Origin: Kineosporiaceae bacterium
GTDB lineage: Bacteria; Actinomycetota; Actinomycetes; Actinomycetales; Kineosporiaceae
Direction: 5' to 3'
Assembly (NCBI GenBank): GCA_016794595.1
Contig: JAEUJN010000004.1
Location: 1 to 64,000, forward strand
DNA length: 64,000 bases
The position numbers and the translations under genes are program-made. Position 1 is the stretch's first letter; every line of letters starts with the position of its first letter. The notes beneath the pieces were generated by a model. The model made no database searches. It saw only the letters and a program-made list of their open reading frames with translations, and was not told the origin of the DNA. Shown here in pieces: positions 1 through 64,000 of this stretch.

Positions 1-1
1 C

Positions 2-280
2 GGCTCGGACGGCTCGGACGGGCAGCGTCACCCGCAGGTCATCGTGGGCAGCGAACCGGTCCGCCTGCGGGGCGAGAACCCCTCGGCGCCAGGGGTTCTC
101 GGACGGGTGACCTCGGGCGGATTCGGCTACACGGTGAACCGTTCGATCGCCTACGCCTACCTGCCGGTCGAGTACGCCAAGCCCGGGACGGCAGTCGAGC
201 TCGACCTGTTCGGGACCTGGGTGCCGGGCACGGTCACCCAGGCCCCGCTGTACGACCCGGAAGGTACTCGGCTCCACTGA
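2..280 (+). CDS. C-terminal end of a dimethylglycine oxidase/GcvT-like protein (5' truncated by window edge)
   Basis: Only the last 92 residues are present; the reading frame is open to the left edge of the window. The segment matches the C-terminal beta-barrel of the aminomethyltransferase (GcvT) fold. Landmarks are GRVTSGGFGYTVNRSIAYAY and a closing PLYDPEG. The tyrosine-rich 'GYTVNRSIAYAYLP' form is closer to FAD-linked dimethylglycine/sarcosine oxidases, which carry a GcvT-like C-terminal half that passes C1 units to tetrahydrofolate, than to the stand-alone glycine-cleavage T protein. The FAD domain would lie outside the window, so this distinction is an inference. Confidence 0.7.
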   Translation, partial: GSDGSDGQRHPQVIVGSEPVRLRGENPSAPGVLGRVTSGGFGYTVNRSIAYAYLPVEYAKPGTAVELDLFGTWVPGTVTQAPLYDPEGTRLH

Positions 281-423
281 GCGACATTCCCCACCCGTTC
301 CCCGCATCCGGGACGTTCGTGACGAACCACCCCCGGGTTCGACCTGCCTGGGGTCGCTCGGGGGGACGGGCCGGTGCGGCCCGCCGCGAGCGGGACACAG
401 TCGTCCCGAGAAGTGGGGACGTC

Positions 424-3400
424 GTGACATCCGGGGACGCCGAGAGCGATCTCGACCCATCGGGGTCGGCACCCGCGGCGCTGCCCGACCCGGCATCGCC
501 CGAGGAGTGGACCGCCCTGCTCCGCGCCCTCCAGGACCGCTCGGGTCTGTCCGTCCGTGACCTGGCCCGCCGCACCCGGGCGCCGTCCAGCACCATCGGT
601 GGCTACCTGTCCGGTCGCCATCTGCCCACCCCGGCACACCGCGACCTGACCGATCGGCTGCTCACCGAACTCGGCGTCGAGCCGGCTCGGCGCGCCCGCC
701 TGCTGGACGCCCTCGCTCGGTTGCGCCGGGCCACCACCCGGCCGAGCACCGGGCCGGCGCCGTATCGCGGCCTGGCCGGCTACACGATCGAGGACGCCGA
801 GTGGTTCGTCGGCCGCGAGGAGGCCACCCACCGGCTGCTCGAGCTGGTGCGCCGCGACCCGCGGGATGTGGTCGTGGTGGTCGGGCCCTCCGGCTCGGGC
901 AAGTCCTCGCTGCTGCACGCCGGCCTGGCCGCGGCGCTGGCCGCCGAGGGCTGGGCGGTGCACACGCTGACCCCCGGCGCCACCCCGGTCGAGGCACTGG
1001 CAGCGGTGGGGTCCAGGCTCGCCGAGGACGCCGGCCCCCCGAGTCCAGCCCCCGAGAGTGCACCGGCCCCCGACCGGGCACCCGCCACCCTGGTGGTCAT
1101 CGACCAGCTCGAGGAGCTGTGGACCCAGCACACCGGGGACTCGGAGGTGCACGCCGTCCTGCGGACGGTGCACCGGCTGGCGGCCCGCCCCTGGGTCGTG
1201 GTGGCCGCCGGACTGCGCGCCGACTTCTACTCTCGCGCCCTGGCCGACGCCGACCTGGCCCGCTCCCTGCAGACCAGTCAGGTGGTGCTGGGGCCGATGG
1301 TGGCCGCCGACCTGGTGCGCGCGATCACCGAGCCGGCCACCCGGGCCGGGGTGCAGGTCGAGCCCGGCCTGGTCGAGGTGCTGCTGCGTGATCTCGCCCC
1401 CCACGGTGAGCGGGCGGACGGGGGCGCCCACGACCCGGGCGCCCTGCCCTTGCTGGGGTATGCGCTGTTGCAGACCTGGCAGCGCGGGGGCAGACACCGG
1501 TTGACCCTGGCCGACTATCGGGCCAGCGGTGGCATCGCCCAGGCCGTCGCCGCGGCGGCCGAGGCCGCCCACTCCGCCACCGACACCGACACCCCCACCG
1601 ACACCGACACCCCCACCCGCACCGGCCCTCACCCCGCAGAGGTCCCGGCAGAGCTCGAGCGGACCACCCGGCGGATCTTCGGCCGCCTGGTCTCGGTCGC
1701 CGAGGACACTGCCGACACCCGGCGCCGGGTCAGCCGGGACGAGCTCGAGGACCTCGGACCGGCAGCCGCCGACATCCTGGAGCGGTTCATCCACGCCCGG
1801 CTGCTCACCGCGGACACCGACCGGGTCGAGATCACCCATGAGGCCCTCCTGGTCGCCTGGCCGCGGCTGCGGGGCTGGCTGGACGCCGACCGGGCAGCCC
1901 TGCTGGCCCAGCACCGGATCACCGAGTCCGCTCGGCACTGGCGCGAGGCGGGCTGCGACCCGGAGTTGCTGCCCCGCGGCGGCGTCCTGGTGCTCGCCCG
2001 CGAACTGCTCGCCGACGCCGACCGGTGGGCCGCCCTCACCGCCCCGGAGCGCGAGTACGTGCTGGCCGGCGAGCACGCCCACGAGGACCGGGTCCGCGAG
2101 CGGCGGCGGCGCACCCGGCGCCTGCAGGCGGTCGCCGCCGTCCTGACCGCGACCCTGATCGCGGTTGCCGGGCTGGCCGGGTACGCCCGGCACCTGCAGG
2201 GGCAGGCCCAGGACCAGCGCGACCAGGCACTGTCCCGCCAGCTCGCCGAGGCCGCCAACCGCCTGCGCTCGGTCGATCCGGGCCTGGCCGCGCAGTTCGC
2301 CCTGCTCGGGTACCGCTCGGCGGACACCACCGAGGCCCGCTCGGCCCTGCTCGACACCACCGCGAGCCCACTCGCCCGCCGGCTGACCGGCCCGGGTGGG
2401 CCCGCCGCGGCCGCGATCAGCGGGGACGGCCGGCCGCTGGCCGCCGCCGGCGACCGGGGCGGTCTGGCCCTGTGGCGCATCCCCGGCCCCGGGCAGCGCC
2501 CCGTCGCGGACCGGCCGGTGATCGCCGCCCAGGAGGAGCCGCTCTACACGGTCGCCGTGAGTCCGGACGGCTCCCTGGTGGCCGCGGCGGGCGGGTTCTC
2601 CGGCCTGGTCCACGTGTGGGAGACCACCCAGCCGGGGTCCCCGCGCGAGCTGGCGGGGATCGAGATCCCCGGTCTCGGCGTCCTGGCCCTGACCTTCAGC
2701 GCCGACGGCCGCTGGCTGGCTGCGGCGGGCTCCGGCGAGACCGGTGGCGCGGTGCACGTCTGGCGGCGCGACGGCACCGCCTTCCGCGCCGTGCACCTGC
2801 CGATGCCCGACGAGCGCGAGCCCGGGAGCACCGACCCCCCACGAGCGCGCGGGATGCAGGCGGTCGCCTTCAGCCCGGACGGCACGGTGCTCGCCGCGGG
2901 CGGCGAGGGCGGCGTGGTGTACCGCTGGTCGCTGCGCGCCCCCGAGGGCGCGGCGTCCGCCGTCGAGCCGGCGCTGACGGGACCGGACGGACCGACCGGC
3001 ACCGTGACCTCGCTCGCCTTCGCCCCGAGCGGTCGTGAACTCGCGGCCGGCAGCAAGGATCAGAGCGTCTACCTGTGGTCGCTGACCGGCCCCTCGGCGG
3101 CGCCGGCCGGCCCCACCCGCACCCTGACCGGCGCGCGCAGCTGGGTGAACGCGATCACCTACAGCCCGGACGGCGCCACCCTGGTCGCGGGCGGTTCCGA
3201 CTCCCGCCTGCGCTGGTACGAACTGGCCGGCGGCACCGTCTTCGCCGAGGTGGCCCAGCCCGGGCCGATCACCGCCGCAGTGCACGCCCCGGACGGCACC
3301 ACCGTGATCACGGCTTGTGCCGACGGGCTGGTGCGCCAGTGGTCCCTGCCGCTGCCCCGCGGGCCGATGACCGCTCGGAGCACCTTCTCCCTGGCCTACA

Positions 3401-4413
3401 CCGGGCCGGACCGGCTGCTGGCGGTCTCCAGCCGCGATGCCCTGCGCGCGTTCGACACCGCCACCGGCATGAGGCCCTTGGCTCCCGCCCTGCACGCCGG
3501 GGACGGCACACCCGGGAGCGTCGGGTTCGCCGGCACCGTGCTGCCCAACCCGTACAACGACGTCGTCCTGGCCACCGGGCGCACCGGCCTGAGCTGGCTG
3601 CACCGCCGCGCCGCCGCGGGCACCCTGACCCCGATCGGCCCGCTCCCGCAGCAGCAGACCACGATCATCCAGACCGGCACCTTCGCCGGGAAGGGCACCG
3701 TGGTCTACACCGCGGACGACAGCTCCACCCTTCAGGTCACCGACATCACCGACCCGACCGCACCGCGCGCCGTCGGGGAGCCCCTGGCCACCGACGGCGT
3801 CCTCTACATGACGACCACCGCGCCGAACGACGCGATCATGGCCAGCGGCACCGGCACCACCGGGCTGGTCCAGCTGTGGGACCTCTCCGACCCCCGCCAC
3901 CCGCGGGTGCTCGCAGCGGCCCCCGAGCAGGGCGCCCCGCGGCTGCAGGTCTACGGGCTGGCGTTCTCGCCCGACGGCACCACCCTGGCGGTCGGGTCCG
4001 CGGACGGCACGCTGCGCCTGCTCGACGTCCGTGACCCGCGCGCGCCGCGCTGGCTCGGAGCACCGGTGACCGGAGCGGGCGGGTACGTCTACGCCGTCCA
4101 CTACAGCGCCGACGGCCGCCGCGTGGCGACGGCAGCCGGGGACGGCGTGGTGCGGGTGTACGACACCAGCGGCCCCACCCTCCACCTGCTGGCGAGCCTG
4201 ACCGCGATGGCGCCGGAAGCGGTCTACGCCGTGGCGCTGCACCCCTCCGGCACCCGGCTGGTGGCGGGCGGCTCGACCGAGGCGATCGTCGGCTGGGACC
4301 TCGATCCCGAGCGGGCGGCGTCCCGGGCGTGCACGTGGCTGGGCGATCCCGTCGCACCCGAGGAGTGGGCCCGCTACCTGCCGAGCGTCCCCTACAGCCG
4401 GCCGTGCCCGTGA
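424..4413 (+). CDS. HTH-nSTAND1 NTPase with C-terminal WD40 repeats
   Basis: The 1329-residue protein begins with a Xre-like helix-turn-helix (about residues 20-75, with LSVRDLARRT). A STAND-type P-loop NTPase follows: Walker A GPSGSGKSS near residue 154 and Walker B LVVIDQLEELW near 222. One transmembrane helix lies near residues 567-590 (AVLTATLIAVAGLAGYA). About 700 residues of WD40-type repeats follow, with recurring 'FSPDGT.LA.G..DG' blades. STAND proteins are signal-sensing ATPases that oligomerise on ligand binding; some act in bacterial defence or conflict. The GTG at 424 is chosen because the HTH begins soon after it and a GTGGGGA stretch precedes it. A GTG at 319 would add 35 low-complexity residues. 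A short Asp-Thr-Pro repeat sits near residues 386-400. No partner gene is adjacent, so the effector role is unknown. Confidence 0.8.
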   Translation: MTSGDAESDLDPSGSAPAALPDPASPEEWTALLRALQDRSGLSVRDLARRTRAPSSTIGGYLSGRHLPTPAHRDLTDRLLTELGVEPARRARLLDALARLRRATTRPSTGPAPYRGLAGYTIEDAEWFVGREEATHRLLELVRRDPRDVVVVVGPSGSGKSSLLHAGLAAALAAEGWAVHTLTPGATPVEALAAVGSRLAEDAGPPSPAPESAPAPDRAPATLVVIDQLEELWTQHTGDSEVHAVLRTVHRLAARPWVVVAAGLRADFYSRALADADLARSLQTSQVVLGPMVAADLVRAITEPATRAGVQVEPGLVEVLLRDLAPHGERADGGAHDPGALPLLGYALLQTWQRGGRHRLTLADYRASGGIAQAVAAAAEAAHSATDTDTPTDTDTPTRTGPHPAEVPAELERTTRRIFGRLVSVAEDTADTRRRVSRDELEDLGPAAADILERFIHARLLTADTDRVEITHEALLVAWPRLRGWLDADRAALLAQHRITESARHWREAGCDPELLPRGGVLVLARELLADADRWAALTAPEREYVLAGEHAHEDRVRERRRRTRRLQAVAAVLTATLIAVAGLAGYARHLQGQAQDQRDQALSRQLAEAANRLRSVDPGLAAQFALLGYRSADTTEARSALLDTTASPLARRLTGPGGPAAAAISGDGRPLAAAGDRGGLALWRIPGPGQRPVADRPVIAAQEEPLYTVAVSPDGSLVAAAGGFSGLVHVWETTQPGSPRELAGIEIPGLGVLALTFSADGRWLAAAGSGETGGAVHVWRRDGTAFRAVHLPMPDEREPGSTDPPRARGMQAVAFSPDGTVLAAGGEGGVVYRWSLRAPEGAASAVEPALTGPDGPTGTVTSLAFAPSGRELAAGSKDQSVYLWSLTGPSAAPAGPTRTLTGARSWVNAITYSPDGATLVAGGSDSRLRWYELAGGTVFAEVAQPGPITAAVHAPDGTTVITACADGLVRQWSLPLPRGPMTARSTFSLAYTGPDRLLAVSSRDALRAFDTATGMRPLAPALHAGDGTPGSVGFAGTVLPNPYNDVVLATGRTGLSWLHRRAAAGTLTPIGPLPQQQTTIIQTGTFAGKGTVVYTADDSSTLQVTDITDPTAPRAVGEPLATDGVLYMTTTAPNDAIMASGTGTTGLVQLWDLSDPRHPRVLAAAPEQGAPRLQVYGLAFSPDGTTLAVGSADGTLRLLDVRDPRAPRWLGAPVTGAGGYVYAVHYSADGRRVATAAGDGVVRVYDTSGPTLHLLASLTAMAPEAVYAVALHPSGTRLVAGGSTEAIVGWDLDPERAASRACTWLGDPVAPEEWARYLPSVPYSRPCP

Positions 4414-4435
4414 TCAGTGGCTCGCGGCGACAGGG

Positions 4436-4963
4436 TCAGAGCGCCCCGCCGGCCACGGCGGGCGCGCCGGGGTCGACGACGTTCTGGCCGGTGGACTCCC
4501 GGGCCAGGAAGTCCTCGATCGCGAACCAGTCCTGACCGGCCCTGGTCGCGATCGCCAGCAGGGTCGACATCGAGGCGACCTCCTCGACCTGCTCCTTGAC
4601 GAACCAGAGCATGAACTGTTCGCCCAGCACGTCGTCGTCCGCGCGGGCCGCGCGGAAGAGCTGCTGGATCTGCTCGGTCACCGTGCGTTCCTGCGCCGTG
4701 GCCAGCTCGAGCAGGTCGGCCGGCTGGCCGAACTCGTTCCGGACGGCGTCAACGCCGGGGATCTGCACGGGCAGGTCGCGGTCGATCAGGTACCGCACCA
4801 TCATCATCGCGTGATTGCGCTCCTCGACCGACTGGCGGTAGAAGTGCCCTGCCAGCTGCGGCAGGTCGTGGGCGTCGAACCAGACGGCGAGGGCCACGTA
4901 CTGCTGGCTGGCCGTGAACTCGTGGCGGATCTGCTCGCGCAGCAGCGGGACGAAGCGGGTCAT
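4436..4963 (-). CDS. bfrB: Ferritin, BfrB-like non-heme iron storage protein
   Basis: This 175-residue four-helix ferritin oxidises Fe(II) and stores it as a mineral core in a 24-mer cage. Conserved ferroxidase segments are visible: HEFTASQQYVALAVWFD, then SVEERNHAMMMVRYL (Glu and His ligands) and EQFMLWFVKEQVEE. The sequence closely follows mycobacterial BfrB (DLPVQIPGVDAVRNEF, EQ.ERTVTEQI). The start is the ATG giving MTRFVPLLREQI; the frame is open further upstream but reads as low-complexity Arg/Gly/Pro. The gene converges on the STAND gene with 22 bp between stops. No IdeR-type iron box was seen in the divergent upstream gap. Confidence 0.93.
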   Translation of the reverse strand: MTRFVPLLREQIRHEFTASQQYVALAVWFDAHDLPQLAGHFYRQSVEERNHAMMMVRYLIDRDLPVQIPGVDAVRNEFGQPADLLELATAQERTVTEQIQQLFRAARADDDVLGEQFMLWFVKEQVEEVASMSTLLAIATRAGQDWFAIEDFLARESTGQNVVDPGAPAVAGGAL

Positions 4964-5364
4964 GAGCGGCCAGCGTAGGGGCGGCCGCCGACGGAACCGA
5001 CCGGGCCGACCGCGGGGCCGGGTCGTTCGGGGCGAACCCGGCCCCGCGGCGGCGCGGCGGCCACCGCGACCCGCGGCCACGATCAGTTCCCTCCGGCGAG
5101 GCCTGGGCGCGGTGCCGCCCCCCGGGCCGACAGGTGTCGGACCCCCCCAGCCGGCACCTGCCGCCCCCCACTCGGACGGCGCTGTGAGCGCCAGTCTGTT
5201 CGACCTGACCACCGCGATCACGCCACCCGGCAGACTCCGTACGGGTCCGGACGCGGATGCTCCGTCGCGAGCGACCGGCCGGCGTCCGAGATCGTCCGGG
5301 ACAGCCTCGACCCCGTGACCCACCTGACTTCCCCGACCGGCTGCGGGTGCCTAGATTCGCGGGT
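4964..5364. other. Divergent intergenic region, no gene seen
   Basis: About 400 bp separate the divergent ferritin and acyl-CoA synthetase genes. Both strands contain only low-complexity Arg/Pro/Gly-type open frames. The region should hold both promoters, but I could not identify a convincing -10/-35 pair or an iron-regulator palindrome. Confidence 0.6.
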
Positions 5365-7005
5365 ATGGCTGCCAGCGACTTCGAGAGTCTGGACCGCAAC
5401 CGCGCGAATCACGCGCCGCTGACCCCTCTGGTGTTCCTCGACTGGAGCGCGGACGTCTACCCCGACCGGCTCGCGGTGGTGCACGGCGCTCGTCGCTACA
5501 CGTGGGCGCAGACCCGCGAGCGGTGCCGCCGATTGGCGGCCGCGCTGATCGACCGGGGAGTCGGCCGCGGTGACGCCGTCGCCGTCCTGCTGCCCAACAT
5601 CCCCGAGATGGTCGAGGCCCACTTCGGCGTCCCGCTCGCCGGTGCGGTGCTCACCCCGATCAACACCCGCCTGGACGCCGCGACCATCCGCTACATCCTC
5701 GGCCACAGCGAGGCCAAGGTGCTGATCGTCGACCGGGCCCTGGCCGGGGTGGCCGCACAGGCGCTGAGCGGACTCGACACGCCGCCGCTGGTGGTCGACG
5801 TCGACGACAGCGAGTACTCCGGCCCGGGGGTGCGGATCGGCGCGGTCGAGTACGAACACCTGCTGGCCGCCACCAGCCCGCTGTCCGGGCGCACCGAGCC
5901 GGACGAGGAATGGCAGGCGATCGCCCTCAACTACACCTCTGGGACCACCGGGCTCCCCAAAGGCGTGGTCTATCACCACCGGGGCGCCTACCTGAACGCG
6001 GTGGGCAACATCCTCACCTGGGGTATGCCGAGGCACTCGGTCTATCTGTGGACCTTGCCGATGTTCCACTGCAACGGCTGGTGTTTCCCGTGGACCATGG
6101 CGGCCAACGCAGGCACCAACGTCTGCCTGCGCGTGGTGGACGCCGCCACCGTGCTGGGCCTGATCCGCGACGAGCGGGTGACCCACTTCTGCGGGGCCCC
6201 GGTGGTGCACAGCATGCTGCTGGACGCCCCGGCCGAGCTGCGCGAGTCGATCGACCACCGGGTCCAGGCCATGATCGCCGCAGCCCCGCCACCGGCCTCG
6301 ACCATCGAGGGCATGGAGCGGATGGGGGTCGAGCTGACCCATGTCTACGGGCTGACCGAGGTCTACGGACCGGCCACCGTCTGCGCCAAACAGCCCCAGT
6401 GGGGCGACCTGGACCTGCACGACCAGGCGCGGCTCAACGGCCGCCAGGGGGTGCGCTACCTGCTCCAGGACGCGATGACGGTGCTCGACCCGGCCACCGG
6501 CCAGGAGGTGCCGGCCGACGGGGAAGCCATGGGCGAGATCGTCTTCCGCGGCAACATCACCATGAAGGGCTACTTCAAGGACCCGGCCGCCACGGCGTCC
6601 GCCTTCGCCGGGGACTGGTTCCACACCGGAGACCTGGCGGTCAAGGACCCCGACGGGTACGTGAAGATCCGCGACCGGGCCAAGGACGTGATCATCTCCG
6701 GCGGGGAGAACATCTCCTCGGTCGAGGTCGAGGACGCCCTCTACGCCCACCCCGCCGTGGCCTTCGTCGGCGTGGTGGCGCGGCCGGACCCGAAGTGGGG
6801 CGAGACCCCCCAGGCGTTCGTCGAGCTCAAGGCCGGCCGGGACGACGTCACCGAGGCCGACCTGATCGAGCACTGCCGCGGCATCCTGCCGGGCTTCAAG
6901 ATCCCCCGGTCGGTGGTCTTCGGGGAGATCCCGAAGACGTCCACCGGAAAGATCCAGAAGCACCTGTTGCGCGAGCGGGCCAACTCCACCGCGTCCTTCG
7001 ACTGA
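5365..7005 (+). CDS. Acyl-CoA synthetase (AMP-dependent ligase)
   Basis: This 546-residue ANL-superfamily enzyme adenylates a carboxylic acid with ATP and transfers it to CoA. The P-loop motif YTSGTTGLPKGVVYHH lies near residue 190. YGLTEVYGP is the adenine-site motif, VKIRDRAKDVIISGGENIS the hinge and core A8 region, and PKTSTGKIQK carries the C-terminal catalytic lysine. The overall pattern (MFHCNGWCFPW, GGENISSVEVED) resembles the medium-chain acyl-activating enzymes often labelled FadD or AAE; the substrate is not predictable. The ATG start gives MAASDFESLDRN. The stop lies 12 bp before the crotonase-family gene, so the two are probably co-transcribed. Confidence 0.92.
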   Translation: MAASDFESLDRNRANHAPLTPLVFLDWSADVYPDRLAVVHGARRYTWAQTRERCRRLAAALIDRGVGRGDAVAVLLPNIPEMVEAHFGVPLAGAVLTPINTRLDAATIRYILGHSEAKVLIVDRALAGVAAQALSGLDTPPLVVDVDDSEYSGPGVRIGAVEYEHLLAATSPLSGRTEPDEEWQAIALNYTSGTTGLPKGVVYHHRGAYLNAVGNILTWGMPRHSVYLWTLPMFHCNGWCFPWTMAANAGTNVCLRVVDAATVLGLIRDERVTHFCGAPVVHSMLLDAPAELRESIDHRVQAMIAAAPPPASTIEGMERMGVELTHVYGLTEVYGPATVCAKQPQWGDLDLHDQARLNGRQGVRYLLQDAMTVLDPATGQEVPADGEAMGEIVFRGNITMKGYFKDPAATASAFAGDWFHTGDLAVKDPDGYVKIRDRAKDVIISGGENISSVEVEDALYAHPAVAFVGVVARPDPKWGETPQAFVELKAGRDDVTEADLIEHCRGILPGFKIPRSVVFGEIPKTSTGKIQKHLLRERANSTASFD

Positions 7006-7017
7006 AGGGGACCCCTC

Positions 7018-7863
7018 GTGACGACCACTGACACCACTGACACCGCTGACACCGCCTCCGGCGACCCGCTGGTGCTGCGCTCCACCGACGCGCGGGGCGT
7101 CGTCCGGATCACCCTGAACGCCGGTGCCCGGTACAACCCGCTCAGCCGGGCGATGATCGCCGCGTTGCGCGCGGCAATCGATGCCGTGGCCGCGGACGAC
7201 GCGGCCCGGGTGGTGGTGCTCTCGGGCGCCGGGCGGGGGTTCAGCGCGGGCCACGACCTGGCCGAGATGGGCGCCCATGCCGGGCCGGACGGCGGACCGG
7301 ACCAGAGGGCGTGGCAGCAGGCCCTGTTCACCGAGTGCAACGCGTTGATGGAGGCGCTGCCCGCCCTGGGCCAGCCGGTGATCGCCCAGGTGCACGGCAT
7401 CGCGACCGCCGCCGGCTGCCAGCTGGCCGCGATGTGCGATCTGGTGGTCGCGGCCGAGGGGGCCCGGTTCGCGCTCCCGGGGGTGAACGTGGGCATCTTC
7501 TGCTCGACCCCCGCGGTGGCGGTCGCCCGCAAGGTGGGACGCGCCCGGGCGATGGAGCTGCTGCTCACCGGGGCACCGATCGACGCGGCCACGGCGCTCG
7601 ACTGGGGGCTGGTCAACCGCGTGGTCGCCGCCGAGGAGCTCGAGGCCGCCGTTGACCAGCTGGCGGCGTCCATCGCTGCCCGTCCCGGCCCGGTGATCGT
7701 CGGCGGCAAGCGCGCCTTCTACACCCAGATCGAGCAGGGGCTCGGCGAGGCCTACGCGACGGCGGGGTGCGCGATGGTCGAGGACCTGTCCGGGATCGAC
7801 GCCCCCGAGGGCATCGCCGCCTTCCTCGCCAAGCGGGTGCCGATCTGGCCCTCGGCACGCTGA
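7018..7863 (+). CDS. Enoyl-CoA hydratase/isomerase-family protein lacking both catalytic glutamates
   Basis: This 281-residue crotonase-fold protein has an AGRGFSAGHDL oxyanion-hole segment and a GIATAAGCQLAAMCD core helix. In true enoyl-CoA hydratases, glutamates in GGGCELA and in the following 'PE' turn, 20 residues apart, activate water. Here those positions are Gln135 (CQLAAMCD) and Gly155 (ALPGVNVGIF). This matches the ECHDC3-like branch, so a standard hydratase reaction is unlikely. The GTG start follows GAAGGGGA. The N terminus is a short Thr-Asp repeat (TTTDTTDTADT). It lies 12 bp after the acyl-CoA synthetase and probably acts on the same acyl-CoA pool. Confidence 0.88.
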   Translation: MTTTDTTDTADTASGDPLVLRSTDARGVVRITLNAGARYNPLSRAMIAALRAAIDAVAADDAARVVVLSGAGRGFSAGHDLAEMGAHAGPDGGPDQRAWQQALFTECNALMEALPALGQPVIAQVHGIATAAGCQLAAMCDLVVAAEGARFALPGVNVGIFCSTPAVAVARKVGRARAMELLLTGAPIDAATALDWGLVNRVVAAEELEAAVDQLAASIAARPGPVIVGGKRAFYTQIEQGLGEAYATAGCAMVEDLSGIDAPEGIAAFLAKRVPIWPSAR

Positions 7864-7892
7864 CCTCCCGACCGCCCCCTCCCCACCTGCCA

Positions 7893-8001
7893 CCCAACCC
7901 GCTCATGCTCCGCTGCTGACGCCTCATGATCGGACAAATCGCCCACCCGGACTCTCCCCGCGGAGCATCGCCCGTCGGCCGCGGAGCATGAGCAGGTTGG
8001 G
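7893..8001. repeat. Long-arm inverted repeat downstream of crotonase gene
   Basis: The 21-nt arms at 7893-7913 and 7981-8001 are complementary with one mismatch (CCCAACC..GCTCATGCTCCGC). They enclose 67 nt that contain a further CGCGGAGCAT copy. It may act as a terminator or processing hairpin between the acyl-CoA operon and the nickel transporter operon. There is no T-run. Confidence 0.6.
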
Positions 8002-8027
8002 AGGGGTGAGCGTGGGGGTGGGGCTTA

Positions 8028-8044
8028 TTGCGAATCACTTGCAA
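8028..8044 (+). promoter_or_regulatory. Nur (nickel-responsive Fur-family) box
   Basis: TTGCGA-ATCAC-TTGCAA fits the Streptomyces Nur consensus tTGCaa-N5-ttGCAA with a single deviation. It overlaps the -35 element of the promoter for the transporter operon, so Ni-bound Nur would block RNA polymerase. No nur gene is present in the window. Confidence 0.72.
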
Positions 8045-8056
8045 CAAGGTTAGGTT
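8028..8056 (+). promoter_or_regulatory. Predicted sigma-70-type promoter of nikMNQO
   Basis: A -35 TTGCGA at 8028-8033 and a -10 TAGGTT at 8051-8056 are separated by 17 bp. This leaves a leader of about 36 nt before the GTG start of nikM. The -35 lies inside the Nur-like palindrome. Confidence 0.55.
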
Positions 8057-8098
8057 GCTGGAGCTAGGTGACCGCGTCCATGGACCCAGGGGGCCACT

Positions 8099-8812
8099 GT
8101 GCACGTACCCGACGGGTTCATCGACGTCCCCACCTCACTCGGCGCCGGCGTCGTCGCTGCCGGCGCGATCGCCGTCTCGCTCAAGGGCGCCCGGCGCGAG
8201 CTGGACGACCGCACCGCCCCCCTGGCAGGGCTGGTCGCGGCGTTCATCTTCGCGGTCCAGATGCTCAACTTCCCGGTGGCCGCGGGCACCAGCGGCCATC
8301 TGCTGGGCGGGGCACTGGCCGCCGTCCTGGTCGGCCCGTACACGGGGGCGCTCTGTATCGCGGTGGTCCTGCTCGTCCAAGGGCTGTTCTTCGCGGACGG
8401 CGGGCTGACGGCTCTGGGTGTCAACGTCACCGACATGTCGGTGGTCGGCGTCGGGGTCGGTTACCTGGTGTTCCTGGGCCTGGTGCGCATCCTGCCCAAG
8501 ACCCGGTCGGCGGTCGTCGTGGCCTCGGCCGTGGCAGCCTTCGTCTCGGTGCCGGCCGCCGCCGCGGCGTTCACCGGGTTCTACGCCATCGGCGCCACCT
8601 CCTCGGTGCCGGTGGGGACGGTGCTGGGAGCCATGGTGGGGGTGCACCTGCTGATCGGCCTCGGGGAGGCTGCGATCACCGCGGCCACGGTGGCCAGCGT
8701 GATCGGCGTCCGGCCCGATCTGGTCCGCGGCGCGCGGCACCTGCAGGCCCCACTGGATCTGCGGATCACCCCGACCACCCGCCCACTCACCCCGGGAGCC
8801 TTCGATGCCTGA
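8099..8812 (+). CDS. nikM: ECF nickel/cobalt transporter substrate-binding membrane component NikM/CbiM
   Basis: This 237-residue integral membrane S component binds Ni2+ or Co2+ at its N terminus. The start is fixed by function: the mature protein begins Met-His-Val-Pro-Asp-Gly-Phe, and His2 of that conserved MHxPDG motif is a metal ligand. The second ligand histidine is in GTSGHLLGGALAA. Six to seven hydrophobic segments follow. The GTG start lies behind the Nur-box promoter, and the 3' end overlaps nikN by 8 bp. The family transports both nickel and cobalt; the Nur box favours nickel. Confidence 0.92.
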   Translation: MHVPDGFIDVPTSLGAGVVAAGAIAVSLKGARRELDDRTAPLAGLVAAFIFAVQMLNFPVAAGTSGHLLGGALAAVLVGPYTGALCIAVVLLVQGLFFADGGLTALGVNVTDMSVVGVGVGYLVFLGLVRILPKTRSAVVVASAVAAFVSVPAAAAAFTGFYAIGATSSVPVGTVLGAMVGVHLLIGLGEAAITAATVASVIGVRPDLVRGARHLQAPLDLRITPTTRPLTPGAFDA

Positions 8813-9185
8813 GCGCACCTCTCGCCCGGCGTCCGGCTCCGCTCAGGAGTCGGCGGCTGTTCAGACCGCCGGGTCCCCCACCCGCCACCGACACACTCGC
8901 CTGATGGTGGCGATCGGGCTGGTGCTCAGCCTGATCCTGGCCGGAGTGGTGAGCCTGTACGCCAGCGGATCACCCGACGGCCTGGAGAAGGTCGCCGAGG
9001 ACACGGGGTTCATCGACACCGCCACCGACCACGCGGCCGCAGGTTCGCCGTTGGCCGACTACCAGGCCTCCTTTCTCGACGGCGCGCTCGGACAGAGCGT
9101 GGCCGGCGTGGTGGGGGTGCTGGTCACCCTGGCCCTGTTCTACGGCCTGACCCGCCTGGTCCGTCGAGGCGACCGCACGGGCTGA
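8805..9185 (+). CDS. nikN: PDGLE-domain component NikN of the ECF metal transporter
   Basis: This 126-residue protein has two transmembrane helices (LMVAIGLVLSLILAGVV and VVGVLVTLALFYGLT) flanking an extracytoplasmic loop. The loop begins SGSPDGLEKVAEDTGF, the PDGLE motif that names the family. NikN/CbiN is a small accessory subunit that helps load metal into NikM. Its start overlaps nikM, consistent with translational coupling. The first 30 residues are a polar Ser/Thr-rich cytoplasmic tail. Confidence 0.88.
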   Translation: MPERTSRPASGSAQESAAVQTAGSPTRHRHTRLMVAIGLVLSLILAGVVSLYASGSPDGLEKVAEDTGFIDTATDHAAAGSPLADYQASFLDGALGQSVAGVVGVLVTLALFYGLTRLVRRGDRTG

Positions 9186-9218
9186 CGGACAGCCGCACGG
9201 GCTGGGAGGCGAGAACTC

Positions 9219-9983
9219 GTGGGATCCGATCACGCTCATCGGCTGTACGTGCCCGGCGCCTCGGTCGTGCACCGGCTGGGGCCGCAGTGCAAGCTGGTGG
9301 CCACCGTGGCCTTCGTCATCCTCGTCGTCCTCACCCCCGCACGTCAGATGTGGGCCTTCGCGCTCTACGCGCTGGTCCTGGCCGTGGTGGCAGCGGTCGC
9401 CCACATCCCGGCGCCGACCATCGCCCGCCGCATGCTGGTCGAGGTGCCCTTCGTCGTCTTCGCCCTGGCGATGCCCTTCCTCACCCCGGGCGACCGGGTC
9501 GAGGTGGCCGGGATCCAGCTGAGTTCGGCCGGGTTGTGGTCGGCCTGGAACGTCCTGGCCAAGGCCACGGTCGGGGTGGTGACCTCCATCCTGCTGGCGG
9601 CCACCACCGACCTGCGCATGCTGCTGCTCGGCCTGGAACGGCTTCGGCTGCCCGGCCTGCTGGTGCAGATCATGACCTTCATGGTGCGCTACTCGGATGT
9701 GATCACCGACGAGATGCGCCGGATGCGGATCGCCCGGCTGGCACGAGGTTTCGAGGCGCGCGACATCCGTTCGCTGCCCGTCCTGGCCCACTCGGCGGGG
9801 GCGCTGTTCATTCGCTCATACGAACGCGGAGAACGCGTTCACCTGGCCATGCTGTCCCGAGGCTACACCGGCAGCATGCCCAGCGTGGTCGACATCGCCG
9901 CCCCCACACGGGACTGGGCGCTGGCTCTCGCCCTGCCGGCAGTCGCCATCGTGATCCTCACGGCGGCAAGGGTTTCTGCATGA
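9219..9983 (+). CDS. nikQ: ECF transporter transmembrane (T) component NikQ/CbiQ
   Basis: This 254-residue membrane protein couples the ATPase to NikM. It has the T-component signatures HRLGPQCKLV near the N terminus and the two cytoplasmic Ala-Arg-Gly coupling motifs, ARLARGFEARD and AMLSRGYTGSM. Several transmembrane helices lie between them. The GTG start is preceded by GGGAGG at a 9-nt spacing. The stop overlaps the nikO start as ATGA. Confidence 0.9.
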   Translation: MGSDHAHRLYVPGASVVHRLGPQCKLVATVAFVILVVLTPARQMWAFALYALVLAVVAAVAHIPAPTIARRMLVEVPFVVFALAMPFLTPGDRVEVAGIQLSSAGLWSAWNVLAKATVGVVTSILLAATTDLRMLLLGLERLRLPGLLVQIMTFMVRYSDVITDEMRRMRIARLARGFEARDIRSLPVLAHSAGALFIRSYERGERVHLAMLSRGYTGSMPSVVDIAAPTRDWALALALPAVAIVILTAARVSA

Positions 9984-10729
9984 CTCCCGCGACCGGAGCG
10001 CCCTCACTGCTGATCGAGCAGCTGGCCTTTGCCTACCCGGACGGGCACCAGGCCCTCTTCGGGGTCGACCTGACGGTCGAACGTGGTGAGCGAGTTGCCC
10101 TGCTGGGACCCAACGGCGCCGGTAAGACCACTCTGGTGATGCACCTCAACGGCATCCTGGTCGGGGGCCGCGGGCGGGTCTCGATCGCGGGCCTCGAGGT
10201 CTCGGCCCCGAACCTGCGCGAGATCCGGCGGCGGGTGGGCATCGTGTTCCAGGATCCGGACGACCAGCTCTTCATGCCCACGGTCCGCGACGACGTGGCC
10301 TTCGGCCCGGCCAACCTGGGGCTGCGCGGGGCCGAGCTGGACGACCGGGTGGAGCAGGCCCTGCGCACGGTGGGGTTGACCGATCTGGCCGACCGTCCAC
10401 CACATCACCTGTCGTTCGGACAACGACGGCGCGCCGCGGTGGCCACCGTCCTGGCCATGCAGCCGGAGATCCTCGTGCTCGACGAGCCGAGCAGCAACCT
10501 GGACCCGGCCAGCCGTCGCGAGCTGGCCGAGGTACTGGAGTCGCTGGATGTCACCGTGCTGATGGTGACCCATGACCTGCCCTACGCCGCCCAGCTCTGC
10601 CCGCGCTCGGTGATCCTCTCCGGTGGGGTGGTCGCCGCCGACGGACCGACCGCCAAGCTGCTCGGGGACGCCGAGCTGCTGGCAGCCCACCGCCTCGAGC
10701 TGCCGCACGGGTTCGTCCTGGACTGCTGA
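9980..10729 (+). CDS. nikO: ECF transporter ATP-binding protein NikO/CbiO
   Basis: This 249-residue ABC ATPase powers metal uptake. Walker A is GPNGAGKTT, the Q-loop is VFQDPDDQLF (characteristic of ECF ATPases), the signature is LSFGQRRRA, Walker B is ILVLDEPSSNLD and the switch histidine is in VTHDLPYA. The ATG start sits in the 4-bp overlap with nikQ. The frame is open upstream but is a shadow of nikQ. It completes a four-gene M-N-Q-O module with a single ATPase, as expected for nickel/cobalt ECF systems. Confidence 0.93.
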   Translation: MTPATGAPSLLIEQLAFAYPDGHQALFGVDLTVERGERVALLGPNGAGKTTLVMHLNGILVGGRGRVSIAGLEVSAPNLREIRRRVGIVFQDPDDQLFMPTVRDDVAFGPANLGLRGAELDDRVEQALRTVGLTDLADRPPHHLSFGQRRRAAVATVLAMQPEILVLDEPSSNLDPASRRELAEVLESLDVTVLMVTHDLPYAAQLCPRSVILSGGVVAADGPTAKLLGDAELLAAHRLELPHGFVLDC

Positions 10730-10835
10730 GCGGGCACACCCGTACATCTCGGACCTCGGTCACTGTCGCACGCCCTGGTGGCAGCGCACGATGGGAGCAT
10801 CCCGGGCCACGTGCGGTCCCGCACCGGAGGTTGCG

Positions 10836-11411
10836 ATGGGCGTCATGACGGTTCGACAGGCCGCCTGGCGAGGTGGTGTCGATGCGCCACCCCGCACGCC
10901 GGTGATCGTCGACGTCCCCGAGGTCTACTGCCTGGCCATCCCCGGCGCCGGCCCCCAGGACGGGACGGTCTGGGCCAGGGCCCGGCACGACCTGCTCTCG
11001 GCGTGGCAGACCCGGATCGGAGCCGACCATCCCCAGGCCTGCGAACCCCCACCACTCGAGGTGATCTGGGACGACACCACCCGGCACACCTGGACCCTCC
11101 TGCTCCCCCTGCCCGAGCCCCCGTCGGACCTGCCACACGACGCTGCCCGCCACGTCGTCCCGGGCCTGCCCGCCGGCTGCTCGGTGATCCGGATGCACGA
11201 GGGCTGGTGTGCCCAGCTGATGTTCTACGGCGCGAGCAACCGCGAGATGTCGATCGCCCGGCTCGACCGGTTCCTGGTTCAGCAGGGGTACCGGCCGCGA
11301 GGCTGTGAGGGGCGTCCGCACCCCTGCCTGCACGAGATCTACCTCGATGCCCCGGCCAGTACCCCCGCCCCCCGGGTGATCGCCCGCCGCCCGATCCAGC
11401 CCGCCGGCTGA
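10836..11411 (+). CDS. GyrI-like small-molecule-binding domain protein
   Basis: This 191-residue protein resembles stand-alone GyrI-like/SBP-type domains: VDVPEVYCLAIPGAGPQDG, then PPLEVIWDDTTRHTWTLLL and a C-terminal CLHEIYLDAP segment. Such domains bind hydrophobic small molecules, and some are hydrolases or sequester ligands; no function can be assigned here. GGAGG lies 5 nt before the ATG. It stands alone between the nickel operon and a terminator-like hairpin. Confidence 0.7.
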   Translation: MGVMTVRQAAWRGGVDAPPRTPVIVDVPEVYCLAIPGAGPQDGTVWARARHDLLSAWQTRIGADHPQACEPPPLEVIWDDTTRHTWTLLLPLPEPPSDLPHDAARHVVPGLPAGCSVIRMHEGWCAQLMFYGASNREMSIARLDRFLVQQGYRPRGCEGRPHPCLHEIYLDAPASTPAPRVIARRPIQPAG

Positions 11412-11416
11412 CCCGT

Positions 11417-11474
11417 CCCCCCTTGGTGATCATGCACTTTCGAACAGTCGAAAGCGCATGATCACCAAGGGGGG
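11417..11474. terminator. Long palindromic hairpin, copy 1 of a repeat family
   Basis: The 27-nt arms (11417-11443 and 11448-11474) pair with one mismatch around a 4-nt ACAG loop. The core is GTGATCATGCACTTTCGA. It begins six bases after the GyrI-like stop codon. A related perfect hairpin lies at 37003-37056 and a decayed one at 45962-46015, all at gene 3' ends. Confidence 0.75.
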
Positions 11475-11517
11475 AGGCGTGACGGCGCGGAGCAACGGGG
11501 CGTGGCAGGATCGGTGA

Positions 11518-12216
11518 ATGCGCTGCCTGACCCGGTTGATCGTGGTGGCGGCGATCATCGCCGTCCTCGCGACGATCGCCGACGTCGCGGCCCGGCGGCT
11601 GGTCGAGGACCGGGTGGCCGAGCAGATCCGGTCCTCTCAGGGGCTGACCGGCGAACCCGAGGTCGACGTCCACGGCTGGCCGTTCGTCACCCAGCTGATC
11701 AGCGGCGACTTCCAGGAGGTCCAGGTGACCTCCGGGCGGGCCGGGACCGCCGAGGGATTGCAGGTGGACTCGGTCGATGCCCGGCTGCGCGAGGTGAGCC
11801 TGCCCCTCGGCGAACTGATCTCGGGTACGCCGGCCGTCGAGGTCGGCTCGGTGACCGTGACCGGGGTCGTGCCCTACTCGACCGTCTCCCGGGTGCTGGC
11901 CGGTCAGCTGGGCAGCGGGTTCTCCGACCTCGACGTCACCCACCGTTCCGGCGACACGGTGACCCTCAGCGGGAGTTACCGCGGGCTGCCGGTCGAGGTG
12001 CCGGTCCGGGTCCGGCTGAACGGCACCCAGGTGGTGTTCGCCGTCCCCGAGGACGCCGCCGCCTCCTCACCTGCGCTGGCCGCCGTGGCCCGCCTGGTGA
12101 GCGTGCGGGTCGCCGTCCCGGTACTGCCCTACGGCATCCGGGTGCGCTCGCTGGAGGTGACCGACGGCGGCCTGCGCCTGGGCGCCTCGGCCACCGACGT
12201 GCGCCTGCAGGGCTGA
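11518..12216 (+). CDS. DUF2993 (LmeA-like) phospholipid-binding domain protein
   Basis: The 232-residue protein starts with a hydrophobic signal/anchor (LIVVAAIIAVLATIADVAAR) followed by a DUF2993 domain: VEDRVAEQI, VDVHGWPFVTQLISGDF and repeated beta-strand segments such as GSVTVTGVVPY. In mycobacteria the relative LmeA is an envelope phospholipid-binding protein that supports lipomannan maturation. Export and lipid binding are inferred from the family. The gene is flanked by the copy-1 hairpin and a convergent methyltransferase whose stop abuts its own. Confidence 0.8.
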   Translation: MRCLTRLIVVAAIIAVLATIADVAARRLVEDRVAEQIRSSQGLTGEPEVDVHGWPFVTQLISGDFQEVQVTSGRAGTAEGLQVDSVDARLREVSLPLGELISGTPAVEVGSVTVTGVVPYSTVSRVLAGQLGSGFSDLDVTHRSGDTVTLSGSYRGLPVEVPVRVRLNGTQVVFAVPEDAAASSPALAAVARLVSVRVAVPVLPYGIRVRSLEVTDGGLRLGASATDVRLQG

Positions 12217-13014
12217 TCAGCCGGCGGCCGCGACGTCCCACCAGATCGCGGCCACGGTGCGCGGTGGGGCCGGCGGCTGCCCCGCGAGCACCTCGGCCAG
12301 TTCGGCATCGCGCGCAGCGGGCAGGCACAGGCGGATCCGGGTGAACTCCACCCGCGCGGCGAGCGGGAGGTCGTCCCGGCGCTCGCCTTCCTCCTCCCAG
12401 CGGGTGATCAGGGCCGGGATGCCGGCCTCGCGCAGGACGGCGAGCGCGTCGTCCGCGGTCGGCCCGAGCGGACGGTCGAGGCCCCAGAAGTGACGCCACA
12501 GCGGCGCCATCGGCGTCAGGGGGTGCCGCTCGGACAGTTCGAGCACCACGCGGCGCCGCGCGTGGGCGGCGGCCACCCGCGCGAAGGTCGCCAGATCGGC
12601 CACGTTGTAGGCGACGTGGTGGGCCACCGCCACGTCGGCGATCAGCGCGTCGTCGGCGACCGCCGGCCAGTCACCCAGGACGGCATGGTGCCGCAGGCCA
12701 CGACGCTCGGCCGCCTCGGCGAAGGCATCGAGCATCGACTCCTGGTGATCGACGCCGTAGACCCGGGTGGCGGGGGGAGCCAGGGCCAGGGCGGCCCGCC
12801 CCCCACCGCAGCCGATGTCCAGCACGGTCGCGCCGGCGTCGAGCACCTCCCGGGCGAGCCGGTGGGACGGTGCGTCCGGGATCGGGCCGTCCCCCACCCG
12901 GAACCGCTCCACCGGGTGGATCCAGGGGCTGCGCGGCGCCTGCCGCAGGATGTGGTCGGGGATGCGCCAGGCGGCCAGGTGCTCTCGCCAGCGCTGCGCT
13001 GCGCTCACGCGCAC
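12217..13014 (-). CDS. Class I SAM-dependent methyltransferase
   Basis: This 265-residue protein has a Rossmann-type SAM-binding motif VLDIGCGGGRAALALAP (motif I), the acidic residue of motif II in VYGVDHQESM, and DVAVAHHVAYNVADL as motif IV. The substrate is unknown. A second in-frame GTG two codons downstream is equally possible, so the start is uncertain. Its stop directly abuts the convergent DUF2993 gene. Confidence 0.8.
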   Translation of the reverse strand: MRVSAAQRWREHLAAWRIPDHILRQAPRSPWIHPVERFRVGDGPIPDAPSHRLAREVLDAGATVLDIGCGGGRAALALAPPATRVYGVDHQESMLDAFAEAAERRGLRHHAVLGDWPAVADDALIADVAVAHHVAYNVADLATFARVAAAHARRRVVLELSERHPLTPMAPLWRHFWGLDRPLGPTADDALAVLREAGIPALITRWEEEGERRDDLPLAARVEFTRIRLCLPAARDAELAEVLAGQPPAPPRTVAAIWWDVAAAG

Positions 13015-13093
13015 AGCCTGGCCCTTCGGGCCGGGGTCGGCACACCGGGGCCGGGCCGGTCGCGCCGACTGCGGCAGACGGACCGACCAACGG

Positions 13094-13123
13094 TTGCCGC
13101 TGATGTGTCAGGTCATCTACTAT
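13094..13123 (+). promoter_or_regulatory. Predicted promoter of the DODA dioxygenase gene
   Basis: A -35 TTGCCG at 13094-13099 and a -10 TACTAT at 13118-13123 are spaced 18 bp apart in an unusually AT-rich patch. GAAGGAG lies ahead of the GTG start. Confidence 0.5.
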
Positions 13124-13146
13124 GGTTGAAAATTGAAGGAGATTTC

Positions 13147-14034
13147 GTGACCACCGTGCACCCCTACCAGGTGTTCCTCCGGGACGCCCTGCCGCTCACC
13201 GAGGCCCAGGCCACCTGGACCGAGGGCGACGGCCCCCTGCCCGCGCTGTACCTGGGTCACGGAGCCCCACCCCTGCTGGAGAGCTCGCGCTGGATGGACG
13301 AGCTGTTCACCTGGGCCCAGCGCCTGCCCAAGCCCCGCGCCGTCCTGATGGTCAGCGCGCACTGGGAGGCAGCCCCGCTCAGCATCAGCCAGCCGGCGGC
13401 CGGCACGCCACTGATCTACGACTTCTCGGGCTTCGACCCGCTGTACTACCGCCTCACCTACGCCACCCCGGACGCCGCCGACCTCGCCGACCGAGTGGTG
13501 GCCACGCTGTCCGGAACCTGGAGTGGCGGGGACGAGCGCGACCGCGGCGTACACCGGCACCCTCGCCGTGGCCTGGACCACGGCGCCTGGGTTCCCCTGA
13601 TGGCGATGTACCCGGCGGCCGACGTCCCCGTACTGCAGCTCAGCCTGCCCACCGACGATTCGGCGCGACTGATCGAACTCGGCGGGCGGCTGCGCACCCT
13701 GCGCGAGGAGGGCGTGCTGATCATCGGGTCGGGCTTCATGACCCATGGACTGCCCTACCTGACCTACGAGCAGTTCACCGGCACGGGACCCGAGCCCGGG
13801 TGGTCGCGCGACTTCGACGCCTGGGCGGGGCAGGCGCTGGCCGAGGGCGACGTCGACGCGCTGGCCGACTTCCGCTCGCGGGCCCCGGGAATGCCCTACG
13901 CGCACCCCACCGTCGAGCATTTCACCCCGCTGTTCGTGACCCTGGGCGCCGCCACCCAGGTGGAGGCAGCCGTGCAGACCACGATCGAGGGGTTCTTCTT
14001 CGGCCTGTCCAAGCGGTCGTTCCAGGTCGTCTGA
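13147..14034 (+). CDS. DODA-type extradiol aromatic ring-opening dioxygenase family protein
   Basis: This 295-residue LigB-fold protein resembles 4,5-DOPA dioxygenase/YgiD. Metal-binding histidines are visible in YLGHGAPPLL, VSAHWEA and RGLDHGAWVPL, and a conserved SGFMTHGLPYL segment and a C-terminal HPTVEHFTPLF follow. Family members cleave catechol-type rings with a single Fe(II) or Zn(II); the substrate here is unknown. The GTG start is set by GAAGGAG six bases upstream. It faces the CsoR-like gene tail to tail. Confidence 0.9.
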   Translation: MTTVHPYQVFLRDALPLTEAQATWTEGDGPLPALYLGHGAPPLLESSRWMDELFTWAQRLPKPRAVLMVSAHWEAAPLSISQPAAGTPLIYDFSGFDPLYYRLTYATPDAADLADRVVATLSGTWSGGDERDRGVHRHPRRGLDHGAWVPLMAMYPAADVPVLQLSLPTDDSARLIELGGRLRTLREEGVLIIGSGFMTHGLPYLTYEQFTGTGPEPGWSRDFDAWAGQALAEGDVDALADFRSRAPGMPYAHPTVEHFTPLFVTLGAATQVEAAVQTTIEGFFFGLSKRSFQVV

Positions 14035-14073
14035 ACAGATCGTCTGGCGACGCCGGTCGATCAGGCCGGTCGA

Positions 14074-15107
<1,034 letters not shown>

Positions 15108-15273
15108 CCCGCGAGGCTGCCGGGCCGGCGGCACCGGGCACGTCAACCCCCGAGAGGATTCAGGGTCATCCCCGAAGCGGAGAGTCCGGGCCCGACCGAC
15201 CCCGGACAAGATCACCTGATCGGGGACGGCGGGATGCCTGACGTCCCGCGGCCGAGCCGACAGACTGGGGGTC

Positions 15274-16620
15274 ATGAGCACGACCCGCACGGCCCCCGCC
15301 GGTCGTGCACCGTCGAGGTTCGGCCCTCGCCGGCGCGATCACGCACTCGTGGCCGCTCTGGCCGCCGCGGAGCTGCTGATCGCCTGGGACTGGCCGCGGG
15401 CCGCGCCGTGGACGGCGTCCGACCTGATCCCACCGGTGCTCACCATCGTGGGGTTCGCTCTGCTGCCGCGCCGCCACCAGCGACCGATCGAGGTCTTCGC
15501 GGCCGTCGTCCTGCTCTCGCTGGCAGGCAGTGCGATCCCGCTGCACCACCCCTTCGCGGTGATCCTGGTGGCGCTGTACGCGGTCGCGGCCAACCGCCCC
15601 CGTCGCCCGGCGATCGTCGCGCTGGTCACGACCTGGGCACTGTTCCTCCTCTCCTACCTCCTCTACCCGATTCCCGATCACCCGGTGCGCATCCGGTTGA
15701 CCAGCGCCCTGGCCAGCTGCCTGGTCGCCGGCATCCTCTGGGCGCTGGCCCTGCGCTTCGGCCAGCAGGCCCGGGCGCTGGCCGAGCACGACCGGCGGCG
15801 GACGGCGGCCATCGCCCAGGCCGTCGCCGCCGAACGGCTGCGACTGGCTCGCGAACTCCACGACATCGTGTCGCACACGGTGAGCATCATGGTCCTGCAG
15901 GCGGCGGGTGCCCGGCGCGTGCTGCACCGCGATCCGGCGCGGGCCGAGGAGGCCCTCGGGGTCGTCGAGGACCTGGGGCACGAGGCCATGGAGGAGTTGC
16001 GCCGGCTGCTCACCGTGCTGCGCACACCCGGGGAGCACGATCAGGACGGCGACCCGAGGGCACCCGGCCTGGACGAGCTCGCAGCCCTGCTGGAGCGGAC
16101 CTCCGCCGCCGGCGTGCACACCGTGCTCGAGGTCACCGGGACCCCGGGCCGCCTGGCACCGAGCGTCGAACTGACCGCCTTCCGGGTTGTCCAGGAGGCG
16201 CTGACCAACACCGTCAAACACGTCGGCCCCGGGACGACGGCCCGCGTGCGGCTGGCGTGGCGGACCGACCGATCCCCGCGGCGACTGGAGGTTCAGGTGA
16301 TCGACGAGGGGCCGCCGGCCGAACCCCTGGGTGGTCCGGGGGAGAGCCCGATGAAGGGCACGGACGACGGGTCGGACAGCCGATCGGACCATGGTTCGGC
16401 GACCAGGTGCGCTGCCGGGGGGCCGCTGTCGAACAGCCTGGGCCTGGTCGGGCTGTCCGAGCGGGTGACGGCGGTCGGCGGCCGGTTCGAGACCGGGCGG
16501 TCCGGTACCGGGTTCCGCGTCCTGGCGAGCCTTCCGGCGTCACCGGCGCCCGCTGCCCCGCAGATCAGCCTCACCGAGGCCGACCCGGTGGGCACCCGGC
16601 GATCGGACGGCGCCCGGTGA
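15274..16620 (+). CDS. NarL-type sensor histidine kinase
   Basis: The 448-residue membrane kinase has four to five predicted transmembrane helices in residues 25-165, with no large external domain. A HisKA_3 dimerisation domain follows, with phospho-acceptor His196 in LARELHDIVSHTVS. The HATPase domain begins VVQEALTNTVKHVGP (N box) and contains an interrupted G region: EGPPAEPLGGPGES, about 30 low-complexity residues, then NSLGLVGLSERV. The stop overlaps the response regulator start as GTGA. No stimulus can be inferred. Confidence 0.92.
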   Translation: MSTTRTAPAGRAPSRFGPRRRDHALVAALAAAELLIAWDWPRAAPWTASDLIPPVLTIVGFALLPRRHQRPIEVFAAVVLLSLAGSAIPLHHPFAVILVALYAVAANRPRRPAIVALVTTWALFLLSYLLYPIPDHPVRIRLTSALASCLVAGILWALALRFGQQARALAEHDRRRTAAIAQAVAAERLRLARELHDIVSHTVSIMVLQAAGARRVLHRDPARAEEALGVVEDLGHEAMEELRRLLTVLRTPGEHDQDGDPRAPGLDELAALLERTSAAGVHTVLEVTGTPGRLAPSVELTAFRVVQEALTNTVKHVGPGTTARVRLAWRTDRSPRRLEVQVIDEGPPAEPLGGPGESPMKGTDDGSDSRSDHGSATRCAAGGPLSNSLGLVGLSERVTAVGGRFETGRSGTGFRVLASLPASPAPAAPQISLTEADPVGTRRSDGAR

Positions 16621-17321
16621 GCGGGATCCGGGTCCTGATCGCCGACGACAGCACGCTGGTGCGGGCCGGGCTGGCGATGATCCTGGACGCCGAGCCGGAC
16701 CTCACCGTCGTGGGGGAGGCCGACGACGGTGGGTCCGCGGTCGAGCTCGCCCGCCGCCTGCACCCCGACGTGGTGCTGATGGACGTCCAGATGGCGCCGA
16801 TGGACGGCGTCGAGGCCACCCGCATCCTCACCCGCGACGCCTCCGCCGAGCAGCCGGACGCGCTGGTCCAGGTGCTGATCCTGACCGCCTTCCGGGTCGA
16901 CGAGCAGGTCTACCGGGCGCTGCGCGCGGGGGCCTCCGGGTTCCTGCTCAAGGACGCCGCCCCCCGCGAGCTGATCAGCGCCGTCCGGGCGATCGCGCGC
17001 GGTGACGGCTGGCTCGACCCGGCCGTGACCCGCAGCCTGATCACCGAGTTCGCCGATCGTCCCGAGCACGCCGGCAGCGGGACGACCTTCGAGTGCCTGA
17101 CCCCCCGTGAGCGCGAGGTGCTCGTGCTGGTGGCCCACGGGAAGTCCAATGCCGAGATCGCCGGCTGGCTGGGCCTGGGCGAGGCGACGGTCAAGACCCA
17201 CCTCGCCCGCATCCTGATGAAAGCGGGCCTGCGTGACCGCTCCCAGGCCATCGCGGCCGCCTACCAGAGTGGACTGGTCGCCCCGAACAGCCCGCCCCCG
17301 CCGCCGGCGGGTCGCCCCTGA
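16617..17321 (+). CDS. NarL/FixJ-family response regulator
   Basis: The 234-residue cognate regulator of the upstream kinase has a receiver domain with phospho-acceptor Asp56 in [13 protein letters not shown], the conserved Thr in LILTAF and Lys in FLLKDA. A LuxR-type HTH follows ([35 protein letters not shown]). The start lies in the 4-bp overlap. The C terminus is a proline-rich tail (PPPPPAG). Targets are unknown; the divergent ECF sigma gene is a candidate by position only. Confidence 0.93.
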
Positions 17322-17355
17322 TCCCCGCCCGCGGCCGGGCGTGAGAGGCTGGACC

Positions 17356-17787
17356 ATGCGCGTGCTGGTGATCAACGGGCCGAACCTGAACCTGCTCGGG
17401 ACCCGTGAACCGTCGGTGTACGGGGCGACGACCCTGGCCGACGTCGAGAAGCAGTTGCGCGAGCTGGCCACCGAGCTCGGCCTCGAGCTCGACGTCGTCC
17501 AGAGCAATCACGAGGGCGTCCTGGTCGACGCCATCCAGCAGGCCCGCACGGACGGCGTCCGGTACGTGATCATCAATCCCGGCGCCTACACCCACACCAG
17601 CGTGGCGATCCGGGACGCCTTCGCTGCCGTGGACATTCCCTTCGTCGAGGTGCACATCTCGAATGTCCATGCGCGCGAGGAGTTCCGGCACCACTCCTAC
17701 CTGTCCCCGATCGCCACCGGGGTGATCGCCGGGCTGGGCACCGAGGGCTACGCCCTCGCCCTGCGCTTCGTGCGATCCCAGCTCTGA
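17356..17787 (+). CDS. aroQ: Type II 3-dehydroquinate dehydratase
   Basis: The 143-residue enzyme converts 3-dehydroquinate to 3-dehydroshikimate in the shikimate pathway, or in quinate breakdown. Signature segments are [18 protein letters not shown] (with the flexible-loop Arg and active-site Tyr), [28 protein letters not shown] and [15 protein letters not shown]. The [16 protein letters not shown] motif carries the catalytic pocket residues. The length fits the dodecameric type II family. It is detached from other aro genes and sits 19 bp before an acyl-CoA dehydrogenase. Confidence 0.95.
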
Positions 17788-17806
17788 ACCGAGGGAGGCC
17801 CTCACC

Positions 17807-18955
17807 GTGAGCGTCCAGCGGGAGCTGCCCACCGACGAGGCCCGCGACCTGATCGCCCTCACCCGCGAGGTGGCGGACGCCGAACTGGCCCCCCGGGTGA
17901 ACGCCGACGAACGCGCCGAACGCTTTCCGCGCGAGGTGTTCTCGCTGCTCGGCGGTCTCGGGCTGCTCGGCCTGCCGTTCGCCGAGGACGTCGGCGGCGG
18001 CGGGCAGCCGGCCGCCGTCTACCTCCAAGTGGTCGAGGAGCTGGCGATGCGCTGGGCGAGCGTGGCGCTCGGCGTGAGCGTCCACACCCTCAGCGCGACC
18101 GCCATCGACCGCTTCGGCACCGGCGACCAGCGCGCCAGGCTGCTGCCGGCGATGGTCGGCGGGCAGTTGCTCGGCGCGTACTGCCTCTCCGAGGCACACG
18201 CGGGCTCGGACCCCTCGGCCCTGATCGCCCGGGCCGAGGCCCGGCCGGGGTCCGGCTGGGTGGCCGACGGCAGCAAGGCCTGGGTCACCCACGGCGGCCT
18301 GGCCGACTACTACACGATGTTCCTGCGCACCTCGGACGACGCCCGGCGCGGGATCTCGTGCTTCCACGTGCCGGCCGACACCCCGGGCCTGCTGGCCGGC
18401 GCCCCCGAGGACAAGATGGGGATGAACGCCTCCCACACCGCGACCATGACCCTGGACGGCGCCCGGCTGGGTGCCGACGCCCTGGTCGGCGAGGTCGGCC
18501 AGGGTCTGCCGATCGCGCTGGCGGCGCTGGACTCCGGACGGCTCGGGGTGAGTGCGGTGGCGGTGGGCCTGGCCCAGTCGGCCCTGGATCACGCGGTGGC
18601 CTACGCGCGCGAACGGCACTCGTTCGGCAAGCCGATCATCGAGCACCAGGGCCTGGCCTTCCTGCTCGCCGACATGGCCGCCGCCGTGGAGTCGGCGCGC
18701 GCCACCTACCTGCACGCAGCCCGGTTGAGCGATGCCGGGAGGCCCTACTCGCGGCAGGCCTCGGTCGCCAAACTCCTCGCCACGGATGCTGCGATGCGGG
18801 TGACCACGGACGCCGTCCAGGTCTTCGGCGGAGCCGGGTACACCCGCGACTTCCCGGTGGAACGCCTGATGCGCGAGGCGAAGGTGATGCAGATCTTCGA
18901 GGGCAGCAACCAGATCCAGCGCCTGGTGATCGCCCGTCACCTCGCCCGGGGCTGA
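17807..18955 (+). CDS. Acyl-CoA dehydrogenase
   Basis: The 382-residue FAD flavoenzyme catalyses alpha,beta-dehydrogenation of an acyl-CoA. It has the FAD/substrate motif AYCLSEAHAGSDPSAL, the WVTHGG strand, RHSFGKPIIEHQGL, VFGGAGYTRDFPVERLMRE and the catalytic glutamate in MQIFEGSNQIQRLVIAR. The latter is the short-/branched-chain arrangement. GGGAGG precedes the GTG start. Its last 19 bp overlap the convergent hydrolase gene. No electron-transfer flavoprotein gene is nearby. Confidence 0.93.
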   Translation: MSVQRELPTDEARDLIALTREVADAELAPRVNADERAERFPREVFSLLGGLGLLGLPFAEDVGGGGQPAAVYLQVVEELAMRWASVALGVSVHTLSATAIDRFGTGDQRARLLPAMVGGQLLGAYCLSEAHAGSDPSALIARAEARPGSGWVADGSKAWVTHGGLADYYTMFLRTSDDARRGISCFHVPADTPGLLAGAPEDKMGMNASHTATMTLDGARLGADALVGEVGQGLPIALAALDSGRLGVSAVAVGLAQSALDHAVAYARERHSFGKPIIEHQGLAFLLADMAAAVESARATYLHAARLSDAGRPYSRQASVAKLLATDAAMRVTTDAVQVFGGAGYTRDFPVERLMREAKVMQIFEGSNQIQRLVIARHLARG

Positions 18956-20475
18956 GACCCCGCCCGCCACGGCCACCGCCACGGCCATCGCCGGATCAGC
19001 GAGGCCAGGCCGGCACCGGCCACCGCGGTGAGCACGCCGCCGGAGATCGCCCCGGCGGCGAACACCGTGGTCGCGGTCCGGGTCACGGTGAACGAGCGCA
19101 CCACCGGCGAGAGGGTCACCAGCCGAAGGTTGACCATCCGCGCCCGCGCCGTGCCCGCGGCCCCTGACAGTCGCATGGTCACCAGGTGCTCCCCGGGGGG
19201 ACCGTCGGCCAGCATCAGGTACCGCCCCGAGCCGGGCACCGGGTGGGCCGCGAGTGCCAGGAAGGCCGGCACGCCGTCCAGGTCGAGTTCGATGGTCTCC
19301 GACCCGCTGGTCCCGCGCAGCTCCAGGTCGAACTCGATCAGCTGCTCGCCCGGTTGGGCACGCACCACGGTGGCGGCCACCGGCGCCTTCCCGGTGACCT
19401 CCAGCCGGGGGTCCACCGGACGGCGGCGCACCGGGACGGCGCGGCCGAGCCGGGTCAGCAGCCGCCGGGTCCCGCGGGCCAGCGGCTCGCCCAGGTGGCG
19501 GCGCAACACCAGCGGCCGTTGCGGCAGCGGGGCGTGGTACCAGGACAGCAACCGGGTCGGGTCGTCCCCGGTCAGCGGCGACCACCCGTAGCCGACCGCG
19601 GCGGCGTGCCGGCGGTGGCGCCCCGGCTCCAGCCCGGCCACCGCACGCACCGAGCGGGCATACCAGTCGACCGGGTAGAGGTGTGCGGCGTTGATGGCCA
19701 CGATCGGGTCGCGCGAGAGCACCAGGGGAACCCCGAGCAGGACGTCGACCACCGCCTCCAATCCCGGCCGGCGGTGGTAGGGACGCCCGAACGCCGAGGC
19801 GTAGGAGTCGACGAACGGCGTACCGCGGGCCCGGCCCGGTCGCAGCCGCGGCAACACCAGGTCGATCAGGTCGCTGGCGCCGCCGAGACGGCTGATCGGG
19901 TCCTCGGGGGCATCCAGCAGGGTGAGGTGGGCCGGCGGGCGGGTCATGCTGACGGCCGCGTGAGTCACAACGGCGCTGCCGTGGCTGTGACCGATCAGGT
20001 GCACCCGGGGCCGGGGCCATGAACCGGGCGACCCGGTCGGCGGCCCGGTCGTCGACCCGGGCCGCGAGACGGCGAGCTGGACGGCGGCGGCCAGACGCCG
20101 GCCGTTGACCTGGGTGGCCCGCCGGGATCGGAAGGCCTGCACGATGTCGGCGTCGGTGGCCGACTCGTCGAGCCAGGAGTAACACAGGACGGCGTGGCCG
20201 GGGCCCAGCGCGGTGAGGGCCTCCAGCAGGGGCAGGTAGTCGGCGATCAGGGGCCGCCCGCGGGGATCGACCAGCCGCGGATCCCAGGCCGGCAAGGCGC
20301 TCACGCCGTCCGTGGTGGCCAGCAGGCGCTCGGTCACGCGGTACCCCGGCTGCCAGCCGTGGGCGAAGACGTGCACCACCTCGGCGTCGACCGACCCCGC
20401 CCCCACCGGGTGGAAGGCGCGCCCGTCGAAGCGGGCCAGGCGGTCCAGCAGGGGGTCGGTCACGATCACCAGCAT
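18937..20475 (-). CDS. Alpha/beta-hydrolase-fold protein with C-terminal membrane anchor
   Basis: The 512-residue protein contains a nucleophile elbow VHLIGHSHGSAVVTHAAV (GHSHG, lipase/esterase-like) near residue 170 and an oxyanion-type VFAHGWQPG early in the chain. A beta-rich region (residues 340-460) resembles no domain I recognise. A hydrophobic segment (TVFAAGAISGGVLTAVAGAG) precedes a WPWRWPWR tail, suggesting a C-terminal anchor with a basic cytoplasmic end. The substrate is unknown. The gene overlaps the convergent acyl-CoA dehydrogenase by 19 bp. Confidence 0.65.
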   Translation of the reverse strand: MLVIVTDPLLDRLARFDGRAFHPVGAGSVDAEVVHVFAHGWQPGYRVTERLLATTDGVSALPAWDPRLVDPRGRPLIADYLPLLEALTALGPGHAVLCYSWLDESATDADIVQAFRSRRATQVNGRRLAAAVQLAVSRPGSTTGPPTGSPGSWPRPRVHLIGHSHGSAVVTHAAVSMTRPPAHLTLLDAPEDPISRLGGASDLIDLVLPRLRPGRARGTPFVDSYASAFGRPYHRRPGLEAVVDVLLGVPLVLSRDPIVAINAAHLYPVDWYARSVRAVAGLEPGRHRRHAAAVGYGWSPLTGDDPTRLLSWYHAPLPQRPLVLRRHLGEPLARGTRRLLTRLGRAVPVRRRPVDPRLEVTGKAPVAATVVRAQPGEQLIEFDLELRGTSGSETIELDLDGVPAFLALAAHPVPGSGRYLMLADGPPGEHLVTMRLSGAAGTARARMVNLRLVTLSPVVRSFTVTRTATTVFAAGAISGGVLTAVAGAGLASLIRRWPWRWPWRAGSQPRAR

Positions 20476-20665
20476 CCACCACCACCGGCGCCCGGGCCCG
20501 GCGGGTGACGGCGCTCGCCCGCCTCGTCCTCGGCGACGGAGTGCTCATCGATGATCTCGGGCAGTCATACACCCGGCGAGTCTGTGACAAGTGGCCCCTT
20601 TTCGGCGTAGGGTCCGAGACTGGCCCAGTTCCACCGTTCATTCGTCGAGCAACGAAAGGCTCGCC

Positions 20666-22426
20666 ATGACGGCAGACTCGGGCCGCGCCATGGCCGACCA
20701 CATGGCCGCCTCCCCGGACGCCACCGCGCGCCCGTCGATGCGCCGGAGGGATCTGCGCCGCAACCGCGAACCCGGCGGACGCGGCGACGTCCTGGTCACG
20801 GCCGTCCTGGTTGCGGCCGCCGCCGGTGTGCTCGTGCTCTCGCCGAGCCGCGATCGCGTGTGGATCACTGCCGGTCTCGCGCTGCCCGCCCTGGTGGCCT
20901 GCGTGATGCTGCTGCGCACCCGGAGGGACAACGACGCCCTGCGGGCCACCGTGGCCGCCACCCGCGATCAGGCGGACCATCAGGACCGCCACGACGGGCT
21001 GACCGGACTGGCCCGGCGGCCGGTGTTCACCGAGCGGGTGCGGGAGGCGCTGGACCGCCAGGACCGCAGCGGCTCGGCGATCGCGATCCTGCTGTGCGAT
21101 CTGGACGCCTTCACCACGGTCAACGAGGCGCTCGGCCATCCGGTGGGCGACCGGCTGCTCACCCAGGTCGCCCGGCGCCTGGAGTCCAGCCTGCCGCCGG
21201 ACTCCACGCTGGCCCGGTTGGGGGGCGACGAGTTCGCGGTCCTGATCGAGCGGCTGCGGCCCGACCAGGCCTGCCTGGTCGCCACCGGCCTGGCCGACAC
21301 CCTGAAAGGCGTGATCGGCGAGCCGTTCGCTGTCGGTGAGCGTGAGGTGAGCATGAGCATCGCGATCGGGGTCGCCGTGGTGGACGCCGAGGGCACCCGT
21401 CCCGGGCCCTCGGAGGTGCTCAGCCGGGCGGACACCGCGCTGTACACCGCCAAGCGAGCCCACCTGCGCCGTCCGGTGGTCTTCTCCGAGGGCCTGAGCC
21501 TGCCCGAGGAGCACGACTGGCTGGTCCGGCCCGCGGTGGAACAGGCGCTGCGCGAGGGCCGGATCCTGGCGCACTACCAGCCGATCGTGGAGCTGACCGG
21601 GGGACGGGTGCACGCCGTCGAGGCGCTCGCCCGCTGGGACCGGGCGCACGACCTGGTGGGCCCGGAGGCCTTCCTCCCGGTGCTCACCCGGGCCGGCATC
21701 CTGCCCGACCTGACCGAGTACATGATCCGCCACACTGCCACCCAGCTGGCCCGGTGGCACCGCGCGGGCGTGGACGGCGGGCTACGGGTCAGCGTCAACA
21801 TCCCGCCGCCGCTGCTCGGCGACCCGCGCTTCGGTGACCGGGTGCTGGCGGCCCTGGACGCCGCGGAGCTGCCGCCCAGCGGCCTGGTGGTCGAGATCAC
21901 CGAGGAGTGGCTGCTGGACGACGTGGACGCCGCGGCCCGGGCCGTCGCCCGGCTGCGGCGGCGAGGGGTGCAGATCTGGCTGGACGACTTCGGGGCCGGG
22001 TACTCCTCGGTCGGCCTGCTCCACCGGCTGCCGCTGGACGCGATGAAGTTCGACAAGTGCCTGATCGAGTCACTGCCCACCGACCCCTGGTTGCGCCGCC
22101 TGGTGGGCGGGCTGATCAGCCTGGGCGAGGACCTCGGCCTGGACGTGATCGCCGAGGGCATCAGCCGGCCCGAGCAGCTGGACGTGCTGCACGAACTCGG
22201 CTGCCGGCTCGGCCAGGGCTACCTGCTGGCCTCACCCGCGCCGGCGGGCCTGATCCGGCCCCGGCTCGAGCGCGGCCGGGTCGGCGAGGAGGCCTGCCTG
22301 GCGCCGGACGGTCCGATGCCGGACAACGTGGTGCGGCTGACCGATGCCCGCCGCCCCACGGTGGTCCCGCCGCGTCACGCGGTGACCCGCCTGCCCGTCC
22401 ACGGATCCCGGCCGATCACGCAGTAG
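20666..22426 (+). CDS. GGDEF-EAL cyclic-di-GMP signalling protein
   Basis: The 586-residue protein has two N-terminal transmembrane helices (residues 35-85). A diguanylate cyclase domain follows with intact GGDEF at residues 186-190, but no RxxD inhibitory site in the expected position. The EAL domain carries EAL at 319-321 and the other metal/catalytic motifs: VEITEEW, WLDDFGAGYSS, MKFDKCLIES, IAEGIS and GQGYLLA. Both synthesis and hydrolysis of c-di-GMP look possible, with no feedback site on the cyclase. The ATG follows AACGAAAGG. The 3' end overlaps the VOC gene by 52 bp. Confidence 0.92.
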   Translation: MTADSGRAMADHMAASPDATARPSMRRRDLRRNREPGGRGDVLVTAVLVAAAAGVLVLSPSRDRVWITAGLALPALVACVMLLRTRRDNDALRATVAATRDQADHQDRHDGLTGLARRPVFTERVREALDRQDRSGSAIAILLCDLDAFTTVNEALGHPVGDRLLTQVARRLESSLPPDSTLARLGGDEFAVLIERLRPDQACLVATGLADTLKGVIGEPFAVGEREVSMSIAIGVAVVDAEGTRPGPSEVLSRADTALYTAKRAHLRRPVVFSEGLSLPEEHDWLVRPAVEQALREGRILAHYQPIVELTGGRVHAVEALARWDRAHDLVGPEAFLPVLTRAGILPDLTEYMIRHTATQLARWHRAGVDGGLRVSVNIPPPLLGDPRFGDRVLAALDAAELPPSGLVVEITEEWLLDDVDAAARAVARLRRRGVQIWLDDFGAGYSSVGLLHRLPLDAMKFDKCLIESLPTDPWLRRLVGGLISLGEDLGLDVIAEGISRPEQLDVLHELGCRLGQGYLLASPAPAGLIRPRLERGRVGEEACLAPDGPMPDNVVRLTDARRPTVVPPRHAVTRLPVHGSRPITQ

Positions 22427-23175
22427 GGCAGTCCGGCCGGATCCGAGAGCACCTGCCAGTAGGGGCCGCGGCTGACCGGCCGGGCACCCAGTCCCCGGTG
22501 ACGCTCGACCTCGGCCGCGGCGTCGTCCGCCCAGAACTCGAGGTGGGCCCGGGTCGCCGTCCCCGGATCCTCGGCGCCGAGTCGCTGCACGATCAGCCGC
22601 AACGGCACCCCGGACGACGGGCTCCCGGCAGTCGCCCCGTGGCCCCCTGGGGCTGCGGGCTCGAACGCGACCACACCGTCGACCTCCGGGAAGGCCCGAA
22701 CCTGCCAACCGGTGAGCCCGGACAGGAAGTCCACCTCGGCGGCGAAGCCCGCCGCCGGCACGTCCAGGCACACCTGGCTGACCCGGCTGCTGCCCGTTCC
22801 CGGCCGGGTCACCGGCGGCGGGACCCGACCGCCGGGGTGCGGCACCAGGCAGAGGACGAAACCACCCGGAGTCCGCAGGATCACGTGCGTGGCGTACGCG
22901 GCCACCTCGATCGCCCCGGCGGCCAGCGCCCGATCGTGGGCAGCCGGCAGGTCGGCGACGTGCAGATCGAGGTGGACCCGCGCCGGGCCGTCCAGGCGCT
23001 GCACCTTCAGGCAGCTCGTGCCCTCCGGCGGCAGCAGGGTGGCGAACTGGCCCGCCTCACCCCGTGCGGACGACACCGTGCTGCCGGTCGTCGCCAGCCA
23101 GAACGCCACCGTGTCGGAGTGCACCGCGGGGGGCAGGTCGAGGAAGGCGGTGAGCCAGGTGACGTCCAGGCTCAC
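22375..23175 (-). CDS. VOC (glyoxalase-like) superfamily protein, two-domain
   Basis: The 266-residue protein is a tandem of two VOC modules. The first runs from WLTAFLDLPP to VILRTPGGFVLCLVPHP and the second from SQVCLDVPA to VLSDPAGLPYCVIGRDP. A conserved histidine/glutamate pattern is partly present (VHLDLHVAD, AHLEFWADD), so metal binding is possible. Actinobacterial members of this two-domain type are mostly uncharacterised. The GTG start overlaps the stop of the sugar dehydrogenase lipoprotein gene by 4 bp, so the two are likely co-transcribed. Confidence 0.82.
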   Translation of the reverse strand: MSLDVTWLTAFLDLPPAVHSDTVAFWLATTGSTVSSARGEAGQFATLLPPEGTSCLKVQRLDGPARVHLDLHVADLPAAHDRALAAGAIEVAAYATHVILRTPGGFVLCLVPHPGGRVPPPVTRPGTGSSRVSQVCLDVPAAGFAAEVDFLSGLTGWQVRAFPEVDGVVAFEPAAPGGHGATAGSPSSGVPLRLIVQRLGAEDPGTATRAHLEFWADDAAAEVERHRGLGARPVSRGPYWQVLSDPAGLPYCVIGRDPWTGRRVTA

Positions 23176-24482
23176 GGGGCCGCCTCCGGGGTGATCCGCA
23201 GCAGCGCGTCGTCGCTGCCGTTGGTCGTGGTCACGTACAGCGCGCCGTCCGGACCGAGCCGGGCCGCGCGCAGCCGACCGTACTCGCCGTTGGTCTCCGG
23301 CGGGATGGCGATCGCGGCCAACGCCCCGGCGGCGTCCAGCCGGAGCAGCACCAGCTTGGCCCCCCGCAGCGCGGTCACCACCAGGGCGCCGTCCAGTTCA
23401 CCCCACAGCGAGCCGGTCAGGAAGGTGGCCGCGCACAGCGCCTGGGTGGTCTGGCCGGTCTGCCAGATGGCCGGGACGGCGTCGGGGAAGCGATCGAGAT
23501 CGGTCATCGGGACGTCCTCGTCGTAGCCGCCCGCTGTGCCGCCGCGGGAGGGATCCCAGCCGTAGTTTCCGCCGGCTCTCAGCACGTTGACCTCGTCGTT
23601 GACCCGGGGGCCGTGCTCGGCGGTGTAGACCTGCCCGCTGCCCGGTCGCACCGCCACTCCCTGAACGTTGCGGTGGCCGTAGGTGTACACGTAGCGCTCG
23701 GCGGGCTGGGCGGCGGCGGCAAACGGGTTGTCCGGCAACGGTTCCCCAGTGGTCAGGTTCAGCCGGAGGACCTTGCCACCCAGGCTGGTCCGGTCCTGCG
23801 GCAGCGCTCCGTCGGCGGTGTCCCCGGTGCCGACCAGCAGCGCGCCGTCCGCGGCGATGCTCGGGCGGCACCCCGAGTGCCTGCCCGATCCGGCGGTCGG
23901 CAGACCGGTCAGCAGGTCCCGGACCCGGGTCGCCGATCCGCCGTCCCCGGCCAGGCGCCAGGTGACCAGGCGGATGTCGATCGCCCGCCCGCCGGGCCCG
24001 TGGTTCTGGCAGGTGGTGAACAGCCGGCTGGACGCGAAGTCGGGGTGGACGACCAGGCCCATCAGGCCGCCCTCCCCGCGGGCGAACAGGTCGGAGAAGT
24101 CGGCCGACACCCGGGTCGCCCGAGCACCGGGCCGCAGCTGACGGACCAGGGTGAACCGGCCGGGGCGCTCGCTGATCAGCGCCGAGCCGTCGGGGAGGAA
24201 GCCGATGTCCCACCCGTGCTCGAGCCCTCGGGTGATCACCTCCACCCGCAGGGCAGGGGGAGAGAACCGCGCCGGCTCCCCGCCCACCGCCGGGACGGTG
24301 GGCACCGGGAGCGAGGCGGGGGGCGAGGTGGGCGAGGCGGTGGCGGACGGGGCGAGGGACGGTCGACCGGCCGGCGGCACCGTGCCGAGGTTGCCCTGGT
24401 CGCCCTGGTCGCCCGGGCCACCGCTGCAGCCCGCCGCCAGCGCCACGACGAGGACCGGGGTGAGCGCCCTGAGCAGGTTCAC
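23172..24482 (-). CDS. PQQ-dependent glucose/sorbosone dehydrogenase-like lipoprotein
   Basis: The 436-residue exported lipoprotein has a lipobox VVALAAGC at the N terminus and a Ser/Thr/Pro linker to residue 70. A six-bladed GSDH propeller follows: GWDIGFLPDGSALISERPGR, GLMGLVVHPDF, GTGDTADG, GGKVLRLNLTTGEPLPDNPF and YTYGHRNVQGVAV, with the cofactor-contacting YGHRN motif. Family enzymes oxidise aldose sugars in the cell envelope with PQQ. No PQQ biosynthesis gene is in the window. It is translationally coupled to the VOC gene. Confidence 0.9.
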   Translation of the reverse strand: MNLLRALTPVLVVALAAGCSGGPGDQGDQGNLGTVPPAGRPSLAPSATASPTSPPASLPVPTVPAVGGEPARFSPPALRVEVITRGLEHGWDIGFLPDGSALISERPGRFTLVRQLRPGARATRVSADFSDLFARGEGGLMGLVVHPDFASSRLFTTCQNHGPGGRAIDIRLVTWRLAGDGGSATRVRDLLTGLPTAGSGRHSGCRPSIAADGALLVGTGDTADGALPQDRTSLGGKVLRLNLTTGEPLPDNPFAAAAQPAERYVYTYGHRNVQGVAVRPGSGQVYTAEHGPRVNDEVNVLRAGGNYGWDPSRGGTAGGYDEDVPMTDLDRFPDAVPAIWQTGQTTQALCAATFLTGSLWGELDGALVVTALRGAKLVLLRLDAAGALAAIAIPPETNGEYGRLRAARLGPDGALYVTTTNGSDDALLRITPEAAP

Positions 24483-24500
24483 CGCCTCAGCATCACCCGC

Positions 24501-25667
24501 TCAGGCGTCGGGGGCGATCCCGAAGACATAGCGGGCCGCGAACGCGACCGGGTCCCACGCCGGTAGTTCGGCGGCCTCCGGGGGGATCGGCGGGTCGCCG
24601 GACGGCGAACCGGAGGCGTCCGCGTCGGGCACGTCCGACGGGCGTGGGCGGGCCCCGAGGGCTGTCACCGGCCGGGCCTGCAGGACGGCGATCGCCTCAC
24701 CCGGACGGCGGTGGCGCGAGATCGCCCACTCCACGTCCACCGGGTGCCCGTGGTGTGCCGCCACCGAGCGGACGGCGGCAGCCACCGCGGCCACCTCCTC
24801 CTCGTCGAGCACCGGGCGCGTGCTCAAGCGCGAGGGCATCGGGCGGGAGGAGACCTCACCGGCGGTGTAGTCGAAGACCGAGATCACGTCCTTGCGGTTG
24901 ACCTGGTAGCCGATCACCCTGCCGTCCCGGGCCACCTCCACGTGGTCCGGGGTCACCAGGCCCTGGACGACCGCTTCGCCGCAGCCGAAGTTCGCCTCGA
25001 TCACCACCCGGTCGGGGGCCCCGGTCACCGGGTGCACGGAGAACGCCACGCCCGAGGCCCGCGCCGCCACCAGCTCCATCACGCCGACCGCCATCGCGTT
25101 CGGCGCGGGCGCCCTGCCCCGGGCGGTGACCCGCGGGCCGTACAGGCTCGCCCAGCACCCGCGGACGGCGTCCAGCACCCGGTCGATCCCCGAACGCCCG
25201 AGGAAGGTGTCGAACGCGCCCGCGAACGACACCACGGCGCCGTCCTCACCGACCGCCGAGCTGCGGACCGCGACCGGCAGCCCGAGATCGAGGCGCTGCT
25301 CGCACAGGTCCTCGTAGGCGGCCCCGATCGCCGCGGCCACGTCGCGCTCGACCGGTTCGGTGAGCAGCCGGTTCCGGGCCCGGGCGGGGCTCAGCTCGGC
25401 CAGGCCGAGCCGGCTCGCCTGGCGGGCGAACGCGTCCACCGTGATCGCGAACCCGGCCGGGACCCAGATCCCCGGTGTCCCGGACAGCTGGGCGAGTTCG
25501 GCGAGCCGGGCGAGCTTGGCCCCCACCCGGGGCAGGTCGCAGGCCGTGGGCGAGTCCAGCCCCACCACATGGTCGGCGGCAGCGAACTCGCCATCTGGCA
25601 CGGGCTCACGCACGGGCTCGCGCACGGGCTCGGGCGCGGGCGCGGGATCGGGCACGGATTCAGGCAC
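24501..25667 (-). CDS. PEP/pyruvate-binding (PPDK_N, ATP-grasp) subunit, phenylphosphate-synthase beta-like
   Basis: The 388-residue protein is only the nucleotide-binding half of a PEP-synthase-like enzyme. GAKLARLAEL and VPAGFAITVDAF open the domain, followed by VAVRSSAVGEDGAVVSFAGAFDTFL, MAVGVMELV and VIEANFGCGEAVVQGLVTPD. VDVEWAIS and AVLQARPVT close it. No phosphohistidine domain is attached. A 12-bp repeat gives the leading Arg-Glu-Pro-Val units. The GTG start overlaps the companion gene's stop by 8 bp, so a heteromeric enzyme is likely. The size and split match the beta subunit of phenylphosphate synthase. Confidence 0.85.
   Translation of the reverse strand: MPESVPDPAPAPEPVREPVREPVPDGEFAAADHVVGLDSPTACDLPRVGAKLARLAELAQLSGTPGIWVPAGFAITVDAFARQASRLGLAELSPARARNRLLTEPVERDVAAAIGAAYEDLCEQRLDLGLPVAVRSSAVGEDGAVVSFAGAFDTFLGRSGIDRVLDAVRGCWASLYGPRVTARGRAPAPNAMAVGVMELVAARASGVAFSVHPVTGAPDRVVIEANFGCGEAVVQGLVTPDHVEVARDGRVIGYQVNRKDVISVFDYTAGEVSSRPMPSRLSTRPVLDEEEVAAVAAAVRSVAAHHGHPVDVEWAISRHRRPGEAIAVLQARPVTALGARPRPSDVPDADASGSPSGDPPIPPEAAELPAWDPVAFAARYVFGIAPDA
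25601..25645. repeat. 12-bp imperfect tandem repeat in PEP-binding subunit N terminus
   Basis: Units of the form CGGGCTCxCGCA occur about three and a half times. On the minus strand they encode repeated Arg-Glu-Pro-Val near the start of the protein. Confidence 0.75.
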
Positions 25668-27420
25668 GCCTGAGCACCGTCACCACACCGGCCGTGCCGT
25701 CCACCTCGATCTCGTCCCCGTCCTTGATCATCACTGTGGCCACGCCCACCGCGGTCACGGTCGGGATTCCGTACTCACGTCCCACGATCGCCGCGTGGCT
25801 GAGGATCCCGCCACCGTCGCACACACAGGCCGCCACCGTGCCGAAAGCGGGCGTCCAGTTCGGTGAGGTCGACTCGCAGACCAGCACCTCCCCCGGTTGC
25901 ACCCGGTGCAGGTGATCGGCGTCGGTGAGCACGCGGGCGATGCCGCGCACCCGCCCTCCCGAGGCCGCCAGGCCCACCAGCCGCCGGCCGGCGGCGTCGT
26001 CCGGGGCCTGTGCGCCCGGCGTCTGGCTGGCCCGGCCCACGGCCGTGAGGAAGTTGCGGTCGAGGCCGAAGATCTCGATCAGGATCGGGTCCTGCACCCT
26101 GTCGGGGACGGTGCCCAGCACCTTGGGCATGTCGATCCGGCGGGCCCGCCAGTGCTCGAAGTAGTCCCGGCGTGCCCGCACCAGCGACCGCAACTCGCCG
26201 TCGTGGGACCGCCCGCGCTCGGTCAGCTCGAGCAACTCGGGCCAGAACAGGAAGAGCGTGTCGTCGCGAGCGTCGGCGCCGATCCGGTCGGCGATCTCGA
26301 GCGCCACCCAGCGCAGCGGCAGGGCGGCGCGCAGGTCGATCACCGCGTTGTGTTCCTCCTGCCACCAGGTGAAGTTGGCCGCCTGCACCGAGGCCAGGCC
26401 GGCGTCGAAGACGGCGCGCCGGGACGGCGTCAACCGGGCGCGCGCGTCCTCGATGGCGGCGTCCCGCTCGGCGATCAGGGCGGCTCGGGCCGCGTCGCCG
26501 TCGTGGCCGTGCGGCTGGGTCAGGAAGGTCTTGATCATGCCCAAGGGCGGTGTGGGGTCCTCGACCCAGCTCGGCAGGGCGACGTCGCTGGTGCCCTCGC
26601 TGCGCCACCCGTGCTCGGCGAGCATGTCCCGGAACCGGCTCATCCAGGCCGCGGCCGGGCCGCCCAGCCCGTCCAGGGTGGCGACCAGCTCGGGTGCCTC
26701 GGTGGCCGCGAACACCGGGCCGAGCCCGGCTCGCCGCGCCTGACCGGTCAGGTCCCACAGCCGGCGGTCGGTGCGGCTGATCCGGGTGTCGACCCCCTGG
26801 AGGAAGACACCGAGCGCCGCCGGGTCCAGCCCCATGTCCACGCAGGCACCGCGGAAACCGAGGTAGTTCACCAGCAGCGGGTACATCAGCTCGAAATGGA
26901 TCTCGAAGGCCCTGCGGTGGAATCGCCGCGCCGACCGCAGTGCCTGCCCCAGGCCCGGCAGGTCGAGCGCGCTCAGGTCGAGGGCGCGCAGCCGCTGCCA
27001 ACCGGTCTCGATCTCGGCCTCTCGCTCGGCCCAGATCGCCGGGAAGTCGTGCAGCAGGTCGGGCAGCCGCCGGGCCATCCTGGCGGCCCGCTCGGCGATC
27101 TCCCCCGGGGAGGTGACCTCGATCGGCGCCGCGTAGGTGTGAGTGCCGGCCACCCGCTGGACGATCCCCCTGCCCGGTGGCAGGGGCAGGGTCTCCGCGG
27201 CCCACTGGGTGCCCCAGGCGTAGCCGTCCTCGTTCCAGATCGTGCCGAGCGGGGTCAGCCCGCGTGACCAGTGGTAGTCCAGGAACCAGAACCGTGCCTG
27301 GTCCCCGGAGGAGAAGGTGCGCACCGGCTCGACGATGTAGGGCGCGTTCTCGTAGGCCGAACGAAACCCCGGGTACCACTCGACGGCGACGAACTCGTCG
27401 ATCGGGATGACGGTCGGCAT
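25660..27420 (-). CDS. PEP-utilising mobile-domain subunit, phenylphosphate-synthase alpha-like
   Basis: The 586-residue protein ends with a PEP-utilising mobile domain. The phosphotransfer histidine is His542 in GGGILSHAAIVGREYGIPTV, followed by the IKDGDEIEVDGTAGVV strand. The N-terminal 440 residues are mostly helical and belong to the region seen in rifampicin phosphotransferase and phenylphosphate synthase alpha. There is no ATP-grasp domain; the next gene supplies it. The ATG is preceded by GAGGAGGG. A shuttle of phosphate from ATP through histidine to an acceptor is inferred; the acceptor is unknown. Confidence 0.87.
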   Translation of the reverse strand: MPTVIPIDEFVAVEWYPGFRSAYENAPYIVEPVRTFSSGDQARFWFLDYHWSRGLTPLGTIWNEDGYAWGTQWAAETLPLPPGRGIVQRVAGTHTYAAPIEVTSPGEIAERAARMARRLPDLLHDFPAIWAEREAEIETGWQRLRALDLSALDLPGLGQALRSARRFHRRAFEIHFELMYPLLVNYLGFRGACVDMGLDPAALGVFLQGVDTRISRTDRRLWDLTGQARRAGLGPVFAATEAPELVATLDGLGGPAAAWMSRFRDMLAEHGWRSEGTSDVALPSWVEDPTPPLGMIKTFLTQPHGHDGDAARAALIAERDAAIEDARARLTPSRRAVFDAGLASVQAANFTWWQEEHNAVIDLRAALPLRWVALEIADRIGADARDDTLFLFWPELLELTERGRSHDGELRSLVRARRDYFEHWRARRIDMPKVLGTVPDRVQDPILIEIFGLDRNFLTAVGRASQTPGAQAPDDAAGRRLVGLAASGGRVRGIARVLTDADHLHRVQPGEVLVCESTSPNWTPAFGTVAACVCDGGGILSHAAIVGREYGIPTVTAVGVATVMIKDGDEIEVDGTAGVVTVLRRA

Positions 27421-27554
27421 CACGACCCTCCTCGGAGCGCGCCGTCGCGCAGGCGGCCCCCACCGTGACACCCGGGTCGTCGCAGCGGCAAGTCAGGGTC
27501 GCGATCCCCGAACGGACCCGGCCGATCGCGCCGATGGGCACCGCCTCAGGCAGG

Positions 27555-27594
27555 CCTCAGGACGGCCTGAGGATGGCCTGAGGACGGCCTCAGG
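27555..27594. terminator. Twin CCTCAGG/CCTGAGG stem-loops at MCP 3' end
   Basis: Two hairpins with 7-bp stems and identical ACGG loops (27555-27572 and 27577-27594) lie in tandem. The second includes the MCP stop codon. They form a likely rho-independent-like or processing terminator for the MCP gene. Confidence 0.55.
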
Positions 27595-29155
27595 CCCGGT
27601 ACCGCTCGACCAGGTGGTTCAGTTCGCTGCTCATCTGGACCAGCGACTGCACCGCGCTGCGCGAGTTGTGCATCGACTCGGTGGTGGTCGCCGCACCCTC
27701 GGCCAGTTCGTCGATCCCGGAGGCGATCCGGGAGGAGTTGGCCGAGGCGACCTCCACCACGCGGGCCAGCTCGGAGGTGGTGGCGCTCTGCTGCTCCACC
27801 GCCCCGGCGATCGAGGCCTGGAAGTCGTTGATCTGCGCGATCACGGTGGCGATCTCGCCGATGGCCTGCACGGCGTCGCCGGTCTGCCCCTGGATCTGCT
27901 CGATCCGGCGCGCGATGTCGCTCGTCGCCCGGGCGGTCTCCTGGGCCAGTTCCTTCACCTCGTTGGCCACCACCGCGAACCCCGACCCCGCCTCACCGGC
28001 CCGCGCGGCCTCGATGGTGGCGTTCAGGGCCAGCAGGTTGGTCTGCCCGGCCACACTCTCGATCACGTTCACCACGTCACTGATCTGGGCCGAGGACTCG
28101 CCCAGCAGCCGGACCGTCTCGGTGGTGCGCTCGGCGAGGCGGACGGCGGCCGCGGCCACCTCGGCGGCCTGCGAGGCGTTCTGCGAGATTTCCATGATCG
28201 ACTGCCCGAGCTCCCCGGCCGCGATCGAGAACCCACCGACGGACTCGTCGACCCCGCGGGCGGCGTCCACCATGGTCCCGGCGCGCGAGGCCGTGCGGTC
28301 GGCCACCTCGGCGACCACCGAGGAGGAGGACGCCAGCTGGTCGCTGGCCGCGGCGAGGGTGCCCGAGGTCTGGGCCACCTGGCGCACCAGATCGGCGATC
28401 TGGTCGACGAACCGGTTGAACAGGACGGCGATCTGGCCCATCTCGTCCTGGCTGCGCACCTCGAGCCGGGCGGTGAGGTCGCGGTCACCGTCGGCGATGT
28501 CCCGCAGGCGGTGGATCACCGAGAACATCCCCCGACGGATCGAGACCACCAGCAGCGCGCTGCTGATCCCGACGATCAGCGCGCCCAGCAGGCCGACGAT
28601 GACCAACGTTGTCATCACCCGGTCGGCGGTGGAGTCCATGGCGGCCTCGGCGGATTCCACCTCGGCCAGCAGTACGTCGTTGGCCTCGCCCAACTGCCTC
28701 TCCAGCGAGTTGAACAGTGCGAGGAAGGCGGGCAACTGCGCTTCGGCCGCCGGTCGATCGGTCTGGGCGAGCGTGACGATCCGGGTGGCCGCCTCGGTGT
28801 AGGCGCGGACATCGGGCTGTGCCGCCGCGAGCCGCGTGCGAGCGGACTCGGACGCGCTCTCGAGCGCGGCGTCGAACGAGGCGTTCATGGCCGCCGCCTC
28901 CTCGGTCACCGCTGAGGCGCCCAGCTGCTCGCGCAACGCGGCGGAGTCGGCGTACAGCGCCCCGAGGACCTGCGCCTTGAGGCCTTCGTGCGCCATGTCC
29001 GCGTGCCAGGCGTCGGCCATGACCGCGGAGGTGTGGGCCATGGTCGTGGCCGAGCTCCTCTCCGAGGAGGCGCCCGCCAGAGCCAGGCCGCCCAGGCCCA
29101 GCACGGCGGCCACGGCGATCGATGCGGTGGCCACCAGGCGGGCGGTGATGGTCAT
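27590..29155 (-). CDS. Methyl-accepting chemotaxis protein
   Basis: The 521-residue receptor has an N-terminal transmembrane helix ([18 protein letters not shown]) and a helical extracytoplasmic sensor to about residue 180. A second helix ([20 protein letters not shown]), a HAMP domain ([18 protein letters not shown]) and a long cytoplasmic coiled coil follow. Its hairpin tip is [20 protein letters not shown] to [20 protein letters not shown], the MCP signature that contacts CheA and CheW. The ATG giving MTITARL is preferred over an upstream TTG. No che genes are nearby. It implies a chemotaxis system and motility elsewhere in the genome. Confidence 0.93.
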
Positions 29156-29353
29156 CCTCACGACGGTCAACTCCCTCGAACGCGGGAGAGGACCGGTCCC
29201 TCCTCCCAGGGGATCGAGTCGGCCGCGAGGGTCGGCTCCTGTACCCCGCGAGTGATCGTTCGGACCGGTTCACCCTCTCGGGGGAACCGGCCTCCGCCGT
29301 CCCAGCACGCGATCCGGTCCCGATCACGCGATCCGGTGAGGCGGTGAGAGGGC

Positions 29354-31078
29354 TCAGCGCTCCAGCAGCGTGCTCATCGACACCCCGGGGACCAGCACGT
29401 CGGGGTCGGTGTGCACGGCGATCACCCGGGGACGCTCGAAGCCCGCCGAGGCCGCCAGGGCGTCGTCCAACTGGCCGGCGTCGGTGACGTCGATCCCGTC
29501 GGCACCGAGCGCCCTGGCCAGCCCGGCGACGTCCACCGGGCCGATGTCGGTGCCCGCCGTGCGGGCGAACCGGCGGGCCTGGTGCATGGCGATGGTCGCG
29601 TAGGAGCGGTTGACGAACACGATGCACAGCACGGGGACGTCGTGGCGTACCGCGGTCTCGAGCTCCATCGCACTCATCAGGAATCCGCCGTCCCCGGCGA
29701 GGGCCACCACCGCTCGCCCGGGATCGGCCAGCCCGGCCCCGATCGCCGCGGGCAGGCCGTACCCCATCGCCCCGGACACCGGGCCCAGCTGGGTGCGCGG
29801 CCGGGTGTAGCGCCAGTACCGGTGGGCGAACACCGAGAAGTTGCCGGCGTCGTTGGTCAGGATCAGCTCGGCGGGCAGGTGCCGGCGCATGGCCGCCAGC
29901 ACCGCGGCCGGGTGGACGCCGCCGGGCGCGGCCCCGCGGGACGGGGGCGGGGTCGACCCGGCCAGATAGACCGCGTGCTCGGCCGACCAGTCCCGCGCCG
30001 GGGCCGGCGGCAGGGCGAGCAGGGCCCGGCAGAAGGCCCCGACGTCGGCCCGCACGCTCCAGGCCAGGTCCACCGGGGTGTGCAGGGCCCGAGGGTCCAG
30101 GTCGACGTGGATCACGGACGCCCCGGCGGCGGGCAGGGTGAACTCCTGCGAGGTGGTGTCCCCCAGGCGGGTGCCGAGGGCCAGCACGACGTCCGCCTCG
30201 CGCAGGGGGGTCAGCAGCTCCGGGGCCGTGCGCAGGGTGAGGTGGCCCAGGTGGTTCGGGTGGTCGCCGCGGAAGGTGTCCTGGCGGCGGAAGGCGGTCA
30301 GGACGCCCAGCCCGTAGTGCTCGGCCAGGCGGTGCACGGCCTCCCAGGTGGCGTCCCCGGTCTCGGCGTCCCCCCGGGCGCCGGAGCCGAGGATCGCCAC
30401 CGGCCGCCGGGCACGCCGCAGCAGGTCGGCGATCTCGGCCGCGGCCCCGGGTTCCGGGGCGACCTCGGCTCGCCGCCCGGGGGTCAGCCGCGGCGCCCCG
30501 GGTGGCGCCTCACCGGCCAGGACATCGGCCGGCAGGGCGAGGACCGCCGGCCCGGGACGGGCGGCCGTGGCCACCCAGTGGGCCCGGGCGGCGGCCTCTG
30601 CGGCCCGGGCGGGTGAGTGCAGGGTCTCGCCGTGCACGCTCACCGGGGCGAAGAAGGTGGGCAGGTCGAGTTCCTGGAACGCCTTGCGTCCCAGGGAGGT
30701 CGACTCCACCTGGCCGCACAGGACCAGCATCGGGGTGGAGTCCTCGTAGGCGGTCTGCACGCCGATCATGAGATTGGCCGCCCCGACCGCGCGGGTGCCC
30801 ATCGCGACCGCGGGTCGTCCGGTGAGCTTGCCCTCGGCCTCGGCCATGAACGCCGCGCCCGACTCGTGCCGGGTCGAGATCAGCTGGACCCCGGGCAGCT
30901 GGTCGACCGCGTCGAGCACCTCGAGGAAGCTCTCACCGGGGACGGTGTAGAAGCGGCGGACGCCGAGCTCGGCCAGCGTCTCGACGATGGCCCACCCCGC
31001 AGAGCGAGAAGCAGAGCGAGAAGCAGAGCGAGAAGCAGAGCGAGAAGTGGGGCGAGAGCTGCCACGTGAGGTGGTCAT
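29354..31078 (-). CDS. Acetolactate-synthase-like thiamine-diphosphate enzyme
   Basis: The 574-residue ThDP enzyme has three domains. The N-terminal PYR domain contains the catalytic glutamate in ISTRHESGAAFMAEAEGKL. The central domain includes PVAILGSGARGDAET and VVLALGTRLGDTTS. The C-terminal PP domain has the metal/ThDP motif AGDGGFLMSAMELETAV to FVNRSY. Whether it is a true acetolactate synthase is unclear, since no regulatory subunit or ilv gene is near. The ATG follows GAGGTGG-type sequence on the minus strand. The N terminus carries four Ser-Ala-Ser-Arg repeats. Confidence 0.85.
   Translation of the reverse strand: MTTSRGSSRPTSRSASRSASRSASRSAGWAIVETLAELGVRRFYTVPGESFLEVLDAVDQLPGVQLISTRHESGAAFMAEAEGKLTGRPAVAMGTRAVGAANLMIGVQTAYEDSTPMLVLCGQVESTSLGRKAFQELDLPTFFAPVSVHGETLHSPARAAEAAARAHWVATAARPGPAVLALPADVLAGEAPPGAPRLTPGRRAEVAPEPGAAAEIADLLRRARRPVAILGSGARGDAETGDATWEAVHRLAEHYGLGVLTAFRRQDTFRGDHPNHLGHLTLRTAPELLTPLREADVVLALGTRLGDTTSQEFTLPAAGASVIHVDLDPRALHTPVDLAWSVRADVGAFCRALLALPPAPARDWSAEHAVYLAGSTPPPSRGAAPGGVHPAAVLAAMRRHLPAELILTNDAGNFSVFAHRYWRYTRPRTQLGPVSGAMGYGLPAAIGAGLADPGRAVVALAGDGGFLMSAMELETAVRHDVPVLCIVFVNRSYATIAMHQARRFARTAGTDIGPVDVAGLARALGADGIDVTDAGQLDDALAASAGFERPRVIAVHTDPDVLVPGVSMSTLLER
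30999..31046. repeat. Four perfect 12-bp tandem repeats in ThDP-enzyme N terminus
   Basis: GCAGAGCGAGAA (plus strand) is repeated four times without mismatch. It encodes Ser-Ala-Ser-Arg units ahead of the conserved GWAIVETLAELG segment. The copy number is likely variable. Confidence 0.9.
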
Positions 31079-31164
31079 GGCGCGGATCGTGGCACACGGC
31101 CGGCGCCTGATCGGGGGGCGACCCGGTGTGCGCGGTGCCGGGGGAGCGGAATACCGTCCTGACC

Positions 31165-32046
31165 ATGACCTCGCTCGCCGATCTCGTCCGCACCCAGGGG
31201 TTCGTCGTGTTCGACGGCGCCATGGGCACCATGCTCCAGGGCGCCGGCCTGGACGACGGCGGCGCACCGGAGCTGTGGAACGTCGAGAAGCCCGAGGTCA
31301 TCCTCGGCATCCACGAGGCCTATCTGATGGCCGGCGCCCGGGTGATCACCACGAACACCTTCGGCGGCACCCGCCCGCGGCTCGAGATGCACGGGCTCGG
31401 TGACCGGGTGCTCGAACTCAGCGAGGCAGGCGCCCGGTTGGCCCGGCAGGCGGCCGACACCTTCGGCGCGCTGGTCGCCGGCGACCTCGGCCCGACCGGT
31501 GAGCTGCTGGAGCCCCTGGGCACCCTGACCCCGGACCAGGCGCAGGACCTGTTCGCCGAGCAGCTCGAGGGCCTCATGGCCGGCGGGATCGACCTGGTGC
31601 TGATCGAGACCATGAGCGATCTGGCCGAGATGGAGGCAGCGGTGCGGGCGGCCCGGCAGGTGGCGACCGACCTGCCCGTGGTGGCCACGCTCTCCTTCGA
31701 CACCAAGGGCCGCACCATGATGGGGGTCACCCCGGCCCAGGCGGTGACCCGGCTGGCCGAGCTGGGGGTCACGGCCGTGGGCGCCAATTGTGGCCGCGGC
31801 CCGGAGGAGATGGAGACCGTGATGGCCGAGATGGTCGGCTCCCGGCCGGAGGGTCTGCTGCTGATCGCCCAGTCCAACGCGGGCCTGCCGCAACTGGTCG
31901 GCGACCGGTTCGAGTACACCGCTCCCCCGCCCGTGCTCGCGGCGCACGCCGTCCGGTTGCGGGCCCGGGGGGTGGACCTGATCGGGGCCTGCTGCGGCTC
32001 CACGCCCGACCACACGCGGGCCGTGCACGACGCGCTCGCCGGGTGA
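31165..32046 (+). CDS. Homocysteine S-methyltransferase family protein
   Basis: The 293-residue TIM barrel matches the methyl-acceptor domain of methionine synthase and betaine-homocysteine methyltransferase. Landmarks are FDGAMGTMLQGAGL, TNTFGGTRPRLE, GDLGPTGELL, ETMSDLAEMEAAV, and zinc-binding cysteines at 209 (GANCGRGPEEM) and 276-277 (GACCGSTPDH). It is stand-alone, with no cobalamin or folate domain. The methyl donor could be S-methylmethionine, betaine or a corrinoid protein. It is divergent from the ThDP enzyme across an 86-bp gap. Confidence 0.9.
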   Translation: MTSLADLVRTQGFVVFDGAMGTMLQGAGLDDGGAPELWNVEKPEVILGIHEAYLMAGARVITTNTFGGTRPRLEMHGLGDRVLELSEAGARLARQAADTFGALVAGDLGPTGELLEPLGTLTPDQAQDLFAEQLEGLMAGGIDLVLIETMSDLAEMEAAVRAARQVATDLPVVATLSFDTKGRTMMGVTPAQAVTRLAELGVTAVGANCGRGPEEMETVMAEMVGSRPEGLLLIAQSNAGLPQLVGDRFEYTAPPPVLAAHAVRLRARGVDLIGACCGSTPDHTRAVHDALAG

Positions 32047-32081
32047 GGTCGGCAGCCGGCGTCACCCGGGTGGGCGCAGGG

Positions 32082-32108
32082 GGTCACCTGCGGCTGCACC
32101 AGGTGACC
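32082..32108. promoter_or_regulatory. Inverted repeat upstream of ECF sigma gene
   Basis: GGTCACCTG and CAGGTGACC are perfect 9-bp arms separated by 9 nt, 20 bp before the sigma start. It could be an operator or a leader hairpin; no regulator is identified. Confidence 0.4.
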
Positions 32109-32127
32109 TTCGGTGGTCTCATGCAGC

Positions 32128-32688
32128 ATGCCGACGCCCGGGGAGCTGATCGCCGCGGCCGCCCGAGGTGAGGATGCCGCCTGGGCGGAGCTGATCGGGC
32201 GCCACCGGCACCTGGTGCGCACGGTGTGCCGGCGGCACGGGGTCGTGGGACCGGGGGCGGAGGACGTCGCCCAGACCACGTGGCTCGCCCTGTTCGTGCA
32301 CATCGACCGGATCCACACCCCCGAGGGGATCGCAGGCTGGCTGCGGACGACGGCGGCACGCGAGTGCCTGTCGCTGCACCGGCGCGCGGCCCGCGAGGTA
32401 CTCACGGGCGAGGTCGAGCCACCCACCGAGGACGGTTCACCGGTCGAGGAGCACGTGGAGATCCTGCGGCTGTGCGAACTGATCCGCCGGGCCGTGGCCG
32501 GCCTGGGACACCGCGAGCGTGCCCTGATGGAACTGATGCTCCAGCCGGAGACGCCGTCCTATGCCGAGATCAGCCGGCGTCTCGGCATGCCGCTCGGGGC
32601 GATCGGGCCGGTGCGCCAGCGGGCGCTGCGCCACCTGCACCAGCAACTGGCCGTTCTCGATCCCGAGGTGGTGGCGGTCGGCGTCTGA
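32128..32688 (+). CDS. ECF-type RNA polymerase sigma factor
   Basis: The 186-residue protein has region 2 (AAWAELIGRHRHLVRTVC to EDVAQTTWLALFVHIDRI) and region 4 (LGHRERALMELMLQPETPSYAEI, RRLGMPLGAIGPVRQRALRHL). The tail motif 'GAIGPVRQRALRHL' is closely similar to '[14 protein letters not shown]' in the other ECF factor of this window, so the two appear related. No anti-sigma gene is adjacent. The ATG at MPTPGELIAAAARG is favoured. It lies upstream of furA-katG, but a palindromic FurA-type site separates them. Confidence 0.88.
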   Translation: MPTPGELIAAAARGEDAAWAELIGRHRHLVRTVCRRHGVVGPGAEDVAQTTWLALFVHIDRIHTPEGIAGWLRTTAARECLSLHRRAAREVLTGEVEPPTEDGSPVEEHVEILRLCELIRRAVAGLGHRERALMELMLQPETPSYAEISRRLGMPLGAIGPVRQRALRHLHQQLAVLDPEVVAVGV

Positions 32689-32746
32689 ACGCCGATCCCG
32701 GACCCGCGCCGACGACTGGCTCTCGCCGAAATTGATCCACTCATTA

Positions 32747-32763
32747 TCTGGACTCATTCCAGA
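32747..32763 (+). promoter_or_regulatory. FurA-type operator upstream of furA-katG
   Basis: TCTGGA-CTCAT-TCCAGA is a perfect 6-bp inverted repeat with a 5-bp spacer, followed by AAAGG. It closely resembles the operators upstream of furA in mycobacteria and streptomycetes. It lies 20 bp before the furA start, within an AT-rich island expected to hold the promoter. Confidence 0.8.
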
Positions 32764-32783
32764 AAAGGCGGCAGACTGTCGCC

Positions 32784-35484
<2,701 letters not shown>

Positions 35485-35583
35485 GGCACCAGGTGCCTGA
35501 CCGCTCCCGGACCCCGAGGCACTCGCCTCGGGGCCCGGGCCCGGGTGACGAGCGCGATCACCGATCGCGGCCCAGAATCAGCC

Positions 35584-37002
35584 ATGGACACCACCGACCG
35601 GACCGGGGCAGCAGCCCACCGCCACGACGTGGTCGTGATCGGTGCCGGGCCGGCCGGCGAGGTCGCGGCCGGCCGGCTGGCCGGGGCCGGACTGCGGGTG
35701 GTGATCGTCGAGCGTGAGCTGGTCGGCGGGGAGTGCTCGTACTGGGCCTGCATCCCCAGCAAGGCACTGGTGCGGCCCGGGGAGGTCGTGGCTGCTGCGC
35801 GCCGGGTACCGGGCGCCGCGCAGGCCGTCACCGGCTCGATCGACGCCGGTGCCGCAATGGCCCGCCGCGATGAACTGGTCGAGCACGGGGACGATGCCGG
35901 GCAGGTCTCCTGGCTGACCTCGAGCGGGGTCGACCTGATCCGCGGCCACGGCCGGCTGGACGGCGAGCGCCGGGTGCGCGTGAGCCGGCCGGACGGCGAG
36001 GTTCAGCTGCTGGAGGCGCAGCGGGCGGTGATCGTGGCCACCGGGTCGCGGGCGACGGTGCCGCCGGTTCCGGGCCTTGCCGAGGTGCGGCCGTGGGACA
36101 ACCGCGCCGCGACCACCCTGCGCCAGGTGCCCGACCGGCTGCTCGTCCTCGGCGGCGGCCCGGTGGGCCTGGAGCCGGCCCAGGCGATCCGCAGGCTCGG
36201 GGCGCGTGAGGTCAGCGTGATCGAGGCGGCAGGCTCGCTGCTGGCCAGGGAGGAACCGTTCGCCGGGGAACAGGTGCGGGGTGCCCTCGAGCAGGAGGGG
36301 ATCGTGGTCGCGACCGGCGTCCGGCTGACCGGTGCCCGCCGGGACCCGGACGGCGTGGTCCGGCTGACCGACGACCGGGGCCGTGAGTTCGTGGGGGACG
36401 AAGTGCTGGTGGCCGCCGGTCGCTCCCCGTCGACCGGTGATCTCGGCCTGGAGTCGGTCGGCCTGCGCGCCGGGGAGGCCATCGCCGTCGACGACCGGCT
36501 GCGCGCCGAAGGCGTTGCGGGGCAATGGCTTCACGCCGTCGGTGACTGCAACGGCATCGCCCCGCTCACCCACCTGGGCAAGTACCAGGCGCGGATCGCC
36601 GCGGACGTGATCCTGGGAAAGGACACCGCCGACCGGGCCAGCCGGGACGTCGTCCCCCGGGTGACCTTCACCGATCCCCAGGTGGCGGCTGTGGGGCTGA
36701 CCGGAGCGCAGGCGGCCGAACGCGGGCTGCGGGCGCGGACGGTGACCTTCGAGACCGGTGCACTGGCGGGCGCGTCCGTGCAGGCGAACGAGTACCCGGG
36801 CACCAGCGCCCTCGTCGTCGACGAGGAGCGAGGCGTCCTGGTGGGTGCCACCTTCGTCGGCGGATCGGTCCAGGAACTGGTGCATGCGGCGACGGTGGCG
36901 ATCGCCGGGCAGGTGCCGCTCGACACGCTCTGGCACGCGGTGCCCTCGTTCCCCACGGTCAGCGAGGTGTGGCTGCGCCTGCTGGAGACCTATGGCCTCT
37001 GA
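35584..37002 (+). CDS. Pyridine nucleotide-disulfide oxidoreductase (class I, FAD)
   Basis: The 472-residue flavoprotein is of the dihydrolipoamide dehydrogenase / mercuric reductase / glutathione reductase type. It has an FAD-binding VVVIGAGPAGEVAAGRLAGA, a redox disulfide GGECSYWACIPSKAL (Cys-x4-Cys), a second nucleotide site LLVLGGGPVGLE and a FAD motif LHAVGDCNG. The C-terminal interface motif that supplies the active-site base in Lpd (HPT.SE) reads SFPTVSEVW here, so the usual histidine is a phenylalanine. True lipoamide activity is therefore doubtful and the substrate unknown. It is followed immediately by a perfect hairpin. Confidence 0.88.
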   Translation: MDTTDRTGAAAHRHDVVVIGAGPAGEVAAGRLAGAGLRVVIVERELVGGECSYWACIPSKALVRPGEVVAAARRVPGAAQAVTGSIDAGAAMARRDELVEHGDDAGQVSWLTSSGVDLIRGHGRLDGERRVRVSRPDGEVQLLEAQRAVIVATGSRATVPPVPGLAEVRPWDNRAATTLRQVPDRLLVLGGGPVGLEPAQAIRRLGAREVSVIEAAGSLLAREEPFAGEQVRGALEQEGIVVATGVRLTGARRDPDGVVRLTDDRGREFVGDEVLVAAGRSPSTGDLGLESVGLRAGEAIAVDDRLRAEGVAGQWLHAVGDCNGIAPLTHLGKYQARIAADVILGKDTADRASRDVVPRVTFTDPQVAAVGLTGAQAAERGLRARTVTFETGALAGASVQANEYPGTSALVVDEERGVLVGATFVGGSVQELVHAATVAIAGQVPLDTLWHAVPSFPTVSEVWLRLLETYGL

Positions 37003-37056
37003 CCCCCTCGTGATCATGCACTTTCGACTATTCGAAAGTGCATGATCACGAGGGGG
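37003..37056. terminator. Perfect 25-bp hairpin, copy 2 of the repeat family
   Basis: Arms 37003-37027 and 37032-37056 are fully complementary around a CTAT loop. The core GTGATCATGCACTTTCGA is shared with copy 1. It lies between the convergent oxidoreductase and modC stops, so it probably works as a bidirectional terminator. Confidence 0.85.
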
Positions 37057-37075
37057 TGGGGCGTGCGGCTCCCGC

Positions 37076-38224
37076 TCAGGCAGCCGGGTAGGCGACCACC
37101 TCGGTGGCCTTCGCGCTCAACCAGACCCGCCGGCCGACGTCCAGCCCGAGGGCGGTCAGGGCGGCGGGGGTGATGTCCACCAGGGCGTCCGGGTGACCCT
37201 CGACGCCCACCCGCACCCGATCGGCGAGCAACTCCAGCTGGGTGACCACCCCGGTCCAGACGTTGCGGGCCGAGCCGGCGTCCGGCTCGCGGGTGTACAG
37301 CGAGATCGCGGTCGGCGGCACGGCGACCGACATCCGGGTGCCCACCATCGGCAGCAGGCGCCCCCCGGCCGGGTCCTGCGGGTCGGCCCCGGCGGCGTAG
37401 AGGCTGCTGCCGTCGTCCAGGTCGATCCGGCGGGTGGTGCGGTCGGCCAGGGTGCCCCGGTAGAGGTTGAGCCCCACCAGGTGGGCCACGTAGTCGGTGG
37501 CCGGACGCCGGGCCACCTCGGCCGGCGTCCCCTGCTGCACCACCTCACCCTCCTCCAGCACGAGGATCCGGTCAGCGATGATCATCGCCTCCAGCGGGTC
37601 GTGGGTGACCAGCACGCTCGGCCCATGGAAGGCCGCCAGGTAGCGGCGAAGCTCCCCGCGGATCTCCAGGCGGGTCCGCACGTCCAGGGCTGCCAGCGGT
37701 TCGTCCAGCAGCAGCAGGGCCGGGTCGCTGGCCAGAGCCCGGGCCAGGGCGACGCGCTGGGCCTGCCCGCCGGACAGCCGGCGTGGCCGGTACCCGGCGA
37801 GGGAGGCGATCCCGAGCCGTTCCAGGACGCCGGCCGCGTGCTCGCGGGCCTGCCGGCGCGGCGCCCCGCGGGAACGGGCGGCGAAGGCCACGTTGTCCAC
37901 CACGGACAGGTGCGGGAAGAGCCGGTAATCCTGGAAGACGACCCCCACCCGGCGCTCGGTGGGCGGGACGAAGATGCCGCGCCCGGGATCGTCCCAGACC
38001 GACGTGCCGACGCTGATCGTGCCCGCGTCGATGGCGAGCAACCCCGAGAAGGCACGCAGGAGAGTGGTCTTGCCGGCCCCGTTGGGGCCCAGGACGGCGA
38101 GGATCTCCCCCGGCTTCACGTCGAGTCGGGCGCGCACGGTCAGAGCGCCGCGGACGACGGACACCTGGGCCGCCAACCCCTGCTCGGACCGGCCCGTCCC
38201 GTCCGTCCTCCCGTCCGTCCTCAC
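37076..38224 (-). CDS. modC: Molybdate ABC transporter ATP-binding protein
   Basis: The 382-residue ATPase has Walker A GPNGAGKTT, Q-loop VVFQDYRLFPHL, signature LSGGQAQRVALARAL, Walker B LLLLDEPLAALD and H-loop VTHDPLEAM. A C-terminal extension with a TOBE/MOP-like regulatory domain follows (GVVTQLELLADRVRVGVEG). The GTG start overlaps the modB stop by 4 bp. A short Arg-Thr-Asp-Gly duplication opens the protein. It is the last gene of the mod operon, whose 3' end is marked by the copy-2 hairpin. Confidence 0.92.
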   Translation of the reverse strand: MRTDGRTDGTGRSEQGLAAQVSVVRGALTVRARLDVKPGEILAVLGPNGAGKTTLLRAFSGLLAIDAGTISVGTSVWDDPGRGIFVPPTERRVGVVFQDYRLFPHLSVVDNVAFAARSRGAPRRQAREHAAGVLERLGIASLAGYRPRRLSGGQAQRVALARALASDPALLLLDEPLAALDVRTRLEIRGELRRYLAAFHGPSVLVTHDPLEAMIIADRILVLEEGEVVQQGTPAEVARRPATDYVAHLVGLNLYRGTLADRTTRRIDLDDGSSLYAAGADPQDPAGGRLLPMVGTRMSVAVPPTAISLYTREPDAGSARNVWTGVVTQLELLADRVRVGVEGHPDALVDITPAALTALGLDVGRRVWLSAKATEVVAYPAA

Positions 38225-39063
38225 ACATCCGCCCCGGGACGCAGCCAGCGGTCACGCAGCAGCACCAGCACCGTCACCGAGACGGTGAGCAGCACCAGGC
38301 TCAGGGCCACCGCGGCCGGGGGGTCGGTCTCGAAGGCCCGGTACACCGCCCCAGGCATGGTCTGGGTGACCCCGGGCAGGTTGCCGGCGAAGGTGATCGT
38401 CGCGCCGAACTCCCCGAGCGCGCGCGCCCAGCACAGCACGCTGCCGGCCGCGATGCTGGGCAGGACCTGCGGCAGGGTCACCCGCCGGAAGGTGGCGAAC
38501 GCCCGCGACCCGAGCGTCGCCGCAGCCTCCTCGAGCCCCCGGTCGCCGCTGCGCAGGGCACCCTCGACGCTGACGATCAGGAAGGGCATGGCCACGAAGG
38601 TCTCGGCGATCACCACCGCGACGGTGGTGAACGGCAGGGTGAGACCGAACCATCGGTCCAGGTGGCTGCCCACGATCCCCACCCGGCCGTAGGCCAGCAG
38701 CAGGGCCACGCCGCCCACGACCGGTGGCAGCACCAACGGCAGGGTCACCAGTGCGCGCAGGTAGCGCGTCCCGCGGGCTCTCGACCGGGCCAGCACCCAG
38801 GCCAGCGGGACGCCGAGGATCAGCGAGATCACCGTGGCGCAGGTGGCACAGATCAGGGACAACCTCAGGGCCTCGACCGCCTGGGTCTCGGCCAGGATCC
38901 GGGACAGCTGCCCCCACGGGGCCCGGATCAGCATCCCGGCCAGGGGCACCAGGAGGAAGGCCACGGCCAGGCCCGCGGGGACGGCGATCGGCCACGGCGT
39001 CCGGGGCGAGGCGACCCGACGGCGAGGAATGCCGTCCGGGGTCGTTCCGGCCTCGGACGTCAC
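38221..39063 (-). CDS. modB: Molybdate ABC transporter permease
   Basis: The 280-residue membrane permease has about six transmembrane helices. The BPD-transport inner-membrane signature is EEAAATLGSRAFATFRRVTLP, the EAA loop that docks the ATPase. ARALGEFGATITFAGNLPG is the conserved ModB/CysT-type motif. The GTG start overlaps the modA stop as GTGA; the frame is open further upstream only as a shadow of modA. It imports molybdate, or possibly tungstate, with ModA and ModC. Confidence 0.94.
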   Translation of the reverse strand: MTSEAGTTPDGIPRRRVASPRTPWPIAVPAGLAVAFLLVPLAGMLIRAPWGQLSRILAETQAVEALRLSLICATCATVISLILGVPLAWVLARSRARGTRYLRALVTLPLVLPPVVGGVALLLAYGRVGIVGSHLDRWFGLTLPFTTVAVVIAETFVAMPFLIVSVEGALRSGDRGLEEAAATLGSRAFATFRRVTLPQVLPSIAAGSVLCWARALGEFGATITFAGNLPGVTQTMPGAVYRAFETDPPAAVALSLVLLTVSVTVLVLLRDRWLRPGADV

Positions 39064-39881
39064 GGTGCGGCGAATCCCGCAGCCGTCAACACCGCGGCAC
39101 CCCGGGTGGACAGGACATGGTCGACGAAGGCCGCGGCCAACTCGGGGTTCCTCGAGGCGCTCAACGCGGCGATCGGGTAGCTGGTCGAGGCGTTGACCTC
39201 GGCCGGGATCTCGATCCCGGTCACCGCGCCCTGGGCCGCGAGCACATCGGTGACGTAGACGAGGGCGGCGTCGGCCTCGCCGAGGGTGACCTTGGCCAGG
39301 GTGGACTTCACGTCGGCCTCCAGCGACACCGGCGCGACCGTGAGCCCGGCGTTGGCGAAGACCTTCACCGCCGTCGCGCCGCACGGCACCTCCGGTTGGC
39401 AGAGAACGACCTTCACCCCCGGCTCGGCCAGATCCGCGAGTCGGGCGATCCTCGCCGGGTTGGCCGGTGGGACGGCGATCTGCAGCTGGTTCCTCACGAA
39501 CGTGGTGGCCCGGTCCGCGGCCTTGGCCGCCACCACCTGGTCCATGGTCGTGGTCGAGGCGGAGGCGAACACGTCGGCCGGCGCGCCCTGGGTGATCTGG
39601 GTGGCCAGGGCCGAGCTGGCCGCGAAGTTGAACGTGACCGTGGTGCCCGGGTGCTCCTCCTGGAACTGCTTGCCGAGCGTGGTGAACGCATCGGTGAGCG
39701 AGGCCGCAGCGAAGACCAGGATCTCCCCCCGCAGGCTGCCGGGGGCCGACGACGAGCGCGATGCGGACGGCGAGCCACCGGCGTCCGAGGTCGGGGAGGA
39801 GCCACACGCGGCGAGCGGCAGGGCGAGCCAGGCGGCGGCCAGGGCCACCAGAGGCAGACGGCAACGGGCCACGGCACTCAC
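39060..39881 (-). CDS. modA: Molybdate-binding lipoprotein
   Basis: The 273-residue periplasmic-type binding protein has a lipobox LALPLAAC and a Ser-rich linker. The ModA fold follows: LVFAAASLTDAFTTLGKQF, FNFAASSALATQITQGAPAD, FASASTTTMDQ, and the oxyanion-site region GEADAALVYVTDV. The two Ser residues after the AAASL and AASSA motifs are the expected ligand hydroxyls. Its GTG start overlaps the stop of the HTH-MOP gene and follows GAGGAG. Confidence 0.94.
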   Translation of the reverse strand: MSAVARCRLPLVALAAAWLALPLAACGSSPTSDAGGSPSASRSSSAPGSLRGEILVFAAASLTDAFTTLGKQFQEEHPGTTVTFNFAASSALATQITQGAPADVFASASTTTMDQVVAAKAADRATTFVRNQLQIAVPPANPARIARLADLAEPGVKVVLCQPEVPCGATAVKVFANAGLTVAPVSLEADVKSTLAKVTLGEADAALVYVTDVLAAQGAVTGIEIPAEVNASTSYPIAALSASRNPELAAAFVDHVLSTRGAAVLTAAGFAAP

Positions 39882-40282
39882 TCCTCGGGGATCTCGACCA
39901 CCACGTTGGTGGCCTTCACGCTGGCCACCGCCAGCACCCCGGGCTCCAGGCCCAGATCGTCGGCGGCCTCGCGACTCATCAGGGACACCACCCGGTACGG
40001 CCCGGCCTGGATCTCGACCTGGGCCATCACGGTGTCCCGGGTGACCTTGGTGACCAGCCCCCGGAAGTGGTTGCGCGCCGACTGGGCCACCGTCTTCCGG
40101 CTGGTCGCCGGTGCCTGGGCGGCCAGCTGCTCGGCGAACCGGGCCAGGACCCGGCCGTCGATCACCCGTCGCTTGGACGCGTCCACCGAGGTCTCGAGCC
40201 GCCCGGTGTCCGCCCACCGCCGGACCGTGTCGTCACTGACGCCGAGCAGCTCGGCGGCCTGCCGGATCCGGAACGCGGTCAC
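39878..40282 (-). CDS. HTH-MOP (molybdopterin/TOBE) domain protein, probable mod operon regulator
   Basis: The 134-residue protein has an N-terminal MerR/excisionase-type HTH (FRIRQAAELLGVSDDTVRRW) joined to a single MOP/TOBE molybdate-binding domain (RNHFRGLVTKVTRDTVMAQVEI, VVSLMSREAADDLGL). This is the compact ModE-like arrangement in actinobacteria. It could sense molybdate and control the operon it leads; intracellular molybdate storage is an alternative. A GTG start is used. The stop overlaps modA by 4 bp, so all four mod genes are coupled. Confidence 0.82.
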   Translation of the reverse strand: MTAFRIRQAAELLGVSDDTVRRWADTGRLETSVDASKRRVIDGRVLARFAEQLAAQAPATSRKTVAQSARNHFRGLVTKVTRDTVMAQVEIQAGPYRVVSLMSREAADDLGLEPGVLAVASVKATNVVVEIPEE

Positions 40283-40396
40283 CGGCCCACCATAACCGCA
40301 TCTGCGGGGTACTAGCTCGATTCTCTCCGAGAAATCGGATCCATGGGCTTGGCCAGGTCGATCGGATGCCGGCCGGGAAAGCGGGCAGGCCAGAGA

Positions 40397-40792
40397 TCAA
40401 CCCCAGGTCAGCACCCTCACCGCGGGGTAGTGGCGGATCGCCGGGTCGACCGTGACCAGGACGGCGGCCTCCTGGATCGCCTGCGCGACCAGCAGCCGGT
40501 CGAACGGGTCTCGGTGGGCCCAGTCCAGAGACCCGGCGTTCAGGGCATGGTCGACAGTGATGGGGAGATCGCTCGCCCCGATCTCGGCGATCCTGCGCGG
40601 CCAGGAGCTCACCAGTTCGGGCGCGTGGAGCTTGCCCAGCCGCACCTTGGTGGCCACCTCCAGTGCACTGGCGGCGGAGACGAGCAGCCTGTTGTCCCGG
40701 TCTGCGAGCACCCTGCGGCAGCTGTCCGGGACCGAGGCCGGATCAGCCAGCAGCCAGAGCAGTACGTGGGTGTCGAGCAGGTGGTGGGTCAC
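40397..40792 (-). CDS. vapC: PIN-domain toxin VapC
   Basis: The 131-residue PIN-domain endoribonuclease has the acidic active-site residues Asp and Glu in LLDTHVLLWLL, in SAASALEVATKVRLGKL and in HRDPFDRLLVAQAI. The DTHVLLW variant groups with PhoH-independent VapC toxins that pair with Phd/YefM antitoxins. The GTG is preferred over a TTG two codons upstream because it overlaps the antitoxin stop as GTGA. It is probably held inactive by the upstream VapB and cleaves RNA when released. Confidence 0.9.
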   Translation of the reverse strand: MTHHLLDTHVLLWLLADPASVPDSCRRVLADRDNRLLVSAASALEVATKVRLGKLHAPELVSSWPRRIAEIGASDLPITVDHALNAGSLDWAHRDPFDRLLVAQAIQEAAVLVTVDPAIRHYPAVRVLTWG

Positions 40793-41010
40793 TCCCAAGC
40801 CGCCAGCTCGTCATCGGACAGTGGGGCGTCGAAGTCGTCGGGCACGTCGAAGTCCATGGTTCCGAAGGCTCTCGGGGGTGGGGACTGCAAGGGAACCAGC
40901 TGCGCGATCGGGTTCCCGGCGCGGGCGATGATGATCGTCTCTCCAGCCTCGACCGCGGCCAGCAGTCGCGAAAGCTGGGTCTTGGCGTCCTGGACGTTGA
41001 CCGTCTCCAT
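40789..41010 (-). CDS. vapB: Phd/YefM-family antitoxin VapB
   Basis: The 73-residue antitoxin begins METVNVQDAKTQLSRLLAAV, the Phd/YefM DNA-binding and dimerisation module, followed by IIIARAGNPIAQLVPL. An acidic C-terminal tail (DFDVPDDFDAPLSDDELAAW) should wrap around VapC. The ATG start is set by homology. The frame is open upstream but reads as Arg-rich shadow. A palindromic operator lies immediately upstream, consistent with the usual autorepression by the VapBC complex. Confidence 0.9.
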   Translation of the reverse strand: METVNVQDAKTQLSRLLAAVEAGETIIIARAGNPIAQLVPLQSPPPRAFGTMDFDVPDDFDAPLSDDELAAWE

Positions 41011-41023
41011 CCCCTTAGTCTGG

Positions 41024-41045
41024 TTGACCAGACCAACCTGGTCAA
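41024..41045. promoter_or_regulatory. Palindromic operator of vapBC
   Basis: TTGACCAG-ACCAAC-CTGGTCAA has perfect 8-bp arms and a 6-nt spacer, and contains a second nested palindrome CTGGTTGACCAG. It begins 14 bp before the vapB start, as expected for toxin-antitoxin autoregulation. Confidence 0.72.
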
Positions 41046-41232
41046 TCGAAACCGAACTCCCTGTCGGCCACCTCACGAGGGTGCCGTCGTCGAGATCACG
41101 AGGTCGGAGGTCTCGCCGGAGTCGACCAACCGGACCGCACGCGCCGCGGGGCCTCCTCCTCGGGCATCGTCCACCACGACCGGACACGACCCCGGGATCA
41201 CCCGCATATCAAGCAGAACCGGACTCGCATGG

Positions 41233-41967
41233 TCAGGTCTCGGCTGGCTTGCGCCAGACGGAGACGTGGCTGTCGCTGTCGTTGGTGAAGGGGCTGCCCT
41301 GCCAGTCCGCTGCCCGGCTCTCGAAGGTCATCCCGGCGAGCTGGGCCATCAGGTCACACTCGGCGGGCCAGATGGAGCGGAAGTTGCTGGCGCTGTAGGT
41401 CACCGTCCCGTCCGGGTGGTGCCGGTAGTGGTGCGAGGTGCCCTGCTGGGTGGTCAGGTCGTAGGTGTCGAAGCCGGTGTGCCGGCGGCCCACATGGAAC
41501 GGGACGGCCTGGCCGGGCGGGAAACGGCGGATGCCGGGGACCCACAGCTCGACGACGAATCGGCCGCCGGGGGCGAGGTGATGGGCTGCGTCTCGAAAGC
41601 ACGCGACCTGCTCGGCCTGGGTGCGGAGATTCCCGATGCTGTTCCAGACGACGCGGACCAGCGAAAAGCTGCCAGAGACCCTGCTGGTCGCCATGTTGCC
41701 AACCAGGACGGGGATGTCGTCCCGCTTCCTGCGGAGCTGGTCGGCCATCGGCTGGGACAGCTCGATCCCACTGGCCGGGACGCCCCGGTCGGCCAAGGGG
41801 ATGGCCACCCGTCCGGTCCCGATCGCGAACTCCAGAGCCGCGCCGTCACCGGCCAGATCCGCCGAGAACCGCGCTGCGGGATCCAACACCGCTGGCGCGA
41901 ACATGAACTCCGAGGCTCGGTCGTACCCGGCGGCTGTCTCGGTGTCCCACAGGTCGCTGCAGGTCAC
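41233..41967 (-). CDS. Class I SAM-dependent methyltransferase
   Basis: The 244-residue protein has motif I LEFAIGTGRVAIPLADRG, motif II GIELSQPM, and the RVVWNSIGNLRTQ and LAPGGRFVVELWVP segments typical of small-molecule methyltransferases. The substrate is unknown. The GTG giving VTCSDLWDTETAAGYDRAS is chosen, because further upstream the frame runs into an inverted repeat. It sits between vapBC and tRNA-Arg, a context common for horizontally acquired genes, but I found no att repeats. Confidence 0.82.
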   Translation of the reverse strand: MTCSDLWDTETAAGYDRASEFMFAPAVLDPAARFSADLAGDGAALEFAIGTGRVAIPLADRGVPASGIELSQPMADQLRRKRDDIPVLVGNMATSRVSGSFSLVRVVWNSIGNLRTQAEQVACFRDAAHHLAPGGRFVVELWVPGIRRFPPGQAVPFHVGRRHTGFDTYDLTTQQGTSHHYRHHPDGTVTYSASNFRSIWPAECDLMAQLAGMTFESRAADWQGSPFTNDSDSHVSVWRKPAET

Positions 41968-42343
41968 CCACGCAGCCTCACCCACAGGCCCACCGGGCCC
42001 CACGTCATGATCGTGACCGATCTGACCGTGTATCACGCACGAATCGGTCACGATCATGGCTTGGTCCAGCCCCGCGGCCGCCTGCGGTCAAGCCCGTGCA
42101 GAGACTCGAGGTTCTGCACCGTTCACAGACCTCGGCGCACCATTGCGCGCCCACAGGGTCCGAACCGGGGACGGTCGACGGCGGCCAGAGCGCTGGGATC
42201 GGCGAGACTGGCGAGGGGACTGGCGGACGCTGAGCCGGATCGAGGGCGCCCACGAGCACGCTCGGTTCTCACGAGGTTTCACAGAGGGCACAACATGACG
42301 AGATCGGCGGTCCCTGTAGGGCCCTGACCTGCGGTGATACCAG
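41968..42343. other. Intergenic region upstream of the methyltransferase, next to tRNA-Arg
   Basis: About 375 bp contain the inverted repeat described separately and no gene I can support on either strand. Short frames do not resemble a transposase or integrase. The tRNA 3' end faces this region, so it would be the landing side for a tRNA-integrating element. Confidence 0.55.
42006..42058. repeat. 16-bp inverted repeat upstream of methyltransferase
   Basis: CATGATCGTGACCGAT (42006-42021) and its exact complement (42043-42058) flank a 21-nt loop. The core CATGATC resembles the window's hairpin family, but the remainder differs. It may be a leader hairpin or an operator. Confidence 0.6.
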
Positions 42344-42416
42344 CGCGCCCGTAGGGATTCGAACCCCAAACCTTCTGATCCGTAGTCAGATGCTCTATCC
42401 GTTGAGCTACGGGCGC
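42344..42416 (-). tRNA. tRNA-Arg(ACG)
   Basis: The 73-nt cloverleaf has acceptor stem GCGCCCG/CGGGCGC, D-arm GCTC..GAGC, and anticodon stem TCTGA/TCAGA with loop CTACGGA (anticodon ACG). The T-arm carries GGTTCGAATCC and the discriminator is G. The terminal CCA is not encoded. Confidence 0.95.
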
Positions 42417-42501
42417 TGGTGATGCCGTCCCAGGGGCCGGCACCGAGCAACGATGCTAGCGGACCGGCACCGCCGGAGCCGAATCGGTTGCGGTGGTGGA
42501 C

Positions 42502-42540
42502 AGTGGTGGTGATCGGTGGTGGTGATCGGTGGTGGTGATC
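42502..42540. repeat. 13-bp tandem repeat at cupin 3' end
   Basis: Three units of (A/G)GTGGTGGTGATC run into the cupin stop codon. The last unit supplies two bases of the stop. Confidence 0.85.
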
Positions 42541-42946
42541 AGTGATGCTCGGCGGCGTCCGAGTCGGCCTTCGTGGCGTGCACCGTGCCGTGCGGGTGCT
42601 CGCCCGGCCCGTAGAGCGAGTACACCTTCAGCTCCACGTCGCCGATGTTGGTGATGTTGTGCCACGACCCCGCCGGCACCAGGACGGCGTCGTCATCGGC
42701 CACCTCCCGGTCGAACTCGAGCCGGTCGGCCGCGGGCCCCATCCTGACCCGGCCGCGACCGGACTCCACCCGCAGGAACTGGTCGACGTCCTCGTGCACC
42801 TCGAGCCCGATCTCGCCGCCCGCCGGGATGCTCATCACGGTCAGCTGCAGGTGCCGGCCGGTCCACAGCGTCGTCCGGAAGGTCGTGTTGTCCAGGGTCG
42901 CCGACTCGATGTCCACCACATGGGGATTCGGCCCGTGATCGGTCAT
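42539..42946 (-). CDS. Cupin-domain protein
   Basis: The 135-residue single-domain cupin has motif 1 GLEVHEDVDQFLRVESGRG (metal-binding His and Glu) and motif 2 LVPAGSWHNITNIG (His). The residues suggest a bound divalent metal. Small cupins of this type include isomerases and dioxygenases; function is not assignable. It is preceded by the hypothetical membrane/secreted protein gene, whose stop overlaps its start by 4 bp, so the pair is likely an operon. Confidence 0.85.
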   Translation of the reverse strand: MTDHGPNPHVVDIESATLDNTTFRTTLWTGRHLQLTVMSIPAGGEIGLEVHEDVDQFLRVESGRGRVRMGPAADRLEFDREVADDDAVLVPAGSWHNITNIGDVELKVYSLYGPGEHPHGTVHATKADSDAAEHH

Positions 42947-43554
42947 GGACTCACGCTACCCAGCTCGGCGAAGGCGTCCACCACTGCCGTCCCCGCCCGC
43001 AACCGGATCACCCCGTTGGCCACGTCGCGGCACGGATCGCCGCGCAGCAGCACGGCGGCGTCCGGGCCCTGGCCGTAGGTGAACACCACCCACTCCGTGG
43101 TGACCGATGCCGAACACGGCGGCGCGGACGCCGCGACGACCTGTGCCGGGGTGAGCGGCGGGATCCGCTTGGCCTCCAAGGCGTCCAGCGGCCAGCCCCC
43201 GGACGGCGTCGCGAGCACCGCGGCCAGCCGGGCGGTGCGGGCGGCGTCCAGATCGTGCGCTGAGCGCAGCGCGCCGTCCGCGTCGTAGCGGCACCACAAC
43301 GCGGTCACCGGCGCCAGGGATCGGTAGCCGACCGGCAGCAGCGCCCGATCCCGATCGGGGCGGGTGGGGAAGGACAGGGCGACGGACGACGCAGCGCAGC
43401 GCGCCGCGTCCGCGGTCGAGACGCCCACCGGCCCGCCGGTTGCCGGGCCGCCGACCACCAGGGCCAGCACCACCGCCGCGCCCGTCCCCACCAGGGCGGC
43501 TGGACCACTGTTCACCTGGTCACCGGTTCGTCGTTCACCCACCTGGGCGAGCAT
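42943..43554 (-). CDS. Hypothetical membrane-anchored or exported protein
   Basis: The roughly 203-residue product is not recognised. An N-terminal hydrophobic segment (AALVGTGAAVVLALVVGG) follows a short basic region and suggests a signal peptide or anchor. The exported part contains three to four cysteines (AARCAASSV, LWCRYDADG, APPCSASV, GDPCRDV), which could form disulfides. The start is uncertain (ATG at 43554, GTG at 43575 or 43515). Its stop overlaps the cupin start. Confidence 0.6.
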   Translation of the reverse strand: MLAQVGERRTGDQVNSGPAALVGTGAAVVLALVVGGPATGGPVGVSTADAARCAASSVALSFPTRPDRDRALLPVGYRSLAPVTALWCRYDADGALRSAHDLDAARTARLAAVLATPSGGWPLDALEAKRIPPLTPAQVVAASAPPCSASVTTEWVVFTYGQGPDAAVLLRGDPCRDVANGVIRLRAGTAVVDAFAELGSVSP

Positions 43555-43970
43555 GGCATGCGTGATGTCCGACACGCGCGCGGCGCGGGGGGTGACACCC
43601 CTTCTGAGCTGCGCTTTGTCGATCGGTGAGTAGTCTCGGTGAACCAACCCCGCAGATCGTGGGGACCTCTGTCCGGGGGGGTGCGCGACGGTCGACCCAT
43701 AGGGTCGGGGCAGCTGTCCACGTGACCTGTCGGTCGGGCGGTGATCGTGGGCTGACAACGCCGCCCGGAGGGTTCCCCGAGCGCGACGTCTGGGTCCGAG
43801 CTGGAGGAGGACAGCCGGATGATCACATCCGCTATGACGACCATCCCCCGAGAGCACCGACTCCGGTGTGTTGCCCCCGGCAACGGCTCGGCGCGGCCGG
43901 CAACCGAACACGACGCCCGTCCCCGGACCCGGTAGACCAGACACACTCGAACCAGAGGAGAGTTCACACA
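43555..43970. other. Divergent intergenic region upstream of pckG
   Basis: About 400 bp separate the hypothetical exported protein from pckG. No ORF is supported. The right end contains AGAGGAGA, the ribosome binding site of pckG. I found no clear promoter hexamers or regulatory palindrome. Confidence 0.55.
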
Positions 43971-45818
43971 ATGGCAATCGCGCACGATGGTAGTGAGCGG
44001 ACCGGCAACGCCGCGTTGCTGGCTTGGGTTGACGAGATCGCCGAGCTGTGTCAGCCGGACCGAGTCGAGTGGGCCGACGGCTCGCAGGAGCAGTACGACG
44101 CGTTGTGCCAGCTCATGGTGGACGGCGGCACCTTCACCCGCCTCAGCGCCGAGAAGCGGCCGAACAGCTACCTCGCCCGTTCCCACCCTTCCGACGTGGC
44201 GCGCGTCGAGAACCGGACCTTCATCTGCTCCGAGCGCGAGGAGGACGCCGGCCCGACGAACAACTGGGCACCACCCGCGGAGATGCGCGCGACACTGACC
44301 GAGGTGTTCCGTGGGTCCATGCGTGGTCGCACCATGTACGTCATCCCGTTCAGCATGGGTCCGATCGGCAGCCCGATCGCCCAGATCGGCGTCGAGATCA
44401 CCGACTCGCCGTACGTCGTGGTCAACATGCAGATCATGACCCGGGTCGGCACCAAGGTGCTCGAGGCTTTGGGGAACGACGGCTTCTTCGTGCCCTGCGT
44501 GCACTCGGTCGGCGCCCCGCTGGAGCCCGGCGAGGCCGACGTGCCGTGGCCGTGTGAGCCCAACATCGAGAACAAGTACATCGTTCACTACCCCGAGACC
44601 TACGAGATCTGGTCCTACGGGTCCGGTTACGGCGGCAACGCCCTGCTGGGCAAGAAGTGCCTGGCGCTGCGCATCGCCTCGGTCATGGCCCACGACCAGG
44701 GCTGGCTGGCCGAGCACATGCTGATCCTCGGGCTCGAGTCGCCCAAGGGTGAGAAGACGTATGTCGCGGCGGCCTTCCCGAGCGCCTGCGGCAAGACGAA
44801 CCTCGCGATGATCGTGCCACCCAAGGGCTTCGGCTCCTGGAAGGCCCTGACCGTCGGCGACGACATCGCGTGGATCAAGCCCGCTCCGGACGGCACGCTG
44901 CGCGCGATCAACCCCGAGGCCGGGTTCTTCGGTGTCGCGCCGGGCACCTCCTACGACTCCAACCCGATGGCCATGGACTCGGTCCGGGCGAACAGCATCT
45001 TCACCAACGTCGTGCTCACCGACGACGGGGATGTGTGGTGGGAGGGCATGGGCGTCGAGCCCCCGGCGCACGGCATCGACTGGCAGGGCAACGACTGGAC
45101 GCCGGACTCGGGCCGCGTGGGCGCGCACCCGAACTCGCGGTTCACCGCCCCCGCCTCGCAGTGCCCGACCATCGACCCCGCGTGGGAGGACCCGGCGGGC
45201 GTGCCGATCTCGGCGTTCATCTTCGGCGGTCGGCTGTCCAAGACCTTCCCGCTGGTCTACCAGTCCTATGACTGGAACCACGGGGTGTTCATGGCGGCCA
45301 CCATGGGATCGGAGGCGACGGCGGCCGCGATCGGTCAGGAGGCGATCCGCCGAGACCCGTTCGCCATGCTGCCCTTCTGTGGGTACAACATGGCCGATTA
45401 CTGGGCGCACTGGCTCACCATGGGCCAGCGCACCGACCTGAAGCTGCCCAAGATCTTCCGGGTCAACTGGTTCCGCAAGGACGCCAACGGCAAGTTCGCC
45501 TGGCCCGGTTTCGGGCAGAACCTGCGCGTGCTCGAGTGGATCGTCGAGCGCGTCAAGGGGGACGTCGGCGCCGTGGAGAGCCCCTTCGGGTACATGCCGC
45601 GCTACGAGGACATGGACTTCGAGGGCCTGGAGTTCTCGACCCAGCAGTTCGGTGCGATCACCGACATCAGCCGGATCGAGGCGGCGGCCGAGGTCGAGGA
45701 GATCAAGGGCTTCTTCGCGAAGTTCGGTGACAAGCTCCCGGCGGAGCTCGAAGCCCAGCGTCAGGCCTTCGGAGAGCGCGTCGATGCCGCTCCCCCGGTC
45801 TGGAAGGTGGTTGCCTGA
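43971..45818 (+). CDS. pckG: Phosphoenolpyruvate carboxykinase (GTP)
   Basis: The 615-residue enzyme interconverts oxaloacetate and PEP with GTP, the gluconeogenic entry step. Signatures are [37 protein letters not shown], the substrate-binding [18 protein letters not shown], and the P-loop [12 protein letters not shown] with its hyper-reactive cysteine. The metal/nucleotide segment GDDIAWIKP and the guanine-site [13 protein letters not shown] follow. The length is typical. The ATG follows AGAGGAGA. It is monocistronic, with its own hairpin downstream. Confidence 0.97.
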
Positions 45819-45826
45819 GGCGGACA

Positions 45827-45851
45827 GCTGCCGTGGGATTCCCTCGGCAGC
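45827..45851 (+). terminator. Hairpin after pckG
   Basis: GCTGCCG-T-GGG-ATT-CCC-T-CGGCAGC forms a 10-bp stem with one internal T/T mismatch, starting 8 bp after the stop. There is no T-run, as is common in GC-rich actinobacteria. Confidence 0.65.
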
Positions 45852-45961
45852 GCACCCGATTGGATTCTCGGACGATCGGACACCAGTGATCGCGCGGAGC
45901 TGATCGGGGCCATAAGGTGTGCGGGTGGCCGGTCTCCGTGGTGGGCGACCGGCCATTCGCC

Positions 45962-46015
45962 TTTCTCCGAGTCCACGCACTGTCGGACAGTCGAAAGTGC
46001 ATGATCACGGAGGTG
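45962..46015. repeat. Decayed copy 3 of the palindromic hairpin family
   Basis: The right arm contains TCGAAAGTGCATGATCAC, identical to copy 2, after a loop ending in ACAG as in copy 1. The left arm has several mismatches. It lies between convergent pckG and tRNA-Ser. Confidence 0.6.
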
Positions 46016-46021
46016 CACGCG

Positions 46022-46053
46022 AGAGAGCCCCGGGCCGCGGCCCGGGGCTCTCT
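46022..46053 (-). terminator. Perfect 32-bp GC palindrome, tRNA-Ser terminator
   Basis: AGAGAGCCCCGGGCCG and its exact complement form an uninterrupted palindrome just past the 3' end of tRNA-Ser. It is a probable transcription terminator, possibly bidirectional. Confidence 0.75.
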
Positions 46054-46059
46054 GCTGTG

Positions 46060-46150
46060 CGGAGGCGGCGGGATTTGAACCCGCGATGGAGTTTGATCCC
46101 CAAACCCGCTTAGCAGGCGGGCGCCATAGACCGGACTAGGCGACGCCTCC
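46060..46150 (-). tRNA. tRNA-Ser(GCT)
   Basis: The 91-nt class II tRNA has acceptor GGAGGCG/CGCCTCC and anticodon stem CCCGC/GCGGG with loop CTGCTAA (anticodon GCT). It has a long variable arm and T-arm GCGGGTTCAAATCCCGC, with discriminator G. CCA is not encoded. Confidence 0.95.
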
Positions 46151-46578
46151 TCCGAGCACGGACCAGGGTAGCGGGCGCAACGGACGGCGAGCAAAGCGGT
46201 GGCCGGCCACCCCCACCTGACCAAGCGTCGTCGTCCGGGCCGATTCCCACTGTCCCGACGCTGATCCGATCGGGCGATTCATCACGCGGGTCACGGTCAC
46301 CCAGGGTCACCGGTGGGCAGTGAGCAGAACCTTGTCGCCGGCTTGACGTCCCAGTGTGGCCGTGCGCCGGACAACCCCGCTGACCAGCACGGATACTCGT
46401 CACACAGCGCCTCGACCGAGGCCCTGGCAACACCCGCCCCCTCCCTCCGCCTGCCCTCGACAGCCTGACCGTATGGGACGATGATGCTCACTGACGCGTG
46501 CGGCTGCTCCCGCAGATCGCTGTCGCGAGCCCACTCCCTCGCGGTTCGTACCGTGCGCCCTTCCCCGGAGGTGCCCCA
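46151..46578. other. Divergent intergenic region between tRNA-Ser and LCP gene
   Basis: About 430 bp hold no gene I can support. The left side should carry the tRNA promoter. Near the right end GGAGGTG provides the ribosome binding site of the LCP gene. I see no further structure. Confidence 0.55.
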
Positions 46579-48219
46579 GTGACCCAGGTCGCGCCGCACT
46601 CCGGCCGGCATTCCTGGGACGGCACCGACACCAGCCTCCGCCGCCGGGACCTGCGCGACGGCCGGGAGGCCCCGGCGCCGCCCGCGAACCGTGCGATCAC
46701 GAGTCTGCAGCGCACCAGTCCCGCCGCTCGGGGACGCCACGCCTCGAGCTACGGGCAGAACTACCCCCGGGTCGTCGGCTGGACCCTGCTGGGCACCCTG
46801 CTGCCCGGTGTGGGGCTGCTGGCTGCCGGACGGCGGGTGAGCGGCACCATCGCTGTCGCCTGTGCCTCGCTGGTGCTCTCGGCCGGGCTGACGTTCTACT
46901 TCCTGGGTGACCCGGTGGCCCTGGCGGGGTCGCTGGTCAGCCAGCCGGATCGGCTCCTGCTGGTGCTGCTCGGGCTGATCATGGTGCTCCTGCTGTGGGC
47001 AGCCGTGGTGCTGTTCACCCACTCCTCGCTGCGCCGGTTCGCCCACCTCGGCGCCGGTCAGCGCCTGGTCAGCACCCTGTTGGTGACCTCCCTGATCACC
47101 CTGGTCGCCCTGCCGACGGCCAAGGCCGGCAGCTACGCCCTCATCCTGCGCGACACCGTCACCGGGATCTTCAGTGCCAGTGGCGCCGGGGACGGCGTCC
47201 GCCCGAACAAGGCCGGGGGCGATCCCTGGGCCAGCCTGCCGCGGGTCAACGTGCTGCTGATCGGCTCGGACGCCGGGGCCGACCGGATCGGCATCCGGCC
47301 GGACACCCTGGTGCTGGCCAGCATCGACAGCCGCTCCGGGGACACCGTGCTCTTCTCCCTGCCGCGCAACCTGCAGAAGGTGCCGTTCCCGCCGGGCACC
47401 CGCCAGGCGGCCGACAACCCCTTTGGCTTCCAGTGCACGGACGCCGCGGGAGTACCGCAGTGCCTGCTGAACGCCATGTGGACCTTCGGTGAGGAGCACT
47501 GGAAGGACTACTACCCGCAGGAGGCCTCGGCCTACGACGCCGGGCTGCGCGCAACGTCCGACGCGGTCGAGCAGGTCACCGGGCTGCGCGTGCACCAGTA
47601 CGCGATGCTCAACCTGCGCGGCTTCATGCAGTTCGTCGATGCCATCGGCGGCATCACGGTCAACGTGCGCCAGCGCCTGCCGATCGGCGGCAGCTCGGAG
47701 AACCATGTGGCCACCGGCGGCTGGATCGAGGCCGGGCCGAACCAGCACCTCGACGGGTACCACGCCCTCTGGTACGCCCGCTCCCGCTGGTCGACCGACG
47801 ACTACGACCGCATGCGCCGGCAGCGCTGCGTGATCGGAGCCGTGATCAAGGAGGCGGACCCAGCCAAGATGGCGATGGCCTTCCCGCAGATCGCCGCGGC
47901 GGCCAAGTCCAACATCACCACCGGCATCCCCCTGGCCGATCTCGGCGCCTGGGTCACCCTGACCAAGAAGGTCAAGGACGCCAAGGTCCGCAGCCTGCCC
48001 TTCACCCAGTCGGTGATCAGCACGGAGAACCCCGATTTCGTGGCGATCCGCCAACTGGTCGCCGACGCGATCAACCCACCGGTCCAGTCCAGCCCGTCGG
48101 CGGCTCCCTCGCCGAGCGAGTCCTCCCCCGGCGGCGGTGTCCGCCCCACGCCGGGCAGCTCCCCCAGCGAGGCTCCCCCCGACTCGACCACGGCGCAGGA
48201 CATCAACGCGGTCTGCTGA
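46579..48219 (+). CDS. LytR-CpsA-Psr (LCP) family cell-wall glycopolymer ligase
   Basis: The 546-residue membrane protein has a basic cytoplasmic N terminus (about 65 residues), four predicted transmembrane helices (residues 70-190) and an extracytoplasmic LCP domain. The domain opens with VNVLLIGSDAGADRIGIRPD and DTLVLASID and continues with VLFSLPRNLQKVPFPPG, ALWYARSRWSTDDYDRMRRQ and the closing helices. LCP enzymes transfer glycopolymers from lipid carriers to peptidoglycan, or arabinogalactan in related lineages. The tail is Ser/Pro-rich. The GTG follows CCGGAGGTG. Confidence 0.9.
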   Translation: MTQVAPHSGRHSWDGTDTSLRRRDLRDGREAPAPPANRAITSLQRTSPAARGRHASSYGQNYPRVVGWTLLGTLLPGVGLLAAGRRVSGTIAVACASLVLSAGLTFYFLGDPVALAGSLVSQPDRLLLVLLGLIMVLLLWAAVVLFTHSSLRRFAHLGAGQRLVSTLLVTSLITLVALPTAKAGSYALILRDTVTGIFSASGAGDGVRPNKAGGDPWASLPRVNVLLIGSDAGADRIGIRPDTLVLASIDSRSGDTVLFSLPRNLQKVPFPPGTRQAADNPFGFQCTDAAGVPQCLLNAMWTFGEEHWKDYYPQEASAYDAGLRATSDAVEQVTGLRVHQYAMLNLRGFMQFVDAIGGITVNVRQRLPIGGSSENHVATGGWIEAGPNQHLDGYHALWYARSRWSTDDYDRMRRQRCVIGAVIKEADPAKMAMAFPQIAAAAKSNITTGIPLADLGAWVTLTKKVKDAKVRSLPFTQSVISTENPDFVAIRQLVADAINPPVQSSPSAAPSPSESSPGGGVRPTPGSSPSEAPPDSTTAQDINAVC

Positions 48220-48395
48220 GTGCCGGGGTTGCCGCCCGGTCCGTCGCCGGGCCGACCTCCGGCGCGAAGGGTCTCCAGACCCCTGATCCCGGCGGGTGCC
48301 CTGCCAGCACCTCGCGACGGCCGGTTGCCGGAAAGAGTCGCGACAGTTCATCATCATCCGGACATACCCCGAGCCCTCGTCGAGAAAGTGGTGTC

Positions 48396-48881
48396 ATGCA
48401 CACCTACGCCAGCGCACTGGACCTGATCGGGGTCACGGTGCCCGACCACCTCGCCGCTGACGCCACCGTCCCGATCCTGACCGGGCCGCAGGCCCGAGGG
48501 GATCTCTTGGTGATGCCGATCGGGAACGCTCCCGAGCAGGGGTGGCAGCCGCTGCCGGAGGACGGCGTCCAGCTGATCCGCGGCGAAGCCACCGGAAACA
48601 CCCACTGGTTGCACCGGGGATTCGACAGCCCGGACGTCACGTGGCAGCTCCCCGCGCCGCCCGAGGCGGGCTCCGCCGCGGACGACGACAGCCTGGTGGT
48701 CGCCCAGCTGCAGGTGCCGGCCGGGCAGTCGGCGCTGCTCATCCACACCGACGAGCACGGCGCCAACGGCATCGGCCCGGGCAGCTTCGCGATCCGGCGC
48801 AAGCGCGAGCGGCGATTCGAACTGATCCGGACCGAGACCACCGCCAACGACCCCTTGTACGTCGACTACGTCGCCGACTGA
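48396..48881 (+). CDS. Small protein of unknown function paired with the DUF6745-like gene
   Basis: The 161-residue soluble protein is not assigned to a named family. It has QARGDLLVMPIGN, DGVQLIRGEATGNTHWLH and HTDEHGANGIGPGSFAIRRK segments, suggesting a compact beta-rich fold with several conserved-looking histidines. I recall small proteins of this type beside DUF6745 genes, but could not check this. It lies 5 bp upstream of that gene here, so the two are probably co-translated. The ATG is preceded by a weak GAGAAAG. Confidence 0.65.
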   Translation: MHTYASALDLIGVTVPDHLAADATVPILTGPQARGDLLVMPIGNAPEQGWQPLPEDGVQLIRGEATGNTHWLHRGFDSPDVTWQLPAPPEAGSAADDDSLVVAQLQVPAGQSALLIHTDEHGANGIGPGSFAIRRKRERRFELIRTETTANDPLYVDYVAD

Positions 48882-48886
48882 CGCGG

Positions 48887-50239
48887 ATGTCGGGTCAGCC
48901 CGTCGATCCCGACCCCGATCGTGAGGCGCTCCGCCGCACCCAGGCGCACGTCGTGGTCGAGGCCTGGGGCCTGCCCGCCGACGGCCCGCGTCGTCTGACG
49001 GACGCCGACCGGGCCGAGATCGAGCGTGGCGTCCGGCAGTACCGACAGTGCCATCGGCTGCGACCGGACGAACCCATCGTCTGGGTTGGCTCACCGGAGG
49101 AGCTCCGCGGGTTCGCCGACATCCGGCAGCGCCTACCCCGGATGAGCCGGGCGTCACGGCGACGGCGGATCCTGCGCCGCGGACGCCACTTCTCGGGTGT
49201 GATGCTGTTCTTCGCCTCCGCCCTGCTGGCCGGGCTGATCCTGATGGACGAGCACCTCGGCACGGGGTTACGCCTCCTCGTCCTCGCCCTCGCCGTCGTC
49301 GTGGGGGCGATCTGGTGGGTCGTTCTGGACGACGCGCCGGACTTCGAGACCGATGTTGTGGACCCTGCGGCGAGTCTGACGGCCTCGGCGACGGCGACGT
49401 TCGGGAACGGCGCTCCGCTGTCCTCACTCGGGCTCATCCACCCGGACCTCGGTTCCTACCTACCGACGTGGCTCGTCGACCTGAATGCAGACGTGTATGC
49501 GTCAACGCTGGTGCACCATGGGTCTCACTTCTTCAACAGCGATCATCCCGCGCGAGGGCAGTTCGACGTGGCCATCGTGGATCACCGAACCTGCGTCCAC
49601 CGGGCCATGGCGATGACCGAGCTGGCCTGGTTCGTGGCCTGCGGTGACCTGGTGCCGAGCGAGGGGACCCGACGCCTGCTCGAGGCGGCACACGCACTGC
49701 GCAGGGCCTACGTCACGGTGGTGTATCGCTCCCTCACGCTCGTGCTCGAACCGCCTACCACGATGCGGTTCGAACGGAGGACGGGTTGGCGGGGACCGCT
49801 CATCCTGCACTGCGAGGATGGGCCGGCGATCGTGTGGCCCACCGGTGAGGCCCAGTACTTCTTTCACGGCACCGAGGTCTCGGGCGAGCTGGTGCGCGGT
49901 GAACTCTCGATTCCCGAGATCCATGCCCTGCGCAACAGTGAGATCCGGCGCTTCGCGATCGAACGCCTGGGCTGGCAGAACTACCTCACGCACGGTGGTT
50001 TCGCCCCGATCGCCGAGGCCCCCGACCCCGGCAACCCCTCGGCCACACTGCGGCTGTACACGATCCCGGACGTCGACGGGCACCTGCTCGTGATGCGCAA
50101 CGGCAGCCCCGACCGCTCCGGCGCCCCACGCCACTACGCCGAACTGGTTCCGGCCTCGATCACCGACCCGGTGGAAGCGGCCGCCTGGCAGTACGGCGTC
50201 CCGGTCGAGGTGTATCGCGGACTTCAGCGGCGGACCTGA
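48887..50239 (+). CDS. DUF6745-like membrane protein
   Basis: The 450-residue protein has two transmembrane helices near residues 105-145 (MLFFASALLAGLILM and LLVLALAVVVGAIWWVV). The remainder is cytoplasmic. The C-terminal half contains the pattern typical of DUF6745: HCEDGPAIVWPTGEAQYFFH followed by GT, then SIPEIHALRNSEIRRFAIER and a tail ending EVYRGLQRR. Several His and Cys residues (STLVHHGSHFF, DHRTCVHRAMAM) stand out. Function is unknown. It follows its small partner by 5 bp, giving a conserved-looking two-gene module. Confidence 0.65.
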   Translation: MSGQPVDPDPDREALRRTQAHVVVEAWGLPADGPRRLTDADRAEIERGVRQYRQCHRLRPDEPIVWVGSPEELRGFADIRQRLPRMSRASRRRRILRRGRHFSGVMLFFASALLAGLILMDEHLGTGLRLLVLALAVVVGAIWWVVLDDAPDFETDVVDPAASLTASATATFGNGAPLSSLGLIHPDLGSYLPTWLVDLNADVYASTLVHHGSHFFNSDHPARGQFDVAIVDHRTCVHRAMAMTELAWFVACGDLVPSEGTRRLLEAAHALRRAYVTVVYRSLTLVLEPPTTMRFERRTGWRGPLILHCEDGPAIVWPTGEAQYFFHGTEVSGELVRGELSIPEIHALRNSEIRRFAIERLGWQNYLTHGGFAPIAEAPDPGNPSATLRLYTIPDVDGHLLVMRNGSPDRSGAPRHYAELVPASITDPVEAAAWQYGVPVEVYRGLQRRT

Positions 50240-50284
50240 AGGTTCATCCGTGAATGTCACATGGATGCACCTTTGTCGCTCGGG

Positions 50285-51502
50285 TCAGGCGCGCAGGCTC
50301 TCCAGGTAGTCCGCGATGCGCTCGATGGCCTCGGTGAGCACCGCGACGTCCGGCAGGGTCACCAGGCGGAAGTGGTCGGGCTCGAACCAGTTGAACCCGG
50401 TGCCGTGGGTGACCAGCAGCTTCTTGGCGCGCAACAGGTCGATGACGAACGCCTCGTCGTCCTTGATGGAGTACACGTCCGGGTCGAGCCGCGGGAAGCA
50501 GTAGAGCGCCCCCTTCGGCTCGACGCACGAGACCCCGGGGATCTCGTTGAGCAACCGAGAGGCCAGCTTGGCCTGCTCGTAGAACCGGCCCCCCGGCACG
50601 ATCAGCTCGTTGATCGACTGGTAGCCACCGAGCGCGGTCTGGATCGCGTGCTGCGCCGGCACGTTCGAGCACATCCGCATGTTGGACAGCAGGGTCAGTC
50701 CCTCGAGGAAGTCCTCGGCCAGGTGCTTCGGCCCCGAGATCATCACCCAGCCGGACCGGTACCCGCAGACCCGGTAGGCCTTCGACAGCCCCGAGAAGGT
50801 CAGGCACAGGACGTCGTCCCCGGCGAAGGTCGCTGCGTGGTGGTGGACCGCGTCGTCGAACAGGATCTTCTCGTAGATCTCGTCCGCCATGATCACCAGG
50901 TCGTGACGGCGCGCGATGTCGACCAGCGCCCGCACCGTGGCCTCGCTGTACACCGCTCCGGTGGGGTTGTTCGGGTTGATGATCACCAGAGCGTGGGTGT
51001 TCTCGGTGATCTTGGACTCGATGTCGGCCAGGTCCGGGTTCCAGCCGTTGGTCTCATCGCACCGGTAGTGCACCGGCGTACCGCCGGACAGCGCGACCGC
51101 GCCGGTCCACAGCGGATAGTCCGGGGCCGGCACCAGGATCTCGTTGCCGTCGTCCAGGAACGCCTGCAGCACCATCGTGATCAGCTCGCTGACCCCGTTG
51201 CCGATGAACACGTCGTCCACCGAGGTCTCGGTCAGCCCACGCGCCTGGTAGTACTGGGCGACCGCGGTGCGCGCCGAGTAGATGCCCCGCGAGTCCACGT
51301 AGCCCTGTGAGTCGGGCAGGTGGTGGATCATGTCGGCGACGATCGCCGTCGGCGCCTCGAACCCGAACGGGGCGGTGTTGCCGATGTTCAGTTTGAGGAT
51401 CTTGTGACCCTCGGCCTCGAGTCGCTGCGCCTCGACCAGGATGGGCCCTCGGACGTCGTAGCGGACGTGCTGCAGCTTCTTGCTCTGGATGATCCGGCGC
51501 AT
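50285..51502 (-). CDS. PLP-dependent aminotransferase (alanine transaminase-like)
   Basis: The 405-residue fold-type I aminotransferase has the PLP-lysine motif TFSGLSKAYRVCGYRSGW, the NPNNPTGAVYSE cofactor segment, and DYPLWTGAVALSGG. FRLVTLPD near the C terminus carries the substrate-carboxylate arginine. The sequence follows AlaA/AspC-type alanine-2-oxoglutarate transaminases (MRRIIQSKKLQHVRYDVRGP). The frame is open for another 800 codons upstream, but that is antisense shadow; the ATG at MRRIIQSK is the start. Confidence 0.93.
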   Translation of the reverse strand: MRRIIQSKKLQHVRYDVRGPILVEAQRLEAEGHKILKLNIGNTAPFGFEAPTAIVADMIHHLPDSQGYVDSRGIYSARTAVAQYYQARGLTETSVDDVFIGNGVSELITMVLQAFLDDGNEILVPAPDYPLWTGAVALSGGTPVHYRCDETNGWNPDLADIESKITENTHALVIINPNNPTGAVYSEATVRALVDIARRHDLVIMADEIYEKILFDDAVHHHAATFAGDDVLCLTFSGLSKAYRVCGYRSGWVMISGPKHLAEDFLEGLTLLSNMRMCSNVPAQHAIQTALGGYQSINELIVPGGRFYEQAKLASRLLNEIPGVSCVEPKGALYCFPRLDPDVYSIKDDEAFVIDLLRAKKLLVTHGTGFNWFEPDHFRLVTLPDVAVLTEAIERIADYLESLRA

Positions 51503-51561
51503 GCCGGGAAGTCTGTCAGCCCCGTCCACCGAATTGTCGTGACGTGCGCCGACCGGGATGT

Positions 51562-52143
51562 TCAGGACGACGACAGCCAGCGGCGCAGCAGCCGCGTGGC
51601 CCAGGGGACGCCCAGCCACACCATCCAGGGGACGATCAGCACGACCGAGACCAACACACGCAGCACCAGCGGCCAGTCGGCGATCAACGGGCCCAGGGCC
51701 AGATTGACCACCAGGGACGCCGGATAGAGAGCCACCGCGATCACCGCGGCGGTCTTCCACCGCGGCGGAGGTGTGTGGGGTGCACCCAACTCCCCGAACA
51801 GGGACTCGAAACCCGCTGCGGTGTATGCCCTCGCCGGGCCGTCGAGCAGCGGGGCGGCCAGGTCCAGCCACGCGCGCCGGACGTCGCTGTGCTCCCAGGC
51901 GGACAGCGCCGCGGCATCGGCGAAGCTGAAGGCGACGATCAGTTCGTCCCGCTCGGGGGTCGGGGGAAAGATCTGCGCGCCGCGGTGGCCGGCGAAGGTC
52001 CGGGCGGCCTCGGTGACCCCAGCGGCCCAGCGGACCAGTTCCTCCTGCCTGCCCGCGGCCGGACGGCGGGAGAGGACCACGGTGACCGGGAGGTGCTGAT
52101 CCGGGGATGGCTCGGGTGAGGGTCGGGATTGCTGTTCGGGCAC
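51562..52143 (-). CDS. Antibiotic biosynthesis monooxygenase (ABM)-like domain membrane protein
   Basis: The 193-residue protein has an N-terminal ferredoxin-like ABM domain (VTVVLSRRPAAGRQEELVRW, DELIVAFSFADAAALSAWEHS, WLDLAAPLL). Two or three transmembrane helices follow (TAAVIAVALYPASLVVNLAL, PLVLRVLVSVVLIVPWMVWL). Similar ABM-plus-membrane proteins are common and uncharacterised. It is divergent from the P450 operon, sharing a 172-bp promoter region, so joint regulation is possible. Confidence 0.75.
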   Translation of the reverse strand: MPEQQSRPSPEPSPDQHLPVTVVLSRRPAAGRQEELVRWAAGVTEAARTFAGHRGAQIFPPTPERDELIVAFSFADAAALSAWEHSDVRRAWLDLAAPLLDGPARAYTAAGFESLFGELGAPHTPPPRWKTAAVIAVALYPASLVVNLALGPLIADWPLVLRVLVSVVLIVPWMVWLGVPWATRLLRRWLSSS

Positions 52144-52245
52144 GGTCGGACGCTACCCCCGAGGGCCCGGATGCCCGGGCATCGGCACCCCCGTGCCCCG
52201 TGGCCCCCGAGCCGCCGCGGGGCTGGGCATCTGTGACAGCATCCC

Positions 52246-52274
52246 TTGACGCTGTGAGGCCTCCCTCATAGCCT
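52246..52274 (+). promoter_or_regulatory. Predicted promoter of the P450 operon
   Basis: A -35 TTGACG at 52246-52251 and a -10 TAGCCT at 52269-52274 are spaced exactly 17 bp apart, 42 bp before the P450 start. CAGGAGG is the ribosome binding site. The AT-rich stretch AAATAAAT follows in the leader. Confidence 0.65.
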
Positions 52275-52315
52275 AACGTTCGGATCCAAATAAATCCTTG
52301 CTCCAGGAGGTCGTG

Positions 52316-53578
52316 ATGCAGCCGACGCCCGTCCCGCTCGACCAGGTGGATCTCGCCGATCTGGATGTCTTCGAGGGCAACCGGGCCTGGGGCATGTTCG
52401 ACACCTTGCGGCGCGAGGCACCGGTGCACTGGAACGAGGAGCACGACGGCGGTTCGGGCTTCTGGTCGATCACCAGGTACGACGACATCCAGGCGGTCGA
52501 CAAGGACCCGGAGAGCTTCACCTCGATGAAGTTCACCAACCTCGAGGAGCCACCCGAGGAGTTCCAGGACACCCGCCGGTCGATCCTCGAGACCGACGGC
52601 CCCCGCCACCAGGCCCTGCGCAAGCTGCTGATGCGTGACTTCAGCGCCGCCCAACTGCGCCGCTACGAGGACTTCCTGCGCGGGCTGGCCAAGGCCACCG
52701 TGGACAACGCTCTGCAGCAGGAGGAGTTCGACTTCGTCGACTCCATCGCCGCGGACTACCCGATGGCAGTGCTGGTTCGCCTGCTGGACACCCCGCCCGA
52801 GAAGACCCCACAACTGATCTCGTGGGGCAACGAGATCGTCGGGTTCTCCGACCCCGAGTACGCCCGGGTCCTGGTGAACTCCGAGGAGGCCAAGGCCTAC
52901 CGGCACCTGCCGTTCAGTTCGCCGGTCTCGCAGGAGATCTACGACTACGGACGCCAGTTGCGCGCCGAGCGCCTGGGCGGCACCGCGGACGACCTGGTGA
53001 GCAAGCTGGTCAACCGGATCCCCGAGGACGGGATCCCGTTGAGCGACCAGGACTTCGACAACTACTTCCTGCTGTTGGTGGTGGCCGGCAACGAGACCAC
53101 GCGGCAGGCGATGAGCCACTCGATGAAGGCGCTGATCGACAACCCCGAACAGCTGACCTGGTTCCTCGAGCACCCCGAGAAGGCGCAGGTCGCCGTCGAG
53201 GAACTGATCCGGTGGGCCTCGCCCGTCTACCACTTCCGCCGCACCGCGACCCGCGACGTGGAACTGCACGGCCGGCAGATCAAGGAAGGCGACAAGGTCG
53301 TCATGTGGTTCGCCTCCGGCAACCGGGACGAGTCCAAGTTCGCCGACCCGTACACCCTCGATCTGAGCCGATTCCCCAACGACCACATCACCTTCGGCAA
53401 GGGCCCGCACACCTGCATGGGGGCCAACCTGGCCCGGCTCGAGATCAAGATCCTGTTCGAGACCCTGCTGCCCCGGCTGGAGTCCATCGAGCAGGCCGGC
53501 GAGATCACGCGGGTCAGGAGCAACTTCGTGAACGGGATCAAGAAGTTCCCGGTCCGGGTGCGGGCGAAGCAGGTCTGA
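52316..53578 (+). CDS. Cytochrome P450
   Basis: The 420-residue soluble P450 has the I-helix oxygen-activation motif VVAGNETTRQAM (about residue 257), the K-helix ExxR in VEELIRWASPV and the heme-binding loop FGKGPHTCMGANLARLE with thiolate ligand Cys367. It catalyses monooxygenation of an unidentified substrate. The next gene, one base after the stop, encodes a PDR-type FMN/2Fe-2S reductase, a probable dedicated redox partner. This resembles a split version of self-sufficient CYP116B enzymes or the GcoA-GcoB pair. The ATG follows CAGGAGG. Confidence 0.95.
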   Translation: MQPTPVPLDQVDLADLDVFEGNRAWGMFDTLRREAPVHWNEEHDGGSGFWSITRYDDIQAVDKDPESFTSMKFTNLEEPPEEFQDTRRSILETDGPRHQALRKLLMRDFSAAQLRRYEDFLRGLAKATVDNALQQEEFDFVDSIAADYPMAVLVRLLDTPPEKTPQLISWGNEIVGFSDPEYARVLVNSEEAKAYRHLPFSSPVSQEIYDYGRQLRAERLGGTADDLVSKLVNRIPEDGIPLSDQDFDNYFLLLVVAGNETTRQAMSHSMKALIDNPEQLTWFLEHPEKAQVAVEELIRWASPVYHFRRTATRDVELHGRQIKEGDKVVMWFASGNRDESKFADPYTLDLSRFPNDHITFGKGPHTCMGANLARLEIKILFETLLPRLESIEQAGEITRVRSNFVNGIKKFPVRVRAKQV

Positions 53579-53579
53579 G

Positions 53580-54572
53580 ATGAGCGAGGGATCCACGATC
53601 TCCGGCACCCGGACCACGGTGCGTGAGCACGAGGGGGACCTGGTCGTCGAATCGGCCGAGGTGGTCGCCGAGGACGTCGTCGTGCTCACCCTGGTCGACC
53701 CGGACGGCGACTCCCTGCCACCGTGGACCCCGGGCGCCCATGTCGACCTGATCCTCACCGAGGATCTGATCCGGCAGTACTCACTGTGCGGCGACCCGTC
53801 CGACAGCCGGACCATCCGGGTCGCCGTCCTTCGCTCACCCGACTCACGTGGGGGCTCGGCGCTCGTCCACGACAGGCTGAGAACCGGTGCCACCGTGCGG
53901 GTCCGGGGGCCGCGCAACCACTTCCCGCTGATCGCCTCACCGCGCTACATCTTCATCGGTGGGGGCATCGGGATCACCCCGATCCTGCCGATGATCGCCG
54001 AGGCGGAGGCGAGCCGGGCCGACTGGCAGCTGTACTACGGCGGCCGCAGCCGGGCCTCCATGGCCTTTCTCGACGAGCTCACTCGCTACGGCGACAGGGT
54101 CACCCTGGTGCCGCAGGACGAACTGGGGCTGCTCGACCTGACCACGATTCTCGGTGACCCGCGCGCGGACACCCTGGTCTACTGCTGCGGCCCCGAGCCC
54201 CTGCTGGCCGCCGTCGAGGAGCGTTGCGCCACCGACTGGCCGGTGGCTGCCCTGCACCTGGAACGCTTCGCGGCCAAGGTGAGCCAGGCACCGGCCGGTG
54301 GTGAACGGTCGTTCGAACTCGTGCTGGCCGGCTCGGGCCTGACCCTGACCGTGCCGCCGGACAAGTCGGTCTTCCAGGTGATCGAGGAGGCCGGGGTCAG
54401 CGTGCTCGGCTCCTGCCACGAGGGCATCTGTGGCACCTGCGAGCAGGTCGTGCTCGACGGCGAGGTCGACCACCGCGACTCGGTGCTGAGTGAGTCCGAA
54501 CGGGCGGCCAACGACGCGATGATGGTGTGCGTCTCGCGCTGTTCCTCCGACCGCCTGACCCTGGACCTGTGA
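53580..54572 (+). CDS. PDR/VanB-family reductase (FMN, NAD, plant-type 2Fe-2S)
   Basis: The 330-residue phthalate-dioxygenase-reductase-like protein has an N-terminal flavin domain (VDLILTEDLIRQYSLCGDPSD) and an NAD domain (FIGGGIGITPILPMI, LVYCCGPEPLL). A C-terminal plant-type ferredoxin domain follows, with cysteines in SCHEGICGTCEQVV and CVSRC. It moves electrons from NADH to an oxygenase. It is one base after the P450 and 10 bp before the Rieske-like gene, so it could serve either. Since the Rieske-like partner has lost key ligands, the P450 is the likelier acceptor. Confidence 0.93.
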   Translation: MSEGSTISGTRTTVREHEGDLVVESAEVVAEDVVVLTLVDPDGDSLPPWTPGAHVDLILTEDLIRQYSLCGDPSDSRTIRVAVLRSPDSRGGSALVHDRLRTGATVRVRGPRNHFPLIASPRYIFIGGGIGITPILPMIAEAEASRADWQLYYGGRSRASMAFLDELTRYGDRVTLVPQDELGLLDLTTILGDPRADTLVYCCGPEPLLAAVEERCATDWPVAALHLERFAAKVSQAPAGGERSFELVLAGSGLTLTVPPDKSVFQVIEEAGVSVLGSCHEGICGTCEQVVLDGEVDHRDSVLSESERAANDAMMVCVSRCSSDRLTLDL

Positions 54573-54582
54573 GGAGGAACGG

Positions 54583-55665
54583 ATGCCACCGTTGACGTCG
54601 CCCTCCGCGCGGGGAACGAACCCGAGTTCGGCGGCCCTGCCGATCGACTGCTGGTACGCGCTGGCCGACAGTGCCTCCGTCGGGCGCGACCTGCTCGGAG
54701 TTCGCGCCCTGGACCGTCCGGTCCTGCTCTACCGCACCACCGACGGCCGGGCCGTGGCGCTCGAGGACCGCTGCGCGCACCGTGCCTACCCGCTCAGCCT
54801 GGGCCGGCTCGACGGTGACGTGGTGCGGTGCGGGCTGTGCGGGTTCGGCCACGCCCCGGACGGCGCCTGTGTCGCCGTCCCGAGCCAGCCGCAGGTGCCC
54901 CTCGGCGCCCGGGTGGCCGCGCTCCCGGTGGCCGAACGCGACGGCCTGGTCTGGGTCTGGCTCGGTGAGCCGGGTCGATCCGTACGCCACCGCGTCCCGG
55001 AGCTTCCCTGGCTCACCGGGGACGGCTGGGGCGTGGTGGGTGGGCAGCGTGAGGTCGACGCCGGCTACCTGGTGCTGCACGAGAACTTCGCCGACGTCAC
55101 CCAGGTGCCGTTCGTCGCCCCGGAGATCGCGCCGTCCGTGCTGGGGGGTCAGGCCCCCGACCTGACGGTCGAGGTCACCGAGACCACGGTCACCCTGCGC
55201 CGGACCTTCCCGCCCGCACCCTTGCCGGGCTGGCAGGCGAGCCTGGTCGGGGCCGCGGCAGGCGACGATTACGCCACGGCGCACGCGGGGTTCTTCCTGT
55301 CCCCGGCGGCGTGGGTCGACCACTGGGACGTCACCGGGCCGGACGGCAGCCGGGCGCGGCTGCGGTTCACCCAGCTCGTCACCCCGGTGGAGGCCGGGCG
55401 CAGCCGGGTGCTGTGGCGGGTCAGCCGTGACTTCGCGGTCGGGGACGCCTCCGCCGGCACACGCGTGGCCGGCCTGTTCGAGGAGTACTACGGCCGGGTC
55501 TTCACCGCCATGGAGACCGTCCAGGCGATCCTCGATCGGGACGGTCCTGGTCCGGAGGTCAACGTGTCCGCCGATGTCGCGGCGCTCAGGGTCCGAGAGA
55601 TCATCGCCGCGATGCTGGCCGGCCAGCGGCCGGTGCGAGCGGCCCAGCGCGCCGCGCACCCCTGA
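54583..55665 (+). CDS. Rieske oxygenase-like protein with altered iron ligands
   Basis: The 360-residue protein resembles VanA-type Rieske oxygenase alpha subunits. The first Rieske ligand pair is present: Cys64 and His66 in DRCAHRAYPLSLGRL. The second, normally CxxH (CGYHG), reads Cys83-Gly-Leu-Cys86 (RCGLCGFGH). The mononuclear iron motif, normally N-x2-D-x2-H-x4-H, reads NFADVTQVPFVA: Asp171 is kept, but the histidines are Gln174 and Ala179. I could not locate the third ligand with confidence. A canonical oxygenase reaction is therefore unlikely; a changed 2Fe-2S site or a non-catalytic role is possible. AGGAGGAACGG precedes the ATG. Confidence 0.85.
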   Translation: MPPLTSPSARGTNPSSAALPIDCWYALADSASVGRDLLGVRALDRPVLLYRTTDGRAVALEDRCAHRAYPLSLGRLDGDVVRCGLCGFGHAPDGACVAVPSQPQVPLGARVAALPVAERDGLVWVWLGEPGRSVRHRVPELPWLTGDGWGVVGGQREVDAGYLVLHENFADVTQVPFVAPEIAPSVLGGQAPDLTVEVTETTVTLRRTFPPAPLPGWQASLVGAAAGDDYATAHAGFFLSPAAWVDHWDVTGPDGSRARLRFTQLVTPVEAGRSRVLWRVSRDFAVGDASAGTRVAGLFEEYYGRVFTAMETVQAILDRDGPGPEVNVSADVAALRVREIIAAMLAGQRPVRAAQRAAHP

Positions 55666-55684
55666 CCGTCGCGGTCCCGTCCCA

Positions 55685-55755
55685 CCACCGTCCGCCAGCC
55701 ACCGTTCGCCCCACGACCGTCCGCCAGCCACCGTCCGCCGGCCACCGTCCGTCAG
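55685..55755. repeat. Five imperfect 14-15-bp tandem repeats before the decarboxylase gene
   Basis: Units of the type CCACCGTCCGCCAG fill most of the gap between the Rieske-like and decarboxylase genes. They are direct, with no internal spacer, so this is not a CRISPR array. Confidence 0.85.
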
Positions 55756-55776
55756 TGCAACGCGAGGAGAGCTTCC

Positions 55777-56577
55777 GTGCCCGAACTCCAGGGGTTCGCA
55801 CCACCGTTCACCGCCAGCGGCCGCAGCGCCCTGATCCCGAACCCGCCGTGGTTCTACAGCGGTGACCTGCTGACAGTGGAGTACCGCACGGACGTCGAGC
55901 GGGTCCGGGCGATCCTGCCGGACGACGTCCAGCTCGCCGAGGAGGACCCCGGGGCGGTCGCGTTCATCTGGGCCGACTGGCAGTCCTGTTCCGAGGGCGG
56001 CGCGGAGCTGCTGGACCCGGCTCGCTCGCAGTACAAGGAGGCCTTCGCGGTCGTCCGCTGCCGGTACCGGGACACGACGTACTCGCGGTGCGTGTTGATC
56101 TGGGTGACAACGGATTTCGCCATCGCGCGGGGAGTCCACCAGGGCTATCCGAAGAAGCTGGGATCGATCCACCAGACCCGGCCGATGCCGTTCGGCCGCG
56201 GTGCGCCGCGGATCGAGGCAGGGGCCCGGTTCGGTGCCACCCTGGCCGCCTACGACCACCGGTTGGCCCAGGCGGTGATCACCCTGACCGAACCCAGCGA
56301 CACCAACGGATTCGTCAATGCCCTGCCGATGCTGCACCACCGCCAGGTCCGCCCGATCGAGCAGGGCGCGCAGGGGTGGGCCCTGGACGAGGTGCTCACC
56401 ATGCGGGGCGTCGGGTTCGAGGCCGGCCAGGCATGGAAGGCGGAGGCCTCGCTCGAGCTGTTCGACTCCCCGTGGGACGACGTCGCGTCCACCTTGCCGG
56501 TGCGCGAGGTCATCAGCGGCTACTACGTGCAAGTGGGCACCAGCTGGGACGGCGGAACCACCCTCGCCCACCGTTGA
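55777..56577 (+). CDS. Acetoacetate decarboxylase-family protein
   Basis: The 266-residue protein has the ADC fold markers ILPDDVQLAEEDPG, the active-site glutamate region YKEAFAVVRCRY, and the lysine pair Lys126-Lys127 in HQGYPKKLGSI. In ADC one of these lysines forms the Schiff base with a beta-keto acid. Family members also include aldolase/dehydratase-like enzymes. The active site looks intact, so it could process a keto product of the P450 pathway. GAGGAGA precedes the GTG start. It is the last gene of the operon. Confidence 0.88.
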   Translation: MPELQGFAPPFTASGRSALIPNPPWFYSGDLLTVEYRTDVERVRAILPDDVQLAEEDPGAVAFIWADWQSCSEGGAELLDPARSQYKEAFAVVRCRYRDTTYSRCVLIWVTTDFAIARGVHQGYPKKLGSIHQTRPMPFGRGAPRIEAGARFGATLAAYDHRLAQAVITLTEPSDTNGFVNALPMLHHRQVRPIEQGAQGWALDEVLTMRGVGFEAGQAWKAEASLELFDSPWDDVASTLPVREVISGYYVQVGTSWDGGTTLAHR

Positions 56578-56635
56578 GCCACGCCCCGCCGACCCCGGCG
56601 CCACTGGCCCAGGCGCGGGGACTCGCGGGGCCGAC

Positions 56636-57328
56636 TCAGCCGCTCCCGATGGCGTCCCGTGGGCCGCTCGCCGGTGCCGGGCCCGGTGCCGGGCCCGGGG
56701 CCTGGCGGGCCCGAGCCCGGGCCAGAGCCTCCTCGAGCATGACCAGGACGGCGTCGCGCACCGACAGGAAGCTGCGGGCGTCGAGCTCGACGATCGGCAC
56801 CTGAGGCCCGATCGCCAGGGCCCACCGGATGGTCTCCAGATCGTGCTGCGCCCGGCCGTCGAACCGGTTGACCCCGACCACGAACGGCAGACCGGCCTTC
56901 TCGAAGTAGTCCACGGCGGCGTAGCAGTCGTCCAGGCGGCGGTCGTCCACGAGCACCAGGGCACCCAAGGCGCCGTTCGCCAGGTCTTTCCACATGAACC
57001 CGAACCGGTCCTGGCCTGGGGTACCGAAGATGTAGAGCTTGATCCGCTCGTCGATGGTGATCCGGCCGAAGTCCATCGCCACCGTGGTGGTGGTCTTGGT
57101 CGGCACCAATACGTTGCTGTCGACGCCGGCGGCGACCGAGGTCATCTCGGCCTCGGTGGTCAGCGGGGCGATCTCGGAGATGGTGCCCACGGTGGTCGTC
57201 TTGCCCACGCCGAAACCACCGGCGACCAGGATCTTCACCGGAATCGGCGGGCGGGCTCGGGTGGCGGTCACCGTCTGCGGCGCCTCGCCGTCCTGCGCCA
57301 CGGCCTCAGCTGCGCTGTCGTAGGCCAT
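56636..57328 (-). CDS. cvnD: Conservon GTPase (CvnD-like, MglA/Ras-type)
   Basis: The 230-residue GTP/ATP-binding protein has the P-loop VAGGFGVGKTTTVGTISEI, the G3-type FGTPGQDRFGFMW and the specificity motif VGVNRFD. The C-terminal tail is Pro/Ala-rich. In streptomycetes CvnD associates with CvnA, B and C at the membrane in a heterotrimeric-G-protein-like signalling complex. The ATG (MAYDSAAEA) overlaps the DUF742 gene by 23 bp, typical of these operons. Confidence 0.92.
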   Translation of the reverse strand: MAYDSAAEAVAQDGEAPQTVTATRARPPIPVKILVAGGFGVGKTTTVGTISEIAPLTTEAEMTSVAAGVDSNVLVPTKTTTTVAMDFGRITIDERIKLYIFGTPGQDRFGFMWKDLANGALGALVLVDDRRLDDCYAAVDYFEKAGLPFVVGVNRFDGRAQHDLETIRWALAIGPQVPIVELDARSFLSVRDAVLVMLEEALARARARQAPGPAPGPAPASGPRDAIGSG

Positions 57329-57737
57329 CGATGACTCGCATGATCGTCTCCACATCGTCGGGGGTGTCCGCGTCCGAGGCGCCGGTCGACACCAGCCCCT
57401 GTTGGGTCAGGTCTCCGATGAGCACCCGGACGACGCCCAGGTGCAGGTCGAGGGTCGCGGCCACCTCGGCGACCGCGAGCGGCTCCTCGCAGGCCAGCAC
57501 GATGTCGCGGTACTCCAGCGCCAGGGTGGGCAGGGCGTCCCTTCCGGCCCGAGTGGCGACCACCTGGGCCTCGATCGCGATCGGGACGGCGGCGGTGGTT
57601 CGCCCCCGGGTGAGCAGGAAGGGTCGGACGGCGTGGGTCGAGCCGAGCGGGTCCACGGTCTCGTCATCCCGACCGTGCCCGCTCAGGAACGGGCGGACCA
57701 TCCCGGTGTCCCCGCCACGTCGGGGATCCTCACTCAT
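57306..57737 (-). CDS. cvnC: DUF742 protein (CvnC-like)
   Basis: The 143-residue protein has the DUF742 pattern VRPFLLTRGRTTA, LEYRDIVLACEEPLAVAEVA and LHLGVVRVLIGDL, a winged-helix-like core. It is the third component of the conservon and likely links the roadblock protein and the GTPase. It overlaps the roadblock gene by 4 bp (ATGA) and the GTPase gene by 23 bp. Confidence 0.92.
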   Translation of the reverse strand: MSEDPRRGGDTGMVRPFLSGHGRDDETVDPLGSTHAVRPFLLTRGRTTAAVPIAIEAQVVATRAGRDALPTLALEYRDIVLACEEPLAVAEVAATLDLHLGVVRVLIGDLTQQGLVSTGASDADTPDDVETIMRVIDGLRQRS

Positions 57738-58165
57738 CCGGCCACCGAGTTCTTGAGCTCGTTGATCAGGCGCGGGTTGAGGGTGCCGTTGATCCGGTTG
57801 ATGAACACGGCCATCTCGTAAGCCACCGTGGCCAGGGAGGCGTTGGTGTCGGCCACCGCACCCAGCAGGGCTCCTGCACCCATGGCCATGACCACGAGGA
57901 AGCCGCCCTCGGCATCGATGATCACCTTGTTGAGGGATCCGAGGCCGTAACTGATCCCGGCCCCCGCGGCCAGGCTCGCCATGCCCGACACGATGGCCGA
58001 CAGGCGATCACTGGTGGCCCGGTCGGCGTCCGCGGCCGTGGCCATCAGCAGACCGTCCGAGGAGACGGCGATGACGTCGACGACGCCCGCCGTCTCGCGG
58101 GCGAACTTCGCGAGCAGCCAGGTGAAGTCCTGGGCGGACTCGCTCAGCGCAGTGGTCTCGGTCAT
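57734..58165 (-). CDS. cvnB: Roadblock/LC7-domain protein (CvnB-like)
   Basis: The 143-residue protein is a single roadblock/LC7 domain (FTWLLAKFARETAGVVDVIA, VSSDGLLMATA, SAIVSGMASLA, GALLGAVADTNASLATVAYE). In related systems roadblock proteins act as GTPase-activating or scaffolding partners of the cognate GTPase. Coupled ATGA overlaps join it to the sensor gene upstream and the DUF742 gene downstream. Confidence 0.93.
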   Translation of the reverse strand: MTETTALSESAQDFTWLLAKFARETAGVVDVIAVSSDGLLMATAADADRATSDRLSAIVSGMASLAAGAGISYGLGSLNKVIIDAEGGFLVVMAMGAGALLGAVADTNASLATVAYEMAVFINRINGTLNPRLINELKNSVAG

Positions 58166-61101
58166 GGCAGTCCTCCAGGGTCTCCGGGGGTCATCCCGGG
58201 TCCGACGCCGTCATCCGGTTCGACTTCGGCCAGTGCACGCCCAGGTACCCGCCGGGGCGGCAGGGCGCCGCCGGATGGTCGGGGGTCCGACGGCGGCGAT
58301 CCCGACGGCTGTTCCGACGGCTGTTCCGACGGCGGCGGGTCCGAGAGTCCTTCGGGGCCAAGGGATTCGGCACCATCCCCGCCGGCCTCGATCCCACGTG
58401 CCACGCCCTCGCCGGTCAGGTCCTGGCCGAGCGGTCCGGTGAGCAACTGGTCCGCGAGCGCGCTGACCGCCTCACGCTGTTCCTCGCGGCGCCCCGCCGC
58501 CTCGCGCAGGGCCGCCCGAGCCGCCTCGGCGGCCCGGCGCTCCTCCGCGGGCGAGACGTGATGTGCGTGCCCGGCCAGATCCAGGGCTGCCCCCACCTCG
58601 TCGAGCGACGAGCGGACCGCGTCGGGGTCGTGCGCCCCGCCCCGCTGTGCCGGTTGTGGTGAGGCGTCCAGCCCCAGAGCCTCGAGCGCCGACCCGCGGA
58701 CCCGGCGGGTGATCCCGGCACGGACCCTCGTCTCGTCGGGGTGACTGTCCGACGGTGGTGGCGCGCTGGCCCGCGCGATCGCGCGCTCCAGGTCGTCGAC
58801 CTGTCGGCGGGCGGCCTCGGGATCCAGGCCCAGGCCGCGGGCCGGTGTGGGCGGGAGGGGACGGAGCTGGTCGACCTGGGGCAGCTGGGCGCCCGGGACC
58901 CGGCGACGGATGCCGCCAGGCCCCGCGGCCTCCACGACGCCGGCGGCATCCACTGCCCCTGCAGCATCGACGGTCCCCGCGGCATCCACTGCCCCGGCGG
59001 CATTGACGGCCTCCACGGCGCCCTCGCTCGTGGGAAGGGCCGGCGCGGGGAGCCTCTCGGCCGGCCAGTGGTCAGGGCGCAGGGCCGGCGGAGGCGGGGT
59101 GGCCGGTGGACTGCTCGACGCGGCCGGGCCCGAGGATCCGGGGGTGCCGGCCCGGCGAGCCGGCCGCTGGCCGCCCGAGACACGGGGATCCGCGGACCGA
59201 CGACCGGATGACGACAGAGCCCCGGAGGGCACCAGTGCCGAGGGAGGCAGGGTGATGTGCACGGTGATCCCGCGGTCGGGATTCGGTTCCAGCTGCACGT
59301 CGATGCCGTGCCGACGAGCGATCCGGCCGACCACGAACAGCCCGAGCACGTGGCTCGGCGCCAGGTCCAGGCGCTCGCGGCGACGCAACCGGTCGTTCTC
59401 CTGGATCAACCGATCGGACGGCATCCCCAGCCCCAGGTCGATCACCGCCAGTCGGCAGGCTCCCTGGGCGTCCAGCTCACCGGTCACCCGCACCGCCGTA
59501 CTGGGCGGGGAGAACAGCACGGCGTTCTCGATCACCTCGGCCAGCAACAGGAGCAGGTCACCCAGGACGCCCGGTGCGACCGCGATGTCGGGAACCTGGT
59601 CCAGCTGGACCCGGGCGTAGTCCTCGACCGACCCGAGCGAGCCCCGGACGGCGTCCACCAGAGTCACCGCCCGGCCGCCGCCGGCCACCTCGGAACCGCC
59701 GGCCAACACCACGAGGCTGGTGGCGTTGCGCCGAAGACGGGTGGACAGGTGGTCCAGCCGGTAGAGCGTGGCCAGGGTGTCCGCGTCCTCCTCTCGGCGC
59801 TCGAGAGTGTCGATCAGGGAGAGCTGGCGGCCGACCAGATTGGTCGTCCGACGGCCGATGCTGGAGAACATGGCAGCCACGTTGCGCCGGCTCACCACCT
59901 GCCGCTCGAGCAGGCGTGAGGCCGTGGTCTGCACCCGGTTGTACGCCTGAGCCAGCTCGCCGATCTCGTCCTGGGTGGTCACCTCGATCTCCGCCAGACG
60001 CACGGTGACGTCCTCGGTCGAGTCCTCGTCGCTGACCCGTTCCAGTTCGGCCTCGGTGAGGTCGGCCACCTCTCCGGCGGCACGGGTGAGTCGGCGCAGA
60101 GGTCCCGACACCGAACGCCCGACGATCACCGACAGGGCCAGCACGAGCGCCATCACCAGAGCCGAGGTGAGGGTGACCGCGAGCACGGTGACCTGCGCCC
60201 GTCGGGCGGCGGCCTGCGTTGCCACGACGATGGTCTGGGCGATCTCGCCCTGGGCCAGCTGGCGCAGCCCGGTCTGGGACTGGACGGCGGAGAACGCCTC
60301 CACCGTCAGGTGCCCGCCGACGTGCTCGGCGTGGTCGGCCTCCCTCTCGCCGGCCAGCTCAGCGGTGACCTCGGCGATCTGCTCCGAGGCCAGACTCTTT
60401 GTCGCTCGGTCGAACACCTCGGCGGCAGGCGCCGTGGCCACCCGGCGGAAGTCGATCGCGGCCTCGTCCGCGCGCACGCCGTAGTCAGCGGCTGCATCCA
60501 GCAGGGCCTGCCGGCGGGCATCGTCGGTGCTCGCCGTGGCCGCGAGCAGCAGCGCCCCACCCCGGCTGGCGGCCTCGTTCGAGCGCAGCAACGAATCCAG
60601 TGAGGCCAGGCCCCAGGCATCCTGAGCCGAGTCGGTGACCTGGCGCGAGAGAGCGCTCGCGGCGATCAGCCGGTCCACCAGGGACCCGAACCTGGAGATG
60701 ATCGATTCCGCGGTCAGGGACCGCGTGAGCAGCCGCGGTTCGGTGGCGCGGACCAACTCGTCCACCTGTGCCGTGGCCTCCGCCAGGTCGCCGGCCTGCG
60801 CCCCCGAGGGCCGGACCTCGGAGGCGAGCTCACGAACCAGCTGCAACTGGACGATCAAGCTGTTCGGGTCCACGGAGCTCGACGCCCGGTGAGCGACGGC
60901 CAGCAGCCGGGCCTCCTGCAACTCCTCGACCAGAATGGCGAGCTGACGCCCGGTGAGCGCGGTGCGCTCGGTGGCAGCCGAGGTCGAGGCCGCGGAGAGC
61001 CGCTCGGAGATCAGCGGCACGTAGAGCAGGACCACGACCACCAGGGGAATCGCGACCAGCAGGTTGAGCTTCGCCCCGACTCGCAGGCGGTTGAGGATCA
61101 C
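58162..61101 (-). CDS. cvnA: Conservon sensor histidine kinase-like protein (CvnA-like)
   Basis: The 979-residue membrane protein has one helix at the N terminus (LLVAIPLVVVVLLYVPL), a nitrate-sensor-like helical extracytoplasmic domain and a second helix near residue 315 (LTSALVMALVLALSVIVG). A HAMP domain, a degenerate dimerisation region (YRLDHLSTRLRRNATSLVVL) and an HATPase domain (LLAEVIENAVLFSPPSTAVR, GLFVVGRIARRHG) follow. There is no clear phospho-acceptor H box. The last 330 residues are low-complexity Pro/Ala-rich with a Val-Asp-Ala-Ala-Gly repeat. The GTG start overlaps the upstream sensor gene by 4 bp. Confidence 0.9.
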   Translation of the reverse strand: MILNRLRVGAKLNLLVAIPLVVVVLLYVPLISERLSAASTSAATERTALTGRQLAILVEELQEARLLAVAHRASSSVDPNSLIVQLQLVRELASEVRPSGAQAGDLAEATAQVDELVRATEPRLLTRSLTAESIISRFGSLVDRLIAASALSRQVTDSAQDAWGLASLDSLLRSNEAASRGGALLLAATASTDDARRQALLDAAADYGVRADEAAIDFRRVATAPAAEVFDRATKSLASEQIAEVTAELAGEREADHAEHVGGHLTVEAFSAVQSQTGLRQLAQGEIAQTIVVATQAAARRAQVTVLAVTLTSALVMALVLALSVIVGRSVSGPLRRLTRAAGEVADLTEAELERVSDEDSTEDVTVRLAEIEVTTQDEIGELAQAYNRVQTTASRLLERQVVSRRNVAAMFSSIGRRTTNLVGRQLSLIDTLERREEDADTLATLYRLDHLSTRLRRNATSLVVLAGGSEVAGGGRAVTLVDAVRGSLGSVEDYARVQLDQVPDIAVAPGVLGDLLLLLAEVIENAVLFSPPSTAVRVTGELDAQGACRLAVIDLGLGMPSDRLIQENDRLRRRERLDLAPSHVLGLFVVGRIARRHGIDVQLEPNPDRGITVHITLPPSALVPSGALSSSGRRSADPRVSGGQRPARRAGTPGSSGPAASSSPPATPPPPALRPDHWPAERLPAPALPTSEGAVEAVNAAGAVDAAGTVDAAGAVDAAGVVEAAGPGGIRRRVPGAQLPQVDQLRPLPPTPARGLGLDPEAARRQVDDLERAIARASAPPPSDSHPDETRVRAGITRRVRGSALEALGLDASPQPAQRGGAHDPDAVRSSLDEVGAALDLAGHAHHVSPAEERRAAEAARAALREAAGRREEQREAVSALADQLLTGPLGQDLTGEGVARGIEAGGDGAESLGPEGLSDPPPSEQPSEQPSGSPPSDPRPSGGALPPRRVPGRALAEVEPDDGVGPGMTPGDPGGLP

Positions 61102-62222
61102 CGGTCGTCCCCGACGCCCGCACCGACCAGGTCGGCAACGGCAGGGTCCGGCCCTGCACCGGCGACGCGAGTGCCCTCTGGGCGCTGCGGCGTCCGGCGC
61201 CGGGCCCACCACCACCCTGCCCCGAGCGTCAGGACGAGCCCTAGGCCGATGGCGGTGACGGTGGCGACCAGTCGGCGCTGCCCGGCGATGGCGTCGGCGC
61301 GAGTGACCAGCAGGGCATCCAGCTCGGTCAGCGCCACCGCCTCGAACGCCAGGGCCGCCTCGCGGACCTCTGCGCGCTGGGCGCGCACCTCGGCGGCGGG
61401 GCGCTCGGTGATCGCCACGCCGACCTCGGAGGACGGCGGGGAGAATCCGGTGACCGTGTCCCGCAACCGGTCCAGATCGCTGAGCAGGCCTGGTCCCAGC
61501 GTGCGGCTCCGGGTCGCCCCGATGCTCTTGCGCAGACCGTCGTCGAGGGCCGTGACGTCCGCGCGGACCCTGGTGAAGGCGACGGCCGCGACCAACTGGT
61601 CCGACGCAGACTCCTGCTCGTCCCGGTCGCCCGAGCCCGCCTGGGCCAGCGCGGTCATCGCGCCGGCCCGGGTGGAGGCCACCAGCAACCCGGGGATGCG
61701 CAGCAGGGTCGCGTCCATGACGTAGTAGGCGTCGAGTTCGGGATCCAGGATCAGGTTGGAGGTGTCACCCACCCGACCGATGAGCGCGAGCTCGAGATCG
61801 ATGACGACGGAGTAGGCGTCCATCGCCGCCCGGCCACGAGGAGTGGCGGTCGCCAGGGTGTCCAGGCGAGCTGCGAGATCGGTCCAGCGAACCGTCGTCC
61901 CGAGGACCTCGCCGAGCCGGCTGTCCACCTCCCCGACGTCCTTGATCGCGGCGCGCACGGCATCGCTGTCAACCCGGCCACCCTGGGCCGCGACCATCTG
62001 GGCGTCGGTCGTGACGGCGAGCAGCCGGGTCAGGGGCCGCAGGTAGGTCACACCGTCGCGCTCACGCGCGGTGAACGCCAGATCAGCCCCCGTGCTGTTC
62101 CACAAGGCGGTCAGCGCCATGCCGAGCGGGACGAGCAGCAGGAGGGCTGCTGCAGCGGCGAGCCAGCGGCCCAGCCTGTCATGCAGGCCGCGGGGGCCGT
62201 GCGGGCTCTCAGTAGGGGGCAC
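61098..62222 (-). CDS. Membrane sensor with helical ligand-binding domain, no output domain
   Basis: The 374-residue protein has an N-terminal transmembrane helix (AAAALLLLVPLGMALTAL), about 270 residues of extracytoplasmic helical bundle and a second helix (VATVTAIGLGLVLTLGAGWWW). A short Arg-rich cytoplasmic tail follows. The bundle contains NLILDPELDAYYVMDATLL, a motif seen in sensor domains of chemoreceptors and GGDEF proteins. It lacks HAMP, kinase or cyclase domains. Its stop overlaps the sensor kinase start, making it a fifth gene and the first of the conservon operon. It probably forms a receptor complex with CvnA. Confidence 0.8.
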   Translation of the reverse strand: MPPTESPHGPRGLHDRLGRWLAAAAALLLLVPLGMALTALWNSTGADLAFTARERDGVTYLRPLTRLLAVTTDAQMVAAQGGRVDSDAVRAAIKDVGEVDSRLGEVLGTTVRWTDLAARLDTLATATPRGRAAMDAYSVVIDLELALIGRVGDTSNLILDPELDAYYVMDATLLRIPGLLVASTRAGAMTALAQAGSGDRDEQESASDQLVAAVAFTRVRADVTALDDGLRKSIGATRSRTLGPGLLSDLDRLRDTVTGFSPPSSEVGVAITERPAAEVRAQRAEVREAALAFEAVALTELDALLVTRADAIAGQRRLVATVTAIGLGLVLTLGAGWWWARRRTPQRPEGTRVAGAGPDPAVADLVGAGVGDDR

Positions 62223-62323
62223 GGTGCGCGCACCTTCCGCTCTCGGCCGGGGCCGGTGGACGGCGCCTTGCGGGGGCAGCGCTCGGAGCGGTCCGGCTCC
62301 TGTGCGCGCAACCCGACACGCCG

Positions 62324-62343
62324 GTCACATGTGCTGATGTGAC
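62324..62343. promoter_or_regulatory. Palindrome upstream of the conservon operon
   Basis: GTCACAT-GTGCTG-ATGTGAC has perfect 7-bp arms and a 6-nt spacer, about 100 bp before the first conservon gene in the 254-bp gap to the glutamine synthetase gene. It is operator-like, but the regulator is unknown. Confidence 0.45.
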
Positions 62344-62476
62344 GCAGTCGTGTGTACCGACAGCACGGTCACCCTGTCCCGGACTTGCCCGAGATCACGG
62401 CCAAAAGTTCGAGTTTGATCACCGAGGGTAGCTGCCCAGCCGCCAAGCGTTTCCATTTCCGCCGGCGACTCCCGTT

Positions 62477-63832
62477 TCAGAGGTGATACGCGTACTCGCG
62501 GAATTCCCAATCGGTGATGTAGCGCGAGAAACGCTCGACCTCGTTGCGCTTGTAGGTCAGGAAGGCCTCCACGAAGAACTCGCCGAGCACCTCGCCGAGC
62601 TCCTTGTCGGCCTCCAGTGCGTCCAGCGCCTCCGGCAGCGACTGCGGGAGCATCGGGGCCGCGCTCGGGTCGTAGCCGTACCCCTCCAGTGGCGCGGTCG
62701 GCTCGAGCTGGTCACGCACCCCCAGGTACACCGCAGCACCGACCGCCGCCATCGCGAGATACGGGTTGGCGGTCGCATCGCCCAGGCGCACCTCCATCCG
62801 GGACGCCGAGCCACGCTCCGGCGGGATGCGCACCATCGCGGAGCGATTGTCCAGACCCCAGTCGATCAGCCAGGGAGCCAGGGTGTCGGGCCCGAACCGC
62901 TTGTAGGAGTTGATGGTCGGGTTGAGGATCGCGGCCAGCGCCGGGGCGTGGGCCAGCACGCCGGCGATCGCCCAGCGGCCGGTGTCGGACAGGCCGTGCT
63001 CGCCCTCGGGATCGCCGAACACGTTGGCTCCGCTCTGATCCACCAACGAGACGTGCAGGTGGAACCCGCTACCGCCCTCGTCATTGAAGGGCTTGGCCAT
63101 GAAGGTGGCCTGCAGGCCCTCGTGGCGGGCGATCTCCTGGACGGCGGACTTCATCCGGAACGCCCGGTCGGCGGCGTCGACCATCTCGGAATGGTTGAGG
63201 TTGATCTCGAACTGACCCGGGCAGAACTCGTGATTGGCCGCGGTCACCTGCAGCTCGGCGTCCCGCAGGTAGCGCAACATGGTCAGCAGGGTCCCGCGAG
63301 GGTCTCCCTTGCGTCCCACGACGTACACGTTGCCGGGCTCATCGGCATAGCGGCGCCACCCGGCCGCCGAGCCCTCGTCCTGCTCGAGTAGGTAGAACTC
63401 CAGCTCCGGGCCGATCACCGCACGGAGCCCGAGGGTTTCGAGCCGCGCAGCCACCTGGCGCGCCACCTGCCGCGGGCCCTCCGGCGCAGGGCTCCCGTCG
63501 TGCAGGTGGGTGTCGGCCACGCACCAGGCGGCACCGGGCTCCCACGGCAGGGGGGACAGCGTGGCGAGGTCGGGCACCGCCTTGATGTCGGGCAGCCCGG
63601 ACTCGAGTCCACCGCTCACCGGCACCACGTCACCGACCGGCGAGGTGTGGAACACCGCACGGCAGAAGGCGATTCCGTGGCCCATCGCGCTGCCCAGCTC
63701 CTCGAGCAGCACGTCCCGTCCACGGTCCACCCCGATCAGATCGGAGTAGGACACCCGGACCACGTCGACGTTCCGCGCCCTGAGGGCATCGACGACTCCG
63801 GCGATGTCAGTGACGGGAACGTCGATGTTCAT
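62477..63832 (-). CDS. Glutamine synthetase-family gamma-glutamylamine ligase (PuuA/GlnA3-like)
   Basis: The 451-residue GS-fold enzyme has the catalytic motifs GPELEFYLLEQ, ANHEFCPGQFEINLNHS, FMAKPFNDEGGSGFHLHVS, NSYKRFGP and RMEVRLGDATANPYL. The Asp-Gly-Ser motif that helps bind ammonium in GlnA is absent; the corresponding stretch reads GIAFCRAVFHTSPVGDVV, as in PuuA and Streptomyces GlnA3/GlnA4. This points to ligation of glutamate to an amine (polyamine, ethanolamine or similar), not to ammonia assimilation. GAGGAGAG precedes the ATG. No other amine-catabolic gene is adjacent in the window. Confidence 0.9.
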   Translation of the reverse strand: MNIDVPVTDIAGVVDALRARNVDVVRVSYSDLIGVDRGRDVLLEELGSAMGHGIAFCRAVFHTSPVGDVVPVSGGLESGLPDIKAVPDLATLSPLPWEPGAAWCVADTHLHDGSPAPEGPRQVARQVAARLETLGLRAVIGPELEFYLLEQDEGSAAGWRRYADEPGNVYVVGRKGDPRGTLLTMLRYLRDAELQVTAANHEFCPGQFEINLNHSEMVDAADRAFRMKSAVQEIARHEGLQATFMAKPFNDEGGSGFHLHVSLVDQSGANVFGDPEGEHGLSDTGRWAIAGVLAHAPALAAILNPTINSYKRFGPDTLAPWLIDWGLDNRSAMVRIPPERGSASRMEVRLGDATANPYLAMAAVGAAVYLGVRDQLEPTAPLEGYGYDPSAAPMLPQSLPEALDALEADKELGEVLGEFFVEAFLTYKRNEVERFSRYITDWEFREYAYHL

Positions 63833-64000
63833 GCGGCTCTCCTCGACTGATACGGCTTCATTCGCCTACAAACGATGCGTGCACGATAAGTGCCCCGACA
63901 GCTCGGGGGGAAGCCCGGGTCCGCGCGGCCTCGCACCGACCGGTTCCTGCCACGGCGCGCGGAGCCTAGCAACCGTCCGAACAGGAGCGGAAGGCGTCAC

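Follow-up and report, generated by a model that had tools for sequence, protein, structure and literature searches.

A conserved protein of Rieske oxygenase fold, predicted to lack the usual mononuclear iron site, encoded beside a cytochrome P450 and its reductase

What is left for a Rieske oxygenase to do once both of its metal sites have changed, and why should its gene stand beside those of another oxygenase system? The question is raised by a gene in the 64,000-nucleotide stretch of Kineosporiaceae DNA analysed here (the window), where genes for a cytochrome P450, a reductase, a Rieske-fold protein and an acetoacetate-decarboxylase-like (ADC-like) protein follow one another in that order (Table 1). 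The first three are closely packed, with gaps of 1 and 10 bases, the reductase frame starting 1 base past the end of the P450 frame.

Table 1. Features of the locus, with positions in the window
Feature	Position	Strand	Basis
Cytochrome P450, with haem-Cys loop FGKGPHTCMG and AGNETT	52298..53578	+	Pfam p450, motifs
PDR/VanB-type reductase (flavin, NAD, C-terminal [2Fe-2S])	53580..54572	+	Pfam FAD_binding_6, NAD_binding_1, Fer2
Pseudo-Rieske oxygenase, VanA/dicamba-monooxygenase fold, 360 aa, no 2-His-1-Asp site	54583..55665	+	Pfam, AlphaFold, fold match
First cluster loop, Cys64-Ala-His66 (C-x-H)	54772..54780	+	Sequence; invariant in 12/12 CxxC rows
Second cluster loop, Cys83-Gly-Leu-Cys86, C-x2-C for C-x2-H	54829..54840	+	C86 in 12/12 CxxC rows
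Former iron-site helix, D171-V-T-Q174-V-P-F-V-A179, Gln174 and Ala179 for His	55093..55119	+	Sequence
Tyr302-Tyr303...Val306, region of the triad Asp	55486..55500	+	Sequence, row comparison
Acetoacetate-decarboxylase-superfamily protein, MppR-like	55777..56577	+	Pfam ADC 174 bits; 4jm3 MppR 148 bits
Glutamine-synthetase-like ligase, same catabolic set	62477..63832	-	Homologues near the trio in other loci

The Rieske-fold gene is an open frame with an ATG start, and its translation contains EDRCAHRAYP, further on VVRCGLCGFGHAPDGAC, and also HENFADVTQVPFVAPEI. The product has the two domains that define its family, a Rieske domain (PF00355, 52.5 bits against a cut-off of 20.3) and a VanA_C-type catalytic domain (PF19112, 85.6 bits against 23.5). 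An AlphaFold monomer model computed with 55 sequences as input has a mean pLDDT of 92.6 and a pTM of 0.89; its nearest solved fold among the matches listed is dicamba monooxygenase (3gke_A; Z 38.7, rmsd 1.9, 333 aligned), guaiacol O-demethylase 7qwt scores Z 36.1, and the best 50 matches listed in each of two fold searches, one of them with Foldseek, were ordinary Rieske oxygenases. Going by this model, the product has the fold of an entire oxygenase alpha subunit in which both metal sites have changed.

An earlier note on this DNA had read a cysteine in place of the second Rieske histidine and had found the iron-site histidines to be absent, and the translation bears out both readings. The C-x-H...C-x2-H ligand set is broken by Cys86, and the 2-His-1-carboxylate iron site by Gln174, Ala179 and a replacement that the note did not mention, Val306 at the third triad position. 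Judged from these residues, the usual iron site is impossible in this protein. Asp171 is invariant in 55 of 55 aligned rows, and we take it to be the bridging aspartate between the cluster and the iron site of the next subunit; VanA-type Rieske oxygenases are trimers with inter-subunit electron transfer. The window protein shares with VanA-type enzymes such as dicamba monooxygenase (DdmC) and 7qwt the whole fold, the first-loop C-x-H, Asp171 and a PDR/VanB-type reductase next door, but differs in having CxxC where they have CxxH, in the replacement of every one of the three iron-site residues, in Trp244, Asp246, Tyr302 and Tyr303 instead of other residues, and in a P450 in the operon. Its sequence marks it as a descendant of VanA-type enzymes that fails two defining features of the family.

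To place these changes among relatives, we drew on samples of genomes (relatives, order, class, genus and family) and one pattern-based scan, with E limits of 1e-3 to 1e-80 in the genome searches, and the frequencies given here are not census figures. Relatives are uncommon: for example, counting canonical-type rows as well, 24 of 394 genomes in the class sample had a match at E 1e-60, and the pattern-based scan of a species-genome collection returned seven close relatives and one remote one. Matches were present in 525 plasmid records, all below 60% identity, the first of the best 25 listed being at 38.8%. Two duplicates (L068 and L069, of L032 and L031) and three sequences shorter than 260 aa (L002, L010 and L050) were left out of all counts; L034 has a masked run, and L037 ends with its contig.

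Twelve distinct proteins, including the window's, form what we call the CxxC set. In all 12, Cys64, His66, Cys83 and Cys86 place three cysteines and one histidine at the four ligand positions, and the facial triad is absent: position 174 is Gln in 11 and Lys in one, 179 is Ala in 11 and Val in one, and 306 is Val in 10 of the 11 rows that reach it (Leu in L036; the remaining row is cut). The conservation that the earlier note had proposed to check by aligning homologues is thus present at Cys86 and, with one exception each, at 174 and 179. The members are 65% identical on average (range 54-92), and since 115 of 360 columns are invariant in the set, the constancy of the four ligands carries modest weight by itself. 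The stronger point, in terms of sequence, is the contrast with a sister set of 11 proteins that we call cluster-less. The complete cluster ligand set is found in none of them: position 64 is Asp in six and Cys in five, 83 is Ser in seven, Ala in three and Asp in one, and 86 is Ser in six, Thr in four and His in one. His66 and His174 are present in all 11, position 179 is His in none, and 306 is Val in every row and so never Asp. With these substitutions, the cluster-less proteins would bind no cluster.

A more distant set of 14 proteins, clade II, keeps CxH...CxxH in 13 rows (L076 has Ser83). Position 174 is Asn in 10, Asp in two, His in one and Tyr in one, 179 is His in 13 and Tyr in one, and the full triad survives in a single row, L073. 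Position 86 is His in all 14 clade II rows and in 27 of 27 canonical rows, against Cys in the CxxC set, and the third triad position is Asp throughout these same two groups. In L074, L075, L077 and L112-L119, all of clade II, the first iron-site histidine has become Asn or Asp with the other histidine and the triad aspartate kept, so that an iron site may persist there in changed form. Four residues are common to the CxxC and cluster-less sets, Trp244 and Asp246 in 23 of 23 rows and Tyr302 and Tyr303 in the 22 of 22 rows reaching them; they are absent from the canonical rows, and clade II also differs. That they are common to both sets hints at a role without metal. Residues 302-303, being next to 306, are likely to surround the former iron site, and we assume that 244-246 do so as well, or line the pocket. 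Elsewhere in the protein, Cys23 (54649-54651) is found in 12/12 CxxC, 14/14 clade II, 2/11 cluster-less and 1/27 canonical rows.

A tree of 64 rows (IQ-TREE), whose columns include the ligand positions themselves, separates 27 canonical from 37 P450-linked rows by one branch (support 100/98). The CxxC set of 12 is a single group (100/100), and CxxC and cluster-less rows together form a group of 23 (100/99). L109 does not group with the remaining ten cluster-less rows, a separation that is weakly supported, and its placement is unsure; long branches lead to L049, L087, L085, L109 and L073. Mapped on this tree, the ligand and triad patterns imply that the iron site was altered differently on different branches, and that the cluster was re-liganded on one branch and its ligands lost on another. 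The order of these events we infer.

Gene neighbourhoods tie the Rieske-fold protein to the P450 system. A reductase of the phthalate-dioxygenase-reductase (PDR) type adjoins its gene in 36 of 36 P450-linked neighbourhoods read, adjacent and on the same strand in 12/12 of the CxxC set (directly upstream), 11/11 of the cluster-less set and 13/13 of clade II, and a P450 is present in 33 of the 36. Within the CxxC set the P450 lies upstream of the reductase in 11 of 12, and the contig of the twelfth (L033) stops within the reductase. In cluster-less genomes a P450 falls within the stretch read in 9 of 11, sometimes on the opposite strand and up to about 3 kb off; all 11 genomes have a P450 with 58-66% identity to that of the window, the two without one nearby carrying it on another contig (63% and 58% identical). 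All 13 clade II neighbourhoods read (from 14 rows) contain a P450 in the stretch, only 31-35% identical to the window's and, in L094 and L099, downstream of the Rieske-fold gene; in L119, outside these 13, one lies about 1 kb upstream. Canonical relatives, of which we read 13 neighbourhoods for 27 rows, have a reductase in 11 (none in L055 and L100) and a P450 at E 1e-4 in none of the 13. The Rieske-fold protein thus travels with the P450-reductase pair even where the P450 and the rest of the cluster differ. Conservation and linkage are firm, both being read, like the triad loss, the cysteine and the dN/dS values below, directly from sequence. In L051, a second reductase-P450 pair (15567-17687; 47% and 26% identity) lies about 5 kb from the reductase of the cluster-less gene.

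The reductase itself appears to be the partner of the P450. Its closest PDB matches are the reductase portions of two P450 chains, 6kbh and 6laa, followed by phthalate dioxygenase reductase 2pia. In 10 of 32 loci a single open frame encodes both P450 and reductase, namely in L036 of the CxxC set (5777-8017) and in nine of clade II (L095, L098 and L131-L137, with P450 halves 32-34% identical to the window's). Across the loci aligned, the reductase retains its flavin, NAD and [2Fe-2S] motifs and the P450 its haem cysteine (the L033 contig is truncated ahead of the flavin motif), and the four cysteines of the reductase's own [2Fe-2S] domain are kept in the 46 loci aligned. Linkage, fusion and motifs together indicate that the reductase belongs with the P450. 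The arrangement resembles CYP116B-type self-sufficient P450s (P450 RhF, OhpA), whose reductase is of the same kind (6kbh, 6laa); by gene order and sequence, the window too has a PDR-type reductase as P450 partner. It differs from them in that P450 and reductase are separate genes in the window, in that the best PDB match of the P450 is CYP125MRCA 8vxi (371 bits), followed by CYP124 (272 bits), and in the accompanying Rieske-fold protein. CYP116B enzymes are reported to work without any additional partner (PMC8449657).

On balance we favour reading the Rieske-fold product as a conserved pseudo-oxygenase and an accessory component of a P450/PDR-reductase monooxygenase, an accessory role for which gene linkage is the argument. 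A VanA-type Rieske oxygenase would have lost its oxygen-activating mononuclear iron and been retained as an accessory component; the P450 would perform the oxygen chemistry, with electrons supplied by the adjacent reductase along the path NAD(P)H, flavin, [2Fe-2S]. The window's clade would have kept the [2Fe-2S] cluster, with 3Cys-1His ligation and a potential below that of a normal Rieske centre, and in the sister lineages the cluster ligands would have been lost and the protein retained. Loss of the ligands in the sisters while the protein stayed implies a common role that does not depend on the cluster, most likely that of a scaffold, a substrate-binding or a coupling subunit, with electron relay as an optional extra in the window's clade. 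The bolder proposal, that this is a natural, lineage-fixed 3Cys-1His Rieske centre in a dead oxygenase turned dedicated P450 partner (electron carrier or coupling subunit), is one we put forward tentatively, as possible rather than probable. In all of this we infer metal content, potential, protein contacts and substrate.

A laboratory counterpart bears on the cluster. In ARF, an archaeal Rieske ferredoxin of S. solfataricus, changing the second Rieske histidine (H64C) gave a [2Fe-2S] cluster that is described as low-potential, and a triple mutant (H64C with the first-loop changes H44I and K45C) held a mononuclear Fe(Cys)4 site (PMC2946596). The window protein keeps the first-loop C-x-H and has only the second histidine changed to cysteine, so a [2Fe-2S] cluster of lowered potential is to be expected; by analogy, Cys86 most likely gives a low-potential 3Cys-1His [2Fe-2S] cluster. 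ARF H64C shares the change at the second Rieske histidine with the first left in place, but it is a laboratory ferredoxin mutant, and the window's change occurs in nature and has become fixed in a clade of proteins derived from oxygenases. Actinobacterial ferredoxins that partner P450s vary a cluster-loop residue, and their potentials, reported as -340 to +230 mV within one species, make tuning of a cluster potential plausible (PMC6237146). The earlier note had called a 3Cys-1His [2Fe-2S] centre conceivable, which the engineered change now renders plausible by analogy. Its comparison with mitoNEET holds for the ligand set, which would be the same in kind, but fails for fold and motif. The mitoNEET/CDGSH family is marked by a CDGSH-type motif; by eye, no CDG(S/A/T)H occurs in the translation, the fold is that of a Rieske oxygenase, and we rejected membership. 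The note's interpretation is partly supported. It did not bring up the tie of the lineage to a P450 and its reductase, nor the sister proteins of the same gene cluster; as these have no full set of ligands, the cysteine need not mean a working redox centre.

The re-liganded cluster might instead be an obligatory carrier from reductase to P450, its potential lowered by the His-to-Cys change to suit the haem. Invariance of the four ligands across the 12 CxxC rows speaks for such a relay, and in clade II the Rieske ligands kept in 13 of 14 rows, against an iron site intact in 1 of 14, are what would be expected if electron transfer was kept. The low-potential H64C cluster (PMC2946596) and the large potential differences among ferredoxins (PMC6237146) point the same way. 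Against this, the reductase and P450 remain in the sister set, where 0 of 11 proteins have a complete ligand set. The reductase moreover brings a [2Fe-2S] domain of its own, and 10 of 32 loci have it fused to the P450. We consider the relay unlikely and rejected the term obligatory electron carrier as too strong, with sisters lacking a complete ligand set sitting beside the same reductase and P450. The fusions also count against the accessory reading that we favour, in that they suggest a P450 in need of no intermediate carrier. Another possibility is a structural metal, zinc or a single iron held by a zinc-ribbon-like pair of loops with no redox role. CxH with CxxC is a usual metal-binding set, which counts in its favour. 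Rieske cluster loops have been compared with those of rubredoxin and zinc ribbons, and the triple ARF mutant did bind iron as Fe(Cys)4; that mutant, however, also carried H44I and K45C, and a C-x-H with H64C alone, the arrangement seen in the window, gave [2Fe-2S] (PMC2946596). We consider a structural metal quite unlikely.

Could the protein still be an enzyme, with Trp244, Asp246, Tyr302 and Tyr303 carrying a non-iron activity in the pathway? Their presence in 23/23 and 22/22 rows indicates constraint there without the usual metal. Yet clade II, which also has the reductase and P450, lacks the four residues, the pocket position of 244 and 246 is assumed, the best 50 matches listed per fold search are ordinary Rieske oxygenases, and a literature text search found no paper, all of which makes it very unlikely. 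To decay or a sequencing error in one genome we give virtually no credence: beyond the missing residues nothing speaks for it, and the gene has an open frame of 360 aa and a confident full-length predicted fold. By the method of Nei and Gojobori, dN/dS is below 1 in 15 of 15 pairs, at 0.07-0.43 in the CxxC set (four pairs), 0.12-0.30 in the cluster-less set (five pairs), 0.10-0.24 in clade II (three pairs) and 0.17-0.18 in the canonical set (three pairs), with dS rough given GC-rich third positions. All four sets look constrained in these comparisons, the cluster-less one included. The earlier note had argued against decay by frameshift, a view in keeping with these ratios and with a pattern common to all 12 distinct clade members. 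It had also held that homologues of the same synteny keeping CxxH and H-x4-H would make this copy a local mutation or sequencing error; among the relatives only L073, in the more distant clade II, is of that kind, and we rejected such an origin for a pattern found in 12 of 12. Compared with the window's copies, the Rieske-fold proteins of CxxC and cluster-less loci are 39-69% identical, the P450s 57-82% and the reductases 58-82%. This faster change could mark a weakly constrained passenger, and counts against the accessory reading.

If the pseudo-oxygenase does act as a P450 helper, it would add a third component to a P450-PDR reductase arrangement whose fused members reportedly need no partner, and one oxygenase family would have been domesticated as the helper of another. 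Within the P450-linked clade, several degrees of oxygenase erosion coexist in present-day operons: an intact form (1 of 14 in clade II), an altered iron site with the cluster ligands kept, a re-liganded cluster and the loss of cluster ligands. The CxxC set may be a naturally occurring match for the 3Cys-1His Rieske mutant made in the laboratory, and lends itself to asking what Rieske oxygenases can do without oxygen chemistry. Pfam domain models label such proteins as ordinary Rieske/VanA_C oxygenases, and the chemistry is probably that of the neighbouring P450. A literature search that left subscription journals mostly uncovered found no description of a P450, a PDR reductase and a dead Rieske oxygenase together, and absence from print is unproven.

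The surrounding genes suggest what the system may act on. The contig, within the window and past its end, also carries genes for C26 peptidase-like, aldehyde dehydrogenase, LigB-type and FAH-type proteins and permeases. The nearest NCBIfam models of the dehydrogenase, LigB-type and FAH-type proteins are HpaE, HpaD and HpaG, all below cut-off; the ADC-like protein is likewise below the cut-off of the MppR model, and the ligase, nearest to glutamine and gamma-glutamylputrescine synthetases, falls below the cut-offs for GlnA, GS III and gamma-glutamylputrescine synthetase. Pfam assigned Gln-synt_C, Aldedh, LigB and Peptidase_C26 domains to the homologues scanned in other loci. Among 9 distinct CxxC loci, 7 have a homologue of the ligase and 6 one of the LigB-type protein; among 11 cluster-less loci the figures are 10 and 8, and several of the loci without one are on short contigs. 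ADC, LigB and FAH homologues occur in none of 13 clade II loci. From this gene content, the cluster probably serves an aromatic compound, perhaps amine-bearing, that ends in meta ring cleavage, and we read the pathway as glutamylation, oxidation and meta cleavage of that aromatic, perhaps an amine. The aniline system has a ligase, an amidotransferase, an oxygenase and a reductase, a gene set that the one here may resemble. Between the ADC-like and glutamine-synthetase-like genes sits a block on the minus strand (56636-61215), which we take to be conservon-like, with ATP_bind_1 and Robl_LC7 genes (Pfam) and then a large ORF that looks kinase-like by eye. Beyond the window, near the end of its contig, lies a transposase-like ORF (L120:14008-15087, minus strand), IS30-like by eye.
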